64,000 nt of DNA, taken from contig PUQB01000350.1 of NCBI GenBank assembly GCA_003024785.1, forward strand, positions 197,919 to 261,918, read 5' to 3'. Both the position numbers and the translations under genes were made by a program. Below the pieces are notes generated by a model. The model was not told where the DNA came from, ran no database searches, and saw only the letters and a program-made list of their open reading frames with translations. The stretch is from Selaginella tamariscina (lineage: Eukaryota; Streptophyta; Lycopodiopsida; Selaginellales; Selaginellaceae). The stretch's first letter is position 1; every line of letters starts with the position of its first letter. Shown piece after piece: positions 1 through 64,000 of the stretch.

Positions 1-2630
1 AAAATAAAAATAGACTTAAGGTTTGATTATATTGCTTGGGTTAATTGTCGGTTCTATCTTAAGATTTGATGGTGTTCCTTGAGTTTACTTTAACATTCAT
101 GAAAATACAAGATCGAGGTTTGTGATTAACTCAAGAAGTTGGTGTCCCTTCTTGATGATCATAGTTCATGGTTCCTAACGTATGGTTTAATATTCGATAC
201 GAAAATATGAGGTTTTTTATCACCTCATTTGTTAAGATATTTATATTCTAGACTTTGAAAATATTTGTGACAGTCTTTCTAAGATTGATTTTAAATGACT
301 TGTCAGAGTATGGTATGATATCTCTTCAAATAAATAAGGTAGAGTATGAGTAGGAGAGCTCCTGGGTTCATGACTAAGTTCGTTGCTCTTCTGCCAGTGC
401 AAGCTTTAGCTTGTGTCGTTAAGGTACAACCCTCTATTGTGCCACCCTAACTTCCAGATGACAGGGGTACGTCCCACCTTCGAGGTAGCTCACCCTTAAT
501 GTTGGCTAATCATGCTTGGAAGGTCTTGTCAGAATGCACATTCCAAGAGGCAAGGTTGAGGCTTGTCTCCAACCTCCTCTTCCACGTCAAGCTAGGTGTA
601 GCACTCATGGCCAAGCAAGGCACATTTCATGTCCTTGTTGAACTGTGAGTGTGGGATTTGTTTAACAGGTTCACATTACCCAGTTCCTAAGGGTTCAGTA
701 AGGGGTTCTAGAGTTGGCATTTAGGAGCCACGTTTGTGCACTTGGTGCAACTCTTGAATCTAAGGGCTATGGCATGATAGTGCACATTATGGAAGGCAGT
801 GTCACATGGAGATGAGACATTGGGCTAGACGTCACATGATACAACGCCCAAGGCACGTCCTTTGGGGTTGTGTTCATGGGTTTATTGCCAAGGAGTTGGA
901 TATTCTAACAAATATGCATGTTTATGCTCGCATTTAGGTGCTAAGCTTTGGGCATTTGCTCAAGGGAGGTTAGGTCTCGTAACTAGGTGTGCTTAGGTAC
1001 ACTTGCTAAGGGAGTGTTCTCCTTGAAATCTAGGGATTGAACAACCTAAGCTTGTTAGCATGAGCCCTTTCATGAAGCACTCGCAAGGTCATGTGCTTAA
1101 GGTTATTCAAACCTAGAGTTTGCTAAGTAGAACACTATGGTGCATACTCGTGCCCTCACTAAGTACTAGCCCTAGGTCTAGGGTATAACTTAACCACTCA
1201 AACCCTCAAGGGTTAGTCATGGTTCAGGGTACCCCTTGTCGCCCTAAAGGGGGTACGCCCAAATGAGGGTGATTTCTCAAGGGGTAAATGGCGATGCCTT
1301 AACTTTGTCATGGGGTATGTGTAAGGCACATCTCCTTGATGAGGTTAGGGCATGAGCCTGTCTAGGTCTACTAGGATAGGATCTTAAAGTCTACTCGGGA
1401 TATCCTTTAGGGTTCGGGGGATGGTCATTCTAGGGGACTTAGGGTAGGACTCTAAGTGTTCTGTTTAACTAGACATTTGAGTTAGACTCTTGGGATTATC
1501 TTGAAAGACTTAGCGTTGCTCACACAAGGAATTGACGCTGGAAGGCCACTTGGCAGCCACATGTTATCCCTCTGGGTTAAAACTTTAACAATGCCCTTCT
1601 TGGTTGTGTTAGGGGTTCAATGCTGAGGAGTTCATGACTTTAGCATGCACACATGGTTATGTTTCAAATAAAGGTGTTGAGGGCTAAGTTTATTTATTTG
1701 TAACAAAGGCTTACTTTGACACACAAACATCGTCTCATCTAGTGAATGCATGCTATAGGGTTGTCCAACCCTAGCCTTATGTTAAATGTGGTTTTGTTTA
1801 GGGGGTGTTCTCCTAAGTAAGCTCATTAGCAAAACCCCTTTCATGAGGCATTCGCAAGTCATATACTTAGGGTTATTCAAACCTAACCTTAGAGAGTTTG
1901 TTTAGCAGAACACTTATGTCCTCACTAAGTACTAGCCTTAAGTTTAGGGTATAACTTAGTCACTCAAACTCTCAAGGGTTAGTCGTGGTTCATGGTACCC
2001 CTTGTCACCTTAAAGGGGTTGTATGCCCGAATGAAGGTGATTTTTCAAGGGGTAAGTGACGATACCTTAGCTTTGTCATGAGGATATGTGTAAGGCACAT
2101 TTCCTTGATGAGGTTAGGACATGAACTTGTTTAGCTCTACTAAAATAGGATCCTAAAGTCTACTCGGGATATTTTTAGGGTTTGGGATGGTCATTCTAGG
2201 GGTTTAATGTACCCTTAGGGATTTTGATATGGACTAGGTTACTCCTTGTTGTCTTGTAAGGGTTGTGTTTAAAAGGTGTTTAATTTTAATTAAGGGGTTG
2301 ACAATGATTCCATTGTCCTTTAAGGGTTATAAAAGAATGATTTCTTAAAATGTAAAACGTAATGCTTTAACTTCTTATCGTTGGATATATATTGGAGCAT
2401 ATGTTTATGTAATAGGGTTAGAGCTAGGATAAAATGTTAAAGGGTAGTAGATACCTATTCACCTTTAAAAAGTTGAAAAAATATTCTTAAGTATTTTACT
2501 TCCTTAGGCACCTAAGATTGATCTTAAGAATCTATAGGGTTGTCTTGATAAACTAAGTGTTACTCACAATGATGATGTTGCATAATTGAGTGTTGTTTTA
2601 TGTTGGCCTTTTGGATTAAAACTATTTATA
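1..2630. repeat. Diverged ~750 bp repeat units, non-coding
   Basis: Two long units follow each other, about 860-1600 and 1605-2630. They share blocks in the same order: a run around 1065-1290 matches 1840-2050, and 1271-1450 matches 2036-2210. The tail of the unit, ending in GGRTTAAAACT, is seen near 1575 and again near 2610. A third copy of the tail part lies at 37167-37486, beside retrotransposon remains. No convincing reading frame is present. The family could be a long terminal repeat or the untranslated part of a retroelement, or an independent tandem repeat. The base composition (about 45% GC) contrasts with the AT-rich DNA just to the right. Confidence 0.6.
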
Positions 2631-3290
2631 TAAGACAGTTTATAACTATTTAATTAGTTTTTTAATGTTTTAAAATAAAAAGAATTTATATCCAAAGTAA
2701 AAACATAGATAAATTTATAAATACTTAATGATTTTTCTTTTGTCTTTTTTAATGTTTACATTAATATATTTTAACTTTGAATTAGTATTAAATATATTAT
2801 TTTTCTTTATAAAAGATTCATTCACTTTTTATATATAATAAGTTTGGTGAGCACCTGTAGTGTTCTTTCCTTTTCAAACATATATTCCATTAAAGATGTT
2901 AATATATTCTTTAACAAGTAATAATTTTATGTTTGAAAATAAAAATGTTGCTTTTATATTAACAATTACCATCTTTATTTCCAAGTGTGATAAATAAACA
3001 CATATAAATATATACTAATTACTTGATATAGACTAATTATTAGTTATAATTTATATTTAAGATTAAACTTTGTTAAGAAAGTAGAAATTTTCATAAGCAT
3101 TTCAATATTCTTAATAATATTTTGTGTATATATTAGCAATTATATCATATTAAATTAAAGCAATCATTAACTATAATAAAGTCATTTAAATTTGATTTCA
3201 CTTTAAATGCTAATTTTAGAGATATTAAAATACACAAGCTAAATGATACCATATGGTTTAAAAATATATTCATGAAATCCCACTTTCCAC
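2631..3290. other. AT-rich intergenic DNA, nothing recognised
   Basis: Very AT-rich sequence with poly-A/T and TATA runs. I see no coding potential, RNA gene or ordered repeat. Confidence 0.6.
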
Positions 3291-3293
3291 TAA

Positions 3294-4595
3294 GGGGTGG
3301 TTATTTGGCCCTTGATAAATTTAAAAAAATGCCACATCATTAATAATAACTACTATTGTGATTTTATACTAAAGTGGTTAATTAAATTAAAAATTAAATT
3401 ACCAATGAGCAGTTTTCATTTAACTGTGTTAATGGTTTTTTTTTATTAATTAAAGTTTTTGGGCTTGAAGATATGAATACGTGTGTGCCATATATTGAGA
3501 ATAAATTATATGAAAGAGATAAAAATATAAATATATTAATGAGTAGTCTTTGTCAATATATAAATCAATATATATTGTGTTCATAATATGATACGAAAGT
3601 ATATGTATGTATTAATTGTATCAAATGGTACGATGATTTATGTGTATATTAAATATTTAACATATAAATATAAATTATAATTTTTCAATTAAAGTTAACA
3701 TTTTTTTTTATATATATAAAGTTATATATTTTTCTAGGTGTTCTTGTTTTCAAGACTTGTGTTTACATGTTAAACAAATGTATAAAACATATCAATACAC
3801 ACATATATATATATATATGTTTATATATGCATAGATACATGCATAGAGAATGCACTCATATATATGGAGCAAGTATTATGCATGAAGAAAGAGAGAGATT
3901 ACACACACATGGAGAGAGAAAGAGATTATATGCATAATTATAAACATTCATATATATAAATATTTTTATAATTCTAATATTGGGGCTTTCCTTTTCATAA
4001 TGGAAAAATGGATATATATATGGGTTACATAATTATATACATGCATTAACTACATAAATATGTTGTATGTATATATTTATGTATTTTATAATAAAACACA
4101 GAGATTAAAGATGCATGAGTATATCACCAAAATCCTTCTTTGTTTTAATCAACCTTTCTGATTTCTTAAACATTGAGAAGCTTACCCATCCTTTTCTAAT
4201 TGATTTCATGTAATACAAATTTAAAAAAAGAAAGAAATAATTAAAATAAAAAAGAGATTACTTGCACATCAAATTGATTAATAAAAAGATTTATTAATAA
4301 TTACCATTTGTAACCCCGAATAAGTTTCTATGAACTCGTACACGTCCACAAATATTAGATCCATTACAATGATTAAAGAAATTAAAGAAAAAGCTTTGTC
4401 ACATAGGTGCCACATAGGCTACCACTAAAAAAAGCCATATAGACGCCACATATGCTACCACCAAAAGGTTGTATAAGCGCCACATAGATGCCCCTGTACA
4501 TTTTAAATTTTAAATAATTAACAAGTGAAAAAATAAATTATTAATAAAATAAATAATTTATTAAAATTTGATTGGTTGAGGTAAATAACCACCCC
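3294..4595. mobile_element. Candidate PIF/Harbinger-like non-autonomous DNA transposon
   Basis: The left end reads GGGGTGGTTATTT (3294-3306) and the right end is its exact reverse complement AAATAACCACCCC (4583-4595). The ends are flanked by three-base sequences TAA (3291-3293) and TAG (4596-4598), close to the TWA target duplication of PIF/Harbinger elements, whose termini are typically G-rich like this. The 1.3 kb interior is AT-rich and non-coding, with a (TA)n run near 3800 and short repeated GCCACATA-type motifs at 4395-4490. No transposase is seen, so it would be non-autonomous. The imperfect flank and the short terminal repeat make this a candidate only. Confidence 0.5.
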
Positions 4596-4598
4596 TAG

Positions 4599-4852
4599 TA
4601 CCTTCAAAATAAATTAATATTTATTTTTAACTTTATTTAAGCTAGTTGTAAATACTACAGTATATTATATAGTAATCTAATGGTTTTATGTAACTAATAA
4701 ACTTCATAAACACTATAGGTATCCTTTACCTTATTGTTACACGAGTACAATTATCTAGTCATTTTTTTATTAATTGGTATTCTCTGGTTGTAGAAGCTTT
4801 CCCTTGAATCGTTCTTCAAGTTCAATCGAGCCCAAATTTGTAGAGAGATCCA
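4599..4852 (+). promoter_or_regulatory. Upstream region of the ZIFL-type gene
   Basis: 254 bp of AT-rich DNA between the candidate transposon and the first ATG of the transporter gene, ending in a less AT-rich leader (about 4790-4852). It must contain the core promoter and 5' leader, but no single box stands out. Confidence 0.4.
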
Positions 4853-5333
4853 ATGTCAAGAGTTCCTGCATCCGAGCAGGAGCCTCTATTAAATCATGAT
4901 GATGAATCTGCTAAGCTAAATCCAGATTGTCCAGGTTGTCAAGTATCTTATCTCCGGCATCCCAATGCCAAGCCCCCTTACAAGCTGCTCTTCTACATGG
5001 GAACACTTGTTCTAAGCAATGGTATGCATACGTGTGTGTGTGTGTCTCTACACATACACATACACACACTATATATGACTTTGTCTTTTACAGCATTGCC
5101 CATCTCAGTTCTATATCCATTTGTTTATTTCATGGTAATGTTCTCGAGGATTTATATTCATATATATGTTAACACTTTACTGATCAGGTGAAAGATTTCC
5201 ATGTTGCAAAGTCAGAAGAAGATATTGGATACTATGCAGGCTGGATAGGTATGAATCGCACCTCTCTCTCTTAGAACATGTCGGTGAGAAACAGAGTACG
5301 TGGTGTGTGTGTGTGTGTGTGTTTGTGTGTGTG

Positions 5334-5365
<32 letters not shown>

Positions 5366-6000
5366 CACGTAAACGAGAACATATCGAGACAAACTAGAGG
5401 CAGCAGAGACGTACACGTGTGTCTTACTTATATAATGCCAACTCACGAAACCACACAGGGTCTTCCTTCATGGCTGGAAGAGCTGTGACCGGACTCTTCT
5501 GGGGAGCTTTTGCAGACAGATACGGTAGAAAGCCGACTATGTACCTTGGTGCATTTTCCGTGTAAGAATTATTATACATTTTATGTGTATTTAGTGTATA
5601 TATGCACGTATTTATACAATGTGTTGTATATTTCTCTAGGGTGATATTCAATACACTATTTGGACTAAGCAGAAGTTTTCAAATGGCTTTAATAACACGT
5701 TTCCTTCTTGGGAGCTTCAATGGAATGCTTGGCACTGTGAAAGCATATGCTTCGGAAATTTGTAGTGAGGAACACCAGGCTTTAGGTGTATCCGTGGTAA
5801 GTATAAAAGCTTACCCAACACACATTGTCTACCTCTATATATACATGACATATCCACACACACACATACACACACACTTTGTAGTTTGAATAACCATGCA
5901 TTCTTTTCCAGGTTGGAACTGTATGGGGTTTGGGTTTAATTGTTGGTCCAGCTTTAGGAGGCCTCTTAGCTCAGGTTTAGTACTCTCTCTCTCTCTCTCA

Positions 6001-6031
<31 letters not shown>

Positions 6032-6690
6032 GTGTGTGTGTGTGTGGTGTATGTATAGTTATAATGTCATGTTTTTCACTACAGCCAGCTTTGAAGTATC
6101 CCAACATGTTCCCAAATGGTAGCCTGTTTGAAAGGTAGCGTCATTATCTATAATACTGCCAATAATCAATTATGATTAAAATCAAAATTAATTATTATTA
6201 TATAACATTTTATTTGCAGATATCCCTACCTTCTACAAGCTTTGTGCGTGTCGGCGTTTGCTATACTTGGCCTTTTGGTTACCTTCTTCCTTCCTGTATG
6301 TAATTAATTAATTTATTACTGTAAGTATTAGTTAATACTTTGGTTTACTCACAGGAAACTTTGCATAAAAACCACACTGTAAACGATGACGTGGAAAATG
6401 TCGCTAACGATAACAAGTCAGCAGAAGATAACCAGCCACTTTGGAAAAACTGGCCTTTTTTCGCTTCTACAGTTGTTTACTGTCTTTGGTCTCTTCATGA
6501 TATTGCTTACACGGAGGTAAGTTAATACTAATCTATTCATATGATTTATTTAATAATTTCTATGGTTAGATCTTTTCTTTGTGGTCTGTAAGCCCGAAGA
6601 TCTATGGTGGTCTCAACTTCACAAGTTCAGATGTTGGAGCCGTTTTAGCTGCTTCTGGTAAAACTCTCACGTGCGTGCGTGCGTGCGTGC

Positions 6691-6725
<35 letters not shown>

Positions 6726-7771
6726 CTTGTGACTGGTTATCTACACGAAGACAACAAAGATAAGCCGTACATCAGTACATGCATAACGTTTTTGGTGTTA
6801 TATGTGTGTGTGTGTGTGTGTACAGGTAATATATGCTGAATCGTTCGCTACTTAACTGATACCTGTAATTAACAGGAGCGGCAATGCTTATAGCACAGAT
6901 CTTAATCTTTCCCAGTTTCGCAAAACTAGTTGGAGCAATTGGAGCCTGTCGATATGGTTCCGTAAGTATACACACACATGCGTGTGCACACGGTGTGTGT
7001 ATGTGTATGTGATAATATTAATATACTCCATTTTTTAGCTTGCGACGATTCCACTTCTAGTTGTGTATCCTTACTTCTGTAAGCTTGATGGCACAGGGAT
7101 GTACATAGTAGTATTTACTGCCTCGATTATCAAATACATAACTACGGTACAAATTATTTCTTGATATTTAACTAGTATATATCATTAACGATTTTTTTAC
7201 CTATTGCAGGTGTCAACAATGACAGGCTCCTTTATACTTATTAACAACACAGTGGTATGTATATATGTGTTATATATATTATATAGGGCTCTTTTTATAT
7301 ATTTAAGTTTTTACATTTACAGAGACAACACCAGAGAGGTGCTGCTAATGGCTTATCATTAAGTGCAGTTTCAGTGTTCAAAGCCATTGGTCCCGCATCT
7401 GGTGGCATTGTGTAAGTTACAATTATTTTTGATATTATAGAGTACACTTATAAATACATAAACATGTGTATTTGCACACACACACACACACACGGACACC
7501 AATGTATTTAAAGCCTGGTTAACTTTGTTTGCAGTTTTGCCTGGGCTCAAACAAGAAGGGGTTCTTGGCTCTTACCAGGTAAGCTGTATACAATGTAGTT
7601 AGTAGGGTTTGGGGTTTTAGTTGAGTTTATTTAACTAACTAAGAGTGTTTTTAACCAGGGGACCAGTTAGTTTTCTTCTTCCTCAACGTATTTGCAGTCC
7701 TTACATTTATTTGTACATTTGAACCGTTCTTGCCTTCCTCAGCCAACAAGCTCTTGGACGAGGATAGATAA
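4853..7771 (+). CDS. ZIFL: ZIFL-type MFS transporter (zinc-induced facilitator-like), 16 exons
   Basis: Sixteen exons with GT-AG junctions keep frame throughout: 4853-5021, 5094-5134, 5188-5248, 5459-5561, 5640-5796, 5912-5974, 6085-6134, 6220-6295, 6355-6516, 6570-6657, 6876-6961, 7039-7146, 7210-7254, 7323-7411, 7535-7578 and 7659-7771. They total 1455 bp, 484 residues, a normal length. Family marks are visible: CPGC near residue 26 before the first membrane span, the MFS loop WGAFADRYGRKP, PETLHKNH in the central loop, and the late SVFKAIGPASGG antiporter signature. Members are 12-span proton-coupled carriers of the plasma membrane or tonoplast that move zinc, potassium or metal chelators; the substrate here is unknown. 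Introns are short and several hold (TG)n or (TG)n(AG)n tracts. The gene looks intact. Confidence 0.92.
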
Positions 7772-10700
7772 AACTATATCAATATATATCTATATGTTTT
7801 GGAACAAATCATTATTTTGATTACTATTGATGGTTAGATTTATAATAGAGTTGAAGTGGAACACATACGAGAACACATGTATATCATCTCAAAAATTTAG
7901 AATATATTTAGAGTTTATAATAAATTTTATGTAAATAGACTTATTAAAAAGTAAAATATAAATATAATATTGTGTTCAATTTAGGCTTATTGAATTGATA
8001 AGTAAATAAATTTAATTAATTTTTATTAATTTATTTTGAAACCCTGCTTTATTTATAATTATATCCTATATGTAATTAGAATATTAATAAATAAGAAAAG
8101 ATATTTTATATTTAAAGTTTTAAAGTGTGCAATAGGAAAACAAGAAGAGAAAAAACGAAACGTATCCATCTTTAAATATTCATATCGATTAAAGACTAAG
8201 TTTAATCATGTTTTTTTAGTTTTAACGGTTTAACATAAAGTTAAAATTATGCATGTTTATTAACTATAAGGTTTTAAACAAAAATTAACTTTATGTGTAT
8301 GAGATTTAGTTATACTTTATATGGGATTTTATTCAAATAAATCAATCTTTATAATTCATGCTTTAATTTTATTATAAAACCTCTATCACCCATGTTGTAA
8401 CTTAATACTTTTACCTTCATATATTTGGGTTTTTTTTACCATTATTAATAATTTAATTAATTATACAAGTTTCTCTTATTGATTATAAAATTATCATATT
8501 AATGTCTATTAAATAACATAAAAGTAAAATTTATGTTGTATATGTTTTATGCATATATAAATCCTTTTCTTTAATCGTGTTCACCATTAAGAGAATATAT
8601 ATTGACAATGTAATATAAAATTTATTATCTTTTTATAATAGAAATTATTGTTCAATAAATAAAGCATATTAATGGAAAGTGTGTCAATTAAATATAACTA
8701 CCCATATGAGTAGTAATAGATAAAATTAAAGTTGCATGTCATAATAGTTTTAAAAATTTTTCAACTTTATTTAAATAATTAGTTTCTATTCTTTCTTATA
8801 ACCTATAACTTGCCTAGTTTATTTTATTATTTTTAATATTAAAAACCTAGGGCCTCATAATGCATATAATTTTTATCATATTTTTATAAATTAATTGATC
8901 TTTATTTTAATTATGATTAACCCATACTAATGTATAATAATCATCAATTACTAATGTTGTGAAATGAGTAAAGCATACAAGTGGGTTATTGGAATATAAA
9001 AATTAATTAATGCTAATAATTAAGATGTAACTTACTCAAGCATGCATCCTGATATATATATTTAATTAATGTTAAAGACCAAGATGCAACTTAATTCGCT
9101 AATGCAAATTCATTAATAATAAAGTAAATTAACTTTTAAATATATTAAGTTAAATTTAACTACATAAACTTGAATTTTGTCAATAAGGAATAAGTAAGTA
9201 TATTTCTTAATTTTTAATATGTTAATTCTTAAATTATAATGGAACATTTTGTTTGAATGCTTTATATGGCACGTTATTTATACACTTTAATTTTTGTTGG
9301 ACAAAAGATAAATACAAAGAAAATTTTGTTTTAAATTTTAATTTTTTAAAATATGAATTCACTGAAACGCTGTAGTTTCTTTTTCATTATTAAATAAAGT
9401 AAGTTAACATAAAGTGTTAACCTTTTTAAATGATTAATTATTACAAAATATATTTTTATATTCCACAACATAATTATCATTATAGTTGGTCAAAAGAAAA
9501 TAATTTTTTAAGTCAAGTTTTATCTTTGTCTATAATATATAATGACAGTGAATTAAACTATCTTTAAAGACTTAAGTATATTAAATAAGATTATTTTCTT
9601 AATACATTTTAAGGTTCAATATTGAAATTTAATAACTAAAACCTAATAGTTGTTTTAAAATACTACATTATATTCTTTATGCATTGTTCTTAACCATTCC
9701 TTAGTATAAAGATTACACATTATTTTCTTTACATATGAAGGCTCAATAATAATAATTAATTTAATATAAAAAATGAATAAAAACTAATAATATGAATTTT
9801 ACGAACACATTTTAATTGCTAGTTAAACATGGTATTTATATATGGTTTAAAAAGGTATTTGTAATGCTAAAACAATCAATGCTTAAATTTTGGAAGAATT
9901 GTTTGTCTCTCTTCTCTCCCTCTCTCTATATATATATATAAGTTGTCTTATATATATATATAAACATAAACATTTCCACATTAAATAAATTGAGTGCAAA
10001 TTTCTTTATATTCAAATAGTAAATTAATTATATAATATAAAAAATTATAATATTAAGTATCACATTAAAATACCAAATATATTACGAATCAAATAGTTCT
10101 ATGTAAGGTTTTAACAATATAAATGAAATAGTTGAATTTAATTAACTTCCTTGACTTATAATTTATATACAATTGGCATGGACTTAAATATAAAGAAATT
10201 GATATGTGTGTGTGTGTGTTATATTAAATAATTTTAAAATTCATAAATGTTATTTTAAGAATGTTCTCTTTCATTGTATTCTTAAAAGTTTATTCTCAAT
10301 GATCATTTTACAAAATCAGTATTTTAATATAAAATATAATTTTATTTTTAATTATATAATAAAACCAAATCCATTAGTTATATGTGTTGATCATTTTTAA
10401 TGATATATTTTATTGTAAGTGTATTTATAATATTATGTTATATATTTAACCTTTATTCTGACCTTTGTCATGTAAAAAGTATTAATATTTGTTTAAGGAA
10501 CTTTTTAATACCCCCTTTAAAAATATATGAATAAGAACTTATTCATTAAGATTAATGAACTTATTAAATAATAATTAAATAATTAAAAAAATATTATTAT
10601 ATACTATGTTATTAGAAAACCATAATAATGAAGTAACTGAAAAATTAATATAGAATCACTATTTAATATTAAAGCACTTTGCAAATAATAATCAAAAATA

Positions 10701-13700
10701 AAAAGAGTCACTTTTCACTAATGAAAGTCTTATACAATATAATATTTTTGAGTTTCGATGAATTAATGGTTTTATTAAACATGAGGATTCACACATTAAT
10801 TAATATAAGTTAAGGTTTTTATATTGAAAGAATGAGATTCATTATAATGTTAAAATGTGTGAAAAAATAATTATTTAATGATACTACAATAAATATAATA
10901 TAAGGGACAATTCTTTGAAGTTTTAATAATGAAATAAATAAACAAATAAAAATTATTATAATATATAATTAAACTTAATTAAATTATTATAACTTATTTA
11001 AGTTGTAATACATATGATCAAACTATAAATTCTTACGCTACCTTAGGTTCAATTAATTCAAAAAATGATAAAATTATATTTTATCTATTTGAATATGAAT
11101 AAATAATTTATAATTATCTTTATCTATACAAAGATTATTGTTTGAATATATTAATAAGTAAAAGTAATAATGTATTTACATATGGGCACATAATTAAAAC
11201 ATGCATACTCTAATTATATTGTTTATAGAATAAAACAAAATTTTAATATATTAAAATTTTAAAATTTAGAAAGTAGTAAAATTCAATTGTTTATTTAACT
11301 TCATTAGTGATAATGGCCACATTCTTTATAAATGGCCACATTAATATTGAGTTGTATGATAAACTCACCGAGTTATTATTTGATTACACGCAACTGTTAA
11401 AAAAATCATTTAAATGTTTAAGATTACCAAACGTCTTTTTAAAAAATCCTATAAATGCATGCTGAATTTTTAATTTATTGTATCACTTAAAATTTGCCCC
11501 CTTTAAACATGCAAAGCACTTTTAAAGAGCATGTTCATTAAAATAACAATGATAACAAATAATTACATAAAAATGATATAGTCAATAGTAAATTTGACAT
11601 GTAAACTTAGGTGGAGGCTTACATTAAAACAACTTAACATAAAAATTTAGGGTTCTTAAATCTAATTAATTTATACATATGAATTTAGATCTGGCTAATT
11701 TGTAAGTATAAGTGTGAGTAAGCAGTTACTGAGGCATTATTGTTTTATTAAAGGTGAGGATCTCATTTTTAAATAAAAAATAAAAAGGATAAAGGACCAT
11801 CCATCTCACAAATTTCATAAGTATTATAAGTTAATCACAATTTCTTTTATAAAGGATTACATGATTTGGAATGAAAAATTATCGTACATAAGAAGGCTTT
11901 TGAGGTGCACGAATTTAAATATAATAAAGAATTTACTTCATTGAGTTTATAATAAGAAGAAAGAAAAATGATTAATGGAGAAACATTGTAAAAGCATTAG
12001 GTGTGAGGAAATAATTCTGTAATAAGGGTTTATGTAATCTCGGTTAGGAGGGATTACATCCTTATAAGGATATTATGCATTACTCATTATTTTATTGTTT
12101 ATCTATAGTTAAGGTATAAGATTATGTCACACAAATTTTAAAATTTTAAAATTTTGAATATGTAACAGTTTAGTTGCATTTGTAATGAAGTTGATATCAC
12201 TATAACAACAAAGTTCTTAAAGAATTTTAAGTTGTGTTTACATAATGCTCAATATTATTTTAAATGGTAATCAACATTACTCTCATATGTTAACATAATA
12301 ATCAACTATGCTCTTGAATTAGAAATTCATGAATAATAAGATTTAAATCAACATTATTCATGAATATTATAATAGTGACCAACTTTATTCTTGGTGATTG
12401 TGTATACTTTATTAATGATTAACTTTGTTCTTGATGATCATGTACACTTTACTAATTATTAATAATACTTTTTAACAAAACAGTCTAATGTTTAACATGA
12501 GTAGTGAATAATAAATATTATGTATATCATCAACTCTATAATTAAATAATGAATTGAGTCTCTTATGTGAGAGTAAGTTAGAAATTACAAATTATTATGA
12601 AATGAATGTAATATTATACTAACTAAAATAATGAAAATGAAATACTTATGATTTAACATTAAAAGAGTAAATAAATCAAAATATCAAGTTATATTGCCCA
12701 TTCTAAACAAATGCAATGCATTGAACATTGTTATTATATAATCACATTTACTTATGGTGCATAATACAAAAAAATTACACATAATATTAAGGCATTGCAA
12801 TCAACAAGCACATCATTAACACATATTTAATTTTTCATTATATATTTAATATAAATAATATAAAAAAAACATGACTCCCCATCAACATTGCCACATGGTA
12901 ATGGTTTAGATCTTTTGCATTTTAAATGTTAATTTTTCATTATTAATTTTACTTAAACAAAAAATGAATGCACATGTGACATTTATATGATATTCAATAA
13001 AATTCCATTATACATGTTACATTGTTCCCACTCAAATGTATATTATTTATATTTTTAAAGATTGCATAATTGTTTATAACATATGGTGAAAATATAATTT
13101 ACATTTGAGAGGTTAAAACTTTAACCAAGTTGATATTTTTATCAAAACACACACACATATGCTGCTGGGGATGTATACAGCACGGTGGTTCAATGTATAG
13201 AGAGCACAGGAGAATTTATAAGACTATTTATAAACACTATCAATTTTTTGAAATATTTTTGAAATAAAAAATTACGTAAAAAAGTTAACAACAATAATAC
13301 AATTTAACTTTAAAATTATTATTAAATATAGTTTCCTTCATAAATAATACATTATTATAATAAGTTTATTGGGTGCCACTAAAGATTCTAATAAACAAAT
13401 AATAATTTTATGGGGTTTTAACATGTTAGAAGTAAGAAAATTATTATTTTTTTAATAATAATTTTAGCAATCGTTTTCTCGCTACAAATTGTGATATATA
13501 AATACATATACATATATTTATAAACATGTGAATATATTGATAATATTCTATGTACTTGATATAATATTAATATTAAAATAATATTAATCTGAAAATTATT
13601 TAAGATTTAATTTCAACAAGAAATATTAGAGGTAGTGGGACAAAACAAATTAAAATTAAAATTTAACTTTAATTAAGGAAGTTACAATATATTAATTTAA

Positions 13701-13799
13701 TGGTTTTATACAAATGTGGTCTTAACCTATTTATTTTTAAATTATTTTCGGCATCTCAATTGTTCAATTAATCCTACTTAAACAATGTTATTGGAGAAG
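7772..13799. other. 6 kb AT-rich desert
   Basis: More than 75% A+T by eye, with poly-A/T runs, (TA)n near 9930-9960 and a (TG)n tract at 10205-10220. The few open frames are low-complexity and lack family resemblance. I see no gene, RNA or ordered repeat. The last few hundred bases lead into the promoter of the next gene. Confidence 0.6.
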
Positions 13800-14219
13800 A
13801 AGTCAGTCGATGGCATCTAGGGCATAGAGAGAAGGGGGGACTGTGCGCACCTCGGATGGATCAACACAGGCCGAGGAATCTGTAGTATTGCATCCTGTTA
13901 CTTTCCCACATTATCCCCACAAATCCCCACGAGTGCGGCTCGGATAGTACTCGCATTTCCCCTCAATTCGGCCCAGATCAGTTTCTTCAGGTGGTTCTTA
14001 GCAAGCTACGTATCACAAATTCACCACATAAACACAAAGAAATTCTGAGAATTCATTGAAGATTTTGCATTCTCCAGGTGCACATAAACATATTGGGTTA
14101 TTGGAATCCACTAAAGATTTCTATATCCCAAAGTAAAGAGAAGAGCCTTGATCGATCGGTTCTATAATCGGGTTTTAGATATCTACTGTAGAATTCGGTA
14201 AAGAAAACTTTAGATTTCT
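13800..14219 (+). promoter_or_regulatory. Probable promoter and 5' leader of the OBERON-like gene
   Basis: Base composition changes abruptly here from AT desert to GC-richer DNA with CpG sites (about 13797-14000), then a leader of mixed composition to the ATG at 14220. This is typical of a transcription start region. No specific motif is claimed. Confidence 0.4.
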
Positions 14220-17200
14220 ATGGAGGAGAGTCCAGTAACTGTTGATGAGAAGGTAAAGTGTACACATGAACAACCACTAGTTAACAATGATAGTGGTAAA
14301 GAGGATATAGTTAGTATAGCTTTAGTGAAGGAAGACAACAATATGAATACTAAGAGTAAACCGGACTTGAACACGGAGGTAAACCGGAAAGCTCAGAAGA
14401 CAGAGAGGATGATGATGTTGTCGTTCTTCCAAGGTATAGTCTTGTAAAATATTACTAGACATATGTTCTGTATAACGAATAGATGGTTTCTATTAACACA
14501 TACATGCTAGATGTGTGTGTGCGCGTGTGCGTGATGCCTCTAAACGAGTACTTCATTAGTAAAATCTTATGTTTTCTTTATATGTCTGTGTCTGTTTTAC
14601 ATCTGTTGTGCCCAATATCGAGCATTTGGATTCTAATATCTACTTTCTGTTGTATTGCGAACTAATACATGTAAGGATTAATATGCCATATATAAGGAAA
14701 ACTATAAGTAGTATGAAGTACGTGCGCGTGTGTGAGAAAGAGATGCTCATTTGTGAGCAGACACTTGTAAAAATAGTGTATAGATTGTATTCTATACATA
14801 TATCATTTCATACCATTTATAACGTCTGTGTTATATTAACAACTATTATACTTATTCAGGAGCATGGAGAAAGTAGCTAAAGACGATTTACTTCTCACAC
14901 TTGGGGCAGCTGGGGATCGGACAAGGAACCAACAAAGAGAAAACACAAGGCAAGTGTCTAGCAGCAGCAGACATATCATTATCACTTGGTTCGTCAATGA
15001 AAGCAACAAGCATGAGCATCCGCACGATGTCCACACATCAACGGTCTCAAAATCGTTTCTTCACAACGCCAGCTGCTCACTTACACACGACTCTTTTGAA
15101 GAACTTAACTCCAGTGCTACACAGTACGTATATCCATGTCTGTGTATTCGTTATATAAAACTATCTATATATCATAACGTATCCTTCTACAGGCATATAA
15201 GCAACGATAATGAGACGGTTTCACATGGTGGCTTATTTTCTCATCTTGCTAAACCACCTGAAAACGGTCAAGCTCAAGGTAGTTTAAGGAGTTCAAGTAT
15301 AATGGATAATCCTCCCAAGTGGAATTCTTACAATCTGGAGAAGTACCATGCTATGTTTCCCAGATCTCAAAAGGTTATATATTATATATATGATACATAT
15401 GTGTGTGTATGGCGTATGTATACACATACATTTGTGCGAAGAATAAGCTAATGTCCGGTTAACGTATATAGGGATTTCGTTTGAAGCATGCTGGAACAAG
15501 GAGAAGCAAGCACAACAGGGGCGATGAAAGGTCTGAGAGTCGTATAGGACTATATGAGATAGCAGCGGATCCAATCCCCACTGTTGCTCATAAACTCCAG
15601 GTAGCTTATCTATCTATATACATGCATAATACAATATGAATGTGTATATGTAGATTTCATATGAGCCTATCGTGTGTGTGTGTGTGTGTGTGTTTGTATG
15701 TTTGTATTTATATACACGTACAGTATTGTGTGTGTGATAGTTTGCTTGTTTTTCAGGAGCTGCCTGATATATTCCTTGAGGATTTGAAGAAGTCACTAAT
15801 TGAGCTGTTATCAAGTGTTGATAAGCGAGACGAGTTTCTACGTTTACAAAGAATTTTACAGCGTAGAAACGACCTGTCATCCGAGACCCTCTACCTTGCA
15901 CACCGTACACAGCTCGAGATCCTCGTTGCCATGAAAACAGGCATCCAGGTAAAGGCGTGTACATATATATAATTACTTTGTGTGTGTTATATGTGTATGT
16001 ATGTGTATACATGTATGAAAATTATAATTGCTTGCAACCAAAATATCTATCCATACAGGGTTTTAAACTGCTTTATAATTTATATACTAACAAAAACACA
16101 CACAATGTTTTTGTTTGTCAGGCATTTGTTCTTCGTGAGAATCCATTATCAACCTCGGCTCTGGTGGAGATTTTCCTACAGAAACGTTGCCGGAACTTTG
16201 CATGCCAGAACCAGCTTCCGGCAGACGATTGTGACTGCCAGTTTTGCTCACAGAAAGAAGGCTTCTGCAATGCATGTATGTGCATAGCCTGTTCAAAGTT
16301 CGACTTTATGTCCAACACATGCCGGTGGGTCGGATGCGACTTCTGCCTCCATTGGTGCCACACGGACTGCGGGATACGGCTGTCCTACATAAAACCCGGA
16401 CAGCCCGTACACGTCCGAGATGGGCAGCTCGGACAGTCCATACAGTCTGAGATGCAGTTTTTCTGTGTTGCGTGTGGGCATTCCTCGGACTTGTTCGGGT
16501 TTGTACGAGAGGTTTTCTCGACTTACTCGAAGGAGTGGAGTCCGGATGTTCTTCGACAGGAGCTGGACTGTATACAGAGGATATTTAGGAAAGAGTCAGG
16601 ATATGAGGGGTAAGCAGCTGTGCTGGATCTCGGAACGCATGCTCGGCAAAGTCGAGGGATGCAATAATACATCGGAGATTTTGCGATACACTCATTCGAT
16701 TCTTCCAAGGTTTGATACATATGATATATGCACATATTTGTGCGTGCGCGTATACATGGATGGTTATGTATTCGTGCTACATACCGCCATACATGCATTG
16801 ACACACGCAGATGTACATTTATGATGTCGTAGCCCGACAATTCTATATGTAGATGAGTATGTATTGTGTGCATGTATAGTATATACACTCATAAACACGT
16901 ATACACACTTGTAACTTATGTATAACTTATATTTTTAGTTCTTTCTCTCTTTGCATGCTTTTTCTATCTATGTTTCTAGGGTTTTGCTGTACACACGCAC
17001 ATCTGTATGTGTGCGTGCATATACATCTCTTACAACCGTGTGTTTTGTGATTATACTATACTTCGAACCACAATATAAAGAGAGAGTCAAACTGTTGATA
17101 TCACAGATGGGAAAGTGGACGTGGAGAAGGTGAATGGGAATCTGAAGGCGGCAAAGGAGCCTGGTTTCATCACCGAAGACATGGTGAAGATGATAAAGAA

Positions 17201-17591
17201 TGTAGAGCACCATAGCATGGCACAACAGGAGCTTGAGTACAGCAGGGCCAGGAAGAGGACGGAGATAGAAGAGATGGAGAGCTTGATACACATAAAACAA
17301 GCCGAAGCCAAGATGTTCCAGTTACGGGCAGACGAGGCAAAGCTGGAGGCGGAGAGGCTCAGGAAGATCGTCGTGGCCAAGAGCGAGAAGATTGAAGAGG
17401 AGTATGTTGCAAAGGGATACAGGCTGCACTTAAATGAGGCCATTGAGAAGAGGAAGAGGTGCTTTGTGGAGTACCAGATGCTCGAGCAGGGGTTACAGGA
17501 CTACAACTCTATGAAGACTAAGCTGGTTACCGATGTTCATGACGTGCTTAAGAAGATGGACGTTATTAAACGCACCAGGTTGAATGTTTAG
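14220..17591 (+). CDS. OBE: OBERON-like PHD-finger protein
   Basis: Probable exons: 14220-14433 (or to 14443), 14860-15123, 15193-15373, 15472-15600, 15757-15948, 16122 to about 16711, and 17107-17591. The conserved stretch EIAADPIPTVAHKLQ continues across an intron into ELPDIFLEDLKKSL, as in OBERON proteins. It is followed by the Cys/His-rich PHD region at 16180-16500 (CDCQFC, GFCNACMC, CRWVGCDFCLHWCHTDC, FFCVACG) and a long C-terminal coiled coil (17115-17560). OBERON proteins are nuclear PHD readers needed for meristem maintenance and auxin responses in Arabidopsis. Oddities: the early part (14860-15120) has family-like stretches in two frames, and near 16605 the frame steps by one base between the PHD exon and the following conserved RGKQLCW segment. 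The join from 16.71 to 17.11 kb is unresolved. Either the gene is decaying or the assembly has small indels. Confidence 0.85.
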
Positions 17592-19659
17592 TGTAGTACT
17601 GTATGTGTTTTTCTAAATAGTGGAGTGTAATGTTTGTCATGTTCTTGTATTTCACATATATGGGAGTATTCTAGGAATATTTCATATGTGCAATTTAACT
17701 AAATTATAAATGGATTTAAGCTGGTATTGTTTAATTAAAATTTTTTTCATTAATTTTATAATTTTTGAATTTTAAAGTATAATAATTCATTAAATAAATA
17801 TGTTCAATTTATTGATAAATGCTAACATAAATATATTTGCTATCCTGATGGATTACAATATAAAATTTTATTAGTTTTTAGTTTTGGTTTTAAATTAAAG
17901 TTTTATGAGTATATATGTAAATTTAAAACCTCCATTTTGAAGTATATAATTTCTGCCTATCTTATTTTATTTTTATAAACGAATACAAATTGCATTCCAA
18001 ATATAAACACATACATCTACAAATATATAATGCTGTGTTATAAGACTGTTTATATTGATATAATATTTATTACATGTTAACATTTGAAAACACTCGTATA
18101 CATACATCCACGTCAGAAACACGTCAATTTAGTGCTTAGTTACAAAATTAAATTCTTATAAAACTTATATTAATTAATATATGCAATTGAAATATCCACA
18201 ATGATTTAATATAAATACATATATTTTTGATAGTATAGATTTTTATAGAGTTATAATTTTATTGTTTACATTCTTTTAATTAAATTAACATTCTATAAAA
18301 TTATAATTTCATTATCGTATTTTTATAAAATTTATAAATTATTTATTTAATTATTATTGTTTGTGTTTTGAATATGTGTAAGCAGCTACAATGCAATGAA
18401 AAGTTGAGATAATATATATATTTTATATGAAGACGGTCCTTATGAGGGTATTTTTATGTTACATATATAATTATATATACAATTATGACATAACTCTACA
18501 TAAACTAATCCTAATCACTATTATATTATGCCGTTGAAATTGATATGAGATATTTATGAAGTTCTATCCATGTTATGATTTAAAATCCTCATTATTAAAA
18601 TCCTTCATTATGATTATTATTATACAGTTAAATTATATAACTAATTTACACTCATCTTACTTTTACACTTACCTAGTACACTAGTTTATATTAAACTCTT
18701 ATAAGCATATTTTTGTTTTCCATGTTAAAATAATTTAAAAAATGAAATTATGGTAAATGCAGATTGAAACCGACGACAGTTGGTTTTTATTAAAGAGGGA
18801 ACTTGTTCACATAATCGATATTGTTATACTTTTTATTTATCTTATTAAGATTCCTTATAAACGTTGAGTTCTTTGAGAATTCCAGCAGTGTTTTATAATA
18901 AATAAAATATATTGATAACATATTAATCCTTAATTAAATAGCTGATAAAGAGTTCAAAATTCCAGTTTAAATTAAACTCTTAAAAACATATTTTTGTTTT
19001 ATATATCATAAACATCATTACTCACTTAACCTGGAATCCTGAAAACAAACAAACTACACTACTGTTAGTATAGTTCATTATGTAATTTCTTACATATATA
19101 TACTAAAATAAAAGTTTGCCACATTAATAATACCACACACACACACACACACACGCATATTCAAATTAGACATACTTTCACAATTTTTAATTAACTTTGG
19201 ACATTTTTTGTATTTAAATAACAAATGTTATTTATATGTAATTAGAAATTGACTGGGATTAGTAAGTAAATTTTGATGCATATTAAGAATAAAATTTTAA
19301 TACATTAATTGAATGAAGTGTTTTATGTGAATTTATAAATTAAATTTCTATATAGAAGTTAATTTTTTATAGATTAACTGGATAATTAAATAGAATTTAA
19401 TTTTTACAGATATCTTTTGCTTGTAGAAATTATAATTAAATATTCATAGCATTTGTTATTGTAATAATGGTCGTATTCTTATGCGCTGGTAGAGATATGT
19501 GCCTTTCGAAACATTGACAACTCACGTGAAGTCACGACCTGTAACATGGATATATAATAAATTAAATATATCCATACTGTACTAACATATATTACTCCCC
19601 ACGTGTTTTGCAAACAATTGACATTTCAATATAAATATTTGGGAAAATTACATTTATAT

Positions 19660-19694
<35 letters not shown>

Positions 19695-19840
19695 ATACGA
19701 CTTCAAAGTCCATAAGTTTTCAATGTTCATGAATCTGTTTGTTTACTAACTTCCATGTTCTTAAGCGCATCATTAATATTCAAAATATACGTATTAACTC
19801 TTCACGTTTCTCTCGTGGCCACTTGTAGTCTAGATAGGAG
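17592..19840. other. AT-rich intergenic DNA
   Basis: Strongly AT-rich spacer between the OBERON-like gene and the papain-like gene, with (CA)n tracts at about 19134-19154 and 19663-19690. I see no gene or ordered repeat. Confidence 0.6.
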
Positions 19841-19847
19841 TATATAA
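19841..19847 (+). promoter_or_regulatory. TATA-box-like site before the papain-like gene
   Basis: TATATAA lies 33 bp before the ATG at 19880. If used, the transcript would have a very short leader. Confidence 0.4.
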
Positions 19848-19879
19848 GATACACAAACTAATCTAGATAGGCTATCATA

Positions 19880-21587
19880 ATGGGGTGTGGCTTCTTCACT
19901 GTGCTTATAGTGTGTTCACTTGTGCTTGCTGCTGCTACAGAGGACCGAGATCCAGGTTTCAAACCTGAGGACCTCGAGTCCGATGAAACAATCCCAGATT
20001 GTATGGAAGATGGTGCAAGGAGCATGGGAAAGCACACTCCAATGTATGTTCTGTGCATGTGCGTGTGTGTATACATGTGTATGTGTATTGTTGACCTTCT
20101 TTGTGTCCTGACAGGAAGCCGAGCGGCTGCACAGGCTGGGAGTGTTTAAGAACAAGCTTTTCCAAATTCAGGAACATAATGCTGCTGGTCACTCTTATTG
20201 GCTTGGACTGAATCAGTTCTCTGATACGACCCAGGAAGAGATTGAAGCTCAATTCTCTCCTGTCCCATGTAAGCGTGTATCTTGTTTATCTATAATTAAC
20301 TAATAATATCGTGTTTACAGTAGAAGGTTTGATCCGTAACAAACCTTCTTCGGACAAGGTTACACACTCGCAACTTAATGGCATACCGGAGTCAATTGAC
20401 TGGAGACGGAAGGGTGCGGTAACTGGCATCAAGGACGTTGGTAGTTGCAAAGGTGCGTGTGTGTGTGTGAGAGAGAGAGAGAGAGCACTCACACGCATAC
20501 ACCAGGAGGAGCGTGGACATATGCGAGCGCTGGTGCGTAGAGGGCAGCCTGAAGGTGAATGGGTATCCACTGCAGGATCTTTCCGGACAGCAACTACTGG
20601 ATTGTGTTCCCGAAACGAAAAAATGTAGTTTCGGTAACCCGCTCTATGCTTTGAAGTACATTGAGAAGAATGGAATCACCAAGAACAGTATCTATCCATT
20701 CACTGGTGCAAACGTGTCCTGCAAAGCACTAGTAAGTTACATGCACACACACATGTGTGTGTGTATCTGATGCGCCTTCTCTTGCAGCCACCTAATAGTT
20801 TCCTAGTCACAATCAATGGTTCGGAGCAGCTGTATGGATCGTCCGATGACACAGATTTGCTTAATGCAGTTGCTCGTCAACCAGTTGCCGTGATAATAGA
20901 TGGCTCACCCCAGCAGTTTATTGATTATAAAGGAGTAAGTACCCGAGCGAGAGAATGTTTCTTTACTTGTGTGTATTAACTTACTTTTGTATGTGACAGG
21001 GAATATACAGTGGTCCTTTTACTCCTTATAAGCCCTCAAACATGAGTATAGGTGTGCTTGTAGTTGGTTACGGAACATACAATGGTACCGACTTTTGGAT
21101 AGTGAAGAATGCATGGGGCTTTGGATGGGGTGAAGCTGGGTACATACGTATAATACGTAAGGGAGGTCCACCGTATGGTATGTTGAATATTAATGCGTTT
21201 CCATCGTATGCTATTGGTGCTGTTCCTGGTACAAATGCACCGCCAGCGTGCGGATCCGATCAGAAGTGTCCCTCTGGTATGACTTGTTGCTGTAAAGAAC
21301 CTGCCCTTGGCTCAAAGTGTACTCTCCACATGTGCTGCCCTAGTAAGTACTCCAACTGCCAGGGTGGCTGCTGCACTGAGGTACTACATTGTTATGTACA
21401 CACACACGTGCGTGTGCGTGTGTGTTATTCTATAGTTACTTTCAGAGATATGCAGTTATACAATACACATGTTATATATGTATAATGGTTTGATTGTACT
21501 GATTAATGGTGTCTTTTGCAGAAGAAAAATGTGGGTTTTGGTGAAGTTGTTTTCACTACACAGAACTATAGCAGCAGTGGAATGTGA
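19880..21587 (+). CDS. Papain-fold, granulin-tailed protein, probably non-catalytic
   Basis: Seven exons: 19880-20043, 20114-20268, 20321-20452, about 20509-20731, 20788-20934, 21000-21380 and 21522-21587. It has a hydrophobic signal peptide, an inhibitor prodomain (LYGRWCKEHGKAHSN, then YWLGLNQFSDTTQEE), a mature domain starting IPESIDWRRKGAVTG, and a Cys-rich granulin-like tail (CPSGMTCCCKE, HMCCPSKYSNC). This is the layout of RD21-type vacuolar papain-like proteases. The active site differs: where papains read CGSCW this reads CKGAW, so the nucleophile position is Ala, and the His of the usual HAV/HGV before LVVGYG is replaced (MSIGV). The Asn region (IVKNAWG) is kept. One-base frame steps interrupt the reading near 20000, at a run of five T near 20160, and near 20530. 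It may be a decaying gene, or a non-catalytic homologue in an imperfect assembly. Confidence 0.8.
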
Positions 21588-22650
21588 AAAAACCATTATA
21601 AAATAATAACTATAAACTTATATAATAATAATTTAGTTTATAGTTTTAAAAAGTAAAGTGTAGTTATTTAGAACATTATAGCATATATTACCACACACAC
21701 ACATATTTCATTGATTTTATTTTATTTCATTTTAGTCCTTATATAAAGTGACTAATATTTAGATTTGCTTAAATGAAAATTAATTATTAAAAATTTATAA
21801 ATTAGATTCTAATGAAACATTGTCACAAGTGAATAAGCACCAAGAAGAAACCACTACGTACCACATGCACGTATATACATGCATGCATACACACAACGTG
21901 TGCATGCATTATGTAGACATGGGTGTGTGTGTGTGTGCGGTGCGTCTCTTTGACATTTCAAATTTTCTTCCCTTCTTTAACTCAGTTCCCGTTGCATTTT
22001 TAAACCGAGAAACAACAGTTCTCACCGTTACCACATCACTCTATAATTAGATTTTTTAATTAACTTAAATTAATATATTAAATTTAATTTAACTAGTTTA
22101 TTAAAATTATAATAAATATGCTACGATTTACCACGATTTAGCATGACACATCATTTAAATTATCAATTACAATAATCTCTTCATACTCTAAATTTAAACT
22201 CTCACACAGGTGCTACTGTTAAAATTACATATATAAAAATTGAATTATTATTTAACTAAATATTGAATAATACTTATACTAACGCTTTTGAGGATTTATT
22301 ATTCTAATGAAATAAAGTTAATATACTTATTCTAATTCAGTATTTATGTAATCTCTATTTAATAATATACGACCACAAGCGATATTAACTTGCCCCATTA
22401 GAGCACTGCACCCTCAATATTAATATTAAGGGTAACCCCTTGAATTTGTGGATTTACATAAAAGACTTTAAACAAGATGTTTATACAAGATAATTATACT
22501 GTGTGTGTATGTGTGTGTGTGCTATATAAGTTGGACTGCACAATGTTACAAAGTTGGTTTATTCTGGGCTAATAAAAAAGGTCTATGTACATAATACCAA
22601 TGTGTATATCCTCCTGTATTTTGCCGAAAAATTCATCTAGCCTCAGCTAC
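21588..22650. other. AT-rich intergenic DNA
   Basis: Spacer between two convergent genes, with (CA)n/(TG)n tracts near 21690, 21925 and 22500. No gene, RNA or ordered repeat recognised. Confidence 0.5.
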
Positions 22651-22659
22651 ATACGTCTT

Positions 22660-23114
22660 CTACAGCTACTTTCTCTACCCCACGAATCCCAGAACTCCTA
22701 CACTCATCCCCTCCTTCCCCAAAGAACTCGGAGCTTGCTCCCAACTTATCCCACTCTATCCACGACTCTGTCTCTGTCTCATGCACCTTCTCATGAGCTC
22801 CCTCTTCATGCCCGACTCTCCCTTAAACTCTCCTAAATCCCCATCAACCCCCTCAGCAGCCTCTTCAAACCTCAAGTTCACCTCAAGCCTCCCAACACGC
22901 TGACGATCGCGAAGCCCGTCCGCTCTTAAAGAGAGAGACCAATCCCATCGTCTTCGTAAGCCTCTCTCTTTTCAACCGGGCTATTATGTGGACAAGCCTC
23001 ATTCTCCTGGGATACGTGGAACAAGGGGAGAGCTTCTCCATCTTCTACTTCTTGTTCATCGTCTTCATCGTCTTCGAAAATGGATCCTACGTTCTCTAAT
23101 CCCCTCGAACTCCC
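22660..23114 (-). other. Coding-like tail beyond the stop of the ELM2/SANT-like gene
   Basis: On the minus strand the frame of the ELM2/SANT-like gene continues past the TAG at 23115-23117 to a TAA at 22926-22928. The continuation is acidic (FEDDEDDEQEVEDGEALP), like the usual tail of such nuclear proteins. Beyond it, down to about 22660, the GC-rich sequence still reads as open acidic protein (SWIEWDKLGASSEFFGEGG) in one frame. The stop may therefore be recent or an assembly error, and the original gene probably ended further left. Confidence 0.45.
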
Positions 23115-24403
23115 CTAATCCCCTTCATCTCCGTAAAACGGCCTGTGCACCTCAAACTCCACACTCTCCTCGTCCTCGTTATCTGTACGATCCCACTCTT
23201 CCCCATCACTTCCATCTGGTAAATCCCCTTCGTCATCGTCGGAATCAATGTTCATGGGATCAACCCGGTTCTGAATCGCCCTTCTTCGAAGCATAAACAC
23301 GTTGAAGTAGTAACTAACCAGCTCCTCAACCGTCCTAGTGGGAAATGCAACACGTAAGTGAAGCCAGAAGTTACGGCCCTCGGAGCCGGGTTTAGCTTGA
23401 CAACTTCCTTGAACGCTCTTTCTTCTTCCTCCGTCCATAGCTCCGCCACACACTCCCCATGTCATCAAAACCGCTTAAGTTGAAAGCCTGTCCGAGCTCC
23501 ATAGCCAGCCTTTCCCTCTCCTCCTCTATGTGAATCCTAACACAGTCTATAGAGCCCGAATCCTCGCACCTACATTCTTTTCTACCTCTCCCTACTGAAT
23601 CGTTAAACTCCCCTCTAAGCCTTCCGTCAATGGCCATACCCGAGAACTGCACCATTTACCTTCCTCCTCCGTATTCCGTAGTTCCTGGGACTCTTCCCAA
23701 GTGGGGACTCGGTTTGATAATCGGGACCAACGGGGACGCGCTTACGTGGGAGCAACGTGTCTAAGCTGATGGGGTGGAAGAATCGGTTTGGGGCTGGTGA
23801 GCTGGCACTAGATTCGTGTATTGGAAAAGAGAGCTCTAGGCTTGAGTGCTCCTGTGAGGAGCTGTTGTTATCCTTGTTTTCCAAGTCTGGAAGCTCTTTA
23901 CAGTGCTCCTCGAACCTCACCTGTTTACCATCTCATCAGCACTCTGTGTGCGTGTGTGCTTGCGTGTTACAAGCAAACTTTCTTATAAACTGGTTACTGA
24001 TTATATATATATACCCGGTTATAATCACATATATGTATTCATGCATAAACAGCACCTACGAATATCACTAAAGCTAGAAAATACACCCACATATGTATTA
24101 ATCTGCAAACGTAAAAGTATCTATCTACGATTAATTCTCTCTTTTTCAAAAGTTCAAAATGGTTCATACGACTAACACACACATTGCAAACATAGGAGTA
24201 TCTATCTATATATGTGAGCTAAGTGACTAATTCATACATACATTCATTACCTTGGGAGGGGTGTGGTTATCCTCCGAGCCATCGTCCACAACTTCTTCAT
24301 TAAGCTCGTCTTGTTCATTAACAAGCTCATCTTGCTTCAAATACTTGGACGGCTGCAAGGAAATGCATTCCTCAAGCCCCCTCTTGTGCTGTCCTATCAT
24401 CAT
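23115..24403 (-). CDS. ELM2/SANT-like nuclear protein
   Basis: Two exons on the minus strand: 24403 to 24251 (51 codons from MMIGQHKRGLEE) and 23920 to 23115, both in phase. The second exon carries LLPRKRVPVGPDYQTE, the motif that opens the conserved core of plant ELM2-domain/Myb-like proteins. It then has CVRIHIEEERERLAMELG, a SANT-like stretch (LWTEEEERAFKEVVKLNP) and VEELVSYYFNVFMLRRRAIQNRV before an acidic tail. Such proteins act in the nucleus, probably with histone deacetylase complexes; that role is family knowledge. The conserved blocks are spread over at least three frames within 23.1-23.9 kb, so the gene as written is broken or contains small sequence errors. GC content is higher than in the neighbours. 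Confidence 0.65.
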
Positions 24404-25003
24404 CGCAGATAACAGACAAAGAAGCAATATAACTGGACAAAAACTTAAAAATTAATTCATTCATTAAGCTTATTACAATAATCATAACCCTAATTAAAAA
24501 TCATTAATTAAGGTATATTCCAAGCAAGAACAAGGGTTAGGGCTTCCCCCAACGAACCTTAGAAACGCAAGAATTCGTGGATCAATCGATACAAATCGTA
24601 GATCAATCGATAGATCTAGACGCCAACAACAAAAGCCCTCTTGAAATTATGAAAAATTGATCGAAACAGAGGGTATCAAATCAACACGAATCGGGCCACG
24701 GCACAGTACACAATCCAAAAGCCCCTTGAGAAAACCCCGAATTTCAATACCCTAGTGCAAGATCTACGACCCCCACAAACACAAGGGGACAAATACGAAA
24801 CAATAACAGATATAAAAGAAGATAAAATTAAGGAAAACGAGCTTTCTGGCTATGGCGGACGGTGAGATGCAAGGTCAGATCTGGCGACTTAACCGACGTA
24901 ACGGAATATTCTCGCCGCCCGAGACGGATATTCTGCAGATATTTTTTTGTTTTCTATGCCCTATATCTGATCCACCCTAATTACAAAATTTAACCGCCTC
25001 TTT
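24404..25003. promoter_or_regulatory. 5' region of the ELM2/SANT-like gene and 3' flank of TIC22
   Basis: Both genes lie on the minus strand. This 600 bp therefore carries the leader and promoter of the ELM2/SANT-like gene and the 3' flank of TIC22. The stretch 24520-24950 is less AT-rich and has CpG sites, as expected for a transcribed leader. A telobox-like AACCCTAA occurs on the minus strand near 24535. No start site is assigned. Confidence 0.35.
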
Positions 25004-26453
25004 TCATGTCGTCACTGCCGACACCTTGTTTCCAGATTCCGCCACGTGGCTAATTGCGTCCATTCCGGGTGGAATGAATACCACGTCAGACCACCCTGAA
25101 CCATCGTCGCTAGACTGTAGTAAACGTAATTAAAAATTTAACTATATAAGAAATAAACAGTACACATGTATTTAGTTTGTATATGTATGTAGTGCATTTT
25201 ATAATTTGTAGATAGTTTATATATTTATATCAAGGTTGTCCTACCTCCATACGTTGTAATACGTCTTCCAAACTGCCTACTTGTATATCCGTGTTCGCCT
25301 TCAGAGAGGGGTTTACCTTTTGATGTTGCCTAAATGCTCCCATAAGTGCTCTCTCTAAGTCTTCCTGAAAATCATATACCGGATATTGTGTAACACGCAT
25401 ATGCGAGTATACACCTCTGTGTGTGTGTGCGTGCGTATATAAAACATGATTTACCTTGGAAAAGAATATGGGACAGAAACGACGATTGTTGCTTCTCAAT
25501 ATAAGATTGTCAGACTGCAGAACCCGCAGAATAGTAAGAAAATACATAATTGTATATGTGCATGTGCGTGTGTATATGTGTGTGTGAGAAATAACCACAT
25601 ATATCTCACCTGAAAGACGGGCACGCCATCAAAAGCTTTACCTGAATCACCTCCCTTTGCCCTCGACTGCAAGTAAAAAAACTAATACATAACAGAGTAA
25701 CTATGGATAATATACGATATGCTGTAGATATGTGTTTTTTATTACCTCGAGAGCATGCTTAACTTGTAGAGGATCTGGTAGGAAACGGAAGGCGATTCCT
25801 TCTGTTTTCAACTGATAAACCTGAGAAACAAAACAAACAGCCCCTTAGAAGAGGTCAAAAAGGGCAAAAAGGGTAAAAATTGAGAATTGACTTTATCAAG
25901 TGAAACTGCTACAATCTTTGCACCTCGTCCCAGCCCAGGCTCCCTATCTCTTACCTGTCAAACTAGAACATCAATCTATATGTGTGTATCTACATACTCA
26001 TCGAATTCTGTATGAATCTCCCAAAAGAAGCTCTTTTGGACAAATACAGTTCATTACCTGTGCAAGCAAGTCCTCGGCATCTTCATATCTGAAGCAGAAC
26101 AAGCCGAGAGATTTATTACCATTCGAGTCGGAGATGAGCACGAACTCATTGTCCTGATTGCTAACAGTGTAAACCGGAACACCATCGAGCCTCTTGGAGA
26201 CCTGCTCGGGCGCCATAGCCAAGTCGAACAGATGCCTGCCGGAGAGAGATGCAAAAGACGCCATAGCCGCCGGACGACACACATTCCTTATCGCAGTCCT
26301 CGCAAGCAGCGATTTATGCCTTGCTTCCTTGATCTTGCGGCCAAACACTTGAAGGACCTGCACGGGAAACGGAGGCGCCGTGTATCCGACGCGGATTAGA
26401 CGCTCCTGGAGGTCCGAGCAGAAGCGTCCGAGACCGAATCGGTCGTCAGCCAT
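25004..26453 (-). CDS. TIC22: TIC22-like chloroplast protein import component
   Basis: Six exons on the minus strand stay in frame: 26453-26058, 25820-25746, 25666-25610, 25514-25455, 25364-25245 and 25114-25004, giving 272 residues and a TGA stop. Conserved TIC22 segments are clear: LDGVPVYTVSN, then VYQLKTEGIAFRFLPDPLQV, the internal repeat FDGVPVFQSDNLILRSNNRRF, the EDLERAL helix, and the ending SGWSDVVFIPPG. TIC22 sits in the chloroplast intermembrane space, where it helps preproteins pass between the TOC and TIC translocons. The start is the first ATG of the conserved exon. Introns are short and two contain TG/CA microsatellites. The gene looks intact, and is the best evidence that the organism has plastids. 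Confidence 0.92.
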
Positions 26454-26985
26454 AGCCAAAAACACTGAGCCTCTCTCACAAAGATCCTAAGGGCATTGTT
26501 CGAGCTCTTTGCAGCTAAGACCCTACAAGAGAATATTCTTCCATCTAGGGTTGGCTCTGTTTTAGGGAAGTCAGAGAAGAATCGACGGCTCCGGTTTAAC
26601 ATTACAGATGGAAGAGCACGCATATTCTATTGGAATATACTTCCAGCGTTTTATGTTTAAAGATAGCTTTTGTTTATGTGCGTATAAACATAAGGATGTG
26701 TGTGTTTTTCTGTACACACCTGTATAAATTATAGATAAAAGATGTTCCTAAGCATCCACACACATACATTTTTCTATACAGTTTGATGCATAAAATAGTT
26801 ACATGATGAGACTTCACCAAGAAGGTATTTATTTTGACCTTCAATGCGAGGACAAACTCTATTACTTCTATACATTTATACACATGCACGTACACATACA
26901 CACATGTTAACTCACCTTTTCCTATTGAACAGTTTCCTTTAGCTTAGTGATAAGAAATGCTCTACACTTTCCTTCTATCAACTTT

Positions 26986-27019
<34 letters not shown>
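26454..27019 (-). promoter_or_regulatory. Upstream region of TIC22, ending in a (TA)n tract
   Basis: The first ~170 bp (26454-26625) are GC-richer and probably hold the TIC22 leader and core promoter. The remainder is AT-rich, with CA/TG microsatellite and a (TA)n run at about 26989-27019. No gene seen. Confidence 0.4.
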
Positions 27020-27022
<3 letters not shown>

Positions 27023-29701
27023 CAGATCACCTTCTCCAGTGCACAAATGATTGGTCTCTTAAGTCAAGAGTAAAAACGGATTTTAAGTATTGCCTTGTTA
27101 GATCCATTTATTGAAAGTATATATACTACACAAGATCTTATAATATACACCTTCATTTCTAAAATGAATACAAGAACAAAGCATGGAGACTTGTTTTCCT
27201 GTTGAAACTTCTTGTGGAAACCCTTTCTTTTGTTGGAACTTCGTGGAGACCCTTTCTTCTTTGTCCTTTTCCTCTCGGTAAGGATTTTCTCCATGCTTCA
27301 TACAAACCTTTCTACCTTCTTATTATGCTCCTAATATTTTTACCTTTAACATGTCCCTTCCTTATTCGTTGTTGTGTCCTCACGACAACTATCCTACTCC
27401 TTCCTTTGAATATCTTTATAGTATTGTGGATTCTCTCCTTTATACTTCTAAAAGTTATTTCTCTCTTTTTTTGAGTTCTTAGTTAGAAGTTGATACCTCA
27501 AGTTATAGCACTTGATTGTCTTCATGTTGTTTCTTAGGTTCACCATTTATTTTCTCTTCTTGTTATTGAATAGTTTTCTCCTTTGACTTATTTTTTGTGT
27601 TTATATCACTTGCTTTAAAGGATATGTGGTATACACATATGTATACTTTACATGTTGTTTTGCAAATCAATCTCATACGGGATTACTTTATAAAACTTTT
27701 TTTTGTAATCTAGGCTTATTATTTTTATTCTGCTGAACATTTTTTTTCCTTTCAGCACTACATAAAAATCAATATCTATTAAATCCTTTATATTAAGATA
27801 TGCTCTCAGGATTTCTACCTCTTCCTAATCATCTAACTCATTAAACTAATCATATCCTTTTAAAACAAGAGGTCTGATTTCCTTTTTAACATACTTTTAT
27901 TAATTATAGATCACTAGTTTTCCTTCTCCTTTTTTTACCATCATCTTTTTATTCTCCAGACTTAATCCATGGTTGGCCTAAGAACATAGTATAGATAGTG
28001 TCCTTTTCTTCTTTCCAAAGGACAAACAAGGATATTTTATATTTGAATCCTTTTACTGTGATAGTGACTCCTCTTATTATATCAAGTGGCTTTTCACTAT
28101 GTTGATCAATCATTTTAAGGTTAAATGGGGCATGTTGGATTGGTCTTAAACCCATCCTTTTACATTCACTAAAATTCACACATGAACCTCCATCTATTAA
28201 CACTCTTTTTAACTTATTCCTGCCCACATATATTTTGATACAAGGAACTTGTCTATTATAATCACCTTCATATATTACTTACTTACTTATCCATTTTACA
28301 AACTATATATCCTTCATTCGAACGTGATATTTGTTGAACCAGACTTAAGCATTCAATATTTAATTTCTTATGTAAGGAGCTACCTATATTAACTATTCAA
28401 GCGTAGCTTTTATTTCTTGATTTATAGCTTGGTGATACATGGAATCCATTATCTTATCCTGTAATAGTAAAAATGAAAAACCTTGTTTACCTTTGTCTAT
28501 AGCACCTATCATAGAACCATCTAATTCGTTATTAGTCCGATCTTTTTGGTCAAAATTTTGTTCATGCTCATTTACATTTTTCTATAACAAGCCACCTTCT
28601 TGTTAGGAATAGTACCTATCTCTTCTTCTCCATAAAAGAATATTCCTTCTCATTCCTTTGAAGAGCTGTAACTACCTTACAACTGATACTCATTTTTTCC
28701 TTCCTCTATTTGAATTAACTATATTATAAGTTACACATTATTCATCTTGGTAGAAATAGGAGGTTGTCCATTCCACCTCCCTAAAGAGATGTCCTATTTC
28801 TCCACATGTTTTTTTCCTATTTCACACATGTATAACAAATTACCATGTGGTCCTTGTCTATTACTTATCTAATTATATTGATCATTTCTACCTTTTTGAC
28901 CTTAATAAGTCTTTTTATATTGTTTGTCATTTCTTGCTCTATAGGATCTATCTTTCTGTCGTTCATTATATGGATCATTTCTTTCTCTATAATACCTATC
29001 CTCTTTATTTTTGTAAGGAACATTATTTCTTCTTTCATAATATCCATTATTCCTATTATGATAAGGAATCTCATTCCTTCGGCCATATAATATATTATTT
29101 CTATTTTCATAAGGAATAACATTATCATTCCTATTATTCCCATAATTTCTATTAAGTGGGAACTTTTTAAGAGGTGGATATTCATCTATTCTCCTTTTTC
29201 TCTATATATGAGTTACATTTTAATTCAAGAAATGTTTACAATTCCAAGTCACATGTCCTTCCTTTCCACATATTTTGGTATGTAAGTAATTACAACCTAC
29301 ATTCCTCCATTATATATCCAGGATTATTACATTTAGTACACCATACCTTTTCTTTTATCTCCTCCTTAATTATCATTCCCTTCAAAGTTTCATCATTTAA
29401 GTCAATGCTTTTTTATTTATTAGATATTTACGAACTTTTATTACATCAGCTTCTTCTTCCTCTTCATCAGAGGATTCTTTCTTTCTTTCATATACTTTCA
29501 ACTTTCCTTCTGCAATTTTTTCTATCTGCCTTCTCTTTTTGTTATATATTTTTAATTAATTAATAAAATCCTCTTTATTATTTTCATTAATAATGAGTGC
29601 TAAATCTTTATATGGTTTTAGCAACCCTTCTTTATATCATTGCAATAAGGCATCCATCTTTACATATGCTTTACACTTTTTCTTATGTTTTTTAAAATGG
29701 T
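27020..29701 (-). mobile_element. Old LTR retrotransposon remnant, left part
   Basis: Minus-strand sequence with a retropepsin-like protease region (27949-28227; it contains LIDGGSCVN) and a long stretch of degraded gag-like, low-complexity coding sequence (28.3-29.7 kb). It is heavily broken. The element is split by the Ty3/Gypsy insertion at 29702-36397 and resumes on its right. Its own terminal repeats were not identified. It is older than the element inserted into it. Confidence 0.6.
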
Positions 29702-30108
29702 TGTGAAGCTAAGATCCAAGAGCAAGAAGGCTTGACTCAGGAGCAGAACAAGGACTAGGAACAAGATAGAAGTAGAACATGAATTAGGAGCAAGACAGGA
29801 CTAGGACATGAACTAAAAGCAAGACAAGGAGAGAACAAGAAACAAGGAGCAAAACAAGAATAAAACAAGATTGATCGTAAAAAGACTAGTATTGATAGTA
29901 ACTGATTGTACAACAATTAGGTTGGAGCTTTTATGCTCACAACTCCAAGAGCTAATATGGTCATGAGCCTAATCTAGTCATGAGCTAAAAATGGTGACCC
30001 TTATCCTGTAGGTATATCCTATAGCATATCCTGTAAGCATATCCTGTAGGTATATCCTATGGGCATATCCTGTATCATGTATCATGTATCCTGTATCGGG
30101 TTGTGACA
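29702..30108 (-). repeat. LTR of the Ty3/Gypsy element (3' LTR)
   Basis: It is 407 bp and pairs with 35954-36397. It begins TGTGAAGC and ends TTGTGACA, with repeated TATCCTGTAGG-like motifs towards its right end. The purine-rich run on the minus strand just inside it (AGAAAGGAG, near 30111-30124) fits a polypurine tract. Confidence 0.85.
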
Positions 30109-30432
30109 GCAACTCCTTTCTAAGGACGAGTTCCACGAGTTTTAAGACTTGGTTTAGCAGGATAACGCCGATGGAAAGCAGCAACCTTGGAAGAAGCATG
30201 GAGTAAGTTGGATGTAGTTCCCAAGTGTGATCGATGGCAAATAACCTTTTCAATCCACCAAGTATTGAAGTTGGCAACGATGAAGACAAGAATCAAGGAT
30301 GACTGCAACTTCGTACTTACGTTCATCGTCAATGACCAGAGGAGAAGAAGCACGACCAGGAAGAGAGAAGAATGATACGGCTCCAACAAAGAGGTGTGAA
30401 ACACAAGATGAAGCTTCACAGTTGATGGTAGC

Positions 30433-30969
30433 TGTTAAAGGCCAAAAATATAGCATGTAGGAACTGCATACATAGGACTTTCCTACGGTGGAGGAATAAC
30501 TTGTAGGAAATAGTAGTAGGAAATATCCTATGTACAGGAAAAATCCTACAGCAGTAGGAAAAATCCTATAGGATAGGAAAGATCCTACGGTTGTAGGAAG
30601 CAGACAGTTATGACAGTTGGAGGAGGACAGGATTCGGTTAGGGCAAGGGAGGGGAAGAAGGAAGAGACTATGAAGACTATGAAGGCTATGGAGAGCAATG
30701 CATGAGAGAGAGAGTCTTAGGAGAGAAGTAAGTCTCCACACTTGCTATCTCTTTGTATTCATATAGTAATGCAAGTGCATATTTATGGGGTATTGTGAAT
30801 GCTTATACATGGCAATGGCCAAAGCAAAATCCTATCCTTGACCTTAGAGACGAAATAAGTATATATATAGAGCTCTCTAGTGGACGAAATCCCTACACTT
30901 TAACGTGCAAAGCTTTTCCTGCGTTGTGAACAGTGTTTTCTGCACACAGGAAAGTTTTGTATGTTAACA
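30433..30969. mobile_element. Solo LTR, family A, inserted in the Gypsy element
   Basis: It starts TGTTAAAGGCC and ends GTTAACA, and is flanked on both sides by GTAGC (30428-30432 and 30970-30974), a perfect 5-bp target duplication. A second solo LTR of the same family lies at 36618-37099. No internal region is present, so it is the product of LTR-LTR recombination. Since it sits inside the Gypsy element it is younger than that element. Confidence 0.85.
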
Positions 30970-31810
30970 GTAGCTCTAGTTAGAAAGCTACAGGATTGAC
31001 CTCAGTCGCAATCCTATAAGGGCCCAATAATTGAAAATCCAACTTCAAAGAAGACCTGTTGGTGCGAATATGCCTACAAAGAAGCCACATGAGATCACCA
31101 ATCTTGTATGCAGGTGCTGGCTGACGATGAGCATCAGCATGATGCTTGTACCGTTCCTGTGCTTGCTGAAGATGAATCCAGAGATCATCCTGTACCTGAC
31201 GAAAATGTTGGAGACGATCCTGTACTGCAGGAGTGGAAGAAGCAGAAGCAGAAGGAGCAAAGTCAAAACGTGGATGGTAGCTTGTAAGAGTGAAGAAAGG
31301 TGTCTGGCCTGTAGATGCATGAACGGAGTTGTTGTAGGCAAACTCTGCCATAAAAAGAAGGTCCAACTAGTTGTCATGTTGGTAACTGATGAAGCAGCGA
31401 AGATATTGTTCCAAGGTCTGAATTGTGTGTTCTGACTGCCCATCAGTTTGTGGATCATATTCTGAAGAAAGATCCGCTTTAACTTGTAGACTTCAAAGAA
31501 GCTCTTGCCAAATCTGGACATGAATTGTGGGCCTCGATCAAAAACAATGCTCTAAGGAAGACCATGATGTCGGAACACTTTGCGGATCATCAACTCATCA
31601 GTTTCTGGCCTATAGCCGTCTTGTTACATGGTAAGAAATGAGCCTGTTTGGTGAAACGGTTAACCACCATAAGAATTGCATCAAACCCACGAGAAGAAGG
31701 AAAATCTGTGAGAAAATCCATAGAAATGGATCTTCAAGGAGTAGAAGGAACAGGAAGAGGAAGAAGAAGACCAAAGGTTGCATGACGAGGCATCTTCGAC
31801 CTGTTGCAGG

Positions 31811-32769
31811 TGTCAGAATTTTTACTTGGTGCCACAAAGGCAACTTGCTAGGTGCCAATCCTAGAATCCTCTCTCTGGAAACCCACGGAATCTGGTAAAA
31901 TAACCCGTATTAGGAACCCAAGCCCTAGGAACTCAAACTCCTAGCTGACTAAGTCCACGAACGAGACTCACCTTGTGAATCAGGATACACGGGCTAACTG
32001 AGCTTTAGGTGTTGTTCCTAGCTTGGCGTGGTTGAGGCGGCCGGAGCAAGGCCTCAACCACTAGTTTTGCAGAACATGAACTCGGGCAATGCCTTTGAGC
32101 TTGCGAGTAGGTTTTCGAACCAAGGAATCTGATTAACTCCTTGAAAGTGACATGCCCTTTCTCAAAGGCAAGATCCTGCCAACAATAAGAATAGTCTAAC
32201 CCTAGGGTGGGTTGTACCCCTGTCGTATGGAAGTTTGGGCGGCACAACGGAGGTTGCACCTTGTGACACAAACTTAGCTTGCACCGGTAGGAGGTTAACG
32301 AGCTCTCTTTTGAACCTAGGAAGCCTCACTACATATACTCTACCTTATTTATGTGACGGACCCCCACATGTTTACCTAAGTGAGTAAATGGACTGGCACG
32401 GAAATGCCAGCCCTTAGAGAAAATAGTTATCCTAACCTAACCCTAAACCTAACCCCTACGGGGGGTATTAGGGCATGGGGCTAGGGAACCTAAGGTTAGG
32501 TCAACCCTAGAGGTGTCCCTTTTTGACAAGCTATGTTTAATAGAAAACCTATCTTTGTAACGTCAGGGGGAGAGTTTTCTAGAGGGTAAGTACTACCTTC
32601 GCCTAGAGTTTTTCGAGGTACCTAGTGATAGCCGGCCGGACTACCCCTAACACCTAAGTGCACTAAGCGGGGCTGTTTCTCACTACAACTAGGGTTCGCC
32701 ACACAACACGGTAGGTAACAACAATCAAATCCCAAAGTAAAGGGTCGAGTCATAATAAAAACTATGACA
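31811..32769. mobile_element. Solo LTR, family B, inserted in the integrase of the Gypsy element
   Basis: The 959 bp begin TGTCAGAATTTT and end ATGACA. The flanks GCAGG (31806-31810) and GCATG (32770-32774) are a near-perfect 5-bp target duplication. Integrase-like coding sequence of the Gypsy element lies on both sides, so this is a later insertion. The interior has many CCTAACC-like motifs (32420-32460) and no coding sequence. Confidence 0.75.
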
Positions 32770-35700
32770 GCATGTGTCACAACTTCGTACAAACCTTTCC
32801 ACAAACCTCGCAACCCAGGCCACCAATAGTTGTGAGTCACCAACTCAATTGTCTTGACCACACAAAAATGTCATGTAGCCGAGGTATCATGACAATCCTA
32901 TACCACATGAGTCCTATAAATACAACAGGAACGTATAGGAGACCTTCATGGTATAGGAGTCCGTCCTGTATGGCAAACAACTTATAGTCTGAATGGGAAC
33001 TGGAGGAAGAGGAGCTTGCGATGTCAGGACTAATGAGTGAGACCACATTCTTTGCTAAGTCATCTGTAGCCCAACTTTGAATGGATGTTCTGTAGAGAGT
33101 GTTGAATTTGCTGGAGCCTGATGAACTTGTAGTGCCGCATTGATAAACGATAGTCTTCACCTTGTGCATGTCTATGGAAACGCCAACAGGAGAGACGATG
33201 TAAGCCCAAGAACTCCACAGTATCCCTATCGAAAAAACACTTCTCCAACTTCGCATACATGCCATGCTCGTGAAGCTTTTGTAGAACTAATCGTACATGC
33301 TTGTCACGTGCCGCCTGGTCCTTGGAGAAAATCAAAATGTCATCGAGGTAGATCACCACAAACTAGTCCAAGAAGTCACAAAAGATGTCGTTCACATGTG
33401 TTGGAATATGGCTGGGCATTGGTAAGTCCGAAAGGCATCACCGTGTACTCAAAATGTCCATACCTTGTATGAAAGGCAGTCTTCCACTCATCGCATGGAC
33501 GAATCCATACAAAATTGTAGGCCCCTTGTAAGTCGATCTTTATGAACACCTTTGCTCCTCGTAGCCGATTAAGAAGTTCCGAAATCAATGGCAATGGGTA
33601 CCTATTCCGGATAGTGACTTGATTCAAAACCCCTATAAGTCCACAACCAAACACAAACTCCCATCTTTCTTCTTAATAAAGAGATAGGTGCTTCTGCAAA
33701 AGACTTTGAGTGACGAATGAAGCCAGATGCCAAGTTGTCTTCGATGTAGTGGTGAAGAACCTCCAATTTAGTAGGTGACAGTGCATAAATCAGTCCAAAC
33801 GGTGGTGTCTTTCCTTCTGTAAGATCGATAGGACTGTTGTAGGACCTGTGAATAGGAAAACTGCAACCTTGTGCTTATCAAAAACATCCTGAAATGAGTG
33901 ATACTTGAATGGCAAGGAAGAAGTAGGAAGAGAAGGGGATTGAAAAACAGGAAGTCAGATACAAGAGGTAGAAGAGGACGTAGGAGTTACTTGAAAAGCA
34001 AAGAGATGAAAAGGAGCAGGATCAGTGGCAAGTTCATGCATAGTAGTGGTAAGAACTCGGAGAGGAGAAGGAGGGAGCTGTGAATAAAAAGAGGAAGGAT
34101 CTTAGGGGATGGAACAGAAGAAGAGTAATGAAAAGAGGCAGGATTGGGGAAAACTTGTGTGGATGTTGACGAATGTACAGATTGGAAGAATCCTGTACAG
34201 AAGTCTGTGAATGCATAGGAGTGAGGAGAGCCTGCAAATGTGCTGATGAACTGACAGGAGTGGATCCTGTTGAGAAGGAACCTTTGACACTGATACAGGA
34301 TTGGAAGAACCTGTACAGGAATTGTGAACTTATAGGAGTGGAGAGAGCTTAAGAATGTGCTGATGAACTGACAGGAGGTGGATCTTATTGAGGAGGAACC
34401 TTCGACACTGATATAGGAATAGGCACGGTCAATCCTGTAACTTGTACTGCCTCAGACACTAAGGTCATATCCTGCACGTAGAAAGGTACAGGATTGATGT
34501 TGGCTACTGGAGAGGAAAACGTGAGCATCCTAGACCTTCAGTCGATCTGAGGATTTGCAACCATAAACCATGACATACCCAAAACAATGGGAGCCGTCCG
34601 AGTTTGATCAAGTTGAAGGAAATGAATAGTTGAATGCGCCATGAGTGCAAGAGAGAGGTGTGGTAGCATGGGTAACTGTGCTAGAAGCAATTAGACGACC
34701 ATCTGTAGCCTTTATAGGAATTACACGCTTCAACTTACCACAGAATGCCATGCTGAGTTACAAAAGTGTCATCCATGAAGCATGCATTTACACTAGTGTT
34801 TAACAGGGCAAACTCCTTGAGCTCTTGATCATTGGGCGAATATGTACATGAAACTTAAGTGATGGATGGTATGAGCAGCATTAATGGAGCCTGCACCTAC
34901 GTTAAACTTGTGGCTCCTAGACGGAGTGAACATTGAACTTCAACTTCAACTTTACGCGTCTTGAACTTCCTAGCTTTAGTAGGACATTTTGTCACTTGTG
35001 TCTGCTTCACCACAATACAAGCATAAGTTCTCACTATGACGACGTTGCTTCTCAGCAGATGAAAGTGGGCCATGCTTGTATTTGTCAACTTCCATAAGAA
35101 CTACTCCAGAAGGTGTCGTAAGAACACAACTACAGGATTGGCTTGTAGGAACTGCTGATGGGATTTTTCCTAACGACGCTCGAACAAACGGTTGTCGCAG
35201 CAAACGGCGTTTGCATGATCTCTACTAAGGTTTGGGCATCCGGTAACGTAAGGAAAAGGTCCTTCATGTCATCCCTCAACCCAAAATGGAAAGTGTTCGA
35301 TTAATATAGTCTCGTCCCATGGAATGTTCGTGCAAAGTTGCTAAAATTTGATGCATAGACAGAAGCTGGTCGGAATCCTTGTGTGAGCTTCCTTAACTTC
35401 GTGCATGTGGAATGATACTTATTGGGATCTCAAAGTAGGCTTCAAAGGCACCACGAATCCTTTAAAGTCTTTTATCAATGGGTCGTCACACACCAGCAAG
35501 GGGCAACCCAAGCCCGTGGGATCCAACTAATAAAGATGCCAAAAGACCAACCTTTATGCATTAGTCGAGTAGCAGCGTGGTTGTATGCAAATCAAAAGCT
35601 TAATCTGATTCAGGAAACCTTGGAAATCGATGCGATTGCATTGAACTTTTCGGCATGTTGATCTTTGGCTCGAAGAAGAGTTCGATGAGAGGAACATAGA

Positions 35701-35953
35701 TGGTTGAGAGAGAGCCTGCGTAGCAACCTTGGAGGATGCATTAGTAGATGCATGCTCCGTGTTGATGGAACCTTGTAGATATGTGGCCACTTGGTGCAAA
35801 GTGGCCATCTCATGAAGCAACATTTGGTGCTCGCGTTGAAATTGCTCAAAATCAGCCATAATCTATGAAAGAAAAAGGAGGAAAACGAATGAGAAGAACC
35901 AAGAAAAAAAAGTAATGGAAATTGGAAAGCTGTGAAAGTAGTTATTATTAAAT

Positions 35954-36397
35954 TGTCAAGCCACGATCCAAAAGCAAGGAGGCTTGACTCAGGGCAGGAC
36001 AAGGACTAAAAACAAGAAAACAAGACAGGAATAGGAAAAGACAGGACAGGACAGATAGGAGCAAGATAGGAACTAGAAGCAAGACAGGAGGACAGGATAA
36101 AAGGATGGAAACAGGAAGCAAGGAGCAAGAACAGGAATAGACAAGATTGATCGTAGAAAGACTGGTGTTGATAGTAACTGATTGTAAACAATTATGTCGG
36201 AGCTTTTATGTTCACAACTTCCAAGAGTTAATCTAGTCATGAGCCTAATCTAGTCATGAGCTAAAAATGGTGACCTTATCCTGTAGGTTATATGTAGCAT
36301 ATTTGTAGGCATATCCTAGCATATCTGTAGGTATATCCTGTAGGCATTCTGTGGATATCTTGTATCCTGTATCGATATCCTGTATCGGGTCATGACA
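35954..36397 (-). repeat. LTR of the Ty3/Gypsy element (5' LTR)
   Basis: It is 444 bp and starts TGTCAAGC and ends CATGACA. It is collinear with 29702-30108 over its whole length with many small differences. Confidence 0.85.
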
Positions 36398-36402
36398 ACG
36401 GT

Positions 36403-37166
36403 ATGTATATTCATCTATCTTTTTGTTTTTGCTCTGAAGAATGGTTCTTAACTTCTCTAAATGTTCCTCAAGCAATTCCTTCTTTTAAAATAATCCTTAA
36501 AAGCATCAATAACTTATTGATAATCCTTTCTGACTTTTTTCAAAAATCATAATACCTAATCATAGATATTTCTTTCAATATATGTGGAAATATAAGCAGC
36601 TTTTCTGCATTCGTCACTGTTAGAGGCCAAAAATAAGCAGTAGAAACTACATACATTGAACTTTTCCTATAGGGAGGAAAGCTCGTAGAAAAGGTGTAGT
36701 AAAAAATCCTACAGATACAGAAATCCTACAGGTAGGAAAGATCCTATGATTGTAGAAGCGACATTATGATGGTTGGAGGAAGTTAGAACAAGTTAGGGCA
36801 AGAAGGGGGAGAGAGAGACTATGAAGGCTATGGAGAGCTATGGAGAGCAATGCATGAGAGAGAGAGTATCTTTGGGAGAGAAGTAAGTCTCCACACTTGC
36901 TATTCTTTAGTAATGCAAGTGCATGTTTATGAATGCTTATACATGGCAATGGCCAAAGCAAAATCCTATCTTGACTTCAGTGATGAGATAGATATATATA
37001 AAGCTCTCTATAAGATGAAATCCTACACTTTAACTAGCAAAGCTTTCCTATGCGCTGTGAACAGTAATTTGCACACAAAAAAGTTTTGCTGTGTTAACAG
37101 TCACCTTTCTCGGATTACTACATTGAGGATTCTTAGATATTTTGAACCTTTACGAACCTTTTCTAC
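36403..37166 (-). mobile_element. Old LTR retrotransposon remnant, right part
   Basis: The old element seen at 27.0-29.7 kb continues here with a short gag-like minus-strand stretch (about 36475-36403) and AT-rich sequence. It is interrupted by the solo LTR at 36618-37099. It is broken. Confidence 0.5.
36618..37099. mobile_element. Solo LTR, family A, second copy
   Basis: The 482 bp start TGTTAGAGGCC and end GTTAACA, flanked by GTCAC on both sides (36613-36617 and 37100-37104). It is the same family as 30433-30969, with shared CCTACAGG-type motifs and the same ending, but the target duplication differs, so the two are independent insertions. Confidence 0.85.
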
Positions 37167-37486
37167 TGTGATTCCTCAAGGGGTAAGTGATGATGCCTTA
37201 ACTCTGTCATGGGGTACATCTCTTTGTGGGTTAGGGCATTAGCATGTCTAGGTCTACTAGGATAGGATCCTAAATCTTACTCGGGATATCTCTAGGGTTT
37301 GAGGGATGGTCATTCTAAAGACTTAGGATAGGACTCTAAGTCTTTATTTAACTAGGCACATGAGTCAGACTTTGAGGTCATCTTGGAAGACTTAACGTTG
37401 TTCACAAGGAATTAACGTCGGAAGGCCACTTGGGGCCTCGTGTTGCACATGTTAGCCCTCCAGATTAAAACTCTAACACCCACTCA
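37167..37486. repeat. Third copy of the repeat found at 1-2630
   Basis: It matches 1271-1590 closely in order and content, from the CTCAAGGGGTAA block to the AAAACTCTAACA end. Here it directly borders gag-like remains, which favours a retroelement origin for the family (possibly an LTR end). Confidence 0.65.
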
Positions 37487-40250
37487 ATTGGCACTGTCAT
37501 TCGGCCTTGCTCTTCCAACATGGGCTTGATTAATGATACTCATGAGCACCGAATAGAGCGGGTGCGGGCCACCACAAAGTGCACATGTCATCTCCCTGCG
37601 TTCCGGCCGCTTTCCCTGTTGTCGTACCTAAGTCGGTAAGGTTGCCGGTCCCGGGAGTGGGACCTATGACTCCAGTCTCCTGATCGTGACTCTTGCAAGG
37701 TTGGTTGTTCCTTTCATCCTACATAACTTCTTCGGCTGTTTGTGTCCCCCTTTGTTTTCCATTCCACTGTCAATGCGGCTGCTTGCGGTAGCTTGTTGCT
37801 TAGAAGTTCGGCCAGTCGATAGAAATCATTCGTGTTATGGGACCTGTAGATGTTACATACCCGGCAATACTTGTCCCCGCATGTGGTGTATCCCATTTGA
37901 AGCCAATGTTGCGGTTAAGTCTTCCTTTTGTGCTGCCACTCGGTGGTTTCCCTTCATTGTGATCGCTCGTGCTCTTGGCTGTAGACCATCTCTCCTTTCT
38001 GGCAAGTTTTGGAGTGTCTAAAAGGTTTTCCTCATTCGTGGTGGTGTCATTTGCCCCTTCGGCGTTCGATTTGTCATGTGTCTTTCTCTTGGTGATCTCG
38101 GCTTCTGCTTTTCTGCATTCTTGGCGTACCGGAGTAACTTGTCGAACGTCGATCATCGTCTAGTCCAATCCACCCGTCCCTTTGGTACCACATTTTTTTG
38201 GTCAAGTCAACTAGGGCATCCTTCCGGGTGATGTACCTAGCATGTGGACTGTGTATTCGTCAACCAACTCTCTTGCTTTCTACTTCAAACTTGTCAGCTT
38301 ATGGATTTCTCCTTGCTCTTTTCTTCCTGGAAGGTGTCCAAAAACGCCCTCCGTGCAGTTTTCCCAACGAGCTTGCCTCATGGAAATTGCATCACCATGC
38401 ATGTGCCTTTTTGTCCAAAGTGCATGCGAAATGCACTTAGTTCTTGTGGTTGTCGTTACGCTTCTCAACTCGCTACATGCTCAAACTTGTGTACATGTTG
38501 GTCTGCGCTATCACCCTTTGCCTCCTAGAATGCGGGTAAGGGCACTGTTACTTTGCTCTTCTGCATCCAATTGAGTGCGCGGCTAGTAAGGTCACCGAAC
38601 AATTCCTATGGTGCCCGTTGAGCCTGGGAGGTGCTATGATCTGAACCCTTTGCTTTGGACATGCTGTTATGTACATCCGGTATTTAAAAGGTACCTTTCT
38701 CCTCCCTCGCCCCGTCCTTCGGTTGAGGTGGGTGATGAGGATGGGTCCTCCTAGTTGCTTCCCTCGGGGCCTCCTTTGGGACCAACCTGTTGATTGGTGG
38801 TGCGCATACCTCAGTTGGACGGTATCCCCTCATCCAGCAAGTGGCTTTGTAGGACCTTACGACTCTACGGAATCCCCTCGCGGCGTCAAGATGGTCGTGG
38901 TTGACAGGGCGGATCCTCCTCGCCTGAGACGGTATCCCCTCATCTGTGGGTTGCTGCTCTATCGTGCGCCTTTGTATAATTCCCTCGCGGGGTTAACACG
39001 GTCTTGGTCGCTTTGGTAGATTTCCCTCACCCTAGAAAAAATCCCCTCGTCCCTCACCTAGAGTGACCATGTGTGGTCCCCCTCGCTGGAACCTTTCCCA
39101 GTCTGTCAGCTTGTCAGTGTCCAATCGCCTTCACGCAAGTGGTTGTCCCATGTGTACCTCGGCCTTCTGAAGCCTCAAGTTCTCATTTTGGTAAACCCAG
39201 CCTACTGCGTCATTTGATTTCTACTCCTAATGCAAGGTTGTTTTTTCAATAATTGGTGCTCCTCATTGGGGGTTTCCAAATGAGGCTCTTCCTTCCCTCT
39301 TTCCAAGCATCCATGGTCCTCCCGCCTTACCCTAGTGGGTGATGGCGGACCGTCTTACCTTACATCCGCGTAGCTGGTCACGCCAAACCTCCGACTCTCA
39401 TCCCCTGTCGCTATCCATGCTGATTTTGCTGCCTCAAGCTATTCACAGATTCCCTTTCCTGGGGTTCTCCGCACAGGATCTCCTCCTGGGGTACGCATCG
39501 AACATGAGTTTGGCTCTTCGGTGTGGGGACTCATCGTAGCCATCACTTTTGCCTATGAGAGGGGGTGGAGGACTTCCATCGTTCTGTCATCCATCTCATT
39601 CTACGTTGTAGGTCATTGCCAGTGTTGCCCGTCCAAGTGCTGCTGTTCCTGCATGCTCCTACACATGGAATGACATTCGGATGTGCTGAGGGTTCTTCAT
39701 ACCTTTCTTTGTCGTCTACGACTTGCAACCGCCTCTATTGCTACTCTACCAGGTTTACCACTTCTCCTAGGCTTAGCCATGTGGTGTTTGCGTTGTTTCC
39801 TTGAGTAGGTGAGGCATGGGTTGATTATGGCAATTGGTGTACCTCTATGCCTTTCATTAACCTTTCTCGACCAACCCGATGCATCCTTCTTGCCATCTAA
39901 TACTCACTGATCTCCAATTGTTCAAACGAGTTAATCCCGACTCTCTTGTCTCTCCTTTGGGCTACAACCCTGCTTGCTAGTGAACTTCATCCATGTGTAC
40001 TTATTATCCCTCCATGATCGCCAAAATGATCGTTCAAGGACTCCACATGCCAAGTGTGGTGGTATGAAGTCTCGGGGGTCGCCAGGATTGTGGTCATAGT
40101 CATGGGGGTCCATCTTGATGAGCCGGACTTACCTTGGGGAGCACTGGAAGGTGTGAGATGGCCTCTACCCAAATGCCGCAAGTGTCTATGTACATATGAG
40201 GAGGAGTTCTCCTAGGTGGGGTGTTTTACCCGCTCTGACTATTGTTACTA
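37487..40250 (-). mobile_element. LTR retrotransposon gag remnant
   Basis: GC-richer block with minus-strand gag-like coding remains from about 40113 down to 37714, including a Cys/His stretch resembling a gag zinc knuckle near 37860. No polymerase region is found, so most of the element is missing. It is heavily broken. The family cannot be assigned beyond an LTR retrotransposon. Confidence 0.55.
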
Positions 40251-40289
40251 CAGTAGGGCAGAGAAGAATGACTAAAGAAGGTGGTGGAC

Positions 40290-40297
40290 AAGAGTAA

Positions 40298-40352
<55 letters not shown>

Positions 40353-40844
40353 CCTGCCCAAATATTCAACTACCCCAAAGAAGGTGGAGCAAGATACAAA
40401 GAAGAAGACGGACTAGGACCCTGACCCACTACAACCCCTCCTGCTTATATAGTGGGTCGGCTAGTGCTAGACCTTACAAGTGGCACATTTTCATTGGTCT
40501 ACCGCCCTATGCCAACATCCTGCCTGTAACATTTATGCACCTCCCTTAGGCATGCTGTCCTGAGTACCTTGGTAGTTGATCCGGATGATCAGATATACAC
40601 TTGGGTTAAGCCCCACCTAACAACTGTCATTGTCAATCTGTACATGCTGCACCCTCACTACTCGGCCGCTTTGTCCCGTCACTTATTCGTGCCATATGGC
40701 GGTTTGATGGTGGTCAAACCACCGTCAACTAGATGAGCAAAAGCCTATATTTGTCAAGCTTTACTGCAGCAAATACTGTAAGGTTAACTAGAGAACATAG
40801 CACACATTCACAACTTACTATGAGTATTGCAAGAGGTAGACTTA

Positions 40845-40885
<41 letters not shown>

Positions 40886-40900
40886 CACATTCAATGGTTC
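40290..40900. repeat. Two (TA)n tracts with retroelement-like sequence between
   Basis: (TA)n runs occupy about 40299-40350 and 40847-40884. The 500 bp between are GC-richer, non-coding, and resemble the neighbouring retroelement DNA in composition. No terminal repeat was matched. Confidence 0.5.
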
Positions 40901-41510
40901 CATCTCAATGCTGATTTCTCATACAGTGTTGGATTTATCATGGAATTCACTTTTAATAGGCATACCATTGACATTGTGGGAATTGAGGAGCCTTAGACGT
41001 CTGAATCTTAGTGTTAACATGTTTAATAGTTCCATCTCACTGCTGATTTCTCAACTTACAAAGTTGGAAGTGTTGGCTTTGGCAGGGAATTCACTTTCAA
41101 AAGCATACCATTGCCATTGTGGGAACTGAGGAGCCCCAAGCATTTGGATCTTCGTGATAACATGTTCAATGGTTCCATCTCACCATTGATTTCTCAACTC
41201 ACAAAAAGTGTTAGCTTTGGCATGGAATTCACTTTTAGGAGGCCATCGTGGGAATTGAGGAGCCTCACAATTTTGAATCTTTGTCCAACCGACTCAACGG
41301 TTCCATCCTACCACAGATTTCTCAACTCACACACTTACAAGAGCTTGATTTGTCGTCTAATTCATTCTCAATGGGAAGCATACTGTTATCATGAGATGAA
41401 GAGCATCAGACGGTTGCATCTTAGTAACGCTAGTTTGACAAGCCCTCTTCCTTCGAACTTGGGAATGATGCAGAATTTGGTTGATTTAAATCTCCAGCCA
41501 CAGAGTTATA
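40884..41510 (+). pseudogene. Leucine-rich-repeat protein fragment
   Basis: Plus-strand sequence encodes successive plant-type extracellular leucine-rich repeats in changing frames (for example LTLWELRSLRRLNLSVN, then NMFNGSISPLISQLTK). A block encoding GSIS-LLISQLTK recurs about every 140 bp, three to four times, so repeats expanded by duplication. There is no start with a signal peptide and no transmembrane or kinase part. The fragment is interrupted and ends in microsatellite DNA. It derives from an LRR receptor-like protein or kinase gene. Confidence 0.7.
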
Positions 41511-42866
41511 TATATAGCTATATATATATATATATACAAAATATTATACAATTATATTTGACAATCATCATGTGTGTGTTGGTGCGTGCGTGCGTGCGTG
41601 TGTGTGAGTGAGTGAGTGAGAGAGAGAGAGAGAGAGAGGTGTGCATATAGTTATACATAACTCTGTGTACATAACTTGTAAAAAATATATGTATAATATA
41701 ATTATATAACATATAAATATTTACATATTGTTAAGTAAAACACGCTTATTATTGTATACTATGACTATGGCTGCCACTGCTTGACAACTATAAGCTTTTT
41801 TACTTTTATCTAATTATAAATTACTTTATTTTAAATTATTTAATAATGTAAATAAATAAGGTATAATCTAATTAAATAGGACCAAACATTTCAATGTAAA
41901 AATAGTATATTCCATAAAAAAAAAAATATTATATATTAAGCTATACAAATCATAATTATAATTAAATATATATAATATATGTATTATAACCACATTATAA
42001 ATTCAAATTTTAACATGTTTATATTAGATCTACCAGAACAAACCTTAACCATCAAAAAAGAAATATTAAAAATTTCAACAAAAAATAAAGAAAGAAAGAA
42101 AAAAGAGGAAGAGTGCACAAATAGGATCCACGTGGGTGTGCAATGTGGACTATAATAATAGCTTAAATTTAATTTTTTGTGTATATAAATTCATAAGAGA
42201 AACTTTAGAAAATTTGTAGTATAAATTTAAGATAATTTTTATTTATATACATAATATTCAATTGAATTAATTTTTAATGTATTTTAGCAACAGCATAAAA
42301 CCATATACTCCCCATAACCATATACCAATCAATCAGATTCTTAGAATATCATCAGTATATTACTAAAAGCAGGTTGAACATATTTTAATTTGTGTTTAAA
42401 ACAGATTAGGGAGGGTTTGTTTATGTATATATAAATCTATATTATTATTATTGTTATATACATATTGTGTCTGTATGAAAATTAATAATATGTTATATAC
42501 ACACACAAATAGTCAATATATGCGGCATTTTTCTGTAGACAAGTTCTAATAAGGTTGTATGTTTAATTGTATATTCCATATATGTGTAAACATGTATGTA
42601 CACCCACGCACAAATATGTTTGTGTGTGTATATATAGCTTTTATAAGGAAAAGGGCATTAACAAAATTATTACATTTAACTTATCTAATGAATAAATAAA
42701 CTATTTACCATTTGTTTTATTATTTCACCTAGTAAAACAATTGGCGTTAATTTGCCCATATTATATGCTTTGTAATTTTGTATATGTATATATATGGATA
42801 TGCGTATGGTGTAATGGTATGTATTTATAAATCACACCTCCTGGACATGGTTGATCACACAGAGTT
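41511..42866. other. Microsatellite and AT-rich DNA
   Basis: It starts with (TA)n, then a compound (TG)n-(AG)n tract (41577-41639), followed by AT-rich DNA with (TA)n and (CA)n tracts. No gene seen. Confidence 0.55.
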
Positions 42867-42899
42867 ATGTGTAGCTATATATATCACACGCGCACGCGC

Positions 42900-43096
42900 A
42901 CGCATGCACACGCATACTTGTGGGCAATCCATAAGAAAAACTTGAAGAAAAAATTTGAAACTAGTGACCTTCTCATTCCCCCAGGAGCATTCTCTGGTAT
43001 GGATATCTCCGCTCTTAGATCCGTTAGGGCAGTTTCCAGTGTGGAAGAAGTCTATCAAAAGAAACACACACTTTTTATACATCTATACTTTACATA
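42900..43096 (+). other. Short coding-like island, unidentified
   Basis: About 150 bp of balanced composition within AT-rich DNA. On the plus strand it reads as an open frame (LLIPPGAFSGMDISALRSVR) following a (CA)n tract that could be an intron tail. It directly abuts the decayed transposase-gene copy. It may be an exon fragment captured by a mobile element; I recognise no family. Confidence 0.25.
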
Positions 43097-43113
43097 ATCT
43101 AACATATATGCGT

Positions 43114-43461
43114 TGTAACTAAAATAGGCATATTTAAACATTTTTTAATAATTAATAATTTTATTTATTTAATTAACATTTTCTAATATTAAAAAAGTAT
43201 TCTTTAGAATAATATATATAAAGATAGAATATTTTTTAAAACATTTTATTTTTGTAATTAAACCTTTAATAAATTATAGTATTTGTGGACCGAAAATTAA
43301 TAACATTATAAAAGTAGAAGGTATTAATATAATATATTATATTTAAGATTGTATTGGTCTAGTATAAAAATTATTAAAGACTATAAGAGGTACATTATAT
43401 AAATATTATGTTGTTATTAAAATATTAATATTTAAATATAATATTAATTAAAATTTGTATT

Positions 43462-43499
<38 letters not shown>

Positions 43500-44036
43500 C
43501 CTATATAGTCAATCTTCTATATCTTTTTACAAATTTATATAGTTAAGTAAACATTTGGTATTATTATTAAAGAGTTTATTATAATTATAAATATTAAATT
43601 TACTATATTTTATAATTTTATAATTTCTTTAAGCTTCAAAAAATATATATTTTTTTACAGTTTTATTAATTATGACTTTATTAATGCTTCTTAATATCCA
43701 CCAATATCAAATGGATTTAATATTTATAAAACATATTACATCTTTTTTAATTGGAAAATTATGTTTTCTCTAAACATCCATTATATATTTAGATTTCCTT
43801 TTCATGTCATTTTTTTAATAATTTGAACCATGTAATGTTTACCATATTTTTTTTATTTTTTTTTTGTCAAATGTGTTGATAATTTAACCCATAAAATAAG
43901 TCAATTATACGACACATCTAGAGTAACAAAGACAATAATTAATTTTAAAGATTCTTATAATAATTAAAGTATATACTTTAGGTTTTTAATTTTTTATTCA
44001 ACAAAGTGTGAGGTTTACATTTTTACATCGCTACTG
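43114..44036 (-). pseudogene. Decayed copy of the 3' part of the DUF7869-type gene
   Basis: This stretch aligns end to end with 50920-51810. It covers about 490 bp of 3' flank and the last ~400 bp of the transposase-like coding region. Differences are overwhelmingly C-to-T and G-to-A in this copy, leaving it extremely AT-rich and non-coding. The alignment stops abruptly on both sides, at 43114 (TTGTAACTAAAAT, shared with about 50920) and at 44036. The left boundary may mark the true end of the mobile element. Confidence 0.8.
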
Positions 44037-44950
44037 TCCCAGCAATTTAAATAAACATCTATATTTTATTAAAATTGAAAAACGTCACTAAACATACATT
44101 GTATACTATATATGTGTGTTGTCCTACCAGTAAGTGGTGGGTTTTCCAGACCAAAATTTAAACGTTGGCTGGAAGATATTTTAAAGATTTCAAAAACACA
44201 TTTTCTATACTGTATCAATTTACAGAATTTTATTTAATTATTTGTATAAGACACACATAATTTGCATTTTGTAATAATGTTCTTTAGTTTTTCATAATTT
44301 CCTTAAAAGAATATATTGTGATTCAGATGTAAAAAAATTAGAATATGGTAATAAATGTATCTCTTCAAATTTATATTCAACACCTACTTACCAGATATAT
44401 ATAACAAAAACACGCACACGCTCACGCCTCACCTGAGAAAAATAAACACAATAATTTAAATAGTTTATTAAATATTTATAATTTAAATAATGAATACTCA
44501 GTACAAGTCAATAGCATGTTTTTAGTACAGAATATAGATTTGTTTACAATAAGATAATAACATATTTTTATTTACAATGTAACAATAATACTTAAAATAT
44601 TCCATTCCTTTTTGTAGCACACTATGTGTGGTAGAGAGTCCTTATATTTCAAATCAGCATTATATAATTTACAACTTCGTGATCGTGAATTCATAATTAT
44701 TTGATGTAATAAATGAAAATAACGTATTATTCTTTATATAAATAGATTTTCTTGACAAGAGATTTTACTAAAAGTTGGAGAGCTTAAATAACTCTCCTTT
44801 AAATTTTATACAACACACACATATACACTGATGTACATATACAATATTCACACACACACACACACCCTCAATTAAGTTGTTGTATCTATTCGTTTTTTGA
44901 TGAAGTACAGAGCTGGTTTTCCAGGCGTGTCCCTTTTGTATTAGTCGTAA
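44037..44950. other. AT-rich DNA
   Basis: AT-rich sequence with (CA)n tracts near 44405 and 44850. No gene or ordered repeat recognised. Confidence 0.5.
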
Positions 44951-44954
44951 TTGA

Positions 44955-45385
44955 TTATAAAATTAGTGAAGTAATTATATTAATTAATTGTGATTAAGGG
45001 TCGTGCATATCAATATACACATATATTACGCGTGCTTATATCTGACGCTTTTTTTGTGGTGTACGTGCACACATGCATATCTTTGTGCATAAATGCCGGC
45101 GTTGAATATACATTCATTTCACATATAAAAGTTCAAATGATACGAAAGATTTAGTTTCAACTTTATTAGACTGAGTCACAATGCAGGAGCGCTTGCATTC
45201 TTAATGAACACTTATTTTAAATTACGTCTTTTAATATCTAAGATATGTGATTTTCTGAATTCATAATAAACCAAAACTAAATAAAAAAAATATTTATATA
45301 TTATAAAAAATATAAATAAGAATTTAATATACATATAAACAGCTACAATTAGTGCAGTTTAGAGTTCATTAAACTCATCTGTTCC
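44955..45385. repeat. Dispersed repeat, copy 1
   Basis: It is collinear with 47665-48145 (copy 2) over about 430 bp, from ATAAAATTAGTGAAGTA to TTAGAGTTCATTAAACT, with many small differences. Part of it recurs at about 49240-49520 (copy 3). It is non-coding. Each copy lies near one of the tRNA-Val genes or its flank, so a larger block was duplicated. Confidence 0.65.
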
Positions 45386-46521
45386 ATGGTTATAATATCT
45401 ACTTTTTTTATTTTTCACTCTCTCATATTCACACACAAACTATAGGTAAGCCATTGTATCTAGTGAATTTCAGAGTTCATACTTTCCTCATCTTCACCAG
45501 AAACCTATACCATAGCAAGTTTTAATAAAAGTTTCCTTTGGATAGAGGAACTTTGCTTTTACTGGGTTAGGATTAATAATTAATTTAAATATTGAAATAT
45601 TATATTTAATAATGTTTTATTTATATAGCACTACTACACTGTATGATAATTGATGGTTTTAAATCATTGGAGGGAGATATGTAAGATAATTGATGATTTT
45701 AAATAATTGGAGGGATATATGTCTTCAAAAGAGTTACCGTGGCTTCGATATGTACATGTCTATTTAATTCAAGCTTTTCAGTTTTAAATGGTGAAATACA
45801 ATACAACCTAGTTCCATATAGGTTCCATATACATTACATAATTATAGATATAAGCTTGGTTACATTTTATGTTTCATACTTACATATAAATTTAAAATAT
45901 AAATGATTATAAATAATAAAGCTATATGTTAAATATTAAGATTATTATTTATGAGTTGAAACGAGTAAACAAGAAAATCATGTATGTATGCATATAAGTA
46001 TGTAGATGTGTATGTCAGTAATGTAGAAATAATATTTGTATATATGTTTCTTCACACGTTTTAATATTTATCATTAACTTCAACAATAGCATTTTAATTT
46101 ACTATAATTTATACTAACACATATATGTATATATAATAATTTCTCTTTATATATAATGCTCTCTTATTGATTATTTATGATATAAATGTAAATAATAATG
46201 TTTATATATTCTTTTATACATATCAGCATATGTATATATGGTTTCGATTGACTAGTACATGCAAATGAGATAAATGCATTTATATTTTAAACTTTAAAAT
46301 TTTAAAATGTTATACTGTATTTGGATACGAAGACTTTAATATGATATTTTCCAAATAAGTTCAATAATTTTAAATATGTGTTTTTCAATAATTTCAAATA
46401 TGTGTTTTTAAATAACTCCAAATATACTTGGTTTCATCCAGGTTTTAGGATACGACGAATACTTTAATATGAAATTTTTCAATAATTCCACATCCAAATA
46501 TACTCAAAACACACACACACA
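45386..46521. other. AT-rich repeat-derived DNA
   Basis: It contains further pieces shared with 48165-48420 (around 45720-45990), part of the same duplicated block. Near 46340-46440 there are short tandem copies of a TTCAAATATGTGTTTTT-like motif. No gene seen. Confidence 0.5.
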
Positions 46522-46595
46522 TGGCTTCATCCAGGTTTGAACTGGAGACCTTCAGTGTGTTAAACTGACGTGATAACCAACTACACCATGAAACC
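46522..46595 (-). tRNA. tRNA-Val (AAC), copy 1
   Basis: On the minus strand the sequence starts GGTTTCATGGTGTAGTTGG and folds as a tRNA. The acceptor stem GGTTTCA/TGAAGCC has one G-U pair. The anticodon stem TCAGT/ACTGA closes the loop TTAACAC, anticodon AAC, and the T stem TCCAG/CTGGA encloses TTCAAAC. A T-run (TTTT) follows about 12 bases after the 3' end on the minus strand. Compared with the usual plant tRNA-Val, several CpG sites read TG or CA, but pairing is kept. It may be functional or a tRNA-derived repeat, since a second copy lies in a duplicated block. Confidence 0.8.
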
Positions 46596-47660
46596 ATAAT
46601 ATGATTTTTTATCTTATTAAATCTATATGAAAAGAGTACCACATACATATATATGATGCACACAAAAGATAAAAATCTCCATAAAGACATGGTGGTGAAC
46701 CTCAGTAACTGGACGCATACACAATAAAAAGGTTGAGTGTGTGGGTATGTTATTTGAGTAGCTTGCATACACAGAACACATACATACACATTATACACAT
46801 AGAACGAACTTAAGACAGAACCACAAATATAAGAGGTACTGAGTCCTGGTAAGCACCCTCCAATACAAATGTCTCTCTGGATCTGCTATGTAAAGTAGTA
46901 AACAAAGACATTATACACATGCACGCACACACACTTATGTTCACACACATACACTAATGGAAATGATTCATGTGCGCCGGTGAAATGCACGGGCATAGTA
47001 CGCCGTGGCAAGTACGCCATTTAGGTGGTGACATTGTGTGTGTGTGTGTGTGTGTATGTAAATAGACACACTATGCGTATGTTTTCAGATAAATGTTACG
47101 GTTTAACATGAAGGGAATATTCTAGAGACTTAAACAGCAAGCAGTTGAAGAAACAGAAGCTAAGATTGATGATGCTCGTAAACGATGGTTTACACGTATA
47201 TAATATACACACACATTCATACCCATACATATATATGTGTAAGTGTGTGTATATGTATAGTGGGAGACACTATGCACATATCTATTTATACATCACACAC
47301 ACACACACACACAATGTACTGAAACATGTGCGCATGCAGGGAATGAGGAAGTTCTTTGCAGAAGATCCAGAGAGACATTTGTATTGGAATAATTCCTTGG
47401 ACTTGGAGGGTGCATAATTAACATCAACAATAACATTTTAATTTACTGATTTATAATTACTAAATACTTCTATATATTTATATAATGCTATATATTACTT
47501 AATAATAATGTTTATATATATTATCCTTATATATATATACATACGTACATCATACGCGCGTGTGTGTGTGTGTGTGTGTACTTTTGAGTAACTAATTAAC
47601 ATGCATAACTTGAAATTTAATATATAAAAATTAATTGGAGGCATTAACCTTAAAGGTCTA
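46596..47660. other. Repeat DNA with short exon-like fragments
   Basis: Mostly AT-rich with CA/TG tracts. Two short plus-strand pieces look coding: about 47130-47190 (QQAVEETEAKIDDARKRW) and 47339-47416 after an AG acceptor-like site (FFAEDPERHLYWNNSLDLEG, then a stop). They could be exons of one small gene or captured fragments. The sequence around 47180-47265 recurs near 50550-50640, so the second explanation is more likely. No family recognised. Confidence 0.3.
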
Positions 47661-47664
47661 TCTA

Positions 47665-48145
47665 CATATAAAATTAGTGAAGTAGTTACATTAATTAATT
47701 GTAATAAGGGAAGGGCTGTATCCAACTCTGAATAGACACATCTAATACGCGTGCGCACGCCTTTACTTGGCTTCTTTTTGTGGTATACGTGCACACATAC
47801 ATATCTTTGTGCATAAATGCAGGCGTTGAATTTTGTTTCTAAATACCAAACATTTTAAATTGTACACATAAAAATTAAAATGATATGAAGACATTTTAAG
47901 AAATCTTATTATATAGATGAAGTCTATAAAACTTTATTAAACTGAGTGTCACGATGCAAAAGCCCTTGTTTTCTTAATAACTTATTTTAGATTACATCTT
48001 TTAATATCTAAGCTATGTGCTTTTCTTAATTCATAATAAAGCAAAACTAAATAAATAAATGTTTATATATTATAAAAAATGTCAATATGAATTTAAATAT
48101 ACATATAAACAGCTATAATTAGTGCAGTTTAGAGTTCATTAAACT
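47665..48145. repeat. Dispersed repeat, copy 2
   Basis: Counterpart of 44955-45385. It is followed at 48165-48420 by sequence matching 45720-45990. A shorter tandem repetition inside this stretch (48300-48400 and 48500-48610) shares TAGAATTATAGATTAAAAAA and ATCATTTATGAGTTGAAACG. Confidence 0.65.
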
Positions 48146-49012
48146 GGTTACATGCATACACACACTATACGTCTTCAAAAGAGTTACGATAACTTAGATA
48201 CGTATATGTTGATTTATTTCAGCTTTTCAGTTTTAAATGGTGAAATATAAGACAACCTAGTTCCTATTAAAAACATAAGCTGCTTACATTTTATGTTTCA
48301 TACTTATAAATTTAGAATTATAGATTAAAAAAATAAATTAATAAATCTATATATTAATTATTAAGATTATCATTTATGAGTTGAAACGAAGTAAACAAAC
48401 AAATCATATATATTTATATATATATGCATGCATAAGTATGATTAATTCCTTGTGGATCTGTATTTACAAATAATATTTGTATATATTTATAATTTAAACT
48501 TAACAAAAATTTAGAATTATAGATTAAAAAATATAAATTAATAAATCTATATATTAAATTATTAAGATTATCATTTATGAGTTGAAACGAGTAAACAAAC
48601 AAATCATATATATAAGATCTGTAATTTAGAAATAATATTTGTATATATTTTGTTCAATATTTATCATTAACTTTTACAATAACATTTTATCATTAATCCT
48701 AACACATATATGTATAGTTACTGTATATAGATTCTTATTATAGACTGAACTTGTTAATCATGTTAATAATAAAATCAATATTTTAATATTTTGACTAATA
48801 CGTTTACATTTACAAACACAAACTCAGTTAAGTTGTCGTAGAACTTGTTAATCATGTTAATAATAAAATTAATATTTAATTTTTACTAATATGTTTACAC
48901 ACACAAACTCAGTTAAGTTGTCGTAATACAAGCTAATAACATAAAAACGGCGCTCTTATGAAGAATATGCATGGCTTGCACGCACGCACACACACATGAC
49001 ACCTGCAACATA
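48146..49012. other. AT-rich repeat-derived DNA
   Basis: Duplicated AT-rich blocks as noted for the neighbouring repeats. A second local duplication repeats GAACTTGTTAATCATGTTAATAATAAAAT at about 48746-48780 and 48840-48870. No gene. Confidence 0.5.
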
Positions 49013-49086
49013 TGGCTTCATTCAGGTTTGAACTGAAGACCTTCAGCGTGTTAGACTGACGTGATAACCAACTACACCATGAAACC
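49013..49086 (-). tRNA. tRNA-Val (AAC), copy 2
   Basis: Minus strand, same length as copy 1. The acceptor stem GGTTTCA/TGAAGCC is intact. The anticodon loop is CTAACAC (AAC) with stem TCAGT/GCTGA including one T-G pair, and the T stem TTCAG/CTGAA is fully paired although both strands differ from copy 1. Paired changes suggest the structure has been maintained. No T-run follows within about 30 bases, so termination is unclear. Confidence 0.75.
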
Positions 49087-50916
49087 ATAATACTTGGTTT
49101 GTCTTATTAAATCTATATAATTGTAGTATCACATAAACAATGCATATAATGTATACACATGAAGTATTTATTATTTATGATCTCTTTATCTGAACCGGGT
49201 AGTGCATATCTACATCTCTCTTACTCGCGTTTGTATTTCTGATCCTTTTTTGTGGTATACATACACATCTTTGTCTAAATAATGTCTCTAAATACATTGA
49301 AATGTTTAAACTGTATTTTAGAATCTTAAAACGGATATTTTGATATTCTTTTATTTGAGAGAATTCAAATTTAAGGTTTATGTTTTCCTTAATTTACAAT
49401 AAACATCATTATTAATTATCTTTTCATAAGAATTTAAATATACATAAAAATAATGCCTTCTGCATAAAGCTGCTTTTTACACAGTTAATGAAATTTAAAA
49501 GCTCATTAAACTCACCTTATTAAAAAGTAAAAAGTTGCTACATGTATTATATAATGAAACTTTTATATTTTCATATAGTCATTTCTCAAAACGGTTTTTT
49601 TAAAGTGGTCCTAAGCTTTCATATTGTATTAAATTAATGTCAATCAAAAATAATTATTGAATCCATTTTAATATGAAGATACAAATAGTTAAAATATTTA
49701 TAGACAATGTGCTCATGTTTTTCAATTATAAATTATAAGTATGGTCCAAACTGATGCATGTAGTACGATACCTTATCCGTGAAGTTTAATGTAATATTTA
49801 TCTGTTACACACACACATAAATACATATATACACACGCTGTGTGTGTGTGTGTGTTAGAGAGAGAGATAGACATAGAAAAGATCTTTTCTTTACTTAAAT
49901 CTGAACATGCACACACACGGAGGCATGGTATACATACATATCAAAATCAGAGTATACATTGCCTATACTGAATTTCAAGGTTCTGGTCTTAGCAAGTTGT
50001 AATCCTTGCTTTGCCACCAGTATGGGTATACTATATGTATGTATGTGTGTGTATACACATACACACAAGCACACACACACACATATACCTGTGTAGAGAG
50101 GATTTTCTTGTTGGTCCATTGTAATATCTTCATTTTCATGTGATGCAATTAACGGAATGACTTTATATGCTCAATATAGTCCTCGTCCTCTCACAATAAA
50201 TATTTAAAATTTTACTTAAAGCTTAATTAATTATTTAAAACTTACATTATTTGTAAATAAAATTAAGAAAGGTATAGCCGTTTTCTAAACAAGTACTACC
50301 ATTAATTAATATAATCATTAAATTTTCTTTATTCTTTAGCATATAAAACAGGTCATGCTGATATCTAAATCTGGATCGCTGAATTGAAAAGGAATATTCC
50401 ATCCCAACGGCCCAAATTTAACATGCTCTGCATGGAAGAAACAATCCAAATAGCAGTTTCTATTTACGCGCGCGCGCGCGCGCGCACACACACACACACA
50501 CACAATATATATAGAGACAGAGAAGGGAAACTAATGATATGTTCAGTTTAGACGTATATAATATATACACATTCATACCCATACATATATAGGTGTAAGT
50601 GTGTGTATGTGTGTAGTGAGAGACGGAAATTTGCACTGGTTAAGAGAGACATTTGTATATATTAATATAGTTATTGCCATAATTCTTCAAGGAAATTATG
50701 AAAATATGGAATACATTTTAAACTTTTTATTCTTATATTCTTTTACAGGTCCAATTCTATTAGTAGTACCCAAGTAAACATATCATATATTCAACAAAAA
50801 AAAAGATGGCTAACGCTTTCAGCTCATGGAAGTAGAGACAAAACGAGGAGTTTATACCAGAGCCTGAAGGTACGAGCGCTATACAGACACACACGTACTC
50901 ATATATATGCAAGTTG
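49087..50916. other. AT-rich DNA with microsatellites
   Basis: It holds a third, partial copy of the dispersed repeat (about 49240-49520), CA/TG tracts near 49810-49850 and 50040-50090, and an alternating (CG)n-(CA)n run at 50468-50504. No gene is recognised; the open frames are microsatellite translations. Confidence 0.5.
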
Positions 50917-51410
50917 TAACTAAAATGGGCATGGCTATAGTCCCATTTCCTAATAATTAGCAATTTTAGCTATTTAATTAGCATTTTCTAATATTAAAGG
51001 AATATTCTTTAGAATATATGTTTGAAAAGAGAATATTCTTTAGAATATTCTATTTTGTATTCTACCCTTTAATAAATTATAGCATTCATTGAACAAAAAT
51101 TAATAACATTAAAAAGTAGAATGTATTAAATTATATAATATATTGCCTAATATAACAATTAAGGAAGAGCATAAGAGGTACATTATATAAATATTGATGT
51201 TGTTATTAAAATATTAATATTTAAATATAACATTATTAATTAAAAATTTGTAGTAGTAATAATATATATAAAATCCTATAATAATATAGTCAATCTTCCA
51301 TATCATTTTTTAAATTTATATAGTTAAGTATACAATTTGGTACTATTATTAAAGAGTTTATAATAATTATGAATATTAAATATATGATATTTTATAATTT
51401 TGTAATTGCT

Positions 51411-54400
51411 TTAAGCTTCAGAAAACATACATTCCCTTGCAGTTTTGTTAATCGTGACTTTATCAACGCTTCTTGACATCCACCCATATCGAATGGATTT
51501 AACATTTATAAAACATGCTGGGTCTTTTTGATTGGGAGACCATGTTTTCTCTAGGCATCCATTATATCTTTCGCTCTCCTTCTCGTGTCGCCTTTTTTGT
51601 GGTTTGAACCATGCAACCTTAACAATACTATTTTTTGTGATTACTTCAGGTGTGTCGATAATTTGACCCATCCAAATAGGCTGATTATATGACGCATCTG
51701 GAGTAATGAGAACCATCATTAGTTTTTGAAGATCCTTGCAGCAATCAAAGTATGCTTTAGGTTTTTGGTTCCTTTGTCCAACAAAGTGTGGGGTTTGCAC
51801 TTCCACATCACTACTGGCTTCTATGTCGTCTGTGCTCAGTGATGTCATTTCAATCTCCTCTCGCCACCTTGTTTTAGGCCAGAAAGGGTGTTGCAATTCT
51901 GTACTTGTGACAGTAGGCCCTTCCAACTCTCGAACAACAGTCTCCCAATAGTTGACCACATGCTTATATAGTTCTGAGTAACCAGTTGCCTTATCAGAAT
52001 TCTTTGGCATCGATTTTTGAACCCATGCCACATATTTTTTGATGCCATCAATAATAACCTCTTGTTCCTTGAGCTGGGCACTCAATGGAATAGGGTCTGG
52101 TTGTCCTTCTGGGAGAAGTGGCTTTCCATCCTCTCCACTTTTGAAGAGCATTAAGCCCTCTTTCGGTAACCACTCCTGCTCTGATGGCCGTAACTTGTAC
52201 TGCATAATAGGTATACCATCTCGTATGGAGAAAAAGAATTGTAGCGGCACAAGGTGACCAACTAAAGAATCACTCCCTTCTTTTATATACTCCTTGAGAA
52301 ATTTTTTGAAGTCTGGCACCTCAGTCACAAGCAAAGCACAACTTTTTTTGGAGATGCAATTTTCAAAAAGATTCATCATATGCGGTAAGGTAAGTGCACT
52401 TGTCCTTTTTGTAGAGTTGGAGACCTTGCTGAAGAACGCATCAATATCTTCATGAGTGTGACCAACCATAAGGAAACTGAGCGTGATTGTTTCAAACACA
52501 CCTTTGGCAACAAGCATTGACAAGTATGCTAGCACATATCTAGAAAATAAAAGTAAGTATGAGCTTGAGAAACCCTTAAGTAAAATGATTTACCTATTTT
52601 TGTTCTCGCCTGCACAATTATCCATCTGTAAAAGCAAATGACGAGGAAGCTTATTTGATGTTGAGGACACATGTACACTATTTGAGCTAGATCCCTCCAC
52701 TGAACCTGAACTCTCAACAGGGCCATCTGTTTTTTGTGCAGGTTGCTGACAATGCCTCTCATATTCCCAAGTAGCCTCAAGTGCAGACGTGTTCATGAGA
52801 GCATTATGTAAAGGTTGAAGGTGTTGTTTCTTCACTTTGAGATCACTGATAGGACTTGTCTGTGAGTGGGCTTCAAGGTTTCTGAAACACATGGCTAACG
52901 ACCCAATAGTGAAATTGGAGTCGCTAGACCAATGTGGAAGTGAAAAGTGTCCATATGACTCACAACCGTGTCCATGTGTTAGCACACCTGTTAAAGAAAT
53001 CGGAAGTTTCATGACATTTCCAAGGCACTTTGGTGTTGCAAAGAGCTTTGGAATGCTGGTCTTTGAATGATCCATCTTGTCATGGATCAAGCACAGTACT
53101 CTGATGGGCGTGACACAGAAAGCATGCGGTGTGCATAGTACTGAGACCGACAAGTTTGTTGTGCAATCATGTGGGCCTCCATCTTCCTTTGAATGGTAGT
53201 GATCTCCACCAAGGTTTTTGCACAAGCCTCTGCAGCCTTCAATGATGTACAAGTGTCACACTTAGAAAAGCTAGAGTGTTTTGCAATCTCCACATCCTTA
53301 AAATGAGTATTCCATATGTTGTTGAAGGTACCAGTGCAGATTGCTTGGAGCCCCATCAAACTGAGGCACTTGTTCACATGTTCACACAGTTTCAATTGAG
53401 TGTAGATTGAAGGTAAAACCTTGAGATTTTCCCTGACCCCTGCATTTGTGGTTCGGCATTTGTGAGGCATCCTGTCTGCATTTGCTTCCACAAAAGCCTT
53501 GAGTATCTCTATGGCTGCCATGATGTGAGAGCGGGTTTTGACCAAGCGAGTGTTCCCATGAACTGAGGTTCGCGCTCCATCTAGCCACTCATCCCTCCGA
53601 CGGTAGAACGTGGTCTTTGGGATCCCGTATATACTGTACCAAGCTTTGAAGCAGATGGCCACCTTATTAAATACCATGGATGTACTCTGATAACCTGTGT
53701 CCGAGGCCATTCCATCAATACACCCAGTTAGTGCAGCATATACAAACTCATGCCTTTGCTTTTGGGTGAGCATACGAAAGACATGTCTACATTGGGTAAT
53801 TTCATTCCGGTCTGCCATCTGACAACACTTCTTCTTGCAACAGTCAATCGTGGAAATGCTCGTAACACTTTCGGAAGATGTAGGATCCATCTTTACCCTC
53901 TTGCTGAAACTTGCAGGGGAAGATCTACAACCCATGAATCGCCTTTTTCTTACAATAGGACCAATGCAAGGAACCTCTTCAAATATGAGTTGTTCTTCCG
54001 GGTTGTTATTATTGAAATCCAACCCAGAATATGTTGAACCATCTTGCCGTCTTAATTCAGATGTTCGCCACCTCACGAGGGATCCAGGATACAATGTGCC
54101 ATTAGGTGAAACCTCTGTCACAACTACACCCACGAAGTCGGACCCTAGTTTCTCTTCTGACACTGCTTCCATTGGATTTATAGCTGTGATGATGCCTCTT
54201 CCGACTTCAATCTCACGAAGAAAGAGAATCACCTCATCCATCACAGCAGGCAAGCCATCATCTGGTAAACTCGTGCTACTATTTGTTTGTGACTCTGCAT
54301 ATTTTGTGTCAGCCTTGACTTCATCCAAATTCCACAATACAGGAGAACCCTCCTCAAATTCCATTCCCAGAACCTCAACATGCTTGAAAATGGTGTTCAC

Positions 54401-54529
54401 CCATACGTACACACAAGATCCTTGGGAAATATTGTGACATGATGCATTATTATCTCGAACTTCCACAGTTCCAGTGCCAACTATCTCGTTGTTCCGAAGA
54501 AGACATACTTTATCTCCAGTATTAAACAT
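51411..54529 (-). CDS. DUF7869-type transposase-like protein
   Basis: Minus strand, about 1000 residues. It has a long first coding block (54529 to about 53090), a second (about 53095-52594), an intron with GT-AG ends (52593-52540), and a last exon 52539-51411 ending in TAA. The N-terminal part (GDKVCLLRNNEIVGTGTVEV) resembles the small module found in plant En/Spm-associated proteins. A Cys-rich segment and FSKCDTCTSLKAAEACAK follow. The core has LIHDKMDHSKT, LLLQMDNCAGENKNR and FLMVGHTHEDIDAFFSKV, the hallmark of DUF7869 proteins, thought to have an RNase H-like transposase fold. An acceptor-like GCAG at 54538-54541 lies before the first ATG, so an upstream exon is possible. The frame steps by one base near 53090, between conserved blocks. 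The upstream side is a palindrome array. Confidence 0.8.
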
Positions 54530-54683
54530 ATTGTCCTGCACATAAATAATTGTATTATTTATGATATCTGTTTATGCAATATTTTTAAGAAATCTGAATT
54601 ACGGTTACTTAATAATATGCATATGCAATAATACATAATTATGTTTAGAGATAATATCTCATGTTTGATTAATACAACTGATG

Positions 54684-55637
54684 GGCGGGATTAATCCCGC
54701 CAACGAATCCCTCCGACGAGGAACGGTCGGCGGGATTAATCCCGCCGCCGACTCAACCCCTTCGGAGAGAGTCGGCGGGATTAATCCCGCCTTGGACTCC
54801 CTCCGACAAGGAAGAGCCGGCGGGATTAATCCCGCCGCCTCTTCCTCCTCGGGGGAGTCCGGCGGGATTAATCCCGCCGACTCTCTCCGACGAGGAAGGG
54901 AGTCCGGCGGGATTAATCCCGCCGCCGACTCAACCCCTTCGGAGAGAGTCGGCGGGATTAATCCCGCCTTGGACTCCCTCCGACAAGGAAGAGCCGGCGG
55001 GATTAATCCCGCCGCCTCTTCCTCCTCGGGGGAGTCCGGCGGGATTAATCCCGCGCCTCTTCCTCCTCGGGGGAGTCCGGCGGGATTAATCCCGCCGACT
55101 CTCTCCGACGAGGAAGGGAGTCCGGCGGGATTAATCCCGCCGACTCATCCTCGCCGGAGAGAGTCGGCGGGATTAATCCCGCCGGACTCCCTTCCTCGTC
55201 GGAGGAAGAGGCGGCGGGATTAATCCCGCCGGCTCTTCCTTGTCGGAGGGAGTCCAAGGCGGGATTAATCCCGCCACAATTCTTACGACGGGGAATGGGT
55301 GGCGGGATTAAATCCGCACATAACTCTCTCCAAAACTATGATTTCAAAGAGATCTCGGGATAAATCCTGTCCCCAAATCTTTAAAACAGTGAAGTGGTGG
55401 CGAGATTAATCCCGCCACCCCTTCCCTGCCTCCTAAAATGGTTGGCGGGATTAATCCCGCCGACAACTCTTTCTAATAAATTCTGGTAACTCTTCATCAG
55501 TTGAGAAGGTTATCGACGGGATTAATCCCGCCACTCTTTTTCAGTGGCGGAGAAGCATTGCCCGGGAGATGGTGGCGGGATTAATCCCGCCACTTCTTCA
55601 AAGAGGCGAAAAAGAAATGGCCGGATTAATCCCGCCG
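54684..55637. repeat. Palindrome array 1 (GGCGGGATTAATCCCGCC)
   Basis: About 20 copies of the perfect 18-bp palindrome GGCGGGATTAATCCCGCC, spaced mostly 42-47 bp, in GC-rich spacers. Copies 1-14 (to about 55275) are near-identical; the last six or so are degraded. Spacers are themselves repeated: the block from about 54749 recurs at 54927 (offset 178 bp). They often pair with one another as inverted repeats. The array lies about 140 bp upstream of the first ATG of the minus-strand transposase-like gene. The surrounding DNA is strongly AT-rich, so the array is a sharp GC and CpG island. The half site TCCCGCC also matches the core of plant E2F sites. Confidence 0.95.
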
Positions 55638-56565
55638 CCCCGGTTAACCTAGAATATTAAGTTAAAAGGATATTTAAACGTGATAAATCCCTAACGGAAT
55701 ATATTATAATCCTAATGCATTTCTAAACCCCTAAATTGTAATTTTAAGAGAGAATGTAAGAGAGTGAATCTTAATAAGTATTTTTAAATTTGTTTATAAT
55801 ACTTACTTGTAAACAGCACTGAAGGCGCCGTGCTTTCCTATAAAGAATAGCACCCAATTTAATCTCGCTCCTGAGATGATCACTATGAAGAAAAAAGAAG
55901 ATCTAAAGAGTGAAAAATACAGAAATGAAGAAACCCTTGCCGGAGAAAGAACCAGATCTGAATTTGAGTGGGAAATTAAATGCATTTTCAAATTTATATG
56001 TCAGACCGACAATACATATGTCAGAAATTCAAATTTTTTAAAAAGAACAGAAAATAAAATTTAAGATGAGTTGACACAAATATCCGACACTCTGACATAT
56101 ATACTCTCCAGTTCCAATGAGTATTTTAAAATTGCATTTAATGTTATTCAAGTGATTCAAGCTGTTTAATATTACGAAATTTTAGACTATATTCTACATT
56201 CTTAGTATTCAAGTATATTTATATTATATATATATATAAATATATACTTATACAATAAATAAATTGATATATTATATGTATCATTTAAAATATATTCATA
56301 GTCTGTTTATTATTATTATTTTCTTAATTACTCGAGTATTTAGTTTTCATTTCCTAGTATCAATGGGATATTCTTTAATATTTTATTAATATTTGAAGAA
56401 TATTCTAATATTAAACCTGATTATCATAATTAAATTAGTCTTGTTCTTAATTATTGCAGTAATTATTCTACATTTGTATATATTAATGGGATTTTCTCAA
56501 TTAATTTGTTATTATTTCAAGAATATTCATGTGTTAAACCTTATTATCAATATTAAATTAATACA
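55638..56565. other. AT-rich DNA with a repeated unit
   Basis: Non-coding AT-rich sequence. A unit at about 56355-56562 (ATGGGATATTCTTTA...) recurs with changes at 56692-56888, offset near 335 bp. No gene seen. Confidence 0.5.
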
Positions 56566-56972
56566 CACTATGAACATATTTTAAATTATACATAATAATA
56601 CATCATTTTATCTAATATATAGTCATATATAGTTTTAATAATATATATATTAATATCATTTCCTTAATTACTTGAGTAATTAATCTTCTTTATATTAATG
56701 GGATATTCTTTATTATTTTCTTATTATTCCAAGAATATTCCAATATTAAACATGATTATGATAATTAATTTAGTTAATTATTTGAGTACTTAATTTACAT
56801 TTGTATATATTAATGGGATTTTCTCAATTAATTTCTTATTATTTCAAGAATATTTCAATGTTAAACCTTTTTATCAATATTAAATTAATATATATTATTA
56901 AAACTATATATGGCTATATATTAGATAAAATCATATATTATTATGTATAATTTAAAATATGTTCCTAGTGTG
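56566..56972. repeat. Foldback element with ~80 bp inverted arms
   Basis: The arm at about 56567-56650 is the reverse complement, with few differences, of the arm at about 56888-56970 (TTTTATCTAATATATAG on one side, CTATATATTAGATAAAA on the other). The ~240 bp between are AT-rich and non-coding. The shape fits a MITE or foldback element; no clear target duplication was found. Confidence 0.6.
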
Positions 56973-57234
56973 TTTATTAATTTTATTTTCTTAATTATTC
57001 GATGTTTGTTTTGCACACATATATAAACACAATCATAAATTTACACACGCATTACAAGAACTTACAAAAACACATATGCACACACATGCACAACCCTAAA
57101 CCAAACTGAAGAAATATGTTGCTTCTTTATTGAAAACATCATGTTCAACGCATGTATGATATATGTACTCAATCTGTGTATATGTAACACATTGAATTTA
57201 CATGTGTAATATTTATATTAAGCTTGTTGGGAGC

Positions 57235-57272
57235 AAACCCTAAACCCTAAACCCTAAACCCTAAACCCTAAT
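57235..57272. repeat. Interstitial telomere repeat (CCCTAAA)n
   Basis: About five uninterrupted copies of the Arabidopsis-type telomere repeat, between the two palindrome arrays. Confidence 0.95.
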
Positions 57273-57727
57273 ATGTAACACAATGAATTTACTCATGTAA
57301 TATGTATGTATGTCTGTGTGTATACACGTGTGCATGTATATATGTGTACTCTGTATGTATATATGTACTCTGTATGTATATATGTGTACTTTCTGTCTTC
57401 TCTCATACATACACACCATGCATGATCCATGTTAATATGTACTGTCTCTCTTCTCTCAAACATACACACCATGCATGATCTATAATATGTACTCGGTCTC
57501 TCTAATATTATGTACTAATATGTATGTATGTCTGTGTGTATAATACACACCATGCATGATCCATATTAATATGTACTGTCTCTCTTCTCTCATATACTAT
57601 GTATGTATATCTGTGTATAATATGTGTAAGTATATATGTGTACTAATATATGCAATGTGTACAAAAATAATTTTTCAACACTCTCTCTTCTCTCATACAT
57701 ACACACCATGCATGATCCATCCTAAAT
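57273..57727. repeat. Tandem duplications of microsatellite-rich units
   Basis: The units contain CATACACACCATGCATGATC followed by ATATGTACTGTCTCTCTTCT, and recur three to four times (near 57404, 57461, 57546 and 57700). Each is mixed with TATGTATATATGTGTAC motifs. The DNA is non-coding. Confidence 0.65.
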
Positions 57728-57730
57728 CCA

Positions 57731-57757
57731 AAACCCTAAACCCTAAACCCTAAACCC
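57731..57757. repeat. Second interstitial telomere repeat block
   Basis: Nearly four copies of CCCTAAA in the same orientation as the block at 57235-57272. The sequence after it (TGTATGTCTGTGTGTATACACGTGTG) also matches that after the first block, so the two lie in duplicated segments. Confidence 0.95.
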
Positions 57758-58109
57758 ATGTAATATGTGTGTATGTCTGTGTGTATACACGTGTGTATGT
57801 ATATATTATGTGTATTAATATATGCAATGTGTACACATGAAACTTTAACACTCTCATGGACACACACATGTTAAATCCCTGCATGATTTATATTTTTGAG
57901 GTGTATGTGATACACCCACACACACGCACGCGCTAATAATATAATGAAAGAATATTCGTTTAGGGCGAATCTATATTTTATTCTTTTTAGGGTTTAAGTA
58001 TATTCTCAGAAGGAATATTCTATTAGGGTTGATATATATATTTAATTCCTTTAGGGTTTAGGTATATTCTTAGGGTTTCAAGAGGCGGCGGCTGTGAAAT
58101 CGGCGGCGG

Positions 58110-58132
58110 CGGCTGTGCACACAGGTGAGATC

Positions 58133-58163
<31 letters not shown>

Positions 58164-58385
58164 ATATGTATAGGAGTGTGCGTATAATTTTTTTTCTTAG
58201 TTTTATCTCTCGCACACACACGCACACTCCTGTGTATGTATATGTGTCTGTATGATTTATTTGTTTCGCTCACACACGCATACACACGATATACATATAC
58301 ACATATATATATATATACCTATATACATATATACATACATATATTATGTGTACCAGTATCTGTAAATTTTTTTTATTGATCTTGC

Positions 58386-58417
<32 letters not shown>

Positions 58418-58427
58418 ACACACACAG

Positions 58428-58458
<31 letters not shown>

Positions 58459-58547
58459 GTGTACCAGTATCTGTAAATTTTTTTTTATTGATCTATCTCT
58501 CCCACACACACGCGCACTGCTTTACACACACACACACACACACACAC

Positions 58548-58590
<43 letters not shown>

Positions 58591-59275
58591 CAATGCATAT
58601 TAACAAATAGTATACAACACTAGTTTATATATATGCTTATATATTCATAATATACACACATATATATATGTGTGTGTTTATCTGTATAATTTTATTTATT
58701 TATTAGTTTTATCTCTCGCACACACACGCACACTCCTGTGTATGTATATGTGTGTGTGTGTGTGTTTGTTTATCTGTATGATTTTATTTGTTTCGCTCAC
58801 ACACGCATACACACAATATACATATACACATATATATATACCTATATACATATATACATACATACAACACTAGTTTATATATATGCTTATATATTCACAG
58901 ACTCTCTCTCTTTCTCTATAGATTATATATCTATATACACACATATATATGTGTGTGTTTATCTGTATAATTTTATTTATTTATTAGTTTTATCTTTTGC
59001 ACACACACGCACACTCCTGTGTATATATATATGTGTGTGTGTGTGTTTGTTTATCTGTATGATTTTATTTGTTTCGCTCACACGCATACACACGATATAC
59101 ATATACACACATATATATACCTATGTACACACATATATTAGGTGTACCAGTACTGTATAAGTTTATTTATTTATCTATCTCTTGCACACACACGTACACT
59201 CCTATATACATACATACATACATATATATATATACACACACACACATATATATGTGTGTGTTTTTATCTCGCTAA
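58110..59275. repeat. Compound microsatellite with ~200-300 bp higher-order repeats
   Basis: Long (CA)n, (TG)n and (TA)n tracts embedded in a larger unit that recurs four or more times. The unit contains TTTTATCTCTCGCACACACA, a (TG)n run, TTATCTGTATGATTTTATTTG and TTTCGCTCACACACGCATAC. All open frames here are repeat translations. A (GGC)n stretch lies at 58084-58114. Confidence 0.8.
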
Positions 59276-59285
59276 GCCCCTCGAG

Positions 59286-60828
59286 CGGCGGGATTAATCC
59301 CGCCGCTATATAGTTGGGGCCATGGCGGCGGGATTAATCCCGCCGCCGAGGCCCTTCAGGCATGGGTGAGCGGCGGGATTAATCCCGCCGCCGAGGCCCT
59401 TCACGCAGGCTATGGGCGGCGGGATTAATCCCGCCGCTCTACGACAAACCGAAGAGCGGCGGGATTAATCCCGCCGCCCATAGCCTGCGTGAGGGGCCTC
59501 GGCGGCGGGATTAATCCCGCCGCTCATCCATGCCCTGCGCGGAATGCGGCGGGATTTATCTCGCCGGCAATGGCCTGTGTGAAGGTTCTAATGGGCGGGA
59601 TTAATCCCGCCGGATTCCGCGCAGGGCATTTACAGGGAATGGGCGGCAGGATTAATCCCGCCGCTCTTCGGTTTGTCGTAGAGCGGCGGGATTAATCCCG
59701 CCGCCCAGGGAATTCACGCAGGACATGAACGGCGGGATTAATCCGGCCCCACGCTCATGCCCTTCGCGGAGGGCGGCGGGATTAATCCCGCCGTTCATGT
59801 CCTGCGTGAATTCCCTGGGCGGCGGGATTAATCCCGCCCCCACCCATCCCTGTTAAAAATGCCGCAGCCAATATATATGTGTGAGCGCATGATTTACGAG
59901 AGGGCGGCGGGATTAGCCTCCGAACCTTCATTCCCGGTGGCGGATTAATCCCGAACCTTCATTCCCCATTGGTATGTTGAATCAATCCCGACTAACTCTG
60001 TCTGAGACGGAGAAGGTTTACAAAATACCAATGGAGGGAACCGAGAAGGGTGGTGGGATTAATTTCACCATCCCTTACATGGTGGGCGGGATTAATCCCG
60101 CCGCGTACGCATGCCCTGCGCGGAATCGGGCGGGATTTATCCCGCCGCCATTGGCCTGCCTGAAGGGCCTAGGCGGCGGGATTAATCCCGCAAGATTTCG
60201 CACAGGGCATTGGCGTTCGGCGGGATTAATCCCGCCGACTAAGGCCCGAGTGAAGGGCCTGGGAGGCGGGATTAATCGCCGCGAACGCCAATGCCCTGCG
60301 CGAATCGGGCGGGATTTATCCCGCCGCCATTGGCCTGCCTGAAGTGCCTAGGCGGCGGGATTAATCCCGCCCGATTCCGCGCAGGGAATTGGCGTCCGGC
60401 GGGATTAATCCCGCCGCATAGGGATCGAGTGAAGGCCCTGGGCGGCGGGATTAATCCCGCCGAGTCTTCAATGCCTGTTGGAGAAATGAATCTCGCCACC
60501 CTTCCCTTTTTCCTCCATTGGTGAGTTGGACCAATCCCAAACGTTTCTGTCTAAGACGTAGAAGGTTTACAACATACCAATGGAGGGGACTGGGAAGGGT
60601 GGCGAGATTCATTTAACCATCCCTTACATGGTGGGCGAGATTAATCCCGCCTCCTTTCTGGAGTCACTGAAGGGGTGTGAGAAATAAATCCTGCCCAGTT
60701 CTCTCTGAGACCGAGAAGGGTGGCAAGATTAATTCCGCACTCCCGTTCAAGGCCTCCAGAAAGGTGGCGAGATTAATCCCGCCCACTCTTTCAGGAGGCA
60801 TTGAAGGGGTGGCGAGATTAATCCCGCC
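59286..60828. repeat. Palindrome array 2 (GGCGGGATTAATCCCGCC)
   Basis: More than 25 copies of the same 18-bp palindrome as array 1, spaced about 38-50 bp, with most copies to about 60470 well kept and later ones degraded (GGCGAGATTAATCCCGCC). Spacers are different from array 1 and contain motifs such as GCCCTGCGCGGAATC and TTCACGCAGG. They form nested inverted repeats: the segment around 59400-59500 is one large palindrome with a copy in each arm. The array ends about 340 bp before the first ATG of the ParB-like gene on the plus strand. Array 2 therefore mirrors array 1, each lying upstream of one of two divergent genes. Confidence 0.95.
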
Positions 60829-60942
60829 GCACCTTCCATGTGAATATATATGTGTATTAGTATATATAAGTTGCATATCTCATTTTATTTACTTTTATCA
60901 TCTCTTCATATTATTTCGAGTAAAAGCTAGGAATCTATGTAA

Positions 60943-61029
60943 AACTGTCCAGAGCTCACATTTGTGGTGGTTCTAAAACGAAATGTTATCTTTCTTTTGC
61001 ACTAACACAAATGTGAGCTTCGGACAGTT
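60943..61029 (+). other. Near-perfect 24-bp hairpin before the ParB-like gene
   Basis: The arms 60943-60966 (AACTGTCCAGAGCTCACATT...) and 61006-61029 are reverse complements except for two adjacent positions, with a 39-base loop. It lies between palindrome array 2 and the first coding exon, so it is in the promoter or leader. It could be a structured leader, a small foldback insertion or a small-RNA precursor. Confidence 0.75.
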
Positions 61030-61171
61030 AATTACGTCTACTTCTCTCTGTGTATTATTTTTGTATATTCGGGTTTATACAAGTGTGTGTGCGTTTTTAT
61101 ATAATTTATATTTATAGTGTATTATTTTGCAGAAGGACGATTTGATCAAACAAGGAGATCGAGTCATTAGT

Positions 61172-64000
61172 ATGGAGTCGTCGTCAAATTCTGGGTAAGA
61201 ATTAAAATAAAATCTGTTATACTCGGATACTTGAACTAATCATTTTTGTATTCAGATGTGGAATTGAGGTGACATTAAAGTCAAGAGCAGGAGAAGAGAT
61301 GGGCAGGGGGATTCTGGAATCAACTTGGCCATATTTTAAGATAAATGGGAAGCGCATTGGAGCAACCATGGCTGCTGTCAAATTAACCTCTGTCACATCT
61401 CATGGACAAGTAAAACAATGGAAAGTTGATTCGCTAGTCAAGCACCCGAAAGCAGGCTGCGAACCCAGATTGGACGATGCTCGACAGATATGCCTTGTTC
61501 CATCCAATGTCACGTTCTCGGATCCAGAGGTCGTCAGTTACAACATTAATCTCGGGTGGTTTTGTCGACTTGTGGATAATGACGTTCACGTGTTCACTAA
61601 TGATGTTGACCTTGGAGTTCTTCTTCAACTCAACGAAAGCCCATCTATGGAGGGGATCCATCTGGATGTCTACTTCGAAGATCTTCAGACTCATCGAGTA
61701 GGTGTATTGTCAGGAGATATTGTTTCACAATACAGAAAATCAGCAAGTGGAGCAATCTTCCCTCTTGACATTGAAGAAGAACACAGCGACATCATAAGGG
61801 AGATTGAGAAGGTGGCTCGGTCTCAGGTTCTCTACAGATCACGTTCAATTTGCTTAGGAAGCTTCGGGAGCTGGAGCAGTGTGCCGAGAACACTAGAACA
61901 GCTGCAGTCGGGGATCACACATGTTGATTCGGATCGCAAAAGAAAATCATCAATCGTTTTGTCAGCTGCACCTGTGGCATCTCATGCTGCAATAAGTCAC
62001 AAGGAAATGATGTTGGATGATAAGATTTATCCTTGTAGGGTTAAATATTGCAGCGTCAACCCAAACTTCAATTACAGGCCACTCAACCAGGAACGTGTAG
62101 CTGAGCTCATGGAGAAGATGAAGGACGACAATTCTTATACCGTTCCACATAATGCTGTTTTGTGTCCATACTATGAAAGAAGGAAGGGTGCTGACAAAGT
62201 CTGGATCACAACACCAGAACAACTCATGAAGATTCAGACGGAGAATAAAAGATCTATCAAGTACTACATCATTAGTGGCCAGCACACAATAACGGCAGCC
62301 CAACGACTTCTCGAAGAACACAACAAAGGAACGATGGCAACAAAACTTTCCGAGCATACCCGTGAGAAGCTGACAAAAAGATCGGCGTTTTTAGCTAAGC
62401 CGAATCTCACAATCGAGCAGTACCATAAGTTATCGGCGGAATGGGACGCTGCCGACACCAACCACTACAACAGCAAAATATGGGAGAAGTTTAAACACAC
62501 GCGAGCCGTGTGGGAATCTCTTCAGCGACCACAAAGAGCTACCGCAGGGAATACACAATCTGCGGAATACCGGGTAAGCAAATTGTTTGGGCGGGATTTA
62601 TCTCGCCGGTATATTAATCTGTCTTTTTCCTCAGAGAGTTGAAGAAATTGCAGCAGTTGATTTTGCCCAGGTGGGCGGGAAGGAAACATCATTTCTGATG
62701 ATGTTGATTTCTTGCCCCGAAGATAGGATCTTTGCCAAATGGTTGGGGATTATGGAATCCTTTTCAAAAGGAACACTGAAGAAGAAGCAGACAAGTGAAG
62801 GGGAGCCCTCAGAAAAGTCTGCAAAGAAACCCAGTAAGACGCCGAAGGCTAAGTCTGTTCAATCTAAAAGGATGTAGACAACGATTTCAAGCTCACATGG
62901 TTGAAGCCTTTAAATGGAACAACGATGGAGGAGATGGAAGTCTTGGCTGATTTGGTGATCGATGGCAAACTACAAATCAATAACAGCAGCCCAACCTCTC
63001 CTTTTCATCTCAAGGCAATGGAGTTGAAGACGGTCAGGCATTTCAAGGAGTGGTTGGGAATACACTGCCACAAACTGGGTTGGACCTCGACTTCAACATA
63101 TGAAGAGGTTAGCAAATATTTGCATGTGACGAACGATGATATGCTTGTCGAATGGGTGAACCAATCGGAAGATCTAGGCAAGAATCTATTGCACGCCAAC
63201 GCCAAAAAGGAGAACATTGGGATGACGCCTTCTCTTATGGCAGTCCTTCAGCAGCGGAGAACCGAATTGAACCTTATAAAGGAGGATGCTACGAATCACG
63301 ACAAGCCCTACAGATGTTTGTTGTTAGATTCGGAGACTTTATGGGGTAACATCACTGCTTGTAGGAAACCGTTTCAATTGTTCGTGATGGATCGGCGGGT
63401 GTCAAAAAATCTTTCGACAGATAGGGCACTAGAGGATCTGGTGGAGAAACTTAGCCGTGCAAGCATATACATAGAAGGTATTTATTATTGAATTCATGCT
63501 TGCGCTCTTCACTGATACCTACTTTTTCAGGTATTTATTTCTTGATTCTTGCTCATGTCACCGATACTTTTGCCTTCGCCTTCGCCAAGAAGAATAGACA
63601 TCGTTGGACAGGATTTTATATGAACGATGCTAATCCCAAGTGCATTGATACTGTTGTTCACTTGGTTGTTAGGAATGCGCCAAACAATTTCAAGCTTCCA
63701 AATGACTGGCCAGGCATCTGTTTGCACTCCAACGGCCCTGAACCTCCATCCGATACACCGATAGGTATGAGTGACGTATTCGGCAATGTACGTTATCCAA
63801 ACATTACAAGTCAAGCGGCACGGAGCATCGTCAACTTGATCAGGGGTCCTCACAGTGATGCGTGGGTTTTTGACTACTGCACTAGGGGGTCCGTCTTGAA
63901 GGAGTGTTACCTTCGGCATACATGTGTGTTTGCCGTTGAGAAGGATAAGACCATGGTTGAGGACCTGAACAAGTGGATAGATTGGGTCTCAACTGAGTAC
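61172..64000 (+). CDS. ParB-like and methyltransferase-like protein, runs off the window
   Basis: Exons: 61172-61194, 61256-62573, 62635 to about 62870, about 62870-63477, and 63531 to beyond 64000. The first ~250 residues match nothing I recognise. Around residue 270-350 comes a ParB/sulfiredoxin-like region: NYRPLNQERVAELMEKM, then YYIISGQHTITAAQRLLEE, where GQHTITAAQ fits the GxHRxxAA box. A basic linker follows (KKKQTSEGEPSEKSAKKPSK). The last part resembles a beta-class methyltransferase: EDLVEKLSRASIYIEGIYFL, and AWVFDYCTRGSVLKECYLRH with FAVEKD in the place of the SAM-binding motif. The expected [DNS]PP[YFW] catalytic motif is not visible; MDRRV stands near its place. The frame steps once near 62870. 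A palindrome copy sits in intron 2. Fusions of ParB-like and methylase domains are common in bacteria and phages and rare in plants. Confidence 0.7.
62590..62607. repeat. Palindrome copy inside an intron of the ParB-like gene
   Basis: GGCGGGATTTATCTCGCC lies in the 61-bp intron 62574-62634 and differs from the array palindrome at two positions. Variants with TTTATCTCGCC also occur in array 2 (near 59547), so this copy probably came from there. Confidence 0.85.

Follow-up and report, generated by a model that had tools for sequence, protein, structure and literature searches.

To our knowledge, few transposon systems are known that use an address code of their own, in which a dense array of a single motif is read by a protein of the element. 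CACTA elements (En/Spm) follow a two-protein logic, TNPA and TNPD, with a site-binding partner; they have CACTA ends, 3-bp target duplications and subterminal sites. VANDALs are elements of the MULE type. The sections of the VANC21 report considered here describe an element-specific short motif of 9 bases in a single orientation, dense in non-coding DNA, both in front of the transposase gene and within introns; VANDAL21 motif arrays change quickly, and the motif is read by an accessory protein of the element (PMC5735166). Rice CACTA elements that bear a long RNA hairpin, miR820, are described in another report (PMC3459959). For the Sola superfamily, excerpts of three papers report 4-bp AT-rich target duplications, terminal inverted repeats (TIRs), a DDD-type transposase, sizes that may exceed 15 kb, and occurrence in the moss Physcomitrella (PMC10741241, PMC3627910, PMC9033089).

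The element described here resembles Sola by description, in its 4-bp AT-rich target duplications, TIRs and size. Its palindrome arrays, second gene and NIF-like gene are not mentioned for Sola in the same excerpts (PMC10741241, PMC3627910, PMC9033089). Like VANDAL21, it has sites upstream of genes and in an intron, whereas its motif is an 18-bp palindrome and that of VANC21 is a 9-base sequence in one orientation (PMC5735166). Pfam scans of the element's ORFs listed no VANC-type domain. With CACTA, the likeness lies in the two-protein logic and in a sub-threshold TNP1/EN/SPM (PF03017) match at the N terminus of this element's transposase (E 0.21). CACTA membership was rejected, since the ends read ATGCA and not CACTA and the duplication is 4 bp and not 3 bp; internal sites and a DUF7869 transposase are further differences.

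A high-copy transposon holding both arrays and both genes

The window, a stretch of 64,000 nucleotides from Selaginella tamariscina, holds two palindrome arrays that are promoter regions inside a high-copy transposon of about 15 kb. Arrays and genes together belong to a single dispersed DNA transposon and do not form a local feature. Window coordinates are as follows.

50903-50906 and 66015-66018, no strand: target-site duplication ATAT, two copies
50907-66014 (past the window end, to L009:2014), no strand: Sola-like DNA transposon, 15,108 bp, with TIRs and a 4-bp target duplication
50907-50933, plus strand: left TIR ATGCAAGTTGTAACTAAAATGGGCATG, 27 bp
51411-54529, minus strand: transposase gene, DUF7869 (PF25273), with an N-terminal TNP1-like region
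54684-55636, no strand: left palindrome array of 20 sites, 15 of them exact, preceding the transposase gene
55637-59286, no strand: element centre, AT-rich, microsatellite-rich and fast-diverging between copies
59287-60828, no strand: right palindrome array of 25 sites, 15 of them exact, preceding the ParB-box-like gene
60943-61029, plus strand: long hairpin, miRNA-precursor-like, between right array and start codon (arms 60945-60966 and 61006-61027)
61172-64000, plus strand: second gene, ParB-box-like, ending past the window (L009)
62590-62607, plus strand: palindrome copy with 2 mismatches, intronic in the second gene

Both ends read ATGCA(A/C)GTTGTAACTAAA(A/G)TGGGCATG, with small differences between copies, and the left TIR (26 of its 27 bases) has 1,004 exact matches in the genome. 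The target duplications are 4 bp long and AT-rich. Four of the seven two-ended copies have an exact one (ATAT, ATAA, TTAT and ACAT), while C1a shows one mismatch, C1e a one-base shift and C1d a damaged right end; as a control, pairs drawn crosswise from that list match in 1 of 42 cases (hand count). The seven other sampled stretches all have the common left end and six the common right end, C1g being without its right half. Across eight sampled stretches (the window contig and seven of contig C1), both genes are present in seven and only the transposase half in one, and the left array is found in all eight. Two rearranged copies, C1d 4335-9941 and L062, have few or decayed sites. Short telomere-like CCCTAAA runs occur at 57238 and 57734, in the element centre.

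The suggestion of a selfish element, made in a first-pass annotation of this DNA, is borne out by the co-occurrence of palindrome and genes wherever these were sampled. Among the places listed in the first 2.08 Mb of C1, 10 of 11 palindrome clusters match the coding sequence of at least one of the two genes. Conversely, when every tenth row of the 96 scored ParB-like exons was taken, 24-30 sites (<=4 mismatches), corresponding to the right array, lie within 2 kb upstream of nine of the ten exons, and the transposase is found at its expected position for nine. An exact left end lies 9.8-10.6 kb away in the same orientation for 9 of 13 assessable second-gene exons and is absent at that distance for the other four. 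No relatives were found in a viral contig set, leaving a viral or prokaryotic origin without support, and the palindrome occurs in IMG/VR as a single isolated site in one contig, which we regard as chance. The open-access papers searched contained neither DUF7869 nor the palindrome string, and no title listed among them describes such an element, as judged on titles and abstract starts.

Palindrome sites and their spacers

The palindrome, GGCGGGATTAATCCCGCC, is 18 bp long and occurs at 46 sites in the window at <=3 mismatches, against 0 expected from dinucleotide shuffles of the window (n=100). The arrays contain 45 of these sites, 30 of them exact; the remaining one is the intronic site, whose sequence is identical in four copies (those matched by an exact flanking probe). 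The more than 45 copies first reported are therefore reached only with mismatched and intron sites counted. Each array does stand upstream of one of two divergent genes as first described, but the arrays do not flank the pair: both lie between the genes, one per promoter. A gap of 155 bp separates the left array from the first ATG in the transposase frame (54529), which an in-frame GTG precedes at 54541, and one of 344 bp separates the right array from the second-gene start codon at 61172 (splice model). Genome-wide, 27,128 exact copies were counted in 300.7 Mb.

The array sites have sharp 18-bp edges and a spacing of mainly 44-46 bp. Mean pairwise identity is 0.921 for the cores, a value inflated by preselection of sites at <=4 mismatches, 0.458 for the spacers and 0.322 for shuffled spacers (858 pairs). 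Cores 92% alike beside spacers at 46% are the pattern expected of selected binding sites. The arrays are probably docking sites of a regulatory protein, and this protein may be encoded by the element itself. Rearrangement within the arrays is indicated by the 42 direct and 14 inverted spacer pairs, among 1,051, that are at least 80% identical. The idea that spacers form mirror-image hairpins was discarded, their arms matching in 14 of 224 against 16 of 224 for random pairs, which is not above chance.

Cores change most often by C to T where the C is the outer one of CCG (14%), and next by the mirror change (9%), whereas in the coding blocks change rates are highest at CG (0.028) and CWG (0.027) and low at CCG (0.017), so that no simple methylation story fits. 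The CpG observed/expected ratio is 1.04-1.13 for the arrays and 0.67 for the spacers by themselves. Since the spacers do not share the CpG richness of the arrays, base composition proved uninformative as a sign of anti-silencing, and the spacer value gives no sign of the arrays escaping methylation.

The transposase and the second protein

Two pieces of the transposase match PF25273 at 94.1 and 51.6 bits (cutoff 26), and 128 relatives, 120 of them listed, were found at E<=0.001. The IxDxMD, QxD and HTHxDxD positions, candidates for the acidic triad of a DDD transposase, are invariant among 8 and 38 DUF7869 relatives. The splice model places an intron near 52537-52591, and the window's copy has a frame break near 53087.

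The second gene was read from GT..AG signals in the DNA, without transcripts, as exons at about 61172-61194, 61256-62573, 62635-63477 and 63531 onward; the window's copy has a frame break near 62868. Substitutions at the three codon positions number 69/83/153 in exon 2, 18/24/77 in exon 3 and 49/44/69 in exon 4, and of 96 scored copies of exon 2, 90 are without a stop and 12, the window's included, are identical in protein. The gene has thus evolved as a protein-coding gene. Its N-terminal domain is common to the transposase (score 60 versus 23.6 +/- 4.5, reached in 0 of 300 shuffles; BLASTP E 6e-4 over 39 residues). Among the stretches compared for further repeats of this domain, agreement beyond chance is limited to one pair, the second transposase stretch with the first one of the second protein. 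No significant homolog of the second protein emerged among 5.77 billion proteins (7,614 candidates at E<=0.001, 218 at E<=1), so the grounds for its putative role in binding DNA are a short motif and the N-terminal domain that it shares with the transposase.

That motif, the ParB/sulfiredoxin-like GQHTITAAQ box, is truly encoded (ORF 61269-62642), as the first-pass annotation stated. Its assignment to ParB is not supported: the second protein has no PF02195 (ParBc) match at E<=1 or E<=10, thresholds at which HMMER filters drop most weak matches, and nothing significant came from Pfam, NCBIfam and PHROGs scans, PDB sequences or tblastn on phages. A home-made profile, built from 11 sequences (11 of 16 ParB loci), aligns at GQHTITAAQ with 1.6 bits, a score reached by 48 of 2,000 shuffles, and pairwise alignments gave z of -0.7 (YubM) and 0.5 (SopB). 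By eye, the C-terminal part resembles a degenerate beta-class DNA methyltransferase, the place of DPPY reading MDRRVSKN in the translation. The F plasmid methyltransferase aligned at the expected motif (z 1.1), pairing RYPN...LI...VFDYCTRGS of the second protein with HHPTEKP...LDPFAGSGS of the enzyme, and YhdJ aligned away from it (z 0.9). With intact DPPY absent, no Pfam match and z about 1, methyltransferase identity was rejected and is kept as a lead.

A proposed regulatory address and its rivals

We favor, at a probability of about 0.55, the reading that this is the central regulatory region of a Sola-like transposon, large, high-copy and recently active in a land plant, whose palindrome is bound by a protein of the element to control or protect its genes. 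The 18-bp palindrome would be the putative binding site of a dimeric DNA-binding protein, the likeliest candidate being the second protein, with the transposase, which has the same N-terminal domain, as a possible partner. By binding at the two promoters, this protein would regulate or shield the expression of the genes, as TNPA does in En/Spm or the anti-silencing VANC proteins in VANDAL elements of Arabidopsis, and the densely packed array would be an address specific to the element, to which no DNA outside the family responds. Our best reading is thus of a VANC-like system that recognizes a sequence and acts in regulation or against silencing. If it works like VANC or TNPA, it would constitute an independent case, with a different transposase family and an unusually uniform palindromic 18-bp code; such a well-defined motif in so many copies makes binding, protection from methylation and co-evolution open to direct tests.

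A host transcription factor, E2F/DP or another reader of GGATTAATCC, could instead bind the arrays, the element thereby timing its expression, for example to S phase. This is unlikely, albeit a serious contender: TCCCGCC is common to the palindrome and E2F sites, and the arrays are located at promoters. The plant E2F consensus, however, is WTTSSCSS, which the core does not match on either strand and which occurs just five times, both strands included, in 2.5 kb of arrays, weakening the E2F alternative originally offered. Moreover, a palindrome that is strict over 18 bp and centred on ATTAAT would exceed the typical host site, and more than 27,000 sites might titrate the factor.

It is improbable that the DUF7869 transposase binds the arrays for transposition itself, that is, for synapsis or end recognition, like the subterminal repeats of CACTA or Ac. 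The N-terminal domain shared with the second protein would suit such a role, but the arrays are internal rather than subterminal, at 3.8-4.7 kb and 5.2-6.7 kb from the ends, and the two rearranged copies, which may or may not have moved in that state, exist with few or decayed sites. We give little credit to the arrays being passive, satellite-like repeats that grow by slippage and template switching between palindromes with no protein bound. The direct and inverted spacer pairs speak for such growth, but the spacers have diverged while the cores remain alike, and the left array persists in every stretch and the right array in nine of the ten copies sampled elsewhere. That a ParB-like protein uses the locus as a parS-like centre for partition or tethering is very improbable: the likeness to bacterial ParB-parS lies in a ParB-box-like motif with a palindrome cluster near its gene, whereas here the element is an integrated transposon, dispersed with target duplications in a eukaryotic host, the ParB profile finds no match, and Pfam scans of 10 element ORF pieces gave no ParA-type ATPase. 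Of the binding-site cluster proposed by the first-pass annotation, autoregulation stays a good reading, but ParB identity, partition and tethering are not supported. The locus illustrates how a motif array and a bacterial-looking box can suggest partition though the context is a transposon.

Returning to regulation by the element's own protein, we give an extended version a fairly low probability. The regulator would combine a eukaryotic ParB/sulfiredoxin-like domain, a dead DNA-methyltransferase-like domain and the transposase N-terminal domain, and the element would retain matching sites, over 27,000 genome-wide, at its promoters as a means of evading silencing; a hairpin RNA and a captured phosphatase-like gene would add to its counter-defence. 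In the scans of the 10 ORF pieces, only DUF7869 and NIF exceeded their cutoffs; the third gene is NIF-phosphatase-like (PF03031, 39.4 bits versus cutoff 21.8, E 6.5e-10). The catalytic motif of NIF/FCP1-like phosphatases is DxDx(T/V), and the translation here reads LLDVNGVLL, with Asn in place of the second Asp. The hairpin, which the element carries like the miR820-bearing CACTA elements of rice, has the size and pairing of a miRNA precursor, being largely paired and stable at -45.3 kcal/mol (z -9.2; 0 of 200 shuffles equally stable).

Extent and classification of the element

The palindrome GGCGGGATTAATCCCGCC clusters in the window as the first-pass annotation had described, with 46 sites at up to 3 mismatches and none in shuffles. 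Across the S. tamariscina genome (300.7 Mb in 1,391 contigs), the palindrome occurs exactly 27,128 times and its reversed-letter version 0 times. Aligned to the window, the stretches around palindrome clusters on another contig, C1, are copies or pieces of one repeat. All seven sampled C1 stretches share its left end and six of seven its right end, the stretch C1g lacking the right half. The ends carry a terminal inverted repeat, ATGCA(A/C)GTTGTAACTAAA(A/G)TGGGCATG, and a 4-bp flank duplication is exact in four of the seven copies having both ends (ATAT, ATAA, TTAT and ACAT), the exceptions being C1a (one mismatch), C1e (one-base shift) and C1d (damaged end); mismatched pairings from the same list agree in 1 of 42 by hand count. 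Based on the shared ends, the inverted repeat and the flank duplication, the window copy spans 50907-66014, about 15.1 kb.

Features of the window copy (palindrome sites from a scan at up to 3 mismatches; L009 is the sequence past the window end)
51411-54529, minus: transposase gene (DUF7869, PF25273, 94.1 bits against a cutoff of 26)
54684-55636: left palindrome array, 20 sites, 15 exact
59287-60828: right palindrome array, 25 sites, 15 exact
from 61172, plus: second gene, long protein with a ParB-box-like GQHTITAAQ
from 62590: single palindrome site within a second-gene intron
L009:504-1725: third gene, NIF-phosphatase-like (PF03031, 39.4 bits)

Several traits agree with the Sola superfamily as characterised in three papers (PMC10741241, PMC3627910, PMC9033089): AT-rich duplications of 4 bp, inverted repeats, DDD-type residues, overall size and presence in moss. 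Going by these published descriptions, we use the cautious name Sola-like. We found no earlier description of the element in the literature searched for DUF7869, the palindrome and related subjects.

An exact search for the 26-base left end gives 1,004 occurrences in the genome (536 + 468). C1b1 and C1b2 (L013-L016) have both flanks identical across 50 compared bases and therefore look like a single insertion, duplicated afterwards with its flanks. At window 43106-44036, about 7 kb from the 50907-66014 copy, lies another left end, diverged (78%) and belonging to a related element.

Arrays and genes across copies

The suggested check, whether arrays and genes occur at the same loci, came out in favour in the places sampled. 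Ten of the eleven palindrome clusters among the sites listed (first 2.08 Mb of C1) carry coding matches to one or both genes; the other one, at 2071485, is a piece of decayed array amid old fragments. The left array was found in all eight sampled stretches (one from C672, the window's contig, and seven from C1) and both genes were matched in seven, C1g having the transposase half only.

From the gene side, 96 of 6,564 candidate copies of the second gene's exon 2 were scored; 12 are identical in protein, the window copy among them, and 90 have no stop. Every tenth scored copy was sampled (n=10). The 2 kb upstream of exon 2 hold 24-30 sites (up to 4 mismatches) in nine of them, and 1.5 kb taken from where the transposase should lie contain its sequence, likewise in nine. 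The stretches L062 (2 sites) and L072 (no transposase sequence) represent one copy, which is rearranged, its left end joined inverted beside the second gene. C1:2054335-2059941 is rearranged in the same way, the inverted left end adjoining right-half sequence. Fourteen exon-2 copies lie on contigs with listed left ends, one (C236) outside the listed range; in 9 of the other 13, the exact left end is 9.8-10.6 kb from the exon, among the matches listed.

Coding constraint and a domain common to both proteins

A search with residues 250-800 of the transposase, joined from two copies, returned 128 DUF7869 relatives at E<=1e-3, 120 of which are listed. Among those listed are Physcomitrium, Ceratodon, Riccia, molluscs, echinoderms and corals, the closest at 52% identity. 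IxDxMD, QxD and HTHxDxD are kept in alignments of 8 and of 38 sequences, a pattern that would be that of a DDD/E transposase. Protein searches with the full-length second protein (E<=0.001) and with residues 240-439 of its exon 2 (E<=1) found no relative.

Substitutions between copies were counted by codon position, using matches of at least 85% identity and 150 bases. They amount to 77/53/120, 34/24/37 and 10/2/27 in three parts of the transposase and to 69/83/153, 18/24/77 and 49/44/69 in exons 2, 3 and 4 of the second gene. These counts therefore indicate protein-level constraint in most parts of both genes, weakly visible in the transposase C-terminal part. In the phosphatase-like gene (23/20/34 and 16/27/18), such constraint is not clearly visible. 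This gene, possibly captured from the host, has DVNG at the catalytic DxD position; active enzymes of this type carry DxD.

The transposase N-terminus (EVGRGI...LG...V.V..V...W...L) matches the start of the second protein with a score of 60 (shuffles 23.6 +/- 4.5, 0/300) and a BLASTP E of 6e-4 across 39 residues, while the remaining separate stretches in this comparison agree no better than chance. A TNP1/EN/SPM match below threshold (E 0.21) falls in the same N-terminal part of the transposase. With this common domain, the two proteins may read the same DNA.

Proposed function of the arrays

At up to 4 mismatches, the sites have sharp edges at 18 bp and are spaced mainly 44-46 bp apart. In arrays with at least 9 units (858 pairs), mean pairwise identity is 0.921 for cores, a value somewhat inflated by picking sites by similarity although the gap to the spacers remains large, 0.458 for spacers and 0.322 for shuffled spacers; spacers against their reverse complements reach 0.437. 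Thus, the spacers have largely diverged in both orientations and the cores have not. Recent segment copies within arrays (at least 80% identity) number 42 direct and 14 inverted among 1,051 spacer pairs. The intron site at 62590 is identical in the four copies matched by an exact probe.

One array lies at each of the two divergent promoters, with the extra site in the second-gene intron. We favour a reading in which the second protein, alone or with the transposase, would bind the palindrome as a dimer and thereby control or protect both promoters, potentially against silencing. The array layout resembles the TNPA system of En/Spm. The arrays at promoters and the intron site also resemble the targets of VANC21 in VANDAL21, where a protein encoded by the element occupies dense motifs and strips DNA methylation (PMC5735166, PMC10398659).

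The motif order of the second protein's C-terminal half matches, by eye, beta-class DNA methyltransferases, and the catalytic DPPY position reads MDRR; no test of this label reached significance, and we treat a dead methyltransferase fold as no more than a lead. Tests of the ParB identity suggested by the GQHTITAAQ box likewise gave no significant result, so we call the box ParB-box-like. The palindrome core fails the plant E2F consensus, which weakens the suggested E2F-like promoter array.

Past the right array and ahead of the second gene (60943-61029), a long, nearly perfect RNA hairpin is predicted (-45.3 kcal/mol, z -9.2), kept in 7/7 oriented and 10/10 further copies (L053-L062). Rfam gave no match at this place in the window. 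The hairpin may be the precursor of an miRNA or siRNA; in rice, miR820 is carried by CACTA elements and has OsDRM2 as its target (PMC3459959).

Short telomere-type CCCTAAA runs occur in the AT-rich centre (57238-57265 and 57734-57754) and in C1a and C1d, with none in C1b1, C1b2, C1c or C1e. Together with the bryophytes among the DUF7869 relatives, these runs agree with a land plant as the source. A tRNA match (49013-49086, minus, 58.2 bits) lies 1.8 kb beyond the element's left end.
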